Positions 1-64,000 of a DNA stretch of 64,000 nt are shown in pieces. Made by a program: the position numbers and the translations under genes. Below the pieces are notes generated by a model. That model did no database searches and had not been told where the DNA came from. It worked only from the letters and a program-made list of their open reading frames with translations. This DNA comes from Polytrichum commune. Lineage: Eukaryota; Streptophyta; Polytrichopsida; Polytrichales; Polytrichaceae. Within the stretch, counting starts at the first letter, position 1. Every line of letters begins with the position of its first letter. The stretch covers positions 7,376,001-7,440,000 of the forward strand of contig OX485803.1 of NCBI GenBank assembly GCA_950295325.1, in the 5' to 3' direction.

Positions 1-180
1 CTTCCCGGGCACTATTGTGATCTTTCGGTTTTTCTTTATGGATTTGAAGTATATTCTACAGATTCCTCTAAAATGATGGAATTTTCCTGACGTCTTGAAC
101 CTCAACCGATTATTTCTCAAATTTCAACGGGTTCATATGTAACTAGCGGTCGGCTCTCCCCATTCATTGGCTCGTAATCA
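1..180. repeat. Dispersed repeat, partner at 27270-27450
   Basis: This stretch aligns with 27270-27450 in the same orientation. Both carry ctttcggtttttcttta, then a shared run through gaattttcctga/cttttcctga, gtaactagtg-like words and cattcattg. Identity looks like 70-80 percent by eye. No coding potential is seen. The second copy lies just outside the lower end of the old retrotransposon. The family is not recognised. Confidence 0.5.
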
Positions 181-617
181 TGCTACGCAACTTAATAGGT
201 CCACATCCCACCGTGCCCTTGGAAATCGATCCCAAGACCACCTCGTTTGGTGTCCCGTTTCAAGGGACACGGCTTCATCGCGTTTTCCCAGGCCACCATA
301 TACATAAATAACTTATTATATGTAGAAAAACGATGCGATGAACCTCTAAATCACTAACTTAGGTTGTACCAGGATGTGTTGCATACGCAGGTTGGCTAGC
401 TCGCTCAAAAAACACTCTTTGGGTCAGTCACCTTATAATAATGCCATACTTTCTCGAAGCTCGTGTTTTTTTATAAAAGAGATTAAGAAACAAAGGTTAA
501 TGTCTACTTGGACACATAACATGATATAACAGAGTGTGTATGTTCAGTGTGATCCGACTTATGTACTTAGATATGGGCATGTAACGGGCATATACCCAGG
601 GTGTCAAGTTAGTCTTA

Positions 618-1732
618 GGGGCGGTTTACACTATGGACCATGAAGTTGGACCAGGGCTCTGCAAGGTAGATGATTGGCTGTTGAAGTTCTCCCAGGACAA
701 CTTCGGTTTACACTAAGAAAAAAATGGCAAAGGGACCATGGAGGTCGAGGTCCCCAAAATATAATTTTTAAGGCCTAATAAATGCACTGACATGGTCCAC
801 CAGGTTTTGCGTTGAGAGAGGCAAGAGAGATGGTCTAGTACGAAAAGGCAAGGGCCCATGTCAAAGAAATACCATTTCAATAAATTTTTAGTGAACCTAC
901 CTTTTAAATGCCTTAATTATACCATAGCCCATGAGACATACCAGCACTACCTTGCCCTACCCCTTAAACCGGCTCACACGTGTTTCAGCAAACAACGCGG
1001 GACATGTAGAACTCAAGAATTCAAGTGCAGATTTGTTTTTTTGGTATACCAAATGTAATGTTTGGAATTTTGGGGCTTGTAATATACCGTTGGAAAGGTC
1101 TTGAAAATACCTTTCCAACGGTATATTACACACCCCAATATTCTTACAAAATGCAGTTGCAAAGAAAAAAAGAAAAATCTATAGTGGTTTAGTGATTGTA
1201 GATCAGGGTAGTCAAAAGAAGTGCAATGGGATATCTTCTTACATTAATTATCAAAGAATTGAAAATTAGTGTTGAGCAAGGTAGGGTGGTAACAACATTA
1301 AATATAATCAAACACTAAATATCCTATTTAGTGTAGTGACAACACAAGGTACATGTCACATGTACAAATTAAATTTCTCATTTTATTTTATTTAAAAAAA
1401 ATTGTTGTGAGAAGATTTGCAAGCCACATCTTCGACACATTTAACAAGAAGTGAAGACAAGTGAAGCCCAAGAGAAGACAAGGAATGATCAAACTTAATC
1501 TTTTTTCAAAATTGCCCTTTTTGGGCATGTATTAAAAAAATCAGCACCTCCACTTTTTGGTGCATGGTCATTCTTCATGGTCCACATTCGGTTTACACCT
1601 AGTGAAGGGCCCATGAACCATGAAAACTAATATTTTAGTAACTCAGACCATGGAAGTCGTCCCATGAAGTCATCCCACGCAAAATAGGCCTCTTACGTGG
1701 GCGACTTCATGGTCCATAGTGTAAACCGCCCC
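618..1732. mobile_element. PIF/Harbinger-like non-autonomous element (TTA duplication)
   Basis: Terminal inverted repeats begin GGGGCGGTTTACACTATGG and extend through a tggaccatgaagt block. The element is flanked by TTA at 615-617 and TTA at 1733-1735, the 3-bp target duplication typical of PIF/Harbinger elements. It is related to the 494-bp element at 7988-8481, which lies in the opposite orientation: the block next to the right end here (about 1588-1732) is the reverse complement of the block next to the left end there. Its interior is longer because of extra AT-rich sequence and a hairpin at 1070-1138. It contains no transposase. Confidence 0.8.
1070..1138. repeat. 30-bp inverted repeat (hairpin) inside the 618-1732 element
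   Basis: Arm 1080-1099 (taatataccgttggaaaggt) is perfectly complementary to 1109-1128, with a 9-nt loop. Pairing extends outward with about one mismatch to 1070 and 1138. It looks like a small fold-back inserted in the MITE and is absent from the related element at 7988-8481. Confidence 0.75.
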
Positions 1733-2005
1733 TTAGTGGTGATCAGCCCAAGCTTAAGGTTCATGGTAAATCTCTAGTAGTTGTCAGTTGGGCGGCATGG
1801 AAGTAGTTCACTTTGCCCTCTTCGAGGTCTTCTTGTCCATCCCCTTCTTTCTAAAACATCATTTTCTTATAGTTGTGTTCAAGGGTAGTCTTACATGTAT
1901 TCCATGTGACTATGAGATTAAACCCTCCAAACATTGACATAGTGCTCAAATGGGTGACCCTTCTTTGCACTTGATGTCCGATGCACCCTACGACATGGGT
2001 GGGTC

Positions 2006-2265
2006 TAAATACCCCCATTGAGCGTGGCTCGGAGGCCAGGTTCAGTGGGGTTCATTTTTCTGGCCCTCCCCGTTTTGACCCCTTGGGGATTTTTTTTTGG
2101 TTTTTTTTGCTAAATCTGGGTCTTGCGGCCCCAAATTACTCTAGGAAGTCCCTATGAGATCAAGTAAGGCCCCACCCAATTAAAAAAATAGGGGGCACGT
2201 TTTACCCCAACCCTGCCACCCCCTCCCAAACCTGGCCTCCGAGCCACGCTCGATGGGGGTTTTTA
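2006..2265. repeat. Fold-back element with 37-bp arms
   Basis: Arm 2006-2042 (containing gagcgtggctcggaggcc) is the near-perfect reverse complement of 2229-2265. The intervening 190 bp is non-coding with T-rich runs. Both sides carry ccctacgacatg (about 1987-1998 and 2273-2284), which could be a long target duplication. I read it as a small inverted-repeat transposon of unassigned family. Confidence 0.6.
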
Positions 2266-2748
2266 GACAGATCCCTACGACATGTGGTCCACCCAATCGT
2301 AGTGGAAGCACCCGGGTGACCCATAAATTTTTCACTAACCATGTGGAGACCGCGGAGTTTGTCCTTGGCAAAGTTTAGTTGCGGACTAACTTGTCTACAC
2401 CATTCAAGGTGTTCACCTTGGAAAGGGAACATATTCTTGAAGGTTCTTCTAATCATCATGTTATTTGTTTTGAATTCCCACATAGAACCAGTTTAATTTG
2501 GAGATGAAACAACATCATCTCTCTCTCTCTCTAGTATGAGGTGGATGCTCAACTAACTAAAAGTTCATAGCATGTCTATCATAAGTAGCTCAATAGGCTA
2601 AATACGTTGACACCTTCACTTTCAAAATCAACCATCACTTGATTGTTTATTTTGTGTGCTTATAGTGTGACATAGGCTAATTTTGAAATGATCCGCTAAT
2701 TCAAATATTTGCTTGTTTGTGGAACTCACATTAGTTTTGATGGCACTG

Positions 2749-3158
2749 CACAGGGAGGTCACTTCATTGTCAAGTTGACACCACGTGCAGACAAAGTTTG
2801 CTACCCCTATATTACATGCCATATATAATTTTAAATTTTATGATATTTTTTCTACATATACATAACCATTGATAGTATCTTTTGTATATTTTTTGAAAAT
2901 TTTAGTCATCTTTATATTTTTTTTAATAAATGTTTTAGTTCAATTATGTGTCATTCTAGTTAGAAACGGTATGTTTCATGGAAAAAAAAATCATCAAATT
3001 TAGTTACCACTTTTACCTATGTCATAGGTACTGTGTATATCTACTCATGAAAAAAATTTGATAAAATTGTGACCCATTTTGGTGGTGCAACTTACCAAAA
3101 GAAGATTTTTTTTGGTCGCACGTGGTGTTCAACTTGACAATGGAGTGATCTACCCGTG
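2749..3158. mobile_element. hAT-like MITE with 8-bp target duplication
   Basis: Termini are CACAGGGAGGTCACTTC on the left and the inverted CACGGGTAGATCACTCC on the right, followed by a shared cattgtcaagttg block. The flanks are TGGCACTG at 2741-2748 and again at 3159-3166, an exact 8-bp target duplication. Eight-bp duplications with CA-G-rich ends are characteristic of hAT elements. The 410-bp interior is AT-rich and non-coding. The element at 32058-32555 shares the CACGGGTAGATCA terminus. Confidence 0.8.
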
Positions 3159-3166
3159 TGGCACTG

Positions 3167-5165
3167 TATCTTTAAAAATGTAGTGGATAGACTTTTATGT
3201 TATTATAACATGCAAGATTTGTGTGACTTGTTCTCATTGTTTTAGATTTAATACAAAAAAAGCTCCACATTTGAAGGTTGTTGACAAGTAGATTTTTTGA
3301 CACCATTATACTTTCAATATCTAAATCACACTATCCATTTGTAGTTTTTGACATCAACTACGATCAATCGTAGTAAACCATGCAAATAAGTGGGAATTGA
3401 TTTGAATATTATATTGAACCCACCAATCGGCTTAGCCATGGTTGGAAACCCTTATGTGTGGCATGGTCCATACGATGACAATCCAATAATATATGATTTT
3501 TTTTAGCAAATCATATCCGTCGGATTATGTCAAAATTTGAACGGCTCTTTTGGTTCATCGTGATTTCATATATATATTCCCTTGACGATTCTTTTGCTGA
3601 TATTTTTCACGCTTGCCAAATTATGGCTACCATTTGTAGAGATAACATGGAGGGGTCTTTAGAGAGAAGTGGATGAAATTATAGTGAAGTATATGAGGCG
3701 ATGCAAAGGTATCAAAGAGCTCAAGCTCATGTTTTCCGGCCCTTTCAAATTCTTTTACAAGAACATGTAGGTAGTGTAGGGATCCCGAATATTTTCAACT
3801 ACCTCATGGAAGTCATATTCCTCTTCCGCTCCCGTTAATTATGGACGTGTGTACAAGTAATTTGAAAAAAAAGACTATGAAAGAAATTGGGGATGAAGAT
3901 AAACATATTTAATTCCATTAGCGCCGAAGAAGAAAGGAGTGGCAACTTCAAAAAAATCTCGGAATAAGAACGTGAAGGACGTGGAAGAAGATGAAGAATC
4001 CGGCTCAAAAGTTTGGAAGGATAGTAACGTTAAAACGACGATTTTGTTGCGCGGTGAGATGGAACCATAATTTTTGAAGAACTAAAAAAAAACAAGGTAA
4101 ATTTTTTGCATACCTAATATTTTGAAAAGAAAAAGTTTTCATATCATATTTGGACAATTTGACATTTTTAAAGGCCTTCGCCTTCACCTTGAGGCCCCTC
4201 CTTCATCCTCCCCCCCCCCGCCCCTAAAAGGCTTGAGAGGCACCGGAAGAGGACACTTTATCCTTAAGCTGGAATCTGATGTGTCCACCTCATGGGCGTG
4301 AGAGAGATTCTCTTTAGAAAACACTCCGAGTCTTCTATCATTTTTATCATGTCTATTGTATTGAATATGTGGTTATTATACCAAAACTATTACTGCAATT
4401 TAGAGCCCTTCTCACACCAAAATTATTTTTTTACTATGTATTCAACCAATGCATATGATGTGCATGTGTAGATAATTGGTTGAAATGATATGTTTGTTTA
4501 GTTGCGGTGATTTATGGACTAAATCGAACTACTATGGATTGCAAATATAAATTTAATATTTTGTATAAGTTATATAAAAAAGACAAGCGGGCAATGAAAT
4601 TTCAGGATCATATCGTTACACATAGAATTTTTATGTTTTTTTTAATCAATGATGACATCAAACTGGAACCGTGATGAAATATGTGACAACGTTTGCTAAT
4701 GATTATATTAGTGTTGAAGATAACACCACAGACAATGAGAATGGTTTATATTAAAAGGACACTTCAATTATGGTTGCTACTCCAAATTCAACAACGAAAG
4801 TCAACAAGAAGAATTTTTAAGAGCGTTGCTATGAAGTTTTCGTACAAATGGCCGAAAACAATTCAATTATAATTAAGAATTTTGAGGAAACTAATATTTT
4901 ATTAGAAATGGTAGACCGACATATGGATAGGCTTATGGACAAACTTTAGAATTAATAATCTACCGAATTATATGCATCGTGGTCACGATAGAAGTAAATT
5001 TTCCCTTCAATCACAAATGTGCTTCAAAAAAATTGAGCTAGTAATTCATGTGCTTGTGTAGCTTGCACAAACAATTTTTTTATTCTAGCATTTTTTTATT
5101 TGTTGTTTTCATAACCTCCACACTTTCATGTTCATCTTTTTCTATATTTTCAAATTAATTTAGCA
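3167..5165. other. AT-rich region, possible decayed companion ORF of the Harbinger element
   Basis: No intact gene is visible. Short plus-strand coding-like pieces occur near 3620-3840 and 4800-4950; the latter includes a charged stretch ending MVDRHMDRLMDKL. Autonomous PIF/Harbinger elements usually carry a second Myb/trihelix-like ORF next to the transposase, and the pieces converge on the transposase relic at 5170-6570, so they may be that ORF. This is a positional inference; no SANT motif was found. Confidence 0.25.
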
Positions 5166-5169
5166 TATT

Positions 5170-6570
5170 TTCTTTAAGGTCTCCAATTTGTGTAGTTCAT
5201 GGCTCAACCTCGTCCATTTTCATGTAATTTTTCATGTCTTTTGTAGCTTGTGTAGCTGTCATAAATATATCAACATTCTTTTGTTCTTCCACCTCAATTT
5301 CAATATACAAAAAGGTCTTTCTACCGCCATTTTTGTTGATGATTGGATACAATTATAATGTGCATTTGCTCAAGGTTATTCATTTTTTCACCTTTGAAAG
5401 AATAATATAATTATGGTCTCATTAGATAAGCCGCATCACCTATAAACTTGTAAGGTAATAATTTACATTTTATCATTATTTTTTCTAATATCAAAATTTT
5501 AGAACAAGGTCCAGTTATGACAACGTCCAATCCATTCAAAATCGTAATATCAAAACCTACATTTACTATTTACTACACCTCAATGTGTAACTGAATATAA
5601 ATATTTTCTACAATAATATGAGATAAGATCTATAGGAAGAGCAATGATAGGTTTATGACTATCATCAACTGCTCCAATCACATAAGATAATATTCTAAGC
5701 TCTTTAAATTCAACTGCAATTTTATTCAATATAATTTTAGATTGTTTTTCAATCACTAATGATTTTAAATGTTTTTCAATTGCTATACAAAACTTCCTAA
5801 TAATAATGGATGTAGTGCTTTCATAAATTCCATAAGTTTCAGCACAACCATGTAATGAATTATCACTACTGAGTTTATTCAAAGAAAGAGCAATCCGATT
5901 TCTAAAATGAATAGATGTTCTAAAATTTGTATCCTTAGGACTTAATGATAAAGATAAAACATTGCACAAATAATCAAAAGTTTTAGGAAATAACCTTATA
6001 TGTTGTTTGAACAACTTAACCGAGTAGCATTCAAATAGTAATATATTCACAAAAATAGTGCTCGGGTTATACATCCAAATACTTTGTGTCGTCCTAGACG
6101 CACTATTTTTGGCAACCATGTCATGTAAATAGCGATCGTGTGTCACTGCAACTCGAGTACCAACCACCACTAGCAAACAACACTAAAACATAGCAAAGTC
6201 ACACATAAACAACACACCTCCACATTCTCCCCCTACTTACACTCTTGGATTCTCCTGTGGTGGAGTGAGAGATAGCTTGACTCATTGTGTGCATTTGAAG
6301 AGAGATTTAGAGCTCTTGCAAGGGTTTGACTCTCTTCCTTCTCACTTGGCAAGAATGCCAAGCCAAGGAGGAGGCTCCTCACTTAGGAGCCTTCCTCTCC
6401 ACATCTAGATTCATCCATCCAAATCTAGATGGATGAAACCCAATGGATAAGATGCGGTCATCGACGCCGCATACCGTGACAACCATCATAACAAAAACCA
6501 TTGCATGACAACATAATGTTAATGCAGAGCAAGTTTTTGCAAAATTGCAACAACCGCCGTAACATATCGC
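5170..6570 (-). pseudogene. PIF/Harbinger DDE transposase relic, interrupted by a solo terminal repeat
   Basis: This encodes the remains of a DDE_4-type (PIF/Harbinger) transposase. A 198-residue open stretch (5580-6176) includes a helical N-terminal part (FRNRIALSLNKL, then TSIIIRKFCIAIE) and IGAVDDSHKP, which corresponds to the first catalytic Asp. Downstream, through stops and a frame change, I see YYCRKYLYS, GVVNSK, CHNWTLF, GDAAYLMRP (second Asp) and VERPFCILKLRWK (catalytic Glu). The order matches the family. Near 6119 the frame is broken by insertion of the 363-bp repeat at 6119-6481; upstream residues (about HAMVFVMM) resume at about 6482-6570. It is clearly non-functional. Related autonomous copies could have mobilised the TTA-duplicating MITEs in this window. 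Confidence 0.8.
6119..6481. mobile_element. Solo terminal repeat (A+B) of the DNMT retrotransposon family
   Basis: It starts TGTCATGTAAATAGCGATCG and ends ATACCGTGACA, like the ends of the element at 27605-50773. It is flanked by ACCA at 6115-6118 and ACCA at 6482-6485, a 4-bp target duplication. A (6119 to about 6222) is followed by B, but the B segment 6225-6343 is inverted relative to the other copies and adjacent sequence is missing. An A-B solo unit is what recombination between the two B copies of a split-repeat element would leave. It has inserted into the Harbinger transposase relic. Confidence 0.85.
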
Positions 6571-7048
6571 ACAACTATGAAGAACACAAGAGCCACTAAA
6601 ATCTTTTGTCTTCATTCATCCATCTTGTACAAATGACAATAAAAGAAAGAAAAAGGGGCTAAAATTTTGCTCCATTTATTGAATTGGCTTGGCTTCTTGG
6701 CCCTAAGGCCTTTACATATGGGAAAATTGGCCCCCGTCTTAATCTTATTGTAATGTATAATTGAGGCCGGCCTCCAACCTAAAAAGGGCTCAAATTTCAT
6801 GCAATCGGCCCCAAGGGGAATTGGCCTGGCCTCTAGGTGTAAAACGGCCCTTAGCTTGCGTCAAAAGTGAATGTGTGTAGTGTTACATGTCTTTAAGAAG
6901 TACACGACACGAATAACACAAACAATGTAGAGCCCTTCTCGTGTGCCAAAAATAATAGCGAAAGGAAAAACATCAAGGGATCCATGTCATGAAGCAATCG
7001 ACGTTTTCCTCAACCGCATCACTCATGTGCAAACGTGTGAATGCACTA

Positions 7049-7239
7049 CACTAAATATAATATTTAGTGTAACTTACTATTCGGAATTACACAATGTTAT
7101 ATCTTTCTACTATTGATGTGTTTAGTTGTTAGTTTTCTACAATGTCCAACAACCAACTTGACATTTGTTGGTAAACTATGAGATTTATAGTAAATATATT
7201 TAGCATTGCGTAATTCCAAATAGTTGGTGACACTAAATA
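7049..7239. mobile_element. Small TIR element (MITE-like)
   Basis: Left arm (cactaaatat, then tactattcggaattacac, about 7050-7096) is the imperfect reverse complement of 7201-7239 (cattgcgtaattccaaatag, then gtgacactaaatag). The interior is AT-rich. The same terminal words recur at 23694-23911 and, as fragments, near 1330, 7505, 9200 and 11140, so this is a dispersed family. No clear target duplication could be fixed. Confidence 0.55.
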
Positions 7240-7242
7240 GAG

Positions 7243-7500
7243 AGAGAGAAGAGAAGAAACGCTAACCATAAGTTAGCGTGATTGAAATGCCCGTTCAACC
7301 CACCCTTGGTATTATACCCTCAGGGCATAATAACAATGGTGCAAGACTACTAACCCCTCTCAGGGTGGGCACTATAGTTATCGGGGTAATCAAGGTGGAT
7401 GCCTCGTATGGACGTTGTGTTCTAATGTTAGTGACTTGGCATGTGCTATGTGGTTTTGCTTGACATGAGATTATGGCCCACAACCCTAGCTTGGGTTGGA
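7243..7500. repeat. SINE-like dispersed repeat, related to 59060-59200
   Basis: About 140 bp (gagagagaagaaacg, atgcccgttcaacccaccc, ggcataata, ctactaacccctctc, gtgggcactata) matches 59060-59195 at roughly 85 percent by eye. The copy at 59 kb continues into a tRNA-like head on the minus strand, so this may be a truncated SINE body. There is no coding content. Confidence 0.5.
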
Positions 7501-7987
7501 GTTGGTGACACTAAATACAATACTTAATGTAGTGCAAAGGAAGAAGTCGTGTTGAAGAAGGTCACTATTTTCTAGGTATGTTTGCTTTTCCACTTTCTCG
7601 AGCATCTAGGCAACTACCTAAACGTGTTCACACAAGGTAGGAAGGAAGAGAAGGAGAGACACAAATACAATGATGATGAGAATGAAGGAAGAAAGATACG
7701 TTGTGTTTGTTTTGAGTATATTATGTGTAGTCATCTATCCAATGATGTGGCACAACTATAAAATTTACACTTATAAAATGTTTATTGCATATAGATATTT
7801 ATTAAAGGAGACCGACAATTGGACGCATAGACATGAGAGATCCATTACACAATGGTTATAGGTTGTAAGTTTTTGGCATGCCAACCTCGCAACCTACAAA
7901 GTTGTTAACCTACTAGCCCAACCTAGCACAAGTGTGGTGACGTAGAAGGACCTAGCCATCCTACGTGCCCACCTATTAACCAACTTA

Positions 7988-8481
7988 GGGGCGGTTTACA
8001 CTATGGACCATGAAGTCGTCCCACGTAAGAGGCCTATTTTGCGTGGGACGACTTCATGGGACGACTTCCATGGTCCGAGTTACTAAAATATTAGTTTCAT
8101 GGTTCATGGGCCCTTCACTGGGTGTAAACCGAATGTGGACCATGAAGAATGACCTGCACCAAAAAGTGGAGTCATTAACTAAGTTGGAAAAAAAATCATT
8201 AAAAAAATCCAAAAAAATCATTAAAACGGCATTTTTCTGACATGGGCCCTTGCTATTTTTCCTAGACCACCTCTTTTGCTTGTCCCAACGGAAAACCCGT
8301 TGGACCATGGCAGTGGATAGAGTAGGCTTAAAAAAACAAATTTGTGGACCTCAACCTCCATGGTCACTCTGCCATTTTTTCCTTGGTGTAAACCCAAGTC
8401 GTCCCGGGACGACTTCAACGTCCAATCACATCGCTTAGACGGCCGTGGGACGACTTCATGGTCCATAGTGTAAACCGCCCC
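7988..8481. mobile_element. PIF/Harbinger-like MITE, 494 bp, TTA duplication
   Basis: Long terminal inverted repeats begin GGGGCGGTTTACACTATGG and include several internal gtcgtcccac / gtgggacgac inverted words. Flanks are TTA at 7985-7987 and 8482-8484. It is the shorter sibling of 618-1732 in reverse orientation. The many nested inverted words make it able to fold into an extended hairpin. It is non-coding; short open stretches on both strands are artefacts of the inverted repeats. Confidence 0.85.
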
Positions 8482-8484
8482 TTA

Positions 8485-9530
8485 GAACCCATGTACCCAT
8501 GAAGTATTGTAGCTTTCTAGCAACTTAAGCACCCCTCAACCCAATAATTAATTAAAGTGTAAAAGTAAGTTAGGCAACCCATGACATAATATTGTAAAAT
8601 TGAGAAAATTCAAAAAGTAATTAAAAATAAGTTAAACATTCATCCAAGTCGTTTCTATAATTCAAAGATGTTTTTCTTTATTTCATCTATGGCAACTACG
8701 ATTAACCTAAACACTTCCCTTAACCAACATCCCTTACTCTAAAGTTTGTCTTTTACTTGTAGGTCAAGGTTTTGCTTGGCAACATATTTTGCTTTGTGTG
8801 AGAGTTATACGAAGTGGTCTTTGTGAGAGACTATGCTACTATGGTGTTTGTGAGAGATTAAGCTCGAGAAGAGTGACAATGATAAGGCAGAAGACCTTGC
8901 AATGTACGTTTAAATCCATTGATAGAGAGGAAATGCATGTACATGTGGAGCGTGAATTGGAGCTGGAGAAAACTATGAAGAAGGAGGTTGCATTATTGTA
9001 ATTTTAGTCACTAATCAAATGTAAAAAAAAATTTGGACACTCAACACAATTAATTTCCTAGAAATGTAGGCACCTTTAAAATTGATTATTTTCTGCTCAA
9101 GTTGCTAGAGAGCTACAATAATTGTGTCGCATGGAGGACCTTGTGTAACCAAACTACAAATATAGTGACTTGACTACGTGTCTTCTATCATAGCTAACGA
9201 TGTACACTAAATATTGTATTTGGTGTCACCAATTCTTTTTGTCTCACTCAATACTAATCGTAAACCTAACATTATTTGGCATTCCCTGATAAAAAAACAA
9301 ATTGGGCATTATAGATTTACAATGTTGCAAATATATCACTTACTAAGTGACATTTCATTCAAATGTCAATCACCCATGATAATATTTCATTACATAAATG
9401 TTAGGATACGTAATATAGCAAAACTTGAAGCATTTCATTTTAGAGTTGTATGTTGGGATGACAATACTTGTAAACTTATTCATACCAAGTGTTGTTAGAA
9501 AAACCTACAATAGTGACACAAAACACCATA
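8485..9530. other. Intergenic, no gene recognised
   Basis: Short open stretches near 8789-9001 and 9214-9498 show no recognisable motif and are no longer than expected by chance. A TIR-like word of the cactaaatatt family lies near 9200. Confidence 0.4.
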
Positions 9531-9960
9531 TTTTACATAATATTTACATATTTACATTAAATTTTTACATATTTACATATTTAAATACAATATGGAAATA
9601 CAATATTTAAATATGTAAAATAAAATATGTATTTATAATATTGTAAATTTAAATATTGTAAATATTTTATTTATAAAATATTGTAAATAGTAAATATTGT
9701 AAATATTGTAAATACATATTGTAAATTTAATAAATTTACAATATTATAAATACATATTTTATTTTACATATTTTAATATTTTATTTTAATATTTTAATAA
9801 ATTTACAATATTATATTTACATATTGTAATTTATTATTGTAATTTACATATTTACATATTGTATTTAAATATTTACATATTTACATAATTTACATATTTA
9901 TATAATTTACATAATTTATATATTTATATATTTACAATAATAAATATATTTTCATAATAT
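9530..9960. repeat. AT-rich degenerate tandem array, block 1
   Basis: Low-complexity sequence built from ttacatatttacatattt and taaatattgtaaat words in both orientations, almost free of G and C. A matching block lies at 10755-11140. Such palindromic AT arrays form cruciforms and are prone to slippage. Confidence 0.85.
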
Positions 9961-10499
9961 GTTGTCATTAAATGTGCGATAAGGAAATGAAAATTCTGCA
10001 AAGAAGCAAAACTGCAAACCCTAATAAAATTCTGCAGAATGTCGCTAATGAACGGCTGTGGACATAATCTGCTGCAATAATAACTGCTTTACAACAACCA
10101 AGAGCAGTTATTGGACTCCAATCGATTAACACTCAAAACCCTTGGAATGCCGCAAAAACCTTTCGAGTATCACTTGCAACCTCTTCGAATCTCACTCAAG
10201 AACGCTTAGATTCAAATTCATTCGACTCTAAGAAATCTTGTCGACACTCGCCGAACACACACCAGCTCATAAATTTCGCACGTTCCTATTCAAAAGGAAA
10301 TCCACTAGTTCACGAATGAAACCCTCACAGCCCTTCGACTAAACACATCAAGTTTTAATGAAAATGGTTCAACCTACTGAAGACAACCCAATGACGTCCA
10401 CATGATACATAATAATCCTAAACAATCACTTTCAGTGAAATCACTACGTCATGATTGCTGCAGCTATCATGAAAGAGCATGGGCGTACGACATCCCTTG

Positions 10500-10645
10500 A
10501 GCAGGACATCAGTCGCGTGGAACTGTTATCTACAGGAATGCAGTCGCGTGGAACTGCTATGTATAGGACAGCATAACAGCAGTGCATCAATGGCGTGGAA
10601 CTGACATGCATAACATAGTAGTCGCGTGGAACGTTAAATAGGAAA
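10500..10645. repeat. Degenerate tandem repeat of a cgcgtggaactg word
   Basis: The words cagtcgcgtggaactg, gcagtcgcgtggaactgc, aatggcgtggaactg and agtcgcgtggaac occur at intervals of 30-60 bp between the two AT-rich arrays. The segment 9970-10700 around it has normal composition and no recognised gene. Confidence 0.6.
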
Positions 10646-10754
10646 CATGTTCCACTTGAAGAAGATGTCAATGTCTCCCTTGTTCTATGTTGGATACGAT
10701 TTCGTGTTCGACAATGAAGCAGTGTCCATCTTCCACTATAATAAAATGCACTTG

Positions 10755-11140
10755 GTCTACGTTTTATAAATTATATAAATATGTAAATACAATATGTAAA
10801 TATGTAAATTTACAATATTTTAAATACAATATTATAATTTTTAATACATATTGTAAATACATATTGTAAATTTAATAAATTTACATTATTTATTAAAATA
10901 TTCACATATTTTAATAAATATTTTAATACAATATTTTAAATATTTAATAAATTTACAATAATAAATTTAAATATGTAAATACAATATTTAAATTTACAAT
11001 ATTTTGTAAATTTTAAATTTATAATATTGTATTTACATATTTAAATTTACATATTTTATTTAAATATTTTATTTAAATATGTAAATATGTATACAACATT
11101 AAATTTTTACATATTTACATATTTACATATTTCAATACAA
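10755..11140. repeat. AT-rich degenerate tandem array, block 2
   Basis: Same composition and words as the block at 9530-9960. The outer edges of the two blocks carry inverted versions of tacactaaatattgtatt (near 9200) and aatacaatgtttagtgta (near 11135). The whole 9.2-11.15 kb stretch may therefore be one transposon with AT-rich subterminal arrays. Confidence 0.75.
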
Positions 11141-11159
11141 TGTTTAGTGTAGTGGTGGC

Positions 11160-14050
11160 CTTACTTACCTTGTTGCTTAGCTACTAACCCACCTACTAAA
11201 TTTGGCTACCAACTACACAACGTAGCAAATGACAAATGCATGGGTACGGGTGCCATACCATGGAGCTTAGTTGTGTGAATAGACATTTGCATGACTAAGG
11301 GACATAGAACTTGGCCTATATACCAAGCCACCTACCTACCCAACACGGATGCATGGACCACACACTACACTAGTTATGGTAAATATTATGGCATTTGTAT
11401 AGTAAGCTCTACCCATTACAACTCTATAGTGTGGTCCTCAATATACATTATCATGCTTGAAAATAGCGTTGTACACTAGCTACACCTTGATCTTTATCCA
11501 ATCACCAAGTTCTTATTTTAATTGGAACCTATCGAGATCATTGATCGAAATAACATAAATTTGTTTCCTAAGTTGAAGGATGGAGAGAGAAAACATCCAA
11601 AATTGATACAAAGAGTAGCCGATATTTGAATGGTCAACGCACTCACAATAGCAAAGAGTTAGGAGGTGAAGTTGGTTCTTCTTGAAATAACGGGATATTT
11701 GTTGTTTGCTTATGGAAGACAAGCAATATATGAAGAGACTTCATCGTTTGAAGGGTTTGGAGGTGTTTCTTGAAGGTTGTGGTGATGAGTATCACCTTTT
11801 ACTTTGTATGTCCACACTTCAAGGAAAGTAATTGATTTGTTCAATAGATAGCGGAACATAGCACACTGTTTATAATCCAATCAAATCTATTGTAATCTAC
11901 AAAGCGGAATCCAATGTTATCCATTTTGGGTTGGTACGTAACGTCCATACACAGGTACGTTCAAACATATTTAGCGTGGATAATTTGTTACGTAGGGTGG
12001 CCCACAATATCTATTGTAATAAATGTAGTTCCATGCTACTCGTCAATTTTTGTTACTAGACCAAAAATAGCTGATTGGTGCCTTGATATCGCATGAGGCA
12101 CATCTTTCACAAGCTTTTGGTTGAAATGTTAAGCTACCTCATGGAAGTCACTTAGAAGTTTGAGCTCTTGATTTGTAGGCCCCAACCATTGAGTTTAAAG
12201 CATTATTTAGCTTGTCAAGAAGTTCTCTTTGTTTATGATGATATGTGTCTTGATGTCGAGTCACTTTGAGTGAAGCCACTTTAAACTTGCTCAAACTATT
12301 GAAAGCTTGACGATGGGTCAAGCCCTCAAATTATTTATAAAAGTTTGGCAAATCCAAAACTAAAACTTCCTAGGAGTGCATGTTTTAGGTCTAAGTGACT
12401 CGAGCTCTTGCACCTTCTACTCTAAAGAAGGGGGGTTTTTTTTTTAGAAGAGGAAATGAAACTTTGATGTCATGATGATGATATTGGTAGCACTTCGTCA
12501 AGAAATAGGTTTCAAATATGAGCATGCAAGTTTGAATTTTGTCTATGAATTTGGGATTATTGCAAGCCTTTGGAACTTTGACTATAGACCATTTGTTCAC
12601 TTATACTCAATATAAATGTATGTGTGTGTTTTTATGTTTATTAATGATCCCAATTATAAGCACGTGTGTCAACACATGAACATCCATGCCACCTTGGGGT
12701 TAGCACACGGTGTTAACCCAAGCATGATGACTCTCCTCCGCAAGTAAATGTAATACTGACAATGTTTTAAAGTGTTATAATGTTTTATGATCTCAATTTG
12801 AACCCTGGTGTTCTTGATGATAGATGACAAGTTGAGAGTGTATTTTGGTGTTCCCTACAACATTCTCCAAAATGATACAATGAGATTTACTATACATGTA
12901 TCAATACATATTTTCAAAATATCATTAGGAAGCCCTTGCCACGATGTTCATATTTGTTCTTAATCACCATGTTTATCACTACTACATGTAAAATACACTA
13001 AAGTATGCCAATAGAACTTACACACACACACACACACACACATGAAATGTATTATATCTACAATAATAATATCATTGGACCAAAGTCACATGCATACCTA
13101 TTTGCATTTTATTTTATTTTTTATTGAAATATGACATTGACCTTGAGGCCAAGAATTAACCTTCGATTTTTGGTGCACCCAATTCAACAAGCTCGGGCCA
13201 TGCCAAACCATGCACTTTTTGATTAAAAAATTCATACCACCAAATCAGCTCAGCCTCTACATGTAAAGGGGTTGGGACCGATTCCAGCCATTGGACCAAT
13301 CACAAGTGAGGATCTCAAACCTCTTACACAACGAATTAGCCAGGCCTCTAAATGTAAAGCGGCCCTAAGATTGTTTGACATTTTGCTCGTCCATGAAGTA
13401 ATCGGAGGACAATGTTGTGTATGTTCTTGGGCCCATAGAACCCATGAAGGTTGTTGAACAATGTTTATGTGAAGGCTATGAAAGTTACAAAAATAAGCCT
13501 TTGAGGTTAAACTCCCGATTGTTCTCATTTATTTTAGGCAACCCCTAACCGTCTTGGGTCCACCTTTGACAATCACCTTCCCCAACTCACACAAATTCGG
13601 GAACGGCATGTTATGGCATCGGAGTAGAGGCGCCCATAACCGATCACTTGAGAGATTGTGTGCCATAATTGGAGAAGTATAAGGTGGTGCAATATTTTCC
13701 CGTGTAGGAAGATAGAAATTAAGAGGATTGAAACTTTTTCAATGATTTTATTCCTTGAATTGAAAGTACTGCGAATATTTAAAGCCAAAAGTTGGTCTGA
13801 ACATAATATCAATGTCTATAGTATGCCATAACTAGTCATCTTAACCACCACTCAATCCTCCTCACTTTAGCACTCAAAACTAGGACATGTGTTAGGGCAC
13901 TATTGATTCCAACCCGATTGAAGTTCGGTCCCCACCTGATCAAAATTGTGGTACCCTAGCTATAGATTGCTGATGGGATCATGATTGGGAATAGGCGCCT
14001 CTACTATATTAGGCCATGTTAAGAGCATTGGACATGTGGATGCCTAGTCA
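11160..14050. other. Intergenic, no gene recognised
   Basis: No coding region with a recognisable motif was found on either strand. A (CA)n microsatellite lies at about 13019-13041. A terminus-like word aatgtaaagcggccctaag near 13351-13369 resembles MITE ends elsewhere in the window, but no partner end was found. Confidence 0.4.
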
Positions 14051-14055
14051 CGTAA

Positions 14056-14539
14056 GGGCCACTTCACACACAAGCCAAGAGCCGTGACCATGAAGTTGTG
14101 AGAGCCCAAAGGAAAGTGTCCAAAGGTTGTCCTAAGACACCTCCAAAACCATGTAGTGGGGTCACGGACCCTCAAGTGTAGTGTGAAGTCATATGTGACC
14201 TGACCCTCAATTTCTATTCATGTGGGTCCTTACACATGTTAAAATAAAATAAATCAAAGGTTGTGAGTGTTCGGAGTGCCACGGTCTCCTTATTTTGTGT
14301 TAGGCCTACCTCCAAGAGGTGGTTTTTGAAAATAATCCAAGTGACCATGATACATGATCCATTTGATGCCATGTAGGAATCCATGTAGACTTTACATCGA
14401 TCTTGCATTCACATACTCCATTGGTCCCTCAAGGGTAGTGTGAAGCGAACTTGGGCCGGCTCCGCCTTTTCCACCAACGAGAGTGCTTGAAGTGAAGTGT
14501 AATGGTCACGGGCTCTCAATCTAGTGTGTCCAGTGGCCC
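14056..14539. mobile_element. Possible MITE with GGGCCACTT termini
   Basis: Left end GGGCCACTTCACACACAAG and inverted right end GGGCCACTGGACACACTAG match at about 14 of 19 positions. Flanks are TAA and TAG. Length 484 bp is close to the other TTA-type MITEs here. The duplication is imperfect, so the call is tentative. Confidence 0.4.
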
Positions 14540-15539
14540 TAGGTCATTATTGGCCTTTAGGGGTTAGATAGGTAGGTCAAGATGCCAACCCCAAACCCAA
14601 TGGGCATAAGAGCTCAAGACCACCCCCCTACTTTACTTACATCCATTTCCTATGTACGCCCCAATAGGCCCAAAACCAACTACTAATACAAGGCCCATAC
14701 ATTCACTTTTGGCCCGGGATATGACTACCCAATCGCTCATCCACGGGGGTAATGAGAAGATCATGCTTTGTGGAGCACATGAAGGTTGTATGAGTAATGT
14801 AATGTGAAGAATGATAACTGGGTGCAAGCATGGTACAGTGGACCAAAATAGTGCTCTGGTATATCAAAACCATAATTTTTTTGGTCAAAGGCTTAAAAGT
14901 AGTAGCAGAGTGTTGTTAAGATTAGTTTTTTTTTCATGATGACATTTGTTTTCGTGTTAATTACTCAAATGTAGAACATGAAGTTGAGATTTTGAATACT
15001 TATCATTAAAAGTGATGCTCAAAAAAACAAATGGTTGAGTCTGGTTTTGAACATAGATTTCGTGACCTTAACTATTTTGAAGTTGGATTTTTTTCATGTT
15101 GCTTGCATTCATAATATACTTGAGGGCATCATCACAAAAATTTGTAGAAAACCATTAATTTAATGTAATTTAATGTAATTTTAAACAATTTTAAGACGGT
15201 CACTTGTTCAATATCACCTACTTGCACACCACTTGCACCATCTTTTAAAATATGTAGATTGTTTCTTCGAATTCTTTTTGTCATCATAAATTGCATGGCT
15301 TTATAGATCAATATGTTTTAAAATTTTCTATGATTGTTTTCTTCACAAAATTCAAAGTTAGTGTATAAGATTGACTCACTTTCACTTAGCACTAGGCATG
15401 GATCATGAGTTGTCCACTTCAGAGTGCTTACACCCAAGTATAAAAATTAAAAGGGCAACAAGGTCAAGTTGTAATGACAAACCCCAATGTTAAACCAAAC
15501 CTAAGGTATGCGGGCCTAACTTTATTACTTATTTTTAAT

Positions 15540-16300
15540 TCATTTTTAAATTAATTTTATCATACTTGAGTGGTATATGGTTAGGTGTGGATATAAGAAC
15601 AGACACCCAAAAAAATAAGGCATGTGTTTAAATAAAATGGGACCATGAGCTCAAAGTTTGGTATCCGTTATGAAGTCAGTAGTCAACATGCTTGGGGGAG
15701 AGATGTATGACCATTTAATGAGCATAAAAACCTTCACTTTGGTAATGATTAAAAAAATTATATGAATTAAAAAAATTATGAGGTGAATGGATGTAGGCAC
15801 ATAACTTTACTCAACGACGTGGGCCTTCATAATATAACAATTGGATGTTGGGAGTTCAGTGTCAATAGGAGTCTCCCCATGCAACTTTTCGAGCATCCAA
15901 GTGTTATGTTTTTTGGGGCCCACTGAAGAAGAGCTACATGATGAGTAATATTACGCACAAATTGGATTTGTGCATTATCTCGCACTTATTGTGTGTTTTG
16001 TATCTTTAGGTAGACATGCCTGATTTGGTTGCTTACCTCAATTGGACACCTATTTTGGAGTGGTATGTGGTTAGGTGTGGCTTCATGAATGGATACTAGA
16101 AAGACATGTGTTTAAAAGAGATTGGATTGCGTTATGTATATATGACAAATATTATAGGTTCAATAATCTACGTGATTTGGGGGGGGGGGCTACATGATCA
16201 TTTAATGAGCATGGTAATCTTCACTTTGACATTGAAATAAGATATTCATATGAGCTCCAGAAATTACGAGAAAAATGGCTTTAGACTTGATTTGGATTTG
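15540..16300. repeat. Two direct copies of a dispersed repeat family
   Basis: Two stretches (about 15560-15720 and 16045-16230) share agtggtatgtggttaggtg, gacatgtgtttaa and catgatcatttaatgagcat words. Further copies occur at 16460-16740 (same direction), 17000-17310 (inverted) and in introns of the two-pore channel gene (52430-52640 and, inverted, 54830-55090). A run of ten Gs occurs near 16180. The transposon class is not determined. Confidence 0.55.
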
Positions 16301-16309
16301 CTAACCATC

Positions 16310-17310
16310 TTGTACTATTGGTGTGTCTCATATCCTAGTAGAAGTGGGTTTGTCGGGGAAAAAAAACCATTTAAACCCCGTCTGCCTTACTAACTCAAAA
16401 CCAACCCCCCTACATACTAAAAGGTAGATGGGTCTTAAGTGGCTCATTTCTTAATTGGACCCCTAGATTTGATTGGTATGTGGTTCGGTGAGGATTAACG
16501 AGCAAACATCATAAAGACACATGTTTAAGGGAGATTGGGCTACATTTTCAAATGCTAATAACTACTCTACACTCAATAGATAACACAATTGGGAGCCAAT
16601 TATGAAATCAACAAACATGTAGTTCCAATAAGCATAACTAAATAAGACGAGGTCCAATTTTCAATCCAGTTTTTGCAAATGTTTCATTATGTATTTCTAA
16701 TGCAACATGATATTTTGTTCTATAAATCTAGTTGGTAGAAGTTGGAGAACATGAAAATGAACCAATCAACACCCACATACCTTATGCCTAAGGAGTGAAT
16801 GGAAGTAGTGAGCAGGGGGTTGGTTTTGAGTTATTAAGGTAAATGGTTTTTCATTGGTTACCTTTCAAGGTAGATGGGTTCCGCAATGGTTACTTTTCCC
16901 GACTAGCCCACTTCTACTAGGATATGAAAACAAGCCATTAAGGTATGTGGGGTGTTATTTGATTCATTTTTCACGGTCTCCAACTTGTACCAATTAGATT
17001 TACACAGTGAAATCCATGTTGCATTAGCAAATCTACAATGAAACATTTGCAAAACCCGGCTCGAAAATCAAACCTCCCTTGATTTAGTTATGGTTATCGG
17101 AATTGCATGTTTGCTGATTTCTTGATTGGATATACAAGTCCTTCCAATTGTGTTCACTGATGAGTGTAGAGTAGTTATTAGTATTTGAAAACGTAGTCCA
17201 ATTTCTCTTAAACATGTGTCTTTATGATGTTTGCTCTTTGATCTTCACTACATCACATACCAATCAAATATAGGGGTCTAGTTAAAAAAACGAGCCACTT
17301 AACCCCTAAT
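16310..17310. repeat. Compound inverted repeats, order X-Y-X'-Y'
   Basis: Segment X (about 16317-16410, including catatcctagtagaagtggg) reappears inverted at about 16820-16945. Segment Y (about 16440-16720, including aagacacatgtttaagggag) reappears inverted at about 17000-17310. Because each is inverted in place, this is not a simple palindrome. It suggests two overlapping insertions of one repeat family or a rearranged fold-back. Confidence 0.6.
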
Positions 17311-17939
17311 GTCCTATGCAATCATAATATGGGTTGTGAGCAGTTCACTATCACCCCTTTGACTACGACTCTGATGGTTTCTTGACTATTTCAACTACTC
17401 CTCTTGTTCATGTTCAAGTCTACTTTGTTCTACCACATGATTTTTTTTCTTCGATTTGATAGAATTAGGTATTTTTGGATTAATTCAAATACGGAAGTGT
17501 GCTCTCAATTAGTTTATAGTGGAACTGATCCACAAACCAAAACTTGACATTTGTCACCGTTGCCTCAATTCGCAAAGCTTCCCAAAAAATCACAAACTAA
17601 TGGTTTCAAGATTCGTAAGCTGATTCGAGTAGGTATATTGCCCCTCTTTCGAACGAGGGTAATATTTTGTCATTTGGAGATGGTTTGAGTGTAGGTTCGA
17701 TAAAAAACCCAACCCTAATTTCATTTCTAAACATTTACCCCTCAAGACCACTATTGACATTCCTATTATAATCTCCTATATAATAAATCTTTAACGTTTA
17801 GAATTTGAACTGTAAGTATCCACCTCTAACCTGCAAACATCTATACGGTTGGATTTGTCAAAAAAACTTCAGATCTTCAGCTATGGTCGCTGAAATTGAG
17901 GTTACAATTTCCGGGCAGATTTTTGGGAAATTGGGCGTG

Positions 17940-18456
17940 GGAAGTTAGGGGTTAAGACCAGTCTGCGTTAGCCGCACTGACTCCCTCCGATCACAGCTGG
18001 GCGGCCCGCAGCCGTCCCCAGCCCCGGAAACCGGGCCCTCCGGTCCCCACCCACCCTTTTTCCCTACTTCCACTCCGGGCAGCCCGCTCTCCCCCACTGC
18101 CCGCTGCCCGAAGGCTGCCCGCGCGCCCCCCTGGCTTCCCCTACGTTTGCCCTTTCCCTGCTCGCCAGCCTTCGCTCCATCTCGCTGCGCTGTGCCTCTC
18201 CTCTCTCGCTGAGCGGCGTGTCGGCGCTCTCTCGCCCCCTCCCTCTCCCTCAAATCCCTCAAAAGCCGTTTTGCCCAAGCCAATTAGGTCGCCTACTCTC
18301 CCTCACTACCGCAGATCCAAGAACAGGGAGAGAAGAAAAGGCACACACCAGCAGCAGCAGTAGGGCGCCGCAAGCCAGAGTTGAGAGAGCCTTTTAGTTG
18401 CAGGCGCTGCTCTTGTGGTGTTCTTTCCGCCTCTGGCCGCGGGTTCTTGCAGGAAC
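17940..18456 (+). promoter_or_regulatory. GC- and CT-rich promoter / 5' UTR of NAP1
   Basis: Base composition shifts sharply from AT-rich intergenic DNA to GC-rich, CpG-containing sequence at about 17940, with CT-rich tracts near 18190-18260 (ctctctcgccccctccctc). There is no convincing TATA box. CT-rich, TATA-less core promoters are common in housekeeping plant genes. The exact start site cannot be read from sequence. Confidence 0.5.
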
Positions 18457-21400
18457 ATGAGCAACAAGCAAGACAGTGGTGAGGGAGCACCTGCGGCGTA
18501 CTCGATGGCGGATCTCGGGGCTTCTCTTCCCCCTGGCCCTGGAGGTGCACCACATAACCCGCTCCAGATGCATTTTTTTTTTCGAATCTGTGTTCCGTTA
18601 GGGTTTGGCAAAAAGAGAGGCGGTGCAATCAGGTTTTAGATGTGGTGTGCAGAGCGCGTGATTTTATCGTTTGTTTGTGTTTTGATGTCGTTTACTGCGT
18701 TTGTGTTTTAAGGGGTATATGCCCTTGTTGATGTGGAGAGGGAAAGATTTTGATTGTTTGGAAAGTTTTTGTAACCCTAGCGGCCGGTGGATTCAACCGC
18801 TTGACCTAATCTTTGGGGTTACTCTCGTTCTTTCTTCTGGAATCACGTGGAACCTGCTGCCTTTTTCATGTGGAAAGTCAGGTTCTTCTAATGACGGTAA
18901 CCGGATGACTGAGTGCCGTAGGGTGGAATAAAGAGGCAAATATATGGTGTAGGTTTTGGAGCTGGAAACAGGGTCTCATTGTTGATGGGAACGATTGACC
19001 AGTTTTGAACTCGGGAAGATTTCTAACAATGTCGACATGAAGGATTTATTTTTCCCATGCTGATCATGTTGCTTGAACTGGTGTCGCTGTGGGTCGTTGT
19101 TGAATAAACCTTTATGCATGTGCTCGGAGATTGGAATATGTGTGAAACAGAATTTTCTGCCATGGATTCAATGTAAAAGAAGATGTGAATTCACATCTCC
19201 TAATGTCAGGTGTCGTTGAAAAGATTTCTAACGACAGTGAACACCTGCAAGCAGCTGATGAGCAGCCTGTGGCAATCTCATCATCTAAGGGTTAGTGATG
19301 CTATGTACAGTTCGATAACCTGAAAAAATCATAAAAATGGGTTATTCTTCTTCTAACTCCTTTTTTTCTTCTAATTATATATCAGATTTACTTATCTGGA
19401 AACAATATTCCTTCGTAAAGAACTGTACGAACTTGTAATGGACCTCAAAGTTTTCGAAAATTGCTACCTGTGGACTCGAAACCTCACAATAGGATTATCT
19501 GGTGACGGTATCTATTATTTGTGAGACTTCTGAACTAATAAGTTGATTTGTGTGTTTCTCCTTTGCAGCTCTAAGTGCTGCAGATCGTGCAGGTTTGGTG
19601 AATGTTTTGAAGGTTCGCACTCCTGCCAGTTTTAAATTAAACGGTTTTCCTAGTGTCTGGCTGCAGTCCATTTATCTTCACATTGCATACCCCCTCCCCC
19701 GACATGCAACTGTAATTCTAGGTTGCTTGAGGTTAAGGTTAAATTAAGCTAATGATCAAATTGCTGAAGCTTTGAGATATTAAAACATATTTCTAGAAAT
19801 TATAAGGAACAAGCGTAGGTGTTTCTTGCTTGGGCTTATGAGATTCGAGATTGAATTTATGCAGGATAAGTTGCAATATCTGGCTGGACAACCATCAGGA
19901 TACATAGACACTCTTCCAAAGAAGGTCAAGAGACGTGTTACAGTTCTGCAGGAAATCCAGGTTGGTATATACCTTCACGACATCCCTCGAGCCAATGTGT
20001 TTTGATTTTAACTCATGTTTTATCGAACGTTGTCGGACCTATTCAATATATGTTTGGTGATTTACATATGCACTTGATAATGGAAGTGAAGGCGCTTGCA
20101 AGTACGAGGACATCTGACCACTTGAATTTTGTGGTCTGACAGAGTGTACATGATGAGCTTGAAGCTAAGTTCCATGAAGAGAGAACTGCACTTGAAGCCA
20201 AGTATCAGAAGTTGTATGAACCGCTGTACATTAAGGTATGCCTATCCTATTGAGAACCATCTTAAGCAAAGGTGTTCGCATATTTTGATGTTTTGCTCAT
20301 ACTTCACTACATCAGACTGCGTGACGAAAACTCTGTTGCTCACATGTTTTGTTTGTACAAGGGCGGAAATTGGTAACACTTCAATGCTGCGGTCAATGGC
20401 TATTTTTCTATCATGAAGCTTTTCTAACAGACATGGACGTTGTCTGATATTTTTGTTGGACGTTATCAATCTCTGTAACAGAGGTCAGATATTGTGAATG
20501 GCGTTGTTGAGGTTGAGCCTGCCAAGGATGAAACTCCTGAGGCTGATGCCCCTACTGAAGAGGGAAAGGAAGAAGGTATGCTTCTGTTCGAAGTTTTGTT
20601 CGTTAGTCATTAACTTGGATAAGACTAGGCAGAGTAGAAGTGTCTCAGGATGTGTTCTCACATTCTCGTGAATATGTGAATGGTGTTACAGAGAAGGGTG
20701 TACCTGAGTTCTGGCTCACTGCAATGAAGACAAATGAGGTTTTGGGCATGCAGGTGAATTTAAGAGTACTTTGAGGTTTCGAGTATATTTTCTGGGATTT
20801 TCCTTGGCTTCTGTGATGTTTGGGATATGATGAGGAATGCCCAATATGTTCTTCTGTTACACAATTTTCGATTTGTGTTTTGGACAAGGGTTGTCTTACT
20901 GACTTCCGTGATTTTTGGACAGATCACTGAGCGTGATGAAGCCGCTCTGAAAGCTTTGAAGGATATTAAATGGATTAACCTTGAAGATAACAAAGGCTTT
21001 AAACTTGACTTCTACTTTGACACAAACCCGTACTTCAAGAATACAGTGGTATGTTTACTTAATTGAAGTTGTGCTGTGCTCTTTTTGAGATTGTTGGATG
21101 TGAATCTGGCTACAAGTGATTGGTTCTTTTACACACTTGTCAATCTCTGTTTCTTTTCCTTATGAAGGTGATCTTTGTGATTGGCAGCTGAGCAAGACAT
21201 ATCACATGATTGACGATGATGAACCTATCTTAGAGCGTGCTGTCGGGTAAGCTTCTTCATGATGGCAGCAACGTTTTGTGGTTTTCTTCTATCGTATATA
21301 TTTTGTCAGGTTCTGATGCCGTTTTTGTAATCAGGACGGAGATTGAGTGGGTTGCTGGAAAGAACTTGACACAGAAGGTCTTGAAAAAGAAGCCAAAGAA

Positions 21401-22432
21401 GGGAGCTAAGAACACGAAGCCAGTAACCAAAACTGAACAATGTGAAAGCTTCTTCAACTTCTTCAACCCTCCCCAAGTGCCTGATGATGATGACATTGAT
21501 CAAGACACGGTAAAGCATTGTTTCTGTGATTTCATTCTGTCCGTTTTCAAAGCAAACGAGCTCTTTGAGGACTCCTTCCTTTGACAATACTCACTCTAAA
21601 CTCCAATCTGATTTCTTTGTCCATCCTATTTCAGGCCGAGCAGCTCCAAGACTTGATGGAGCAAGACTACGATATTGGGTACGTGCATTTTCTCATTTAT
21701 ATAATATTATTGTCCTGTAGGGGATGATCGAAAACCAGCTCGATGTGGTCTCAACTGGACCATTCTGCGGTATCCTTCTCACTAACGCAATGTCTGTTGC
21801 CATTGTCGCAGATCCACAATAAGGGACAAGATTATTCCCCATGCAGTTTCCTGGTTTACTGGAGAGGCTTTGCAAGGAGAGGACTTCGAAGACGATGATG
21901 AGGAAGGTGACGATGATGAAGACGATGATGAGGACGACGAAGATGATGATGATGAGGAAGACGATGATGAGGATGAGGAAGATGATGATGAGGAGGAAGT
22001 CCGTGGACGCAACAAGGTATAAGTTTCATTCCTTGCTCAATCTTACTTGTGAATGTTCTTATCCTCACTTGTGGTTATTCTTAAAGAACATGCTTTCTAA
22101 GAATATGTGATAATTTCCCCCTTTTAGCATGTTTGTTTCTGTATACTGACATTTCCTTGTGTTTTGTTGTCTGCAGCGCACAGGTCCTGCAGTAAAGGTA
22201 ACTTGACTACTTCTTTTCCACGGGGGCTCTAGCTCCGGCAAACTCTTGTCAAACCTTCCTATGCAACATGCATATTCTTAGCTCCTCAAAAGTCTATTTA
22301 CCTATTAATCAATTTATTAGTTGTTATCAACAACTGTACTCAATCCTTACTTGTTATCAGGGTGGTGCACCAAAGTCAGCTGGTGGGCAGCAGCAAAGTG
22401 GTGAACAACCCCCAGAATGCAAACAGCAGTAA
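18457..22432 (+). CDS. NAP1: Nucleosome assembly protein 1 (NAP1) histone chaperone, 14 exons
   Basis: NAP1 binds H2A-H2B and helps nucleosome assembly, shuttling between cytoplasm and nucleus. Exons by GT-AG junctions: 18457-18544, 19210-19290, 19569-19612, 19865-19960, 20143-20235, 20482-20575, 20692-20753, 20923-21048, 21188-21246, 21335-21509, 21635-21678, 21812-22016, 22177-22197, 22361-22432; total 1260 nt, 419 residues, frame kept throughout. Family landmarks: [11 protein letters not shown], the long dimerisation helix ([17 protein letters not shown]), [24 protein letters not shown], the KKKPKKG basic stretch, [23 protein letters not shown], then an acidic Asp/Glu tail. It ends ECKQQ, a CaaX farnesylation motif as in plant NAP1 proteins. 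The N-terminus is longer than usual because of exon 2, whose sequence is not a family landmark. An in-frame ATG at 18415 is an alternative start; 18457 (MSNK) fits the family better. Confidence 0.93.
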
Positions 22433-23520
22433 ATTTACGAGCCGGAGGGACAAACAGTTATGGAGTTCAGAGCTGATTGTTGAGTTATAGCAGCCTCTCT
22501 CAAAAGAGGATCAAATTGGCAAGGCACTTCGACGTTTCACTCTAGTTTTAAATATAGAAGGTCTGTGTGTTGCACCTACTTTGATATTTAGTAAGTAAAA
22601 GCCCAATTGGTACAAGAGTATTGGAAGCGTCTCTCTATGTGGGATAAGGCAAAGGAATTGAATTATAGTGCATCGTGCATAACGCTTGGAATTGGAAGCG
22701 CTTTCACGTCATTGGTGTGGCTCCCACCATTCATTGTCCTAGTTCTCTTTCCCTTTTGTTGCCAGTTTAGTGTTTGTCAGAACTGATTATACAGAGCTGA
22801 GGTACGTTTTTCGCGGAATAGGGTGTTTTTCGCGGAACAGAAAACGAAAGCTGCCTTATGCACCAATTTTGTTTGCCTGAGGAGATCATTTATATGCCTT
22901 TTCCTTTCATCATTTCATTTTAAGGTCTCTCAAATTTCCAGCGAGAAATTTCTACTGTGAGCCGTTTTCCATTCGTTTTTAGTGTACATTCTGTCCAAAG
23001 GGTCGATTGCTTTTCCACTCTGTTGATTTATATACACTTCAACTATATAATCCATCAACCGACATGATCTCGATACGGTACATGATTCATTTTTAGAATT
23101 GCTTCTGTGAAGTTTTACTTGAGCATCACTTGTCTACAACAGTCTTTATGTACGCTTCTTTTTGCGTATGAAAGGACCAATACTGGTAATTGTATTCAAT
23201 TGCACAATTTGCAAATACATCTAATTTGCAAGTACATCTATAAGCAAAGACTCTGGTCAAAGGAGCACTGCAACGGGTTAACAAACAACCTCTGCTTGGA
23301 TACGAGTTAAAAATAAGATACATCAAGGTTCGTGTCTGTTAACTCGGTTTTCATAATTCACATCTATGAACACATATCTATTGCAAGCACAAACAGTCTA
23401 TTTTGATTACAACGCAAATATTAATAAGGCGACCCTTGACAACTGAAAGCAAGACCACTGTTTGGTCGAGGTAGGAAACGCACTCCGTCACTCTGGCACA
23501 CTGCATGCGAGTTACTGCAT
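22433..23520. other. NAP1 3' UTR and downstream intergenic
   Basis: The first few hundred bases after the stop codon are probably the 3' UTR, with AT-rich stretches; no certain poly(A) signal was assigned. Nothing else coding is recognised. Confidence 0.4.
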
Positions 23521-23526
23521 GCAACC

Positions 23527-23602
23527 GTTTGAGAATTAAGCTCACAGGTTTTGTACACACAGATTTATAAGTCCTCAAAACCTGTGAGCTTAATTCTCAA
23601 AC
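23527..23602. repeat. Perfect 27-bp inverted repeat (hairpin)
   Basis: Bases 23527-23553 (starting gtttgagaattaagctcac) are an exact reverse complement of 23576-23602, separated by a 22-base loop. It stands alone, without flanking transposon ends. It could be a recent snap-back duplication or a small-RNA precursor. Confidence 0.85.
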
Positions 23603-23693
23603 TTGGCTGACTTTATAAGCAATGTCAGTTCTTGGGCAAAAGTCTGTGGTGTCCTTACCTAAAATTCTTGGCAGATTGGCAACTCAAAGGTCC

Positions 23694-23911
23694 GCACCAA
23701 ATATGATATTTAGCGTCACTTACAACCTGAAATCACACAATTATATCTATTAACTGTATCTCATATTTAACCAACAAATGTCAAATTGGTTGTTGGGACC
23801 TTATAGAGCTTCAACAACTTTAGTTGACAAAAGGTTACATCGATAACAGAAAGGTATAGCACCATGTGACTCCAAATAGTAAGTGACACTATGTGTCATA
23901 TTTAATGTGGT
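23694..23911. mobile_element. Small TIR element, same family as 7049-7239
   Basis: Left end caccaaatatgatatttag then gtcacttac, and the right end inverted (ccacattaaatatgacac, gtcacttactatttgg), form imperfect terminal inverted repeats of about 50 bp. Size and terminal words match the element at 7049-7239. Flanking duplication is unclear. Confidence 0.5.
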
Positions 23912-25269
23912 TGGCCTTGCGAGTTGTTTACCGCAACAAGATGCAACTGACATTCACCATTGGCTCAATAAGAGCATCCTTTGACCTCAATGATCCACTC
24001 AAGTATGCATTCATGCTGGGCATTATGCGTCCAAAACCATCCAGGATTGGCTTGAGGATCAAACAATGAAGCCTCGTTTTTGGGTGCAGCTTGAAAAACT
24101 TTGAAGAAGATGAGGTATACTTGCACAAAAAAGCTACAACTTCTCGCTGCTACTTGCCCTTGTGTATTGTTAGGCCGTGCCCGGGGACCAAACCCTAGCC
24201 TTCGACCCTAAAAAAGTATAATCCTTGGACCTACACCTGTCCAGCTAGGATTTCAGTCATCCTAGGGGCCTCGCACCAAACATCTAATACCTAGGTCTAA
24301 AATGTGCTGTTATATCAAATGGTGATCCAACTTCAATCACCATTGCCCATTTTAGCATGCCATTATAATTGTAGGTATCAATTACCACATAATTTTAAAT
24401 CAAATCTGCATGCAAAGCGACAAACAAAAGATAAAAATCACGTTTACACTGGAACTGATTTTTTTTAAAATTTTAAAATTACAATATTATATTTATTTCT
24501 GGATGGGATAATGACATTAGATCCAACAAGGTCCTATGCATACCCATGTGCCCGCACATTATCCACATAGAATTTGTCACCGCTTCTTGCAAGATGTGCA
24601 TCGCCGGTGCAATCTTGCCGTCATTGGCTCATGGACTTGAATTTTACTTGGCTCCCAAGGTTATGTGCGGCCACTTCTCCTTGTCCATTGTGATGCTGAG
24701 ATGTTTGTCATTGTTGATTGAGATTGAAGATGATTAAGAGGTGCCACCTTATGAGCCACACGAATATGGGGGTAGAGCGTCAACATTCTCACTAATGAGG
24801 AGTTGAGCACAAAGAGAAAAAAGGCGGTGTCATCAGTTGTGGGTGCTCACTTGTGATGAGTGCAAACTTTGCAAGTGATCAGCCATATCAACGTTTCTCG
24901 TGAAAGATGTGTACTCTAAATGAATGGTGAAGGTGGATACATCCATCCTACTCTTCTACGTACCACACAAGGTGGTTCCGGTTACACCATTATACTCTTA
25001 CATCAGTCTCACGCTAAGGGATAAAATGTCTATGAATCAAATAGAAACTATCAAAAATAGATATGCACCTAAAATTAATCCGAAAGGCCCCCCAAAACAA
25101 CCCCCCACATTGAAAACTTAAGAACAAAAGTAATGTAGGCTTGAAGGTCGTGGAGATCTTTGGAAATGTGTGTCATTTTTGCATACACTCTAATACGAGA
25201 ATTTTCCAAGTTCACACCTATTTTCCACTATGGGTTGAGTTCGAAGATTCTGTTGAGAGAACTGTTACT

Positions 25270-26165
25270 TTGCATTTGGGTAGATGGAGCTAGAAATATA
25301 ATTTAAAGGCCAGACCAAAGAGCTTCATTAGTGCAACAAATAGATGAGGAACTTGGTCGTTTGGTATGCATTGTACACATTCTATATTGCTCAACCAGTA
25401 TCGGTGGACTATTTTATACCAACAAATTGTGAGCTATATTGGTAGATGCAATATTCATGAATATGTTCGGCATAACATGTATACTTTGTCACCCCAATTA
25501 TGCCCTTTTCTATTATGGGCTTATGCTACCGATGGATCTTGGATTTTGCATGTTCATTAACCACTATGCCGTGGGTGACAAAGTATGTGTTAGTAAAGGT
25601 GGAACACTTTAGCAAAATGGTTAGAACTTGTTGCTCTACCTTAAAATTGTTTGAGTTGGTGGCAAGCTCTTTTCATGATCGTGTGGTAGCATGATTGGAG
25701 CTCCTGTTGAGGTGTTGATTGATTGGAAAAGGAACTTTCTTCGTGGTGTGCAAGATTTGTTTATCAAGGCCCTCATTGATCACTGTACTTCATTACGAGA
25801 TCATCCCTAGGTGAATAAATTGGTGGAGCATGTTGTTCAAACCGTCAAGCAAAGTTACAAAAGTATAGTTCATTTCATGGTGACCATCATGATTGGGATC
25901 ATATGCTCCCATGAATTGTCACGGGGTTTCAATTTAGTTGACATGTATCTTTGGCTTCATATAGTCCCTACCAATTGTTGTTGTTAGAGAACTATATCAT
26001 GTGGTAGATTTTGGCAACCTCGATATGTGGGCGCCATGTCTTCACAAGTGGGCAAAATTCTTTAAGTGAGCCATGCCTAAGGCTATGGAAGCTTTAGCTT
26101 TTGCTCAACACCATAGTACTTTGCACTAAGCTCGTATTTGTAATGATGTTCATTGACCTTTAGAA
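25270..26165 (+). pseudogene. Isolated relic of the retrotransposon integrase
   Basis: Frame-broken plus-strand sequence matches the integrase of the 33411-43353 element. Seen in order: zinc-finger region (THSILLNQYRW, LYQQIVSYIGRC), TLSPQL, RWILDFA, KYVLVKVEHFSK, APVEVLIDWKRNF, KALIDHCTSLRDHP, LVEHVVQTVK and HIVPTN. Many stops and shifts show long decay. The PHD finger that should follow and any terminal repeat are missing, so this is a fragment of a separate insertion. Confidence 0.8.
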
Positions 26166-27269
26166 AAGTTGATTTTGTACACTCTTTTGTGGATGTAATG
26201 ACTTTTAGGTGTATATATGTGTTTGCTATCATGGATTTGATGCTGATATTTGCTAGATCTTGTAGAGGTTTTTGATGTTGTGTTATTCTTATCTAAAATA
26301 ACAAAAACAAAAGTTGTAAGGGTCGAAATGTTGACAACTGGCACAACAAAGACAATACTGTGAGTTTCATCATGTGGGTGACAAGCTTCTAAAAACAAAG
26401 ATCAAAGATGTATTCTTATGTATGATTCTTAAGTTGTTTAGTATTTTGATATACAATTTATGATGGATGTATTTTTATGTTTGAAGTGCTAGTTTGTTGT
26501 GTTACTAGTGAACTCCTTCAAAGAATGAGATGCGAATATTGCGCAATGTTTTAGGTGTTTTGGGATTTGAATTTGGGGACTGTGTTCAACAATAACAAAT
26601 TAATTCGAAGTCAAAAATTATATTTTTCAACATGCAAGCTATGTTTCTTAACAACTGCTGAATTCTAAGAGCAATGCGAGAGGATCATGTGCCAATTAAA
26701 AAAATTGAGCAATTGATCTTACAATCTAGACCAACAAATTGCATAACCAAGTTATTTTGGCATGATACGAATGTGTTAGACTTGGTTGAGGCCAAATCAA
26801 AATACCTTCACAATCAGTATGATTTTAGTTTTTTAGTACATACTAGATAGGCGCAGAAAGGTGGAAAACACGCACACGTGTCAAATGAACCAAATATCAA
26901 TGATGAATTTAGATGAACTCAAATGATTCTTTGTAGACGATGCAAGGTGGATGAAGGTCCCAACTTTCCTAGAAATAATTTGAGGGCACCTATAGTAGTG
27001 GGATAAGTTTTAAGAGGCTGGTTACATATATTAAATCACAACCATGTAATGAATGGACACATGAACATTCAAAGCCTGGGGACCATTTCTGGTTGTCACT
27101 ATATTAGGAAGCCCTTTGATTGTTAATTGAGGGGAAAAATCCTTTCTTAAGAACAACAAAAAGAGAAAATCCTTTTCATCACCCCAAATATGGTGTTCTG
27201 GCATCAGTGTCTGGGGAGACATTTGGGCAATATGTGTTGAGATCCTCGTGTTTCCAAGACCAACCTGCT
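26166..27269. other. Intergenic, no gene recognised
   Basis: AT-rich sequence without motif-bearing open frames; it may contain eroded 3' parts of the integrase relic that precedes it. Confidence 0.35.
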
Positions 27270-27450
27270 ACATGTTGATACCTTTCGGTTTTTCTTTATT
27301 AAATTGAGAAATTTTCTGTAATTCTTTTAAAATGGATCAGTACTTTTCCTGAAGTCTTATATTTGAACTGATTAATTTCTTAAACTTGAACAGCTCATCT
27401 GTAACTAGTGCTTGATTCTCCTCGTTCATTGATTGCCATTATATTATCTG
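27270..27450. repeat. Dispersed repeat, second copy of 1-180
   Basis: Same order of words as 1-180 (ctttcggtttttctttat, cttttcctgaagtctta, gtaactagtg, cgttcattga). It ends about 150 bp before the old retrotransposon. Confidence 0.5.
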
Positions 27451-27604
27451 TTTCTACAAAAACTACATCTTATGCCATAAATCCATTTCCACATCTATTC
27501 TAATAGTTCAGATTGATGGCACCACAATTTGTCAGACATTACTGGAATGATATAATGTGCAAATGTCAATGAACTCCTATAAAGTTCTGGATATTAAAAT
27601 TATT

Positions 27605-28148
27605 TGTCGTGTAAATAACGATCGTGTGTCGTGCAGCTCAAGTACCAACCACCACTAACAACTAAAACTAAAACACAACGAAGACACACATACACAACAC
27701 ACCTCCACCGAGAAGGAAGAGAGTCAAACCCTAGCAAGAGCTCTAATCCTCTCTTCAAATGCACACAATGAGTCAAGTTATTTCACTACAATACGGGAGA
27801 ATCCAAGAGTGTAAGTAAGGGAAGAAAAACTCAAGATTTTATTGCAACAACATGCAATCTTCACCTCATACAAACTCTTTCCACACACTCACTCACAAGG
27901 CTTGACTTGGCAAGAATGCCAAACCAAGAAGGAGGCTCCTCACTTAGGAGCATCTCTCCAACTCCTAGGATTCATCCATCCAACTCTAAATCGATGAAAC
28001 CCCCTGAATGTGGTGTGGATGCCGACACTACAAACTGTAACAATTGTCATGTAAATAATGATCGTGTGTCAATGTAGCTCGAGTCCCAACCACCACTAAC
28101 AACTAAAACTAAAACATAATAAAGGAACACATACACAATACACCTTCA
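27605..28148 (-). repeat. A-B-A terminal repeats of the old element (lower end)
   Basis: A1 27605-27708, B 27709-28042, a 2-bp spacer AT (28043-28044), then A2 28045-28148, which repeats A1 (tgtcatgtaaataatgatcg against tgtcgtgtaaataacgatcg). The sequence inside A2, read on the minus strand, is the purine run aaaggagggcat, a plausible polypurine tract. Only B is present at the upper end (50455-50773). Confidence 0.85.
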
Positions 28149-28509
28149 TATGCCCTCCTTTAGCTGACTATGAAGCCCTGCTAATTAGCTAGGACCAACA
28201 CCAATCCAAAGGGCATAGATAATGAAGAAATTTTTCACAACCCATTGGGGTGGTGAACGTTATACCAATGAACTGTAGATTGGGTGCAATGTGAGCACCA
28301 TCCTTAATGGCCTCTAATGTTTGGCCATCAAATTCCAAAGAATTAATTTCACCATCTCGCGTTCGATTGCGTTTCTAAGCCATAACTTCTCATTTTTCAT
28401 TTAGGTAGATACAACATGGTGAAAACCATACAAAATAATTTAGCAGGTTTGGTGGAAGATACCGAAGATCCTTGACAACGGGGACAACTCCACTGTCCAA
28501 ATGGTAGAG

Positions 28510-28745
28510 AAGTTAAGGGTGGCCTAAGACATGCCATGTGCCAACCACGTTGACACTGGTCACACAAGAATATAATAGCCGCTCATTTCTTCTTCCCGCA
28601 CACAAAACATGCAAGACCCTTTGAAATAATAACAAATTCAGGATGAATTGTACTCTTAATGGATAGATGACGTGGGACACAATTTTTGGAATGCTCGCGA
28701 TATTCCCTGTCACCCCTACCTTCCAGCAACAATACACCATGTGGC
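28510..28745 (-). pseudogene. PHD-finger region of the old element, frameshifted
   Basis: Minus-strand sequence matches the PHD region of the young element through frameshifts (for example FKGSCMFC, where the first zinc-binding cysteine is retained, and the GTWHV region). It is useful as comparison because the young copy has lost that cysteine. Confidence 0.7.
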
Positions 28746-28799
28746 AACATCTCCTTCACCCGAAGGCTAGTGCGCCCCGTTTCACGTCCAATGTCATAG

Positions 28800-30085
28800 G
28801 CGCCTCACATTGGAGATAACATAATTTCCCTGACGGAATCTCTGCAAGTGAGGTCGGTAAGTACCATAACACAATGTGTCACGGTGCTGAGCAATAGACA
28901 AATTTTCCATGGCCATAGGCATGACCCTTTGGAATAATTGAGCCCGCTCCTATAAACACTCTGCCCAAACGTTTGGGTCGTCCAAGTCCACAATATGAGC
29001 TAGCTTTTCCCGAATAGAAATTGGGAGTATAGGCTCACGTCCATACAACAACTAATATGGGCTGTAGGACACTAAAGAGGCTTGCCTACTAAATCGATAG
29101 CCTATAGCAAATCAAGGCAACATAATGTCCTAATCCCGGTGGCTCCCCCAAAGTAATCCATACTTCCTCAAGCTACGCTTGGTTGTCTAAAAAACCCGTT
29201 CAGCCAAGCCATCCGCCTCCGGATGATCTATGAGAGCTTTAGTGCACAAATCCTAAAAAACACCGACAAATTCCCTCTCATGGTCCGTCAATACCTCAGC
29301 CGGTCCTCCAAAATGTGCCAACACACAATCCAAAAAGGTTGCCGCGGCCAACTCTGCAGAGTTTTGGGGTAGAGCGACAAACTCGATCCACTTGCTGGAA
29401 TGCTTCACCATCACCAACACGTATTTTGCTCCGTGTGGTGTGACAATCAACAGTCCTGCAAAGTCTAGTGTCAAGTAGTAGCCCATCTCCATGTTAGGTA
29501 AGGGCTGCAGTTGAGGTGACAAGGTATTGAAACTAGACTTGACCCAATCACAAACTTCACACCTCCCGACATAAGCAATAACTTGTTGATACATGCCATT
29601 CCACCAATATTGGGTACGCAACATCAAATGTTTCATATGTATGCTAAAATGACCAAGTTCCTCGTGCACTTGCCGCACCACGGAGGCCCTCTGATCTGAT
29701 CTAGGAACAATACGCCTTCTCCCATCCAACCACAAGCATAATAACAAATTGATCTCCCAAAAAAACCTTGTTATTCAATGTCCAATTCAATCCCTTTCCA
29801 TCACCGAGATAAACAAATGAAAGATCTCCTACTGAAGCTTATGCAATACGGGAAGTTCTTCCCATATATCCGCAATAGCTTGAGGTCGATCAGTCTCATC
29901 ATCCAAGCCTTGTATCGGAACCTCAACAACAGAGCTAGAAAAAAAAGTGAGGTAGGCATTTGCGTGCCAACCTCGAACCACCTCTCAATCACAATCCCCA
30001 TGCCACCTGGCTCCGGTCAAGTCCTCATCCGAAGCATTTGGATTGTGTGAGAGTCCATTTGTATCCAAGTTGGTAATATGAGCAG
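28800..30085 (-). pseudogene. Integrase and RNase H end of the old element
   Basis: A 164-residue open stretch (29253-29747) covers the integrase zinc finger and core: VHEELGHFSIHMKHLM, YVGRCEVCDWV, TLDFAGLLIV, KYVLVMVKHSSKWIE, EVLTDHEREFVGVF. Sequence down to 28800 matches the rest of the core and C-terminal part with stops. Sequence up to about 30085 aligns with the young element to about 36060 (end of RNase H and linker). There the alignment stops abruptly and the plus-strand block begins: the lower breakpoint of the inversion. Confidence 0.85.
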
Positions 30086-30089
30086 ATTG

Positions 30090-30615
30090 TTACACACACC
30101 TTTATTCATAAAGATGGAATGGTCATCACCATGTATCCAATCTACTAAGGTTTTCCACCTAGCTGGTAGGATTTTGGAAGGGAAGGCAACCTTGTCTGCT
30201 CTGGCTCAAGCCACCGCAGACATCCCTGCAACTAAGGATCCCGAGGAAGTGGCCAAACGGTGAGAAAGGCTGGCCATGGAGGCCATTGCGTTTTTTGATG
30301 CATACATCCTCAATGATAGGGGGCCAACCACATCTTTTGATTCACCAGTGTCCGCGGGAACAACTTACATGTCTGATGTAGCTGCTAGACCCATTCATAA
30401 TCGTCACATCTACTGGCCACGTGGAGCGGACCACTAGTTATACTTATGAGTCATTACACCTTAGCTTCTAGGTGAAACCTAGAGATCCACCCACACATGT
30501 TCTTCTCAAGTGTACAGTGACGAATATGACCAACTATGACATTTTAATTTATTAGCAGACATTCTACCCCCTCAGTTTCTATTTAGACAACTAGACTGAA
30601 GAGGCGTGGATCCGA
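30090..30615 (+). pseudogene. Gag end and protease of the old element (inverted block)
   Basis: Plus-strand stretches match the young Gag/protease: VFHLAGRILEGKATLS, MSDVAARPIHNRH, KCTVTNMTNYDI, then YLDN followed by UAG and TEEAW. Most of the protease active-site region is deleted. The UAG at 30592-30594 lies at the same place as the UAG at 39203-39205 of the young copy. Confidence 0.8.
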
Positions 30616-30639
30616 CCAGATTGGTCAATTGGGATGACC

Positions 30640-32057
30640 GAAGGGAGGTTATTCTTGTGGCATTCGCGGCAGCTACAATCATAGCACCATTATCCATGGT
30701 TTCTGGATGTGGTGCTACTGTTGACACATTGCCATGTGATTCGCCTTATTGAAGGAGACACTGGCATTCATATGGAATATTGAGGATCAAAAGGAGATAA
30801 CACCTAAGGGTGTATTGGTGTGTCATCCCAAGGATTTTCTTCCTGCCTAGCGTGATTCCATAAAGCTATTCCAGAGGTGTGAGGACATTATCCTCTCTCT
30901 GGATTCTACGACACCAGTCATACCAGATACCCCATTGGCGTTGGGACATTCCATTATGTGGCGTCCGCCAGAAAAAGGGATTACTTTAGTAGAATTGTTT
31001 GAGGGCATCGGGACAGGATTGGCGGCCGTGTTGGAGGTAGCCTCATGGTTCGACAATATATCTGTGTGAATGAAAGTCTTGTGTCCACCCGTGTAACTCG
31101 TCATTATTTACACCAGTTGATGGTGTTGTACCAACACCACTTAAACCCGACTGCCATCCATGGGTGCTTTGAACGTCTTCCTCGTGATGTAACACTTATT
31201 AGTGAGGAGTTATGAAGGTTGGATCATGTGGAATCTGGTGACTGCGGGATGGTCATGCTAGGGCTACTCCCGTGCTGGAGCAGACCAAGGTTTAGTCTTT
31301 TCTAGGACCATATCCGTCTCATGCACTGGTGGTTTATCCACCAACCCTACTCTCCATGGTATATATTCGAAAATGTTCGTATGTTGGGAGACTCTCGGGA
31401 TAGGTGTTGGAGGGCAGACATCATGTTTGTCAACATCTTGGGGATCCCATTTTTGTGGATGCCGAAGAACTTGGTTTGTATTCTCACCGTCCTCAGTGGG
31501 TGTGGACCAACCTCACACCGCTAACCACTTTAGCTGTAGCATTTTCTGCAATGCCTCCATATTCTGATCAGAAGGTGGATGACATCTTGGATCCAAACTA
31601 AACCTCTTTGCCGATAATTTGAAATGATTTACCCCCGTTAGCATTGGTTAACAAAGTGGAGGCACCACGGAGGGTCTTCCCAACCTTTATAATTTTTCCA
31701 CAGTCATTTGCATTCCGCGATCGGGACCGTGGTATGATGTGGAATGCTTACACTAGAACCCATCGTGAACCCTTTGCCAATGAACAAAAGCGTGCCATAG
31801 AATTCCAGACTGGAAGCACAGTAGACCATGGCCTTTCTGAGGGCCAACAACGGTTCGTGTTGGGCCTAGCCATGCATCTTAACACCGTTGTGTGGACCGT
31901 TGATTTATGCCTTGCATTGTAAAGGTATCTTGGTGACCAGTTGTTGTCTCCAGGAGCAAAGGACTTTGGTCAAGGGCACAACGGTCTACATCCATGGAGG
32001 AGAGAATTGAGGCCATGGTTGTAGAAGCTGAACAAATCTCTCGATTCGAGTTGCATG
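30640..32057 (+). pseudogene. Methyltransferase of the old element, degenerate
   Basis: Motif I (ELFEGIGTGLAAVLEVA), a changed motif IV (GWSC, where the young copy has GWPC), SRAGADQG, motif VI remnants (YSKMF), and an open 92-residue stretch 31644-31922 with motifs IX-X (FIIFPQSFAFRDRD, then GLSEGQQRFVLGLAMHLNTVVW). It is riddled with stops. Replacement of the catalytic Pro-Cys shows it is dead. It continues after the MITE at 32058-32555. Confidence 0.85.
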
Positions 32058-32555
32058 CACGGGTAGATCATTCTAAAGCATTTTTGTGCACCACGTGCGG
32101 CTGGGGGTTTTTTTGTTTTGGGGCTATTTACCTTCAAGGGCTGAATTAAAGCCTCCCTATAATTACTTAAATTTCAAAAATGGCCCATTTGTTTGCACCC
32201 TTCCATTACTTATATTGTCCAAGTCACTGCAAATTTTTGTACTCTATATTCCTTTTAAGTAATTTTGGACAGATGGAAATCCCAATTATCATCCATCCCT
32301 GTGAGTCCTAAACCCATTTACATACCATACTAAACATACCTTCTAGGATCCTTATCTTCAACCCCTATATTAATTTTACAAAAAAATAATGGCCCACGTT
32401 TTATGTCCATCTAACTTACTTATAATGGAATTGTCTACATTTAATGGCCCCTTCATTATTTGGAATTCCTTTATAATTTTTATTTCAAATGATTTTAATC
32501 CTCTCTATATTATGCCACACGTCGTTTTTAAAATGCACTAAGTGATCTACCCGTG
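32058..32555. mobile_element. hAT-like MITE inserted in the old element
   Basis: Ends are CACGGGTAGATCATTC and the inverted CACGGGTAGATCACTT. The flanks are GTTGCATG at 32050-32057 and 32556-32563, an exact 8-bp target duplication. Removing the insertion and one duplicate restores alignment of the old element with the young one. Same family as 2749-3158. AT-rich and non-coding. Confidence 0.85.
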
Positions 32556-32589
32556 GTTGCATGTGATGAAGGAGTTTTGAGCTCAACAA

Positions 32590-33410
32590 GTTTATGTTGC
32601 TTTGGCTTCCGAGTTTGGGAGGAGGGAGGCATGGAGGATATTCCCACGAATGATTTCATTCAATTTTTTGCCTCCGGTGGCCGCTTCATCATCATATGTT
32701 GGTGGTGATGAAGAGAGGCCAGAGTCTACTACTAGTATTGATGTTGGGGGCATAGTTAATGTCCCCTCCTTTGAATAGCAGTTAGAGTCCATGCCAACAT
32801 CGAGTGGTATCCCTTTGGTGGAGAGGGAGACCATAGAATTTGATGATTGGGTATTGGAATTAGGCCCTCATCTCATTGGTGCTAAGACATGGAAGGTACG
32901 AGCGTTCATTTGCTTGTATCATAGGTGTTTTGCTTTTAGCCTTCAAGATCTTAAAGGCTATAAAAGAAAACCATCCACATTCAAGTGGAGGACGACCATC
33001 TTATTTTTTGGAGACCTTATAGGCTCAGTATCTCCGAGAGGATTGGCGTCTAGGCTCGTTGCCAAAAGCTCTTGGCAGCAAGGCTGACCAAACTCTCTAA
33101 CGGGGAGTATGTTTGTACTACAATTATACTGTCGAAGAAGGATGTCTTTGGCGATTGGAAAAAGAAACAGATGTGCGGGGGTTACCGTCCAGTTACCCAA
33201 AAGACCAAGTCAGATCGGTATCCCATGCCAATCCCGAAGAAGTTGTTCAATGTCATTAGATTTTCTCAAGTCTTTAGCACCTTGGATTTGAGATCCGGCT
33301 TTCACCAACCCCCATTATTTGTGGGAGATCGAATGAAAACTGCATTATGAAGAATTGATCAGGATGGGAATGATCAATTATACCATTGGAAGTTTCTTCC
33401 ATTTTTTCCT
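32590..33410 (+). pseudogene. RT N-terminal half of the old element
   Basis: This begins with the linker after the methyltransferase. A UAG at 32776-32778 is followed by CAGTTA. Then come FDDWVLELGPHLIGA, VRAFICLYHR, FSLQDLKGY, NGEYVC, SKKDVFGDW, GYRPVTQKTKSDRYPMP and STLDLRSGFHQ, all matching the RT of the young element. It stops at 33410, where the young element inserted; the reading continues from about 43358 (NAPAEFQRVMN). Confidence 0.85.
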
Positions 33411-34064
33411 TGTCGTGTAAACTAAGATCGTTAAACACAACAGATCGAGTGTCGGCGTCAACATCAATTAGTAAAATAAAATAGCAAACTAAAATGCTAA
33501 ACAACCACCTCTTCAAGTATGAGGGTTTCTCTCTCCAAGCTTAAGAAACTAAAATGTCTCCTTACAAAGCTTAAGAAACTCTAAAATTCACACACAAGAG
33601 TCAAGCTATCTCTCACTCCACGAAGGGAGAATCCAAGAGTGCAAGTGGTGGAGAAAGAATGCAAAGGCTTTACTCATAATCTATTACACCATAGCCATGA
33701 GAAAGCAACAACAAGCTCTCTCTCTCTCTCTCAAAACACACTCACAAGACTTGACTTGACAACAATGGCAAGTCAAGAGGTCTTCCTCTCCATACAACCC
33801 CAATCCTATGTGGAGTTCATCCATGGAGTGGATGAGCAACTAACTAGGACTCCCAATGGAGTCCGTTACTCATCCCAACACACATGGACTCCTAGTGGAG
33901 TCTATTTACTCCTAAATCGACGTGACTTAACCCCCGATGTCACCTCACGTGACAGCTGTCGTGTAAACTAAGATCGTTAAACACAACAGATCGAGTGTCG
34001 GCGTCAACATCAATTAGCAAAATAAAATAGCAAACTAAAATACTAAACAACCACCTCTTCAAGT
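33411..34064 (-). repeat. A-B-A terminal repeats of the young element (lower end)
   Basis: A 33411-33517, B 33514-33954 (a short caagt overlap at the join), GC spacer 33955-33956, and a second A at 33957-34064 that differs from the first at two positions, both transitions. The B-spacer-A junction reads GACAGCTGTC, a perfect palindrome of the two outer ends. Inside the second A the minus strand has tagtgggggca, a probable polypurine tract. B contains a (CT)n microsatellite at about 33715-33732. Confidence 0.9.
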
Positions 34065-34388
34065 GCCCCCACTAGCAGATAAGGAGCCCCTCCAATCGGC
34101 TAGGAACAAACACACTCATCGGTAGAGTTGTTGAACATGATGAAGTTGTTGCTACATCTATACATATTCAATTGGGTAGTGGTAATCTAGGGAATTAAAC
34201 TCATGATTGAGAAAGTAATCCAAGAACTATAGGCTGGGTGCAATTTGAGCCCCATCCTTAATCGCCTTCAACCATTTATGTTGAATTCTTGGATAATTCT
34301 TTCAATGTGATTTTCAATCCCATAAAATTTCCAACCAACTAAATAACAACTTCATCACTAAAACATGTGGTAAACATCCACAAAATCC

Positions 34389-34772
34389 TCAATCATGACC
34401 ATTAACGGCCACGGAATGAGAGGCTTTCCGACAACGAGGACAAACCCAATTGCCAGAAGGAAGAGTAAAAAGGGGAGGTGTCAAACATGCCATGTGCCAT
34501 CCACGTTGACATTGGTCGCACAATAACATTGTTGCAGCTCCTTTCTTCTCTCCACAAACATAATAAGGCAAACCCTGTGGTACAACCGCCAACTCGGGAT
34601 GCACAGAGCCGTCGATGGGAAGGTGACATGGAGCACAATTTTTTGAATGCTCACGACATTCCCGTCCATCCTTGCCTTCAAGCAATAATATACCACTTGG
34701 CAAGACATCTTTTACCCGCAAAATCGTGCGCCCAGCCTTGACATCCAATGTCGTAGGCGCCTCCCGTTGCAA
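34389..34772 (-). other. PHD finger domain at the end of pol
   Basis: This 127-residue stretch carries a C4HC3-type PHD pattern: VCG, MLLCDQCQRGWHMACL, then WVCPRC. PHD fingers read histone H3 tail states. Gypsy elements more often end in a chromodomain, so PHD here may take the targeting role. The first zinc ligand is Tyr (codon at 34563-34565) where the old copy keeps Cys, a G-to-A type change that should disable folding in this copy. The domain is not in frame with the integrase here. Confidence 0.85.
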
Positions 34773-37510
34773 AATCTACGAACCTGAGGTCGATAAGCTC
34801 CACTGCGGATCCGGGCATACCGTAATGTATCACGATGTTGAGCAATATTTAAGTTCTCCATAGCCATAGGCATGGCCTTTTGGAAGAACGTTGCTCGGTC
34901 ATGAAGACATTGAGCCCAAACATCTGGATCATCCAAGTTTACTACGGGAGCCAATTTCTCTCGCACCGAGCTAGGTAAAATTGGTTCCTGTCCATACAAG
35001 AGTTGGTAAGGAGTATAGGATGCCAAAGATGCTTGCCTGCTGAAACGATAACCCATTGCTATCCATGGTAACATCAAGTCCCAATCGCGATGGTTGCCAT
35101 GAAACAATCCATACTTCCGCAAACCGCGCTTAACCGTTTGAACAACTCGTTCAACTAAGCCATCTGCCTCAGGGTGATCTCTGGAAGTTGTCCGATGATC
35201 AATCAAAGCCTTGGTACACAAAGCCTCGAAAGATCCAAGGAATTCTCTCCCTTGATCCGTCAACACCTCTGCAGGTGCTCCAAACCGTGCCAAAACTCGA
35301 TCAAGAAATGCCATAGCCGCCAATTCTGAGGAATTTTGGGGAAGAGCCACGAGTTCAATCCACTTACTAAAATGCTCCACCATCACAAGCACATATTTGG
35401 AACCACGTGGAGTGATAGTAAGCGGTCCGGAAAAATCCAAAGACCAACGATATCCCAAGCCCATAATAGGTAAAGGCTGAAGTTGAGGTGACAAAGTGTT
35501 AAAACTTGACCTGACCCGGTCACATACTTCACACCGAGAAACATAAGTGGCAACCTGTTGATACATACCAGTCCACCAATATTGGTTGCGCAACATAGAG
35601 TGCGTCCTTCGCACTCCAAAATGTCCAAGCTCCTCGTGCACTTGCCGCACCGAAGAAGCTCTTTGATCTGGCCTTGGAATGATGCGTCTCGTTCCGTTCG
35701 GCCACACACGAAATAACAAGTTGTTTGCCCAACGAAACCTTGTTATCCGGTGACTAACTCTATCTCGCTCCATAGCAGATAGTCCAAGAGGAAATATCCC
35801 GTGTTGAAGTTTGTGCAAGACCGTCTGGTCTTCCCACACATCACTAACAACGAGAGATTTATCAACCTCCTCATCTTGTTTTTCTCCAAGGATCTCAGCA
35901 GCCAATCCCGACATCATTGTGAGATATGTGGCAGCATGCCAACCCGGAACTGCCTCACGATCACAATTTCCATGCCACCTGGCTCCAGTTAAATCCTCAT
36001 CTGAAGGACTTGGATTGCGAGACAATCCGTCTGCATCCAAGTTGGCAATTCCTGCTCGGTGAACAACTTCAAAATCATATTCCTGAAGTAACAATGCCCA
36101 CCTAGCAAGTTTCCCGGTGAGCTTATCTGATTCCATAAGCCATTTTAAAGGCTGATGATCAGTCACCAAAGGAAACTTCTGCCCATACAAATAAGGTCGA
36201 AAATGTGCAATGGCCCAAACGGCCGCCAAGGCCTCGCCTTCATAAGAAGAATAATTAGATTCAGCACTATTATTGCTTCTAGATGCATAAGCCACCACAT
36301 ATTCATTTCCCTCTTCATCCTTCTGTGTCAATACCGCTCCCAATCCCACTGCATTCCAATCCGTGTGCAATTGAAAAGCTCTAGACACATCCGGGCGTCG
36401 AAGCACTGGCGCTGAACCGAGCCTCTATTTCAATGTATCAAATGCTTGTTGTTGTTCCTGACTCCAAATCCATGGTTGGTCTTTCCCCGTGAGAATGGTA
36501 AGAGGTTTGGCAATCAAACTAAAGTTTTTGACAAACCTCCTATAATAATTTGCCAATCCTAGAAATGCACGAAGCCGTGGTACATCACTAGGTGCGGGAA
36601 TTTTGTACAAAGCATCCACCTTCGCCTGTTGCACACCAAGACCGCCAGGAACAATCATGTGGCCTAAATAGGGCAATTGATCATGGAAAAACTTACATTT
36701 TCCATGATGTAAACGGAGTCCCCACCGTTGAAGTCGTTCAAATACCGCTTGCAAATGTCTCACATGATTATGTGGACTATTACTAAAGATGATAACATCA
36801 TCAATGTAACATCTAGCAAACGGCAAACCAGCCAATAATTGGTCCATCACCCGCTGAAATTCAGCTGGTGCATTCTTGAGACCAAATGGCAGAAATTTCC
36901 AATGATAAAGTTGATCCTTGCCATCTTTATCAATTCCCCAAAATGCGGTCTTCACCCGATCACCCAACAACAAAGGTAATTGATGATAACCAGACCTCAA
37001 ATCCAGAGTGCTGAAGATTCTAGAAAATCCCAGTGCATCAAACAACTCCTCCGGCATCGGCATTGGATATCGATCCGACTTGGTCTTGCGGTTGACTGGA
37101 CGATAATCACCACACATCCGTTTTTCCGTCCAGTTGCCAAAGATATCCTTCTTTGACGGCATAACCGTGGCACAAGCATACTCTCCATTGGAGAGTTCAA
37201 TCAATTCCGCTGCCAATAACTCTTGACATCGAGTTTGAACACCCAACCTTTCAGAGATACTAAGTCTGTACGGCCGTCTGAAAATAGGGTGGTCGTCCTC
37301 GAGTTGAATACGAACATGTTTACCTTTATATCCTTCAAGATCATGAAGACTAAAGGCAAAACAATTACGGTAAGAGCGAATAAATGCCCGTACCTTTCGT
37401 GCTTCGGCACCAGTAAGCTTTGGCCCCACTTCAATTGGCCAATCGTCAAATTTCGTGGTTTCCTTCTTCAAAGAAGGATTGCCATTTGGTGCCAGCACAA
37501 CTTGTGATTG
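34389..37510 (-). pseudogene. pol: RT - RNase H - DDE integrase - PHD polyprotein, broken
   Basis: RT (open 36425-37498): CGDYRPVNRKTKSDRYPMP, STLDLRSGYHQ, FGLKNAPAEF, catalytic YIDD at 36797-36808, and LGHMIV. RNase H: TDWNAVGLGAVL, YEGEALAA, TDHQPLKWLM (three acidic residues). Integrase: zinc finger (HEELGHFGVRR, then CEVC), core LDFSGPL, LTDQGREF, and Glu in DGLVERVVQTVK. A C-terminal module (TTLDVKAGRTILRVKDV) leads to a PHD finger at about 34410-34580. A UAG at 36425-36427 sits where the old copy has CAG. A small deletion near 34770 (against the old copy) shifts the PHD out of frame, so the region is open as 36425-37498, 34712-36406 and 34389-34772. Translation is expected to start by readthrough of the UAG at 37511. 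Confidence 0.92.
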
Positions 37511-37513
37511 CTA
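37511..37513 (-). promoter_or_regulatory. UAG in TMV-type readthrough context between methyltransferase and RT
   Basis: On the minus strand the codons are GAC UAG CAA UCA, matching the UAG-CARYYA context that permits readthrough in tobamoviruses. The old copy has GAA UAG CAG UUA at the aligned site (32776-32784), also a match although the surrounding protein has diverged. The frame is open on both sides. This would make RT-integrase a minor product relative to Gag-protease-methyltransferase. Confidence 0.7.
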
Positions 37514-39202
37514 GTCCGTGGAGAGGGCAACACCTTTGCCCCCATCATTGGCACTTGAATCCAAATGCGTATCCTCTCCACTACAATCAGTTTGTGTAGC
37601 TAAATAGCTACCCACATATGAAGTATCACCAAGAAATAGAAGTGGAAACATTTTATGGGCCTCCAACTTCCCAAACTCTTGGGCCAAAGCCGAAAAAACA
37701 CGTTGGGCTCGAAATTCTTCCGCAACATGAAGTTTCAAAGGAAATAATCCCTCGGTGTCATTGACCTCAATATGACCCTTGGATTGCGGCTCCATTGCCC
37801 CCTAACCATTGTTCTCTGCCCTCAGAGTAAGCAATTGGTCATCCATACGTTGTTGAGCAGCAAGACAAATTCTAATTATCCACACAATGCTATTAAGATC
37901 CATAACTTGCCCCAATAGGAAACGTCTCTGACCTTCCTGAAGTCCGTGAGCAGCCGTGGTACCTGTAAGAAAACCCATGGCGCGTTCCCGCTCATCTGCC
38001 GTAGGCTCCTCATAAGTTTGGAATTTTGAATCCCAAACCATGCCAGATCAACGAGATCGAAATGCAAAAGACTGTGGATATGTCACAAAAGTAGGTAGTG
38101 CATCTCTCGGAATGCCCACCTTGTTAATTAATGCAAATGGCAAGTTGTCATCCTTGGTAACTGCCAAGGAAACACGATGATCATCTAAAATGTCATCCAC
38201 CTTGCGATCCATAAGGCGGGGAATGCGGGCAATCGCCGTTGAAAGCACCCGAGATGATACCAAGTTTGTCCAAAACCAACGAGGCCGATGAGCAAAGGAT
38301 CCCAAAGATGCAGCATCCAGAAATGTTGGAGTACCCAGAATTTGGTTAATGTACTCACCATCCTTCACCACTTTGTGCCGGGTATCACCCAATAATGGTA
38401 CATTTTCGAAAATGTACCCTGGCGGAGTTGATTGGTGGGTAAACCACCATTGCGTCAATCGCATCAAATCCGCAAACAAACTAGACCTAGGATCATCCAA
38501 TCCCTAGCCAGTTCCTGCCCGCGAATGGCCTTGACAAGGCCATCCTGCAATAATCAAATCCACGTGGCCCAACCTTCTCAAATCCTCATCACTAATCATA
38601 GTGACATCTTGAGGAAGTTGACCACAACATCCATGAATGGCAGAGGCTAACAATTGTGCGGGGTATCTCAACAACAATTGTTGGATGTGGTGTCGGACGG
38701 CTCTGTTGGCTGCATACCCATTGTCCACATGAATATATCGCCAAACTGTAATTCCAGCTTCCAACACTGCCGCCAAACCTGTGCCAATGCCTCCAAAGAT
38801 CTCCACAAGGACAATACCTTCAGGTGATGGTTGCCAACGAATGGGTTGAGCAAAAGAAAATGAGGATGAAGTTGGGGGTGCCTCTCCAAGCTCTAAATCC
38901 GCTACAATGTGTTGACAATGGTCGGATAACTCCTTAGGAGTTCGCCATGGTGGAGGTGGATCCTTGAAATGTCGAGCATGAATTTGAAAAGATGGTAAAA
39001 ATTGTTGTTCTGCCGCATTACAAGTGTAGTCCATTGTTTCCTCCAATAAAACTGGAGCACAAGGCAAATCTGCAACTGAACCGCTGCAACCAAACATTGC
39101 CTCCGCAACCATAGTCATAGCAGTGGCTGCAAATGTGACGGGAATAAATACCTTCCTGCCATCTCCAGTGGACCATCCCGGTCTAATCCATGCCTCTTCC
39201 GT
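37514..39202 (-). pseudogene. DNMT3-like cytosine-5 DNA methyltransferase in the retrotransposon
   Basis: In one frame, interrupted by three stops (38504, 38048, 37802), I see the cytosine-5 methyltransferase motifs in their usual order. Motif I is VEIFGGIGTGLAAVLEAG (about 38770-38825), motif IV DLIIAGWPCQGHSRAG with the catalytic Pro-Cys (about 38510-38560), motif VI GYIFENV (about 38400-38420), motif VIII FAHRPRWFWTNL, motif IX FVTYPQSFAFR and motif X ADERERAMGF, then GQRRFLLGQVMDLNS (about 37870-37990). Order and motif VIII-X wording resemble DNMT3; plant DRM proteins have these motifs rearranged. About 100 residues without a recognised domain precede motif I, and about 100 follow motif X. 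Expected activity is methyl transfer from AdoMet to C5 of cytosine in DNA. The frame is truncated in this copy. Confidence 0.9.
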
Positions 39203-39205
39203 CTA
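39203..39205 (-). other. Shared UAG at the protease-methyltransferase boundary
   Basis: The young copy reads LDN-UAG-TEEAW and the old copy LDN-UAG-TEEAW at 30592-30594. A stop at an identical place in two diverged copies suggests it was in their common ancestor, either as a true Gag-protease end or as a leaky stop. The downstream context (ACG GAA / ACT GAA) is not the CARYYA type. Confidence 0.6.
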
Positions 39206-41608
39206 ATTATCCAAACCAAAGCCAAGTGGGTAAAGAGCTTGCTGACCAACAAATATATCATAGTTGGTAGCATTAGTAACAACACACTTCATTGACAAAT
39301 GAGTGTAAGTAGGCCCTGCCCCCACATGAAAAATCAAACGTAGAGGTGCCTTGGTGTAACCTGTTGCACGTTCAGTGCCCCCTACTGAAGTCACAATAGT
39401 GAATGGACAAAGATCCAAGCTCGCTGGCGTCAATCCAAGACTGTCAGCAAGTCCTTTGCCAATCATAACCGGTTGAGCACCGGAATTCATCATAACTCTC
39501 AGTGGTGTAGCACGGATAGTGGGCATATCCGTGCGTGAAACGACAAACAAAGATTTGTCGTTCATCAGCCGTACAACTCCAGGTTGCAAATTATGCCGTT
39601 CGCGAGCAGGCCTTGCAGAAATGTCTGCAAGATATGCCGCTCCCGACGCATAATTCGAAAATGACGTATCCACTGCTGAAATTGATGCTGGAGGAATACC
39701 AGTTTGCTTACCAAATGCAATGATCGCCGCATCCGCAAGACTCGCTCGCAAATTGGCTAAGTCCTCCAACTCCTCAGCCACAGGTACGTCAACCACAGCT
39801 TGGGATACTTGAAGGGATGGCAAATCCGCCTTACCTTCTAACATTCTCCCAGCTAAATGAAAAACTGCAGCAGGCTTGAAATCCGAAGCCATAAACTCCG
39901 CACCCGAGAAAATTGGCATATGGAGAATTTTATATGCCAATGCCTGCGTAACATCCTTCGAGATAGAATCCCCATCTCTCAAAGGTACAAGGTTTTTAGC
40001 CCCAACAACAGTAGTGTCTACCAATCCAAATGAAAGAGGTAAACGTGCTTGACCAATTTGATCAGCTGGTCCGGCATGGCGAGGATGTAGCACCTCGTTG
40101 CTACCACCACTCGTGGAAGCCACTGCATCTGCCAATGTTTGGGAGCGAGTAGAAGCCGCCGCCACCACCTCTCCAGCTGCTCCAAACATATACATGTCCG
40201 AACCCGAGGTGCCACCACCCACATGCGGCTCATAAATTTGAGCAAAAGATGCAGAAGATTTGAGCTTTTGCTCAAGCTCTGCCACCTTAGCCTCAAGACT
40301 CTGCTCCCTTGGAGACTTTCCAGTGACATAACTGGCAGGCCGCATCTCAGGATGAAGTTGGAAACAATGATCCACATCGTGATTAGTGCCACCACAATGG
40401 TTACATTTCAATTGTCTCTTCTTAGAATTGTCCCTTGTCTTTACTGGTTCCATCTTTTGTTTTAATTTTTCCAAAGGCTGAGTTTTCTTCTTTTTAGGAC
40501 AATTGGGATCATTCTTCGAATGACCAGCTTCTCCACAACCCCAACAATGCAAAATCTTTTGCTCCTTGACGGGTTGAGTCTCAACTAAACTACTAGTAGC
40601 TGTGACAATTCTTCTTGGTTTCGGACTCTCTGTCATCCAAGATACCATATCTGTGGCATCATGTTGGCAAAGAGCCCGATCACATCTCTCAACCATGGCA
40701 AACGCTTGTGCAAGCGTAGCTCGGCCCTCGTAGTCGAGGATAATCCGAGGTGATGCCAACTCAAGTAGCCGCTTGTCAATCTTAGACAAAAAAATTTTAA
40801 CAAGCTGACTCTCAGCAAAAACACCTCCCGACTCCACAGCAAATCGCGCGAGTCACGTATACATGGTCTGTGGAGTATCATCCTTCTCTCGGCGGAAATC
40901 CTGGATGCGCTGCATCTGGTCTCGCCGAAACCCACCATACTCCACTTCCAAATGTGCGACAAATTCAGTAAGGGGATTAAACGGAGGTGGTGGACCAACA
41001 GCCGTCAATGCTGCCTGTGTAGCACGTGCCACCCGTAAAAGGGTTGCCGTGCTACTGCTAGCCACCATTGGTCCAAGTGCCAGTTCCGTGTCCTTAGACT
41101 CCGCCGGCGATTCCTCCTCCTTTAAGGTGGGTGGAGCTAAGGTAGCAACCGCCCCATCCTTAAGGGCTGAAATGAGCTCAACCCGAGCCTCCCAATACTG
41201 CTCCACCTCCCGAAGTTGTCGCTGATGACCCTCTGTCCAACGTTCATAAGTTTGGAGTGCCTCATACTCCAAATGTTGGGGCAGAAGTTCAAAGGCATAC
41301 CAATCATTGAAATTGGAAGACCTTTGGCGTTTCTCCTTAATCCAGGTACGAAACCGGAGTTTCCAATCGGGCAAGGAAATGCCCCCAGCTCGACCTGAAA
41401 ACCGATCACGCACTGAATTGTGGCGATCGTCCTCCATTTCGTCGAACGTGCCGACACTCCAAATTTGAAGCCTACTAGTAGTGTCCAACGCCGAAATAGG
41501 CTCAAAAGCCTCGTTGGTATCTACCTCTGGCTCAAGATTTGTGGTATGCACGTCCTCCAAGTAATCTGGTGATGGAGATCGATAATATCGGCTCCTAGTT
41601 TGCACCAT
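39206..41608 (-). pseudogene. gag: Gag (capsid, two zinc knuckles) and aspartic protease
   Basis: Starts at ATG 41606-41608 (MVQTRSRYY). The capsid-like region has LPDWKLRFRTWIKEKRQ and FVAHLEVEYGGFRRDQM; a UGA at 40853-40855 sits where the old copy has an Arg codon. Two zinc knuckles follow, CWGCGEAGHSKNDPNC and CNHCGGTNHDVDHC, for RNA packaging. The protease lies at about 39210-39560: residues MMNSGAQPVMIG hold the active site, but the expected Asp of the D-S/T-G triad is Asn (codon at 39485-39487), a G-to-A type change. TNYDIFVGQQALYPLGFGLDN precedes the shared UAG. Confidence 0.88.
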
Positions 41609-42905
41609 AAAATAATCACTTGAGTACCTGCAACTATCTACAAGGTAATGGCAACCTGCACCTGTTGCGGGCTATCTAAATGGCAATCCCTTGCCAAATG
41701 CCAAGTGTTTATGCCCCCAGAATTCCAAAATTGTGCAAAGGTTTGAGATTGGTAATTAAAATGAAAAATCAGCGTTGAAAAGGCTCATTTCCAAGGTGAT
41801 TATGGACTCCAATCAACAAACTAAGTGCACCAATGGACTCCTAGGAAGATTTCACACAAATTAGGCTCAAATTTCACTCCATTCGGAGTTAATTTGCTCC
41901 CAAAAACAAAAATCAGCGTTGAAATTAATAATTTCAGCAATGATTTTGAATTCCAATCAACAATCCAATTACACCATTGGATTCCTTGGCAAATTTCACA
42001 CAAGATAGGCTCAAATTTCACTCCAATCGGAGCTAGTATGCCCCCAAATTTGAACCTCAAAGTTTGTGAGAATTGGATGCCAAGTTTGAAAGGTGAAAGG
42101 AAAAATATGAAAATAAAATAAAAATAAAAATATTTGTTTTAATTAAACAAAACAGAAATTTTTTAAAAAACAGAAAAAATAAACTTAATAAACTTAAATG
42201 AATTAACTTAAATAATTTAATTTAACTCAACCTAACTTAATTAATTTAAACTAATGAACCTAACCTAATTAAGCTAACCTAATTAAGCTAACCTAATTTA
42301 ATTAACTAAGTTAATTAATTTAATTAAGTTAACTAGCCTAATTAAGTTAACTAGCCTAATTAAGGGAGGCTTACCTTGAAGCCGCCATGGAGCCGCAATT
42401 TAAGGGGGGGCCAGGCTGGCGCCGCCCGCCACCTCGGCCAGGCTGTCGCCCGCCCGCCCTCGGCCCGGCCTGCTGCCACCTCACCGCGGGGCCCGGCTGG
42501 CGCCGCCCGCCCCCGGGTGCAGAATTGGAGCTCCAGGAGCTCCAGGAGCTCCAAGAGTGTCCGTGGAGCTCCGGAGCTCAAAAAAAATTATAAAAATTCG
42601 GATTGTAAGTTTGGTTTGTGTTTGTTTGTTAATTTAAAAAAAAATTAAACTTTGCTTTTACAAATTGCAAGCAAGAATAATGTGACTTGAGAATCTTGAG
42701 ACCAAATAGAATCTCAAGATTCAACCATCAACACTTGAAGAAAACACAAAGAGACAACAAAAGAAAAATGGGAAGATTTCTCTCAAAATCTTCTTGAGGG
42801 TTGCAAGAAATGACAAACTAAGCTTTCAAACACTTGTATCACTCATTTGTTCTCAATACTGGGCCATTCTAGCTCAGAAATACAACCAAAAAATGAAAAA
42901 TTTGA
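41609..42905 (-). other. 5' leader of the young element with tandem repeats and a GC-rich block
   Basis: Between the self-priming site and Gag. It contains two tandem copies of about 143 bp (41766-41908 and 41909-42050, each with atcagcgttgaaa and ggctcaaatttcactcc). A low-complexity stretch of cctaattaagttaac words lies at 42150-42365. A GC-rich block at 42370-42570 has three gagctccag units. No long open frame with recognisable content. A structured leader could serve packaging or internal initiation. Confidence 0.7.
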
Positions 42906-42921
42906 GCCATTGTTGTCAAGT
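42906..42921 (-). other. Putative self-priming site (PBS) of the young element
   Basis: Minus-strand ACTTGACAACAATGGC lies directly inside the 5' B repeat. B itself contains on the minus strand the exact complement GCCATTGTTGTCAAGT (plus-strand positions 43153-43168, and 33754-33769 in the other B). An RNA starting within B could fold back on this site and prime minus-strand synthesis, as in Tf1 of fission yeast. No tRNA-complementary site (such as the TGGTATCAGAGC form) was found here. Confidence 0.75.
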
Positions 42922-43353
42922 ATGAGGGTTTCTCTCTCCAAGCTTAAGAAACTAAAATGTCTCCTTACAAAGCTTAAGAAACTCTAAAATTCACACACAA
43001 GAGTCAAGCTATCTCTCACTCCACGAAGGGAGAATCCAAGAGTGCAAGTGGTGGAGAAAGAATGCAAAGGCTTTACTCATAATCTATTACACCATAGCCA
43101 TGAGAAAGCAACAACAAGCTCTCTCTCTCTCAAAACACACTCACAAGACTTGACTTGACAACAATGGCAAGTCAAGAGGCCTTCCTCTCCATACAACCCC
43201 AATCCTATGTGGAGTTCATCCATGGAGTGGATGAACAACTAACTAGGACTCCCAATGGAGTCCGTTACTCATCCCAACACACATGGACTCCTAGTGGAGT
43301 CCATTTACTCCTAAATCGACGTGACTTAGCCCCCGATGTCACCTCACGTGACA
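42917..43353 (-). repeat. B repeat at the 5' end of the young element
   Basis: About 437 bp matching 33514-33954 at about 99 percent, lacking the A part. It ends in CACGTGACA at the TCCT target duplication (43354-43357). It should contain the promoter. The transcription start is inferred near 43170 from the self-priming complement. Confidence 0.9.
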
Positions 43354-43357
43354 TCCT

Positions 43358-44170
43358 GAATAATGCACCTGCAGAGTTTCAGAGAGTGATGAACTAGGTC
43401 TTCTTTAGCTTGCCCTTTGCTGAATGTTACATTGATGTCGTGATCATCTTCAACAGAACACCACATGAGCATGTGACGCAACTACAAGCCGTTTTTGAAC
43501 AGTTGCAACGGTGGGGGTTGCGTTTGCGCCATGGCAAGTGCAAGTTTTTCCATGGCCGACTAACATATCTAGGTCATATGATTATTTTAGGAGGTCTTGG
43601 GGTGCAACAAGTTAAGATGCACGCTTTACAAAAAATCCCGACACCAGTTGATGTGCCGAGACTTTGTGTTTTTCTTGGGCTTGGCAAATTACTACCGGCA
43701 ATTGATCAAAAACTTTAGTTTGATTGCGAAGCCTCTCACCATTCTCACAAACAAAGACCAACCTTGTACTTGGTGTCGTAAGCAATAGCATGCATTCAAG
43801 ACATTGAAGCAGAGACTTGGTGCAACTCCGGTGCTTCGACAACGTGATGTCTTCAAAAAAATTTAGTTTATATACAAACTAGAGTTCATTGGGTTTGGGA
43901 GCAGTTATCACTCACAATGATGATTCTGATTGGATGTATGTTGTTGCTTATGCTTTCCGAAGCAACAACGGTGCGGAGGCCAATTATTTGTCTTATGAGG
44001 GAGAAGCGTTGGTGGCAATATTGCTCATTTCCGGCCATATGTCTATGGTCAGCGTTTCACTTTAGTGACTGACCATCAACCTTTAAGGTGGCTCATGGAG
44101 TCAAATAAGCTTACTAGCAAGCTCGCCAAGTTTATTTTATTGCTCCAAGAGTAAGACTTTGAGATGATTG
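43358..44170 (+). pseudogene. RT C-terminal half and RNase H of the old element
   Basis: Continues the RT interrupted at 33410: NAPAEFQRVMN, FAECYIDVVIIF (YIDD changed to YIDV), GLRLRHGKCKFFHGRLTYLGHMI, LANYYRQLIKNFSLIAKPL. Then KTLKQRLGATPVLRQRD, SNNGAEANYLSYEGEALVA, TDHQPLRWLMES, and ends near LLLQE and DFEMIE at about 44170. There the alignment stops at the same RNase H position as the minus-strand block at 30085: the upper inversion breakpoint. Confidence 0.85.
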
Positions 44171-44174
44171 AGTT

Positions 44175-45139
44175 CTCACAGTAGAAACATTTCAATTGCT
44201 TCGGTGTAGGCTTGCGAGTCATTTTTGCCGAAGCCTTAGCGGAGACACTTGTCTTCCGCTTTGGTTTTCCACGGTCAGGACTTTCTTTTGCTTTGAAAGA
44301 CAATTGTTCTTAGCGTGTTTCGATTCCCCACAAGACCAACAGTATAAGGTCTACTAACCTTGCAACCACGACCAAACCCTTCCGGAAATTGCTAGAATCC
44401 ATTAGCAAGGACACAAAGTTAGTGGCATCGTGTCGACACAATGCACGATCACATTGCTCCACAACGCCAAATGCCTCTACAACTGTCGTCCAACCACCAT
44501 AATTCGTGATGATCCTAACAATGTTAAGTGAAGGAGGCGTTTGTATATCTTTGACAACAATATCTCGATCAACTGGCTCTTTGCAAAAACACCTCCAGAC
44601 CCCTTGACAAACCACGCCAACCTAGTGTACATGATATGAGGTGTATCGTCATTTTCCCGTTTGAAGTCATGTATCCGCTCCATCTATTCCCGACGGAAAT
44701 ATGCGTATTCCTTCTCCAGATGGAGATGGAATGACTAGAAAGATATAAAAATTGGCGGAGTCCCTAAAAAAACTAAGGCGCATGGGTAGCCTAGGCATAA
44801 CAAGAGAATGGAAGGATTGACCTCAATGTATTCGTGATGCGGGAGAAAAAACCTACTTCTTGGGGTCGCCAAATAAAGTTTTCTACACATTAACTACAAA
44901 TATTTTCCCCAAGGTCTCTACCTTAACCACAAGAGCGGCCAACGAACTGGAAGACGCGTCTTCTTTCAATGCGGAAACCAACTCTACTTGAATTTCCCAA
45001 TACCGCTCCACTTGATGCAACTCCATCCAATGAGCATCTCTACACTGCTCATAATTCTGGAGCGCATCATGTTCTAAATATTAGAGTAAAAAGTGAAACG
45101 CATACCAATCATTATGTCGCACCTTTGCTAGTTTCCCTT
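44175..45139 (-). pseudogene. Gag of the old element, part 1
   Basis: Minus-strand Gag pieces: a zinc-knuckle start (CFYCEN), VVEQCDRALCRHDATNFVS, SQLIEILLSKIYKRLL, MYTRLAWFVKGSGGVFAKS. Further up, nucleotide similarity continues to Gag 41150-41330 of the young copy (cccaataccgctccac, cataccaatcatt). It is broken at about 45139 by an insertion. Confidence 0.8.
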
Positions 45140-46090
45140 AATTAACTTGGTCATTTTTTCAATTCTAGCAAGGGTCATGAGCGCTAACTCTTTGCATTCC
45201 ACAATATTAATGGTTAGCTTTCCATACCACGGACCTTATAGTTCATAAAAGGGGAATCAACCCTCTTACTTTGTTTTCGGGATTCACCCTTTAATTGGAG
45301 CAAATATTTAGATGTGGACTTCCATCCACGGAAGTCCAATCTTATATTGATCATCGCGTTTCCGGATCAATACTATAACAACCCGAATCATACTAGGCAA
45401 CTATACCCTCATATTGGGCCAATGCCCATGAAGGTTGTGCCATTCAGCCTTGGGTGGGTTTGGCGGTCATATAGCCTTACTCATATAAGCTTCTAGAACT
45501 TTTGAGAAAGCTCCTATCTCATTGTTAGGAAACCTTTTGTCTCTCTACAAAGAGTTGGGACCAAGTAGATATATCTCCTTAGCCGTTGGGGCTTGAAGCC
45601 CCCAATAGCTTCAGAACACCATAACTTCTATACATGATCTCTAATGCTAACATTCAACCACTTCATTGTTATCTACGCTTTACGTAGATGGCGACGGATT
45701 CCCGACTTGCCTCAGTTGGACAAATATTGGGCAAATTAATCATGTTCAAACCTTGGAAATCCCGGGAGCCACTCCCAGACCACTTCTGCAGTAGGTAATT
45801 ATTTCGGGACAACGCCTCATTCAAATTGTTGTATCTTCTAGCTTACACCCCGATAAAGGTGTTCTTGAGCATTCTAGAATTAACACGCTATAAGCTACGC
45901 ATAGCTCATGGCCTTATCCTCATGACTCTTTGTCTCTGTGAATGGGAGGTGTTCTCAACGTCCGAATCCCTTACCCATACTAGGATTACTTGGGCCTTAT
46001 CATCAATGCCACAAGTCCCAAGTGTCACTTTGGGGTCTTCTTTGTGCCTATAGTGTATCAAACATTCTTCATGAAGAGGTGTGTGACACA
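45140..46090. mobile_element. Unidentified ~950-bp insertion in old Gag
   Basis: Gag similarity stops at about 45139 and resumes at about 46091 with gacgcttctctttcatcc (compare ggcgtttctccttaatcc at 41323). The inserted sequence has ordinary composition, no recognisable coding motif and no clear inverted ends. It could be a solo LTR of another family. Confidence 0.5.
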
Positions 46091-46235
46091 ATAAAACTAG
46101 TATTGCATTGACGCTTCTCTTTCATCCATGTTTTAAACCGGATTTTTCAGTCTTGTAGGGAATGCTCAACTGGAAAAACGGTCCCGTAATTTTGCTCGCA
46201 TCTTTTTTTTCATGTCGTGTGAACCCTTTGAGTGG
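46091..46235 (-). pseudogene. Gag of the old element, part 2
   Basis: A short minus-strand stretch aligning with 41320-41440 of the young copy (aaaccggatttttcagtcttg against aaaccggagtttccaatcggg), between the two insertions. Confidence 0.6.
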
Positions 46236-46239
46236 TCCA

Positions 46240-49110
46240 CCACTCTGCGGGATCACTTTTAGTTAGAATGTTAGCATTAAAAGTTAGAATTGATAGGGAA
46301 TTTATGGAAAATTAGTTCATTTAGCATTTAGCCTAGAAAAAGGAAGGTCAAAATGAAACTAAGTAGTGCTAGAAGATAGCAAAGTAGAAAAAATATGCTA
46401 GCTAGTAAAAACAACTAGCTAAGCAAATATTAGTAGATGCTAGCTATAAAGCAAATGTTAGTAGATGCTAGTTATTAAGAAAATGTTAGTAGATGCTAGC
46501 TAAGCAAGTGTTAGTTTATTAGTTAGTGTGAGGCACACAAGACTATTGGAGGTGTTTTACGTAAGAAGATAAAATCGGCTTGAAGACTTTTGAAGACAAA
46601 AAAGAAAGAGAGCAAGGGGGCTACTTGCCCACTTGCCCCCTTGCCAACTCGATGGCGGAAAAATTAGAAAGATTTCTAAAGGTTTTCTGTCGGAGCCACC
46701 TCGGCGAGAGGATGGCAACCTCAACCGGGAAAACCCCCGAGCCAAAATTTCGGGAAAGGGTTTGAAAAATGGATCCGGTGGAGGAGGGGTCCAACCCTTT
46801 TGTGAGAGGGTTTAAAAACCCCTCCTTCCACCTTGTAGCTCTCTCTCTTTCTCTAGTTTTTGGGCGAAGCCCTGCTTCAATGTAGTTAGGAAAAAATCCT
46901 TTAGCATGTATTCTCAATGGTCTAAAAGAAAGGCTTGAGAACCTCCTCTACTCTCTCTCTCCTAGTTAGGTTGTGTGTTTATTAACACACCAACAAAATT
47001 ATTCCTTCTTTTGTAGAGATAGGTTGGATGGTAGAGTTTTGAGGAGAGGCATTATAGACCTCATCTGCCAATGCCCTGAAGGTTTAGTTCAAAAGCTAGA
47101 ACAAGATACTTATCATTTTTCTCTTAGAGAGATTTCATATAGCCATCCATAGCCGTTTCCCATTTGTGATTTGGTTGAGATGACAATTAGTTATGGATTT
47201 TCAAAGATGGAGTAGAAAAAACTGGGTGGTCTTGTGGGTAGCGGCTGCTGGATCAGACCTGCGAGCCCAATAGGAATTTTAATTCCAAGAAATTATATTT
47301 TTCCCAAGTAGAACTTTTGTGTAGCTTTCCAAAATGGCTTAGAACATTTGATTTGAGCATGATTTGAATTAGATATGAATTGTGCAAGATGGGACACATA
47401 GTTTGAGAACTTTTGGTTGACTGCTGCATTACAGAGGACCTGCTGGGTTCACTTCGGCTTACCTTTCTAATCACATATTTTTATCAAATACATCTTTTTA
47501 ATATCTCTCCAGGGTCATATAGAACGTTTGATTTGACTAAGATTTGAATTAGATATGAATTGTTGAAGGCGAGATACATAGTTTAAGCCTTCTTGATTGA
47601 CTGCTGTGTTACAAGGAGTCCGCTGAATTTCTATTAACTTAACCTGCTGATGTCATAATTTTTCTAGTTAGAGCTTGTTCATAGCTTTCCAATGGTATAA
47701 GGAAAGCCTAGATCCAAGTAGTAAGGAATGTGCTATGAATTTTTGAAGTTAGAAGGTAGATAGGTGGGTTGGAAGGGTCGGTTGAATCGACCTCACACTT
47801 CCAACCCTCATAACTTTTGCATTTCTTATCCGATTAGAGTGATTTTTAGATCATTGGAAAGATAATTTGGTGCACTAAGTATAAATATTATGCTTAGGAT
47901 TAAATTACAGGGCAGAATAATACTTTATATTTTAATTGTTAACTAAGGTACGCTTACTACCAAACTAGTTACAAAGAAGGAGGCAAGGTCGACGCTCGGA
48001 AAGTGGAGCAAGGAAGGAGGTAGCGGCTCAGCCTACATCAAGCCCAAATCAACCGAGGAAAATTGAGGTAAATTAACTAACCTTAAGCCTTCCATTTAGG
48101 ATTGGAGGGAGCACGGCTAAGGTACGCATTTCTAAACCCACTCACCTATCTCGTAAGGTCAAGTGGCTTGACCACTTGACCGCCAAGGGAGTACCCAATT
48201 CCATTGTTTTCGGGGCCCTTGGTATGTTTTGTGGTAGTAGCTTCATTTATTAGCAAGTTTCGTGTGTGGTAAGTCGGATTAATCACCGACACGACCACTC
48301 TGAATGTTGTTGGTGGAAAGGTGGGGTTAATGACCCGCGAATCCACTATTATGTTGTTGGCCCCATAGATTGGGAGTAATGGCCCCAATTTATGAAGATT
48401 GCGCAACAGGTTGAACCTACAGGTCGCCCGTCACCCTGGTCCCATTGAGTTGCATTTCGTGGTCTATCCAGTGTAAACACATTTAACAATCAAAACATAC
48501 AAAATAAATCGTAAACCCTTGTTGGCAAGAGACCCGAGGTAAGGGGTGATGCCTAATATGTTAATGTAGTGAGTTAGGACGTGCAAACAAAAGTAAGTAA
48601 TTAAGAAGGAATTTGTGTGAAGGGTGGGACTTAGGCCAAGTTCCCCCGCTTAGAAAACTAAATAGAACTAAATAAAGAAATAGGAAGAATTGAATGGTCC
48701 ATCAAATTGTCGTTATTCCGTTCGTTGAGTTAGGGTGGTATGAGTCACACCCGGTTGGGTGTATCAGAACCATCCCAATTCACAAATTAGGATTGCCTTG
48801 GTTTCAAGGCTGGTGCGTCTGCGCGTAGAATAGGTTGTAGGTTAAGGTTAGAACTAGATATGAAATTGGTTAGTGGAGTTTAAAGCCACACTAGTAAAAA
48901 ACTAAGGCCTAACCTCCGGAAGTACTACGACGCATATTTAATCTCCCTTAAAAATCTAACTACTCACGTTATACACCTATCATCCGGGTTCGGCTTGGAC
49001 GCCTGCAAATGCAGGCCACCTTCACCGAAGGGCTTGTGTGATACTTTTAGGCTCCCTCGAAAGGGGGTGGCCCAAAAGTACCACATGTCGGCAAAGGTTT
49101 CTACCTAGAA
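46240..49110. mobile_element. Unidentified ~2.9-kb insertion in old Gag
   Basis: Old Gag similarity is interrupted between about 46235 and 49115. AGTGG occurs at both edges (near 46236 and near 49119) and may be a 5-bp target duplication. The interior is non-coding: a tandem atgttagtagatgctagct repeat at 46430-46510, CT-rich tracts at 46840-46970, and a roughly 185-bp unit repeated at 47330-47515 and 47516-47690. It resembles a large non-autonomous retroelement, but terminal repeats were not identified. Confidence 0.45.
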
Positions 49111-49114
49111 AACG

Positions 49115-49262
49115 TGAGACCAAGTGGTAGTCCCCCACGCCGAAATAGGCTAAAAAACCTCGTCGGAAACTACCACTGGTTCAATGTCCAAGAGATCAAA
49201 GGGTCTATCTTTCGATACTTCTGAAGACGGGAAACGTTAATGTTGGTTCTGAGTCATAACCA
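49115..49262 (-). pseudogene. Gag N-terminus of the old element, part 3
   Basis: Aligns with 41490-41608 of the young copy: cgccgaaataggct, aacctcgt, aagtaatctggt-like words, and a start region ATGGTTATGACTCAG at about 49262 on the minus strand. Early stops make it non-functional. Confidence 0.7.
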
Positions 49263-50441
49263 TAAACCTATAGTGAGTCTGGTCACTAAAACAATAACGT
49301 ACAATAATCTGGTGTCATAGTAAAGTAAAAAAATGTGAAAGACAACCTACACCTGCAACCACCACCAACCTTAAGCTCTGCTGATCATTAACTTAGTCTC
49401 CTCATTAGGAAATATAAACACCGTTGACTTGATACACATGTAAATGTTCCGTCGGTCATCACTCTGACCTCACCTCTACGATACCTTATTACAAACTAGT
49501 ACAACAAAAAAATGAGGCAATGATGACATTTCTCAGCAATATAGCGTGTCACGGGGGAAGGTACCACAACGAAATACAAAAACCATGCAATTGTAGCATT
49601 GGATCTTTTTCCCCAAATAACACTTAATTAAAAATTGGAATTGACCACGCACAACCGGTACCCATATGCGGTTGATGGTCAAGCGTAACAAATTCTTATT
49701 GTTGTTAAGAAAAAATTGCAAATAAATAAAATTTTCATTGCTCCATTACAATCCTTTAATGTTTTTGGATCTGGTGAATTTCCTTGTGTTGAGTCAAATT
49801 AAGCCGCAAACTCCACTCACTCCAAAACCCAAATATTTTAATTTCGCATAAGGTGTTTGCAGAGTCATCGAATTAACACCCGTAAATTCCTAGTCGACAT
49901 CCTTTATGGCTGAGACTAAGACGTCATCTGACTGTTTTCCAACCCCTAGATTTCGTTGTTGATTAATGAAAACATCCTTGGTAAAATGGTTTTGCAGAAG
50001 TTCATTTTCCATAAATCCTAACCATGCCTTGCCCTAGCCAGCCGCCAGCTGATACGAATTGACTCTGATTGCTGCCGGCAAGGAAGCAAAAGGCGGACAG
50101 GAGCCGGTTAGAGGCTCCAGCTCTCGGAGTCGGCTTCTCTTCCCCCCCCCCCCCCCCCTTTTTTTTGAATCAATTTCTCCTTCACCTAGAATCAAGAATT
50201 CTCTTTCAAAACTCAATGGCGTGAATTCCTGCTTGCAAGCGACCAAATAATAGGAAATTTTGCGAATAATTCAATAATTCCTCACTACAATTCACCATTC
50301 ATAAGAAAGTATTCTTCTTCTTGTTGCTCTTCCAATTCGCGGTGTTCCTTGCTCCGTCACTCTGCAACTTTGTCGCTCCTTGTCCTCAGGCTCTCCCTTG
50401 CGTGCTATATGTCAAGAACGAAGAAAAGAAGGAAAACAAGA
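49263..50441 (-). other. 5' leader of the old element
   Basis: Non-coding. It holds a cctacacctgcaacc block comparable with the young leader near 41625-41665, and a GC-rich segment ending in a run of Cs then Ts (about 50143-50166), in a place equivalent to the GC-rich block of the young leader. Confidence 0.5.
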
Positions 50442-50454
50442 CATTCTTGCCAAG
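50442..50454 (-). other. Putative self-priming site (PBS) of the old element
   Basis: Minus-strand CTTGGCAAGAATG lies immediately inside the 5' B repeat. The complement CATTCTTGCCAAG lies on the minus strand within B (plus-strand CTTGGCAAGAATG at 50637-50649, and 27906-27918 in the lower B). The sequence differs from the young element but the arrangement is the same, which supports a conserved self-priming design. Confidence 0.75.
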
Positions 50455-50773
50455 CGAAAAGGAAAAGAGCTGTAATTTTCTCTTCAAATGCACATAATGA
50501 GTCAAACTATCTCTCACTCCACTACGGGAGAATCCAATAGTGTAAGTAAGGGGAGAAGAACTCAAGATTCTATTGCAACAACATGCAATCTTCTTCTCAC
50601 ACACGCTCTCTCCATACACTCATTCATAAGGCTTGACTTGGCAAGAATGCCAAACCAAGGAAGAGGCTCCTCACTTAAGATCATCTCTTCAACTCCTAGG
50701 GTTCATCCATCCAACTCTAAATGGATGAGACCCCTTGGATGCGGTGTGGACACCGACGCCGCATACCGTGACA
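50455..50773 (-). repeat. B repeat at the 5' end of the old element
   Basis: Matches 27709-28042 (ctcttcaaatgcaca, cgggagaatccaa, aacaacatgcaatctt, aatgccaaaccaag, atccatccaactcta) and ends ATACCGTGACA. No A segment is present here, as in the young element. Confidence 0.85.
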
Positions 50774-51022
50774 TATCAATTACAACATATAACATACTTA
50801 ACATCATTCAATGTGTGCATCTTCAAGCATCAAAAGAATCCATCAACAACCCAAGTTAAAATGTGGAGCCAATCAATCATCTCTACCAAGCCAAGCAATT
50901 GTTTGTAAAATGGCCAAAATTTGTATTTATTAGAGTTGTATCAAATGGGGTGGTCATTGACCTAAGTTAGGAGAAGGGAAAACTCTCCCTTTAAATATCT
51001 TTGAGCTCATAGTTCATCCTAC

Positions 51023-54000
51023 CTACTTCTTCACAATTTCTTCATATAAATTATCACAAGAGGTGCTAAATGATCTTCGTGACGTCTTCCTCCTTTCATT
51101 TGGAGGTGAATCGGATCTCGAGGTCTGGTTACTGTTGTTTTTTTCAGCCTCTGCTTTCTCCATTCGGTATACAAACGCCTCTACGAAGAAGGCGACAATC
51201 ACATTGAGTGTAAACGTGACTGCAATAGCCCAAAAGCTAATAAAAAAGGATCGAGACCATGGAGTTCCTGTAACGACGGCGTAAGCGTCCATGATTACGT
51301 ACCAGTTATTCACGATACATAAGTTAAAGGACGTAACCATGGCCGAGGCATAATCATTGTAGTTGAATGCATAGAGATGGCCAGTGGCATAATCTGTGTT
51401 TTCTAGAAGAGGGTTTCCCAAGTAAACTTTGCCTCCAAAAATGTGTACACCAAGGAGAGAAAAGAGAGTGCATATAAGGAACTGAAGCGTAAGGATAGGT
51501 GCTGTAGCTGGGATCAAGTGCAAAAGAGTTTGGGCCATGCAATGCCATCGTGAGACCAGAGTTATGAAAGAAAACACCCGAAGTATTCGTGCGATGAACA
51601 AAATTGAAACCCTGCAAACAAACCAAGCCCACCAAAACTTCTTAGCGAAACAAACATGTTATTTTTTTTAATCAAGTTATAAAAATGGAAAAGTTGTTTG
51701 TTCCATTTTGATGTAACCACAAATTTGCAATTTCAAGCTACCCACAAAAGTCCTTATTCTCAAATGTGCAACATCATGAAGCCTTGACAATGAAAAGAAT
51801 TGAAACCCTGTAAACCAAGCCCAAGGAAATTTCTAAGTGAATGCATTTTACTTATATCAAGTATACAATTGGAACTACTTTAAAATGAATTCCATGACAA
51901 ACTTTTGCAGGCACCTATAATGGTGCTCTCAAAAGTTTGACAAAGACTTCATTTTTGTATAGCCGCCTTTTGGCCAAAGTCAAACATCTACACTTCAATT
52001 TATTGAAATTGGGGGTTCCCAACACCACTTGAATGCTCCTTAAACGTTATAAAGTCAGAAGTGGGCAAAACTCCCTACCAAAACATTACTTCTAGAGAGA
52101 AGTTAAGAATAATTCTATTGGCTTCAAAAGATGGTTTTTCAGTGTGGAACATCATAAAGCCTTAGAAGATTAAAAACTTTACCAGTGGTGTTCAACCAGG
52201 TGTAGAATAGATGCAAGTTGGAGAACCGTAGTTGAAACTGTGAGAAGGAAGTCAAATTGATTCACATGGTTACGCCAGTAGGATCTCCAGCCATGAACAG
52301 TTACTTTCACCAATACATCCAAAAGAAATATTATACCTGAAACACACATAGTCAACAAATGTCCATTGAGAAGTAAATCTTCAGAATATGGTACTCTATG
52401 CGGGCCTTAATTGAACACTACATGGTCTTATGTAGACGCCTATAGTTAAGTGGTATATGATGAGGCTTGTAGTAAAGAGTGCAAACCAAACAGACAGTTG
52501 TTACAATGAGATTGGACTATGTGCTCAAAATTTGGACATTATTCTAGGTTCAGTAATTAACATAATTGGGAGGTTGCCTAAAGAGAAAGAAGAATCTTCA
52601 CTTTGACCTCTTAATATTTTGCATGTCAACTCCAATTTTGTCATTTGAAACGACAATATTTTCACAATCCCACCAAAGGCCAAAAATGTATGCCGAGTTG
52701 GAACTGTCCAATATAGGTCCGCAAACCTCAGACATAATTGATTGAGCAAATAGTCTACTCCATAACTGAAAAGCATCTGACTGTTGAGGACTTCACATAC
52801 CAAAAACAATCTCCACGAGTGCTAACCACTTCTTCAACTCATTGGATTTTGTCTGCGCACAAAATTGAACAAAATAAGTCACTCCTTATTAGCGCAAGAG
52901 TTCAACAAAGTCCAACTGCTGTTCCATGTAACTAGGATTGCCAAAACAACAATCAAGCCAAAAGGAGAAACAGATAAAGATTAATGGGTAGGATTTAATG
53001 GGGCAGGTTTTAGAGCCAAAAGTACCTCCCTCTCGCATATCGCCACCAACACAGAAGCAATTACAGCAGTCCAAATTAAGAGATTATAGACAGGTTCTGT
53101 ATCTCTTTTGAACTGATTGATGGCAGCAAGCATCTCTGCCGCTTGGCTTGATGACCTTGGCAATGTGCGGGGCGGACATTTCTCCCAAATGTCATCCAAT
53201 TCATGTACAATTTTATCGCAGAGTCCTCCAAATTCATCTTGCGATATCTTGAAGTTGCCATGCTTACCGAGTGCCAAAAATACTTCATGCATGTTTGAGC
53301 AGAAATCAGGAATGCAACTGCATCAATCAATGGAAATCCCCCACCCCCCACCCCCCAAAAGGCCGGATTGTAAGAAATCACTAGGCCAAAAGCCAATTGC
53401 TGAACCATAGAAATGTTCCACTGAAATTAACCATGTCATTTAAACATCAGTTAGAGAAGACAAATTTTACTCATAATTACCTATCTTGGGCTAGATCCAG
53501 GCAGCTAATTTTCTATCACAAGGTCTACTTTCCCAGACTTGCCATAAACTTCCAGATCTTTGTAAGCAGATACACACTGCAATTCGAAAAAACATTTTGG
53601 CAGAAGAGGATGAAAGATGAATCAGCAATCACCTGTGTGACCAACCTGTAGCTACTCATTGCATGAAATAGAGCAATCATGGTGGCACCATCAATCCACT
53701 TTTGTTCTCTTGTTGTTAACAGATTGAAGGCGGCCCTCAGGCTTTGTTGCCTTTCTGTATTCCGTTTCTCAACTTCATTTGCCATCTGCAGCATAGGTGG
53801 GACTTCAACCTTAACTATCTCAATTGAGCAAATCAAATAAGTCTCAGTACCACAAATCTTTTCATGAAGTTATCCTTAAAGTCTCTCAGAAACTCATGTT
53901 TTGGTAGGCACAAAAGAATCTCATGACAAACTTTTGAAGGCACCTAAAATGGTGCTCCTGAAAGTTTGACAAGGACTTCATTTTATATAGCCATCTCTTG

Positions 54001-57000
54001 GCCAAAGTCAAACACCTCTCCTTCAATTCACTGAAATTGGGGGCTCCGACACCACTTGAATGCTCCTTAGACATTATAGATTGTCAAAAGTGGGGCAAAA
54101 GTCCGTACCAAAACATGAGTTTTTGAGAGATTTTAGAAAAAAGTCTAATAGCTTTATGCAGTTTAGAAATCTAGTCCTATATCTTTCCAACAAGAGATAA
54201 GTTCCTACACACACCTGAGTCTTGTAGTTTTTGTAGATCACAGTAAACGCAAGGTTCATAAAAAAGAACAGTCCAACGGCGAGGTATGTGAAAAAGAAGA
54301 AAAAGGAGCGGCGGTCTGCAGTATACGCATTCGCCCAGACATTTGGATTGTTCGCAGTTGTCAGAAGTACAAATAAGTTCAGTAAAGTGGTGCTGTAGTC
54401 CTCAAATTCCGGTATTGTATGCTGAAAAATCAATTTTGCAATATATGCTGAAAGCAGGATGACAAACCCCAACAACATCTGTCAAAGAAAAACCATCACC
54501 CACTTCATCAAGCAACCCAAAGTCATGCATAAGAACAAAATCAGATGACATTCAAGTTCAGGAACTGAGATTGTAAGAAGACAAAAGCAGTTCAAAATGC
54601 TATCTGAAAGGTAACTCTTGATAAAACCAGAGAGAGCAACAAATTACTTACTGCAATGTCAGCAAATGTGTGCACAATGTTTACTGTCATAAGGAAGCAC
54701 ACTCGTACAGCCCTGCTAGGATTGCAAATAATGAGTTAAGAATGTGTTGAGGTAAGCAGGTCTTAAATGGACACTTCAGCTCTACAACTCCTCCTAGGAT
54801 GCGAAACGCACAATTAGTGTGAGATGATTGCGAATTCCAAATCATGTCCACAGGCATTTGCCTTGCAGTTTTTGGAGCTCATATGAAATCCTTATTAGTT
54901 ATAAAAGTGAAGATTCGATTTCTTATTGAATGATCGTATAGATCCCCCAATTATGCTGATTACTGAGCCTAGAATATTTAACACATTTTGAGCGTGTAGT
55001 CCATTCACTTTTAAACACAAGATGCCTTTTCGGTGTCCATTCTTAGATTTACACCTAACCACAGACCACCCAAGTATAGCTGTCCAGTTGAAAAAGTGAC
55101 CATGAGAGGCCCGTGCACCTTACTCGTCTTTCAAGCTGTTAAACCAGCCCATGGAGTATTGAGACATGAGAAAATTAACGCTCAGAAATGAGAATAAACT
55201 AAGATGATACACATGAAGCTCGTAACATTTGTTGACTTGAAATTTGTGAATCTGAGAAAATTGCTCACCTACTGAAAACCACAGGCACAAACACACGCAA
55301 GTACATGGACATTTGGATCGCTCCAAGGTTGCCTGCAGCCGCAAAAGCAGCAGTTGCAGTCATTGCCGCTGTTAAGATGACCTGAGGGGAATCACAAACA
55401 TGAAAAGGGCGACATTTAAAAGAGCTGAGAGGACTACATGCTTAATTTCTTAAAGCCATTCTAGGTTTAATAGTCGATAAAGTTGGGGGGGACATATGTG
55501 TCCTTATGGCTCACTGTCAGTGGACTTTGGCAATTCATAACAATTTGAGATTACCTCAAAAACTTTCTGCAATTGAACCTGGCTTCTTCAGATACATTTG
55601 CGGACACACAAAAAGTTCAACCTACTAGTATAAGGTAGTAGCAAAGAGCAAAGAGTAACCAAATAAGGCCCATCTATGAAGGACATGTACATTTGACAGC
55701 CCAACTTCCGACGATGTACAAAAAACTTTCAAGATGTGAGAAATAAATTCATGCATGATATGCTTAGCTTTAAGAAGGAATATGAAATTTGACCTAACCC
55801 TCCAAAGCACATACCTTCCAAACCATGGCTTCTTGTCCTTGAAAACTTGGTCCCATGTAATAATACTGCAGAGTGACAGAACCCACCAGCATGAGAAGGC
55901 ATAAGGTCTGCACCATGCCCAGCAAGAGAAAATTAGTCAAATATGTGATTCAACATACAATATTGAATAGCAACAGGAAAAGTATTTCAGGTCAAAAACT
56001 TGTTCTGGACAAAAACTTCCTTCCGTTACAAGCACTGAGAAAGCAACCACCACATGCCAGCGTTGTCAATCTGGACTGCTCCAAACCTTCTCATCTTCTC
56101 CTTCCACTAAATTACTAAATTTAACTTCTAATCTACTCAGAGAAAATCTTAACCCAAAAAGGAAGTACTATCACAGAAATAAATACCAGACTTTGCCAAA
56201 GTTGACAAAAAATAAAATTTGTAATTTTAAAAATACCATAAAAATCACATAAGAATGAGGGTGCATACTTCAATTAGCAGTGCTAGCCACCTTTCGATGT
56301 AAGGCATCCCACTAAGTGCAAATTTCGTTGGGTCTCCACATGGGTGGGGGAGTTCACCCTTGCACCAGACTGGTATCTGACAAAAAAACAAAAGTAGACA
56401 GTCATCTTTGTCAAAGCTCCAAGTCAGAATTTAAGGCAAAATGGCCCCTGTATCAGAGATGTCAAGGCCATACCATTGGTTTGCCTCAGCTTGCATTTAG
56501 TCAAAACATGGACAATACGATCTGATGGATACGGGAGGGAGCTTCAAAAGTCTCAGTAAACCAATAGCTTCATTCAGTTCTGGAAATCTTAGGGTAAAAG
56601 ATGTGAAACTGACATTCAATCAAAAAGGCCATTTCTTTTTGCAATTCAGAGGCCCTTCCACAGACATGAATCTTTGCATTTTTCAGCCTATTCAAGGCCA
56701 GACTTTCTTCAAGTACCTCAAAAAATGGTAAAACCACCAGCCCAAAAATACAGATAGCCCTGACTGGATAGAGTTTGTGGTAGATCAAAAAGGCTTCTCT
56801 GGCAGTTTTAAAGTTTTTATGGCATCCAACGTCCTCCAGTGGCATCCGACGTCCTTGAATAGCCTGCAGAGTGCAAAACATTCCACCCGAATTTTTTTCT
56901 TTCAGGCCTACAATAATCCGGATATAAATCCAGTAAATAGCAACTTTGGCGTATATTTTAAACCTGAAATGATGGGGTATGAAATGAAGCCTAACCTGCT

Positions 57001-57169
57001 CAACAAGTGGAGCTGTCATCTGTACATGTGAGGAATAAATTTCCGCCACACAATCGTTCGGGGTCTCGACATTTTCAATGTGAAGGTTTGGTGTACTGAA
57101 TAAGGCACGTTGCAAATCATTGTCTTCAGTGTCGAGCAGCTTGCCCTTCTTTTTTTCATCTCGACTCAT
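51023..57169 (-). CDS. TPC1: Two-pore cation channel (TPC family), 12 exons
   Basis: Plant TPC1 is the slow vacuolar channel: two six-helix Shaker-like units joined by EF-hands. Exons (minus): 57169-56996, 56863-56717, 56376-56269, 55907-55815, 55381-55269, 54712-54652, 54478-54215, 53785-53646, 53317-53026, 52852-52801, 52336-52183, 51611-51023; all GT-AG, frame kept, 729 residues. S1 at about 80-110; first pore LTTANNPNVW at about 270-280; EF-hand region about 335-405; S10 ARILRVFS at about 541-548; second pore LCIVNNWYVIMDAY at about 629-644; a charged Ser-rich C-terminus. Unlike seed-plant TPC1, the EF-hand loops lack the acidic pattern, the third S10 arginine is Ser, and filter II is VNN. 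Exon 10 is short and the S7-S8 loop is compact. It could be a second TPC type rather than the seed-plant TPC1 orthologue. Confidence 0.92.
51886..52140. repeat. Intronic repeat, copy 1 (TPC intron 11)
   Basis: Aligns in direct orientation with 53917-54165 (catgacaaacttttg, cacctaaaatggtgctc, tggccaaagtcaaac, accacttgaatgctcctta). Identity is roughly 80 percent by eye. Non-coding. Confidence 0.65.
53917..54165. repeat. Intronic repeat, copy 2 (TPC intron 7)
   Basis: Direct partner of 51886-52140. Two related insertions in neighbouring introns of one gene, in the same orientation. Confidence 0.65.
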
Positions 57170-58146
57170 CTCAAACTTAAAATTGCTGCAGCAATTCAGC
57201 TACTTACTCTCACTTCAAAAGATGTGGCGGATCCGTGTCCATAGTCCCTAGACTTTTGTTACAAACATAAATTTGCAAAATAAGATAACAGTGTAGAGGT
57301 GATGAAAAATTTGATAGCGAATTCAACGACGGCTTTTGTGTGATGATAGTTTACCCTGGAAGACCATGTGCAACCCACAATGATACAACAATGCAGAACA
57401 GAAAATTAACATATTCATTGATGTGCATAAGGGCCAGTTCGCCTTAGTTGATCATGAGTTACCCTACGAAACAGCTTCTAGCAAATTTAGCTCAGGTTGA
57501 GCTCTATTCCGAGAACTTTTGAGTAGGCAAATATTGGGACCATTTCTGTGGTTTTTGTTGTCTAGCTTTCTGTTATTTGAGATGATGAGGTATGTCAGGT
57601 ATTTTATAGAAATTTGACAAGAATGAAACACCCATGGCTCTCGTTAGCCACAGAAAAAGGTTAAGAAAACAGCAGGGGATAAGCCCAGATCATCAAATGA
57701 CTCTTTCGAAGAGAAAGAAAGGGGTGATTGAATATGAGGAGGCAGAACGACAAGAAGAGACAAGAAAGTGGCAAACACCTGAATTAGAGATGGAATTTGA
57801 TGCAGAGTGGAATTTCACAAACCTTAGATGATACCAAAGTTTGGCAAAACCCACGATGCAAAGCACTTGCACCCAACTTCGCCTGCGATGAGGAAATTCG
57901 GATATCGGCTCTTTAGTCTTGGCTGAGCAATAGCAACAGTTTGTCTCCGCTGATCAAGTGGGCAATAGTGTGGAGAGGGCAGCTTGTTTGAAGAGGGAAA
58001 GGGCACCAAATTGTTAATGAATGTCCTGCATGAAGCCCGGATATTGCGACACGAGAAACACGTGGCCGAGAGACATAAAAGGATTAATGAGTTACAAATA
58101 GGACCGAAGATGTTCAAGTTGAAGCACTGCAAAATGCCAGGAACTT
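57170..58146. other. Upstream of TPC, no gene recognised
   Basis: This holds the promoter and 5' UTR of the two-pore channel (minus strand, from 57169 upward). Plus-strand open stretches at 57634-57831 and 57984-58187 are rich in Lys, Arg and Glu but match no motif I know. They could be exons of an unrecognised gene or chance. Confidence 0.35.
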
Positions 58147-58147
58147 A

Positions 58148-59045
58148 CAGTCCACCCTCTATAAGTGTTAACAATTGGGAGTGGTAATATTGTTAACACT
58201 TATAGAGTGTTAACACTTATAGAAATATAGAGTTTAACAAATCAAAACATAACACGTATAAATGTAACACAAGTAAAATATTGTTATAATACCAAATGAA
58301 GTTCCAAAATACAATTGAGGAGTCTCACTCCTCCATTTCCACTCCTCTAGGATGGAAGAAGGCATCTATAGAGGTCTGAACTCTGAAGCCTGAACTCTGA
58401 AGCCTTCCCCATCTCTACTGTCCTAGATTAAATTGAAAGACAGATGCAAACTGACTCTAAACCACAAGGACACAAACCCTATCCACCAAAATAATACAGC
58501 ACCCTCAAAATTAATCAGACAAAACTCGCCACTGCTGCCACGGGAGACTTGGAAGGCAGATTTCGGCCAACCATAACTCACTCGTTAGAAGTCGGAATTC
58601 GACAAAACTACTACCATTGGAATCTTCTCCTCAATAGCTTTCTAATGGTATGTGATTCGCCCTACAAGTCTGAAATTCGAAAACAACATTCTCAGAAATT
58701 CGAAGGCTAGTAGACTAGCTCAACCTGCTAGGGTAAACTGAGTTGACGAGGGAGGGACTTGCAGTCAATATCCTAAACCCTAATAATTTCTAAATGGGGG
58801 GTATGTTATAGTATGTTACAGTATATTACATGTGCTATGTTACAGTATATTGTATTGTATGGTATTATATAGTATAATAATAAGTTAGCAGATATAGAGG
58901 GCAAAATTACAAAGAGGGGAGTAGCCGATCAGTTAACACTTAACACTTAACGTTATTGTAATCTCCCCAAGTAGGGAGTAGAAAAAATGTTAACACTTAT
59001 GGAATTTTAACACTTATAGAGGTAACACTTATAGAGGGTGGACTG
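58148..59045. mobile_element. pogo/Tc1-mariner-like non-autonomous element
   Basis: Terminal inverted repeats CAGTCCACCCTCTATAAGT at both ends, flanked by TA at 58146-58147 and 59046-59047. TA duplications and CAGT-CACCCTCTATAA ends fit pogo/Tigger-type elements. Further ttaacacttatagag copies repeat near each end, and gttacagtatatt words repeat at 58805-58860. It is 898 bp and carries no transposase frame. Confidence 0.8.
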
Positions 59046-59059
59046 TACTAAGTTAGAGA

Positions 59060-59424
59060 GAGAGAAGAAACGTTGACCATGTGATTAGCGTGATTGGAAT
59101 GCCCGTTCGACCCACCCTTGGCATTAAACCCTCATGGCATAATACCAGTGGTGCAGGACTACTAACCCCTCTCGAGGTGGGCACTATAGTGACACACTAT
59201 ACTAGTTCCTAGCTAGCCACTAGTGCCTTGAGGATACCGGACATGCATGGAATCCCCCAGAGGGCTTTGAGGTACCCATACAACAAGGTCCAAGGACCCC
59301 CCACCATAGTTGGGTGGACTAAGGTGGTGAGCACCACGCCGGCATGGGAAATAGAACCCACAACCTCCTCATTGGGGGCCATGAGTCCTAACCACCAAGC
59401 CAAGGCCCGTGGTGCTCTTACTAA
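59060..59424 (-). repeat. SINE-like repeat with tRNA-like head
   Basis: Read on the minus strand, it starts near 59420 with gagcaccacgggccttgg, cttggtggttaggactc and, about 40 bases later, gtgggttctatttcc, which resemble pol III A and B boxes. The tail (59060-59195) matches 7243-7380. A tRNA-derived SINE is the likeliest reading, but boxes and boundaries are imperfect. Confidence 0.45.
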
Positions 59425-60019
59425 GGGCGGCTTTATATTAGGGGCCATTTGGCGGCCGGGCCATTTGGAGTAGAGGCAACTTGGACTTGAAGTGGCCCTT
59501 ACTTTACTCTAACTTTAGCTCTACTTTACAAAGTGGCCCGTTGAGTGGCCCTTGCAATATAAAGTCCATAGGACCACTTGTAGGGTCCAAATTGGAAATT
59601 CCGCTTTAAAGTGGGCCTTCCAAATGGCCCTAGGGACTTTATATTGTAAGGGCCACTCAACGGGCCACTTTGTCTTAAATGAATTATGCCCTTTCTTGAA
59701 CTAAAGTCATAAAGTCATAAAGTCATAAAGTCATAAAGTCATAAATGACTATATGATGGAAGTTGGGTGAAGTGGCCCGTAGATGCGAAGTGGCTCTCCA
59801 TAAACCCTCGACCCATTTTTTTGCAGGCGGGCCACTTTTTTCCCTCCAAAACGCCGCCATGTCACCCGCCACGCAAGCTTTAGGAGAAGTGGGCCGACTC
59901 TCAATATAAAGCCCTCGGGGCCATATTAGGGGCCATTTGGGCAATCTAAGCACTCTCATTGGTTGATGCCTAGGGTTTGGAAACGGCCCCTAGAAATGGC
60001 CCCTAATATAAAGCGGCCC
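59425..60019. mobile_element. PIF/Harbinger-like MITE, 595 bp, TAA duplication
   Basis: Ends are GGGCGGCTTTATATTAGGGG and the inverted GGGCCGCTTTATATTAGGGG, flanked by TAA at 59422-59424 and 60020-60022. Inside are an inverted pair (aagtggcccgttgagtggcc near 59530 and its complement near 59655) and five tandem aaagtcat units at 59703-59742. Non-coding. Confidence 0.8.
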
Positions 60020-60022
60020 TAA

Positions 60023-61412
60023 GTTACAATCTAATACATGGCTTCAGCCCGGCCCGATTCATGTGCAAATAAGCCCCAGGTGGCAACTCAAACAGATAAT
60101 TACAAGGGGCTTGTCCAAAAAAATTCACAAAGGCATAGTTTATGTACACATAATCGTACATATAATCTAGATTATGTTTCAAATAATTTATAGCTTTCAA
60201 CTATTGAAGAGGGGTTGAGGAGTTCCATAAGAGAAGTGGGAGAGAAGCCACCGAGAGAAGTCAAGAAGAGAGTTAGGATTAGGGCTTACAAGCCAAAATA
60301 ATTTATATTATCTTCATATTTGTGTGGATTATATAAATTATAATTAGGTATGATGGAGACCAGATTATGGACTAGCCCCCTTGTCCAGGAGAAATTCCAC
60401 GTTATTTTCAAATTATTCATGTATTATAATACATAGACATGTTCAAATCAAAAAATTATTACGTATTATTGACGGTCTCAATGTGCACTACATCACTCCA
60501 TTCTAAGTTTTGTAAAATTGCTCTTTGATATGAATGTACAAGGATAATATGGATGGATTATCTATTACAAATTGTTTTGCACTTGTTGCCACCCCGGGAA
60601 ATAAGCCGTCAATCCGGTCCAACTTTATCAACTTTTTGCAGGGCTAATCTTGCCATATGTAAAGTGATGAAGTCCGATTTCAGGTCCTCATGTTCTTGAG
60701 GGTAAAGTGTAGTGAAGCGAATCAATCTTTTATAGACCGACAATAGAGATGTTCATTATCCAACAAATGAGTCCAATCTGGCCCATGTTGAGAGCTCGGA
60801 CTCATGAAAAGGTCGTCCCACTTTCTTCAAGCTGGCCCAAAGATCTCGCGCCAAAAAGGTGTCACCTAGGACACCACATGGGAGGAGTGAGTATTCTGAC
60901 CCAACCCTAGTATAAAACCCTTGAACCATATTTGATGAAACCAAACGATCTTATTGGACCAAATTTTTAGAGTTCAGGCGGCCCTCAATATCGGCCCAAA
61001 TATATAGTGGACCTTTTTACTTTCTACTCACAAGAGTGTTGAACAAAAAGTTGGAGATGACTTGGTCCTAAGTCTACATGACAGTAGTTGTCCACAATGA
61101 ACGGGAAGAACCGATTACTAGTTATAGATGAACCAGTTGAGTTTGAAAAATCACCAATTCAAATTCAAGACTCCAGGAAAATTACCCATAAAATTACCCA
61201 TTTATATGTTAGAGATTAATTTACAGAATATATATTCCTCAATCTAATAAAGAATAAGTGATAGACGCCAACATGTAACGGTTTGTCTTGGAAACACTAG
61301 GATCCAATTATGCTCAAAAAGTTCCCATACATTGGTTGTCGGTGATAGGGAATCCAGATACAGCCAACTAGGCAAGTAAGTATACAACCTAGGGATAGGG
61401 GTCTCTATAAGC
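60023..61412. other. Intergenic, no gene recognised
   Basis: AT-rich sequence without recognisable coding or repeat structure apart from short palindromic AT words (about 60150-60200). Confidence 0.35.
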
Positions 61413-61415
61413 TTA

Positions 61416-61906
61416 GGGCCGCTTCACACTATGGCCAAAGGTCGAGATGCCATTGATTTCCACCAATCAAATTGCAAGAAACTAAGAATTCGGCCTCTCG
61501 ACCTTTCACACCAGAGGTCAAAGTCCAAAGGTTGTCACAATTTAGAATGTTTACTTTTTTTTTTTAATCAAGGCAATGGACTCTCGAAGGAAGTTTAAGT
61601 CGGATGGGGATGTAAATCTAAACTATGGTCGAGAGGCCGTCAATTTTTTTCCATAAAAAAATCAAACATTGACAAGATCTTGGCCATTAGATTGGAGGGT
61701 TGTTTTGGGCAAGGAGTAGAGTGAGATGCTCCTTCTTTTTTTGGACTTTGGGCTTGGCCTTTGGAGGCTTCACATTGTGCTCAACCAAAGGCTCCAATTC
61801 CTATATTTCATCGGCTATTGTTAACTCATTTCTTTGGACTCTCATCAAGTTTGGCCATTCAATCCCACAGCCTCTCGACTTGGATGGCCATAGTGTGAAG
61901 CGGCCC
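61416..61906. mobile_element. PIF/Harbinger-like MITE, 491 bp, TTA duplication
   Basis: Ends are GGGCCGCTTCACACTATGGCC-type, both sides (21 bp perfectly inverted), flanked by TTA at 61413-61415 and 61907-61909. Same duplication and size class as 7988-8481 but a different terminal sequence. Non-coding. Confidence 0.85.
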
Positions 61907-61909
61907 TTA

Positions 61910-63681
61910 GTGTCCTTTATGTGGTGGCCAAACACATTGAATCTCCTAGTTTTGAAATGAAGACTAGGGTCAAGGGTGTCAAGGTAAAAGGATTTTGGCC
62001 TTGACAAGTGCCTAACCTTGGGGAGCTTAGTTTCAAGGCAAGTCTCCCTTTTATTGGGTAGAAAACATCAATTTTCAAATTTGATCCAAGATGGCGGTTT
62101 TGTAAGGTTTAAAATCTTCATTTTTGATTGGGAGTTGGAGACAAACTGTTTGAACTAACAAAAAAAGACTGACCTTGAAACCAAGCTCCTCAAGGTTAGG
62201 CACATGTTCAGGCCAATTTCTTTTACTTGGCCCACCAATTTCCATGTGTGCGGCCTCCCCTGTGCACTCCAAACTTGAAAGGTGCTTGTGGTCGAGAAGA
62301 AGTCTATGGCACCCAAAACAGGGTTCTGGCCTCTCGTGAGGCCACGTCGCCACTCAGACCTCGAAAACGCCGTTAATCTACCAATCTACGTAGTTCTGTC
62401 ATTTTAACCATACGCTTCGATCGAAAATTTTCTTCCGGTTCCAGCCATAGTCTTCTTAACGAATTTGGTCCAGTATTCCCTCTAAAATGCTGTTCCGAAA
62501 TTACACTGAAAAAATTACGCCATCTTCTTCATCACCCTACGAGTCGGCGACGCTCGAGAGTTGTGGTGGCAGCTGAAGTTGGAGAATCGACAGGAACAAA
62601 TTTGCACAATGTATGTAGCTTTGCACAATGGGTTCTGTAGTTGTATCTTTTATTTTCCTCTCCACATTCCTGGAAGCCTGTGATGATGTATACCACTTTT
62701 GCTGCACATGAAAACCCTTAGGTGAGTGGAATGACATGTTCCCGGCAAAGCAGAGACGTCTATTGTGATGAATTGAAGGTAATGTGTGTAGATTTGTGCG
62801 TGCTTTTTTACGATAAATTCTATCGAGTTTTTGGGTTCCAATCAGTTTTCCCAGGTTTGGAAGAGGGTAAGGGACGTAGTCTCTGCAACAACTAAGGTAT
62901 GATTTTAAGTTTACGAGCTGCTAAGAGCACAGAAATGAGGTGCGAGTAATCTATGCAACTTGGTGTGATTATGTTGAAGCTAAGTGATTTTGGAGAATGG
63001 GTGAGTTCACCAATTCCCATATTTTAGTTCGACCAAGACCAACAGATGGTGGCAGAGTTACTGTTTCACCATCTTCAGCCTTTAGTTACAGGGAGAAATT
63101 GGTGTATAGTTTAAATGCAGGTTGAGGACGAAGGTATCCTTTGTCTCCCTTTGTCTTTAATGACGAAGCCAATGAAATGCAAGATCAATGGGTGAGGTTT
63201 GCTTATAGAGAAGTTTGTGGTATGGAGCTGCATGAGTTAGGAGCAGGTTTATAAATGTTGGTTAGAGGTTGAGAAGTTGAGAGACTTATCTTAAAAGTGA
63301 GTTAATAAATAGTTTCCAATGTGTGGCTACCACTTCTGCATGTTAAGGTGATTGCGCCATGGGTTCCAGACTCTTCTTACAAGTAACGTAGCAGCTTCAA
63401 GAAGCCAAAGTTTGAGGCTAATTTGTTGACACTCACATAGTTGCTAATTTGTTGAACTTAGAATTGATTGTAGTTATGGGTTTCTTAAAATAGGATTGAA
63501 CTGGTTGATTATAGCTAGTACCAAGCCCTTAGGGATACTTGCTTCTCTTGGTGGCTGATTTGTAGAAGGAGCACTCGATGAAGATATCAGAGTAGAGGAC
63601 TTGGAATGAGGGAGTCCCTGATGAGGCAGTAGTTTGAATCATGGTGTGAAAAAAATGGTCAACACTTAGATCTCTTCCTTC
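61910..63681. other. Upstream of the SABRE-like gene
   Basis: No gene is recognised. Part of 62400-63680 may be promoter, 5' UTR or an upstream non-coding exon of the gene starting at 63682. Confidence 0.3.
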
Positions 63682-64000
63682 ATGAGTTTTTCTAGGATGT
63701 TATCTTCATTCGAATTGATTTATTTCATTGTTGGCAGTTTCACAGCGAAGCTGCTGTCGTGGGTGGCCAGTAGAATTCTAGATCCTGCAGTGAGCTTTCG
63801 ATTTGCAGGGTTCCAGCGTGTTAAAGATGTCTCCATTCAATTTCGAAAGGTTAAAAATTCACTCTTTCTCTTTGATTGAAATTATTGAACTGTTTATGTT
63901 GGAAGTGTACAATTAAGAGATGTGATTAGAGGTGGAAGCAATTGATTGTGTTCGAGTAGGAGGCTGTTTCTGATAATCTTAATATATGCAGGGTGGAATT
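63682..64000 (+). CDS. SABRE/KINKY POLLEN-like (BLTP2, bridge-like lipid transfer) gene, 5' part
   Basis: The first exon (63682-63849) encodes a hydrophobic N-terminus (FELIYFIVGSFTAKLLSWV) followed by SRILDPAVSFRFAGFQRVKDVSIQFRK. This matches the start of SABRE/Hobbit/FMP27 proteins: membrane anchor, then a F-R-x-x-G-W/F-x-x-x-K/R-D-V block before FKKG. A GT donor follows at 63850. A second exon starts at 63992 after atatatgcag with codons for GGI, and the window ends. These proteins are very large tubes that move lipid between membranes, and in plants affect cell polarity and expansion. The ATG at 63682 is the simplest start; an upstream exon spliced at 63738 is the alternative. Confidence 0.7.

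What the first reader, a model, noticed from the sequence alone, without database searches (positions are those of the whole stretch)
33411..43353. Split terminal repeats (B - coding - A - B - A) on a DDE-integrase element
The lower end has A-B-GC-A, the upper end only B, yet the outer ends are bounded by an exact TCCT duplication, so nothing is missing outside. The old element (27605-50773) has the same layout with its own sequences and a 2-bp spacer. Such A1-ORF-B1A2B2 repeats are known from tyrosine-recombinase (Ngaro/PAT/VIPER) elements, not from gypsy elements with H2C2/DDE integrase. Cutting a two-LTR circle at its internal GACA-nn-TGTC junction would give this structure, so integration may use a circle-junction substrate. 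The polypurine tract and priming site define an LTR of A-spacer-B, offset by one A length from the inserted ends.
Basis: partly seen in the sequence, partly recalled or inferred. Interest (0 to 1): 0.95.

Follow-up and report, generated by a model that had tools for sequence, protein, structure and literature searches.

The report
Retrotransposon integrating through its LTR interior
A family of plant jumping genes carries a retrovirus-type integrase, yet its chromosomal copies begin and end in the middle of the repeat made by reverse transcription, as if the integrase cuts a paired site inside the DNA and the cell then glues the real ends together.

Summary
On the + strand the element reads A-B-GC-A-interior-B between exact 4-bp duplications. 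The A-B-GC-A end recurs at the 40 best-scoring of 824 candidate places, and 19 of 22 copies with both ends read have exact 4-bp duplications. None of the 40 best-scoring B ends belongs to an ordinary or mirror-image (interior-B-GC-A-B) copy. New here: (1) three families have a covarying 13-16-nt self-primer, placing the cDNA ends exactly at the A|B joint; (2) those ends lack TG/CA, whereas the internal GACA-nn-TGTC site supplies the inserted ends; (3) repeats are homogenised within copies; (4) the joint shows +1-nt variants, trims, filler, and A joined to truncated cDNA. So the joint is probably made anew by end joining, and only the primer-site-side LTR seems cut, which argues against random cutting of a symmetric two-LTR circle. 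Short copies (B-interior-A) also exist; their origin is open. Enzymology is inferred. The layout was known; I found no description of the mechanism.

The parts
33407..33410 (.). target duplication TCCT, left copy
33411..33517 (-). A1 (outer): coding strand CTTGAAG...CACGACA; outer end TGTC on + strand
33518..33518 (-). extra base at the B'|A' joint; absent in 96 of 100 listed joints
33519..33954 (-). B1
33955..33956 (.). 2-bp spacer GC of the internal GACA-GC-TGTC site
   Evidence: GC 84, GT 7, AC 7, GA 2 of 100 listed, 103 in all
33957..34063 (-). A2 (inner, next to the polypurine tract)
34064..34074 (-). polypurine tract TAGTGGGGGCA
   Evidence: function inferred from position and sequence
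34712..36406 (-). RNase H / H2C2 / rve DDE integrase ORF
36425..37498 (-). reverse transcriptase ORF
38048..39118 (-). Dnmt3-like cytosine methyltransferase region in two ORF pieces (38504-39118, 38048-38500)
   Evidence: below cut-off; relative L001 E=6.8e-12
39203..40837 (-). zinc knuckle and aspartyl protease ORF
   Evidence: below cut-off
40853..41608 (-). gag-like ORF
   Evidence: no family match above cut-off; named by position only
42906..42921 (-). priming site ACTTGACAACAATGGC directly after B2, complementary to the primer in B
42922..43353 (-). B2 (coding 5' end, TGTCACG...CCCTCAT)
43153..43168 (-). self-primer GCCATTGTTGTCAAGT inside B2
43354..43357 (.). target duplication TCCT, right copy
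27605..28149 (-). old element, A-B-AT-A end
50463..50773 (-). old element, B2 end
6119..6481 (.). solo A-B of the old family, duplication ACCA, with an inverted B piece (6225-6343) whose inner edge is the U5 end | priming-site boundary

Best explanation
It is a self-primed Ty3/gypsy retrotransposon of a Dnmt3-carrying lineage whose integrase site lies inside the LTR. Steps: (1) the transcript's B region folds so that an internal 13-16-nt primer pairs with the priming site just after B; reverse transcription gives linear cDNA with LTR = A'-nn-B', starting CTTGAAG and ending CCCTCAT. (2) Those termini lack TG/CA. The integrase instead cuts the palindromic GACA-nn-TGTC site of the priming-site-side LTR, giving TGTC-B' at one side and a 107-bp A' piece ending in GACA. 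(3) Both ends are joined to the target with 4-bp staggering. (4) The cDNA's far end (normally the B' end) is joined end to end with the A' start, before or after integration, giving B'-interior-A'-nn-B'|A'. One-sidedness could arise because the priming-site-side LTR becomes double-stranded first. Shown: layout, 4-bp duplications, primer covariation, homogenised repeats, variable end-join-like joint, no mirror form among the copies read. Inferred: enzyme, order of steps, reason for one-sidedness.
For: Layout and duplications. Spacer templated: GC in 84 of 100 listed sites; 14 of the other 16 differ by one transition, 2 read GA. Primer complementarity in three families, 0 of 500 shuffles as long in each, all different in sequence; folded leaders z -4.25, -4.76, -4.00, the exact pairing being in the predicted fold of two of three. 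Repeats homogenised: four informative B sites concordant in 15 of 15 copies, within-copy B 0.40% against 1.58% between; one A variant shared by both A copies in 6 of the 7 elements (of 21) that carry it. Joint made anew: 96 of 100 listed joints identical, 4 with +1 base, the +T of window and solo L126 not close kin; nine irregular joints from one pattern search, incl. trims of 2 and 21 nt, B and inverted pol pieces as filler (L182, L179), A joined to pol (L180); 185 nt of filler exactly between U5 end and A start, duplication GGTC (L153/L166); A joined to truncated leader, duplication CCAC (L139/L165). One-sided: 0 of 40.
Against: No enzyme test, no RNA start or end, no circle data. Most joints are exact, more regular than unguided end joining usually is. 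Short copies (B-interior-A) are 10 of 23 read unpaired A starts; 2 of 3 with both ends have matching duplications. They could be primary insertions, which would need the second GACA-nn-TGTC site or a one-LTR circle, or A1xA2 recombinants; their age does not tell (p=0.34). The irregular-joint search was conditioned on an intact A start, and three sister searches (next base A or T) did not complete. In 5 of 30 cases a B's sister is not its nearest B. L001's predicted fold prefers a local hairpin to the exact 13-nt pairing. The 40 A ends and 40 B ends are the best-scoring of 824 and 807 candidates, not a random sample.
Confidence: 0.72

Rival explanations
1. One reading: a two-LTR circle forms first and the integrase opens it at one of its GACA-nn-TGTC sites.
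For: Gives the observed order; a mostly exact B'|A' joint is what two-LTR circles would show; the circular contig L001 fits circles but also ordinary assembly collapse.
Against: Two equivalent sites predict about half mirror-image copies; 0 of 40 scored B ends and 0 of 42 judgeable nn sites show them. Survives only with an added asymmetry.
Confidence: 0.17
2. DIRS/Ngaro-like copying: the outer A1 and the B'|A' joint are copied from the RNA template, so cDNA already ends in TGTC and GACA.
For: Same repeat topology as PAT/Ngaro elements (PMC4157794 passages); 96 of 100 listed joints identical.
Against: A1 and A2 share element-specific variants; the joint shows filler, trims and joins to truncated cDNA; priming site and polypurine tract sit exactly at the joint's two sides; no tyrosine recombinase found in the ORFs scanned.
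Confidence: 0.07
3. Ordinary gypsy copies damaged by independent deletions.
For: None beyond the general frequency of LTR deletions.
Against: Same layout at the 40 scored places, different host flanks in the 20 first read, exact duplications in 19 of 22.
Confidence: 0.01

Closest known systems
KnitGypsy-Dnmt3 of Klebsormidium nitens (de Mendoza et al. 2018, PMC5890265; section 9 read, other passages seen)
   Same: Gypsy domains, Dnmt3-like domain in Pol, repeats arranged as in DIRS elements
   Different: There the layout is a remark in a figure legend; in what I read no target duplications, primer, integrase site or joints of this element are described
PAT / Ngaro / VIPER tyrosine-recombinase retrotransposons (PMC4157794: passages; PMC6681497: search listing only)
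   Same: A1-ORF-B1-A2-B2 split direct repeats
   Different: DDE integrase, 4-bp target duplications, polypurine tract and priming site; no tyrosine recombinase found
Tf1/Sushi and plant Tcn1 self-primed chromoviruses (PMC6317226 passages)
   Same: Primer taken from the element's own RNA (predicted)
   Different: Split repeats; PHD finger in relative L001 and no chromodomain match there; insertion ends not at cDNA ends; primer lies deep in B, RNA start unknown
Retroviral two-LTR circle-junction model of Panganiban and Temin 1984 (via PMC11054761 passages)
   Same: Integrase would act on abutted inverted ends
   Different: Here the abutted site is part of the LTR itself and is templated; in retroviruses linear DNA proved to be the substrate
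IS3/IS911 copy-out-paste-in minicircles (recalled, not looked up)
   Same: DDE enzyme acting on a head-to-head IR junction with a short spacer
   Different: Bacterial DNA transposons; no reverse transcription

Membership tests
Ty3/gypsy LTR retrotransposon | RT - RNase H - H2C2 - rve integrase order | tested here: met
   relative L001
Ty3/gypsy LTR retrotransposon | 4-5 bp target duplication and TG...CA ends | tested here: met
   19 of 22 exact 4-bp duplications; ends TGTC...GACA
Ty3/gypsy LTR retrotransposon | same LTR at both chromosomal ends | tested here: not met
   A-B-nn-A at one end, B at the other
KnitGypsy-Dnmt3 lineage | Dnmt3-type domain in the polyprotein | tested here: met
   window copy weak, below cut-off (PF00145 E=0.0017; 22 of 23 weak hits are DNMT3A/B/C, E 0.2-0.8); relative L001 E=6.8e-12
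KnitGypsy-Dnmt3 lineage | DIRS-like repeat layout | tested here: met
   published description
KnitGypsy-Dnmt3 lineage | phylogenetic grouping with K. nitens elements | tested here: inconclusive
   K. nitens P0021/P0066 fall in a separate clade (98/99); whether they are KnitGypsy-Dnmt3 proteins was not established
DIRS/PAT/Ngaro (tyrosine recombinase) | split direct repeats | tested here: met
DIRS/PAT/Ngaro (tyrosine recombinase) | tyrosine recombinase gene | tested here: not met
   no such match in the six element ORFs of 150 aa or more or in the three L001 ORFs of 200 aa or more
Tf1/Sushi-type self-priming | priming site complementary to the element's own LTR | tested here: met
   16, 13 and 13 nt in three families, 0 of 500 shuffles each
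Tf1/Sushi-type self-priming | primer at the RNA 5' end, released by RNase H | not testable with these tools
   no transcript ends available

The most novel reading that the evidence does not exclude
A retroelement DDE integrase that does not use the ends of its cDNA at all: the LTR carries a ready-paired, palindromic 'circle junction' that is cut in only one LTR, probably while reverse transcription is still unfinished, and the host's end-joining machinery is an obligatory last step that seals the provirus. The architecture would then be kept from charophyte algae to land plants.
Probability: 0.5. Interest if true: 0.88.

Novelty: new variant of a known kind. Interest (0 to 1): 0.8.

Why it matters
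Textbook retroviral and LTR-retrotransposon integration uses the two ends of linear cDNA. Here a lineage with the same class of integrase has its integration site inside the LTR and leaves the cDNA termini to be joined. It offers a natural test of the old circle-junction idea, shows how split repeats can arise without a tyrosine recombinase, predicts dependence on host end joining, and warns that LTR finders may misread such elements (false boundaries, wrong ages, missed copies).

Tried and rejected
Independent deletions: rejected. tRNA priming: the site after B starts ACTTGAC, not TGG, and matches the element's own B instead; no tRNA set was searched. Random cutting of a symmetric two-LTR circle: disfavoured by 0 of 40 mirror copies. 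Spacer made afresh at each integration: rejected, it is templated. Inherited joint: disfavoured. Short copies as clearly older recombination products: not shown, p=0.34; cause left open. Copies in viral contigs: none confirmed. 200 kb next to the window: no copies. L178 of the irregular-joint list is not an A repeat (no TGTC start) and was dropped from that count. C1:46454140, first noted as a trim of about 90 nt, proved on reading to carry a B piece as filler (L182). L143/L147 looks like one irregular element with an inverted A end; its far end was not read. L172 missed the A start it was meant to show. TPC-like host ORF gave no species name.

Full report
WHAT IS THERE. On the coding (-) strand the element reads B2 - priming site - gag-like ORF - zinc knuckle/protease - Dnmt3-like region - RT - RNase H/integrase - polypurine tract - A2 - GC - B1 - A1, inside a TCCT duplication. 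It sits in the old element 27605-50773, which has the same layout with its own sequences and an AT spacer. A third insertion, of the old family, a solo A-B form at 6119-6481 with ACCA on both sides, was not in the finding.

GENOME-WIDE. The window lies in a 407.8-Mb assembly of 64 contigs. The A-B-GC-A query was scored at 40 places, the best of 824 first-look candidates and window included: all 40 carry the layout, 36 over the whole 654 bases. I read 25 of the other 39. In the first 20 the host flanks all differ; 19 start with TGTCGTG and one with TGTCATG, and the A|B joint is identical in 20 of 20. Of the 5 further ones, one has a base change at the joint and three have altered or missing outer A ends (L099, L101 by one base, L103). 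The window differs from all of these by one extra base at the joint. Exact 4-bp duplications: 19 of 22 copies with both ends read; one fits 3 of 4; two have degraded ends.

NO ORDINARY OR MIRROR COPIES SEEN. All 40 scored B ends (best of 807 candidates) were read: none continues into nn-TGTC; two of the 40 lack the intact terminal GTGACA (L105, L087) and one carries a tandem duplication of the B end (L117). Of 43 GACA-nn-TGTC sites in the part of the genome covered by both pattern lists, 31 have an exact A start 480-650 bases upstream, 6 have the A|B joint listed there, 4 have A on reading (one apparently split by an insertion of about 9 kb, L146/L150), one has neither A nor priming site in the stretch read (L145), and one could not be judged (L147, rearranged B, upstream not read). 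The spacer is GC in 84, GT in 7, AC in 7, GA in 2 of 100 listed (of 103) sites.

OTHER FORMS. Of 28 unpaired A starts among the first 100 listed (of 224), 23 were read: 10 short copies (TGTC-A-polypurine tract-interior), 8 solo A-B, 1 regular copy with altered A2, 4 irregular. The 8 solos show 7 exact duplications and one 3 of 4; short copies with both ends read show 2 exact of 3. Short copies are not detectably older (8 short against 11 regular; mean distance 0.046 and 0.038, p=0.34; private changes 5.6 and 2.5, p=0.36, one short outlier), so they may be primary insertions or A1xA2 recombinants.

SELF-PRIMING. Directly after B lies ACTTGACAACAATGGC (new), complementary over 16 nt to a site inside B; old element 13 nt, relative L001 13 nt, all different in sequence; no shuffle of 500 reached these lengths in any of the three. 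Folded leaders are unusually stable (new z -4.25, L001 -4.76, old -4.00); the exact pairing is in the predicted fold of the new and old element, while L001's fold uses a local hairpin and a neighbouring pairing. The priming site of other copies varies beyond a 13-nt core. The predicted cDNA end (CCCTCAT, just before the priming site) and start (CTTGAAG, just after GGGGGCA) are exactly the two sides of the B'|A' joint.

REPEATS ARE REMADE EACH CYCLE. Four informative B sites agree between B1 and B2 in 15 of 15 copies; within-copy difference 0.40%, between copies 1.58%; a B's sister is its nearest B in 25 of 30 cases, ties counted. One A variant is in both A copies of 6 elements and in A1 only of a seventh, of 21. 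A1 and A2 differ at 17 positions summed over 21 elements of 107 bases.

THE JOINT IS MADE ANEW. 96 of 100 listed joints (of 112) are identical, 3 have +T and 1 +A. The +T of the window and of solo L126 are not close kin. One pattern search for an intact A start followed by G or C gave 10 places; one is no A repeat; nine are irregular, eight of them read: U5 trimmed by 2 nt (L183); by about 21 nt where both sides share CAAG (L184, L185, and C4:3516462 from its 16 listed letters only); a B piece of about 112 nt as filler before a B trimmed by about 18 nt (L182); three bases replaced by four (L181, duplication ACAA); an A-A join through a spacer base (L142); 130 nt of filler of which about 120 nt is the element's own pol sequence inverted (L179); A joined straight to pol (L180). 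Found independently: 185 nt of filler, not in the window's element, exactly between A start and B end, with GGTC on both sides (L153/L166); A joined to truncated leader, CCAC on both sides (L139/L165); A joined to inverted leader (L143). The solo at 6119 joins the A start to an inverted B piece whose inner edge is the U5 end | priming-site boundary, as a misprimed fold-back product would (inference). These are what end joining of free cDNA ends produces. Limits: the pattern search demanded an intact A start and a last listed base other than G; the three sister searches did not complete.

MECHANISM. Linear cDNA with LTR A'-nn-B' has termini without TG/CA. The inserted ends come from GACA-nn-TGTC of the LTR next to the priming site: TGTC on B', GACA on the 107-bp A' piece. 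The far cDNA end, normally B', is joined to the A' start. That explains regular copies, truncated cDNA joined to A', and filler; a symmetric circle would also give mirror copies. I suggest that the priming-site-side LTR is duplex before the other, so only it can be cut (inference from standard reverse transcription). Enzyme, timing and repair pathway are untested.

KIN AND NOVELTY. Named protein relatives among the 120 listed of 723 are from liverworts (Riccia, Calypogeia), Klebsormidium and Closterium; most others are unnamed metagenome proteins; the host is probably a bryophyte (inference). Relative L001, a 9,285-bp contig with 127 identical bases at both ends filed under a cyanobacterial MAG and the only close one of 43 loci, has an ORF with protease-like and Dnmt domains, an RT-integrase-PHD ORF, the GACA-GC-TGTC site and a self-primer; its circular form can be assembly collapse. 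de Mendoza 2018 (section 9 read) already states that KnitGypsy-Dnmt3 has the repeat structure of a DIRS element with Gypsy domains. Searches of the held library listed no paper that from its title, abstract start or the passages I read describes the mechanism; most listed papers were not opened, and subscription papers are mostly not held.

Noticed in passing
window 6119-6481: Solo A-B form of the old family with ACCA duplication and an inverted B piece whose edge is the U5 end | priming-site boundary.
   Followed up: yes
window 25298-26142: Inverted relic of a related integrase/RNase H region (about 65-72% DNA identity to the new element or L001).
   Followed up: no
window 38048-39118: Dnmt3-like cytosine methyltransferase region split into two ORF pieces in this copy; in one open frame in relative L001, whose integrase ORF ends in a PHD finger.
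   Followed up: partly
window 51023-51601: ORF with an ion-transport domain resembling a two-pore calcium channel, next to the old element's end.
   Followed up: partly
window 41758-42045 and 42407-42514: 144-bp tandem pair and GC-rich 27-bp repeats in the element's leader.
   Followed up: no
window 613-1737 and 7983-8486; 16435-16784 and 16939-17302; 59528-59673: Inverted repeats (79-96% alike) and a palindrome, possibly other transposons or foldback elements.
   Followed up: no
L117 (G000:C1:45111283-45111600): B end present as several tandem copies of about 74 bp at one copy's outer end; apparently the same copy has two A repeats in tandem at its other end (L142).
   Followed up: partly
L001 (CADCWO010000201.1): Retrotransposon contig of plant type filed in a cyanobacterial MAG: probable contamination of a GTDB species genome.
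   Followed up: partly
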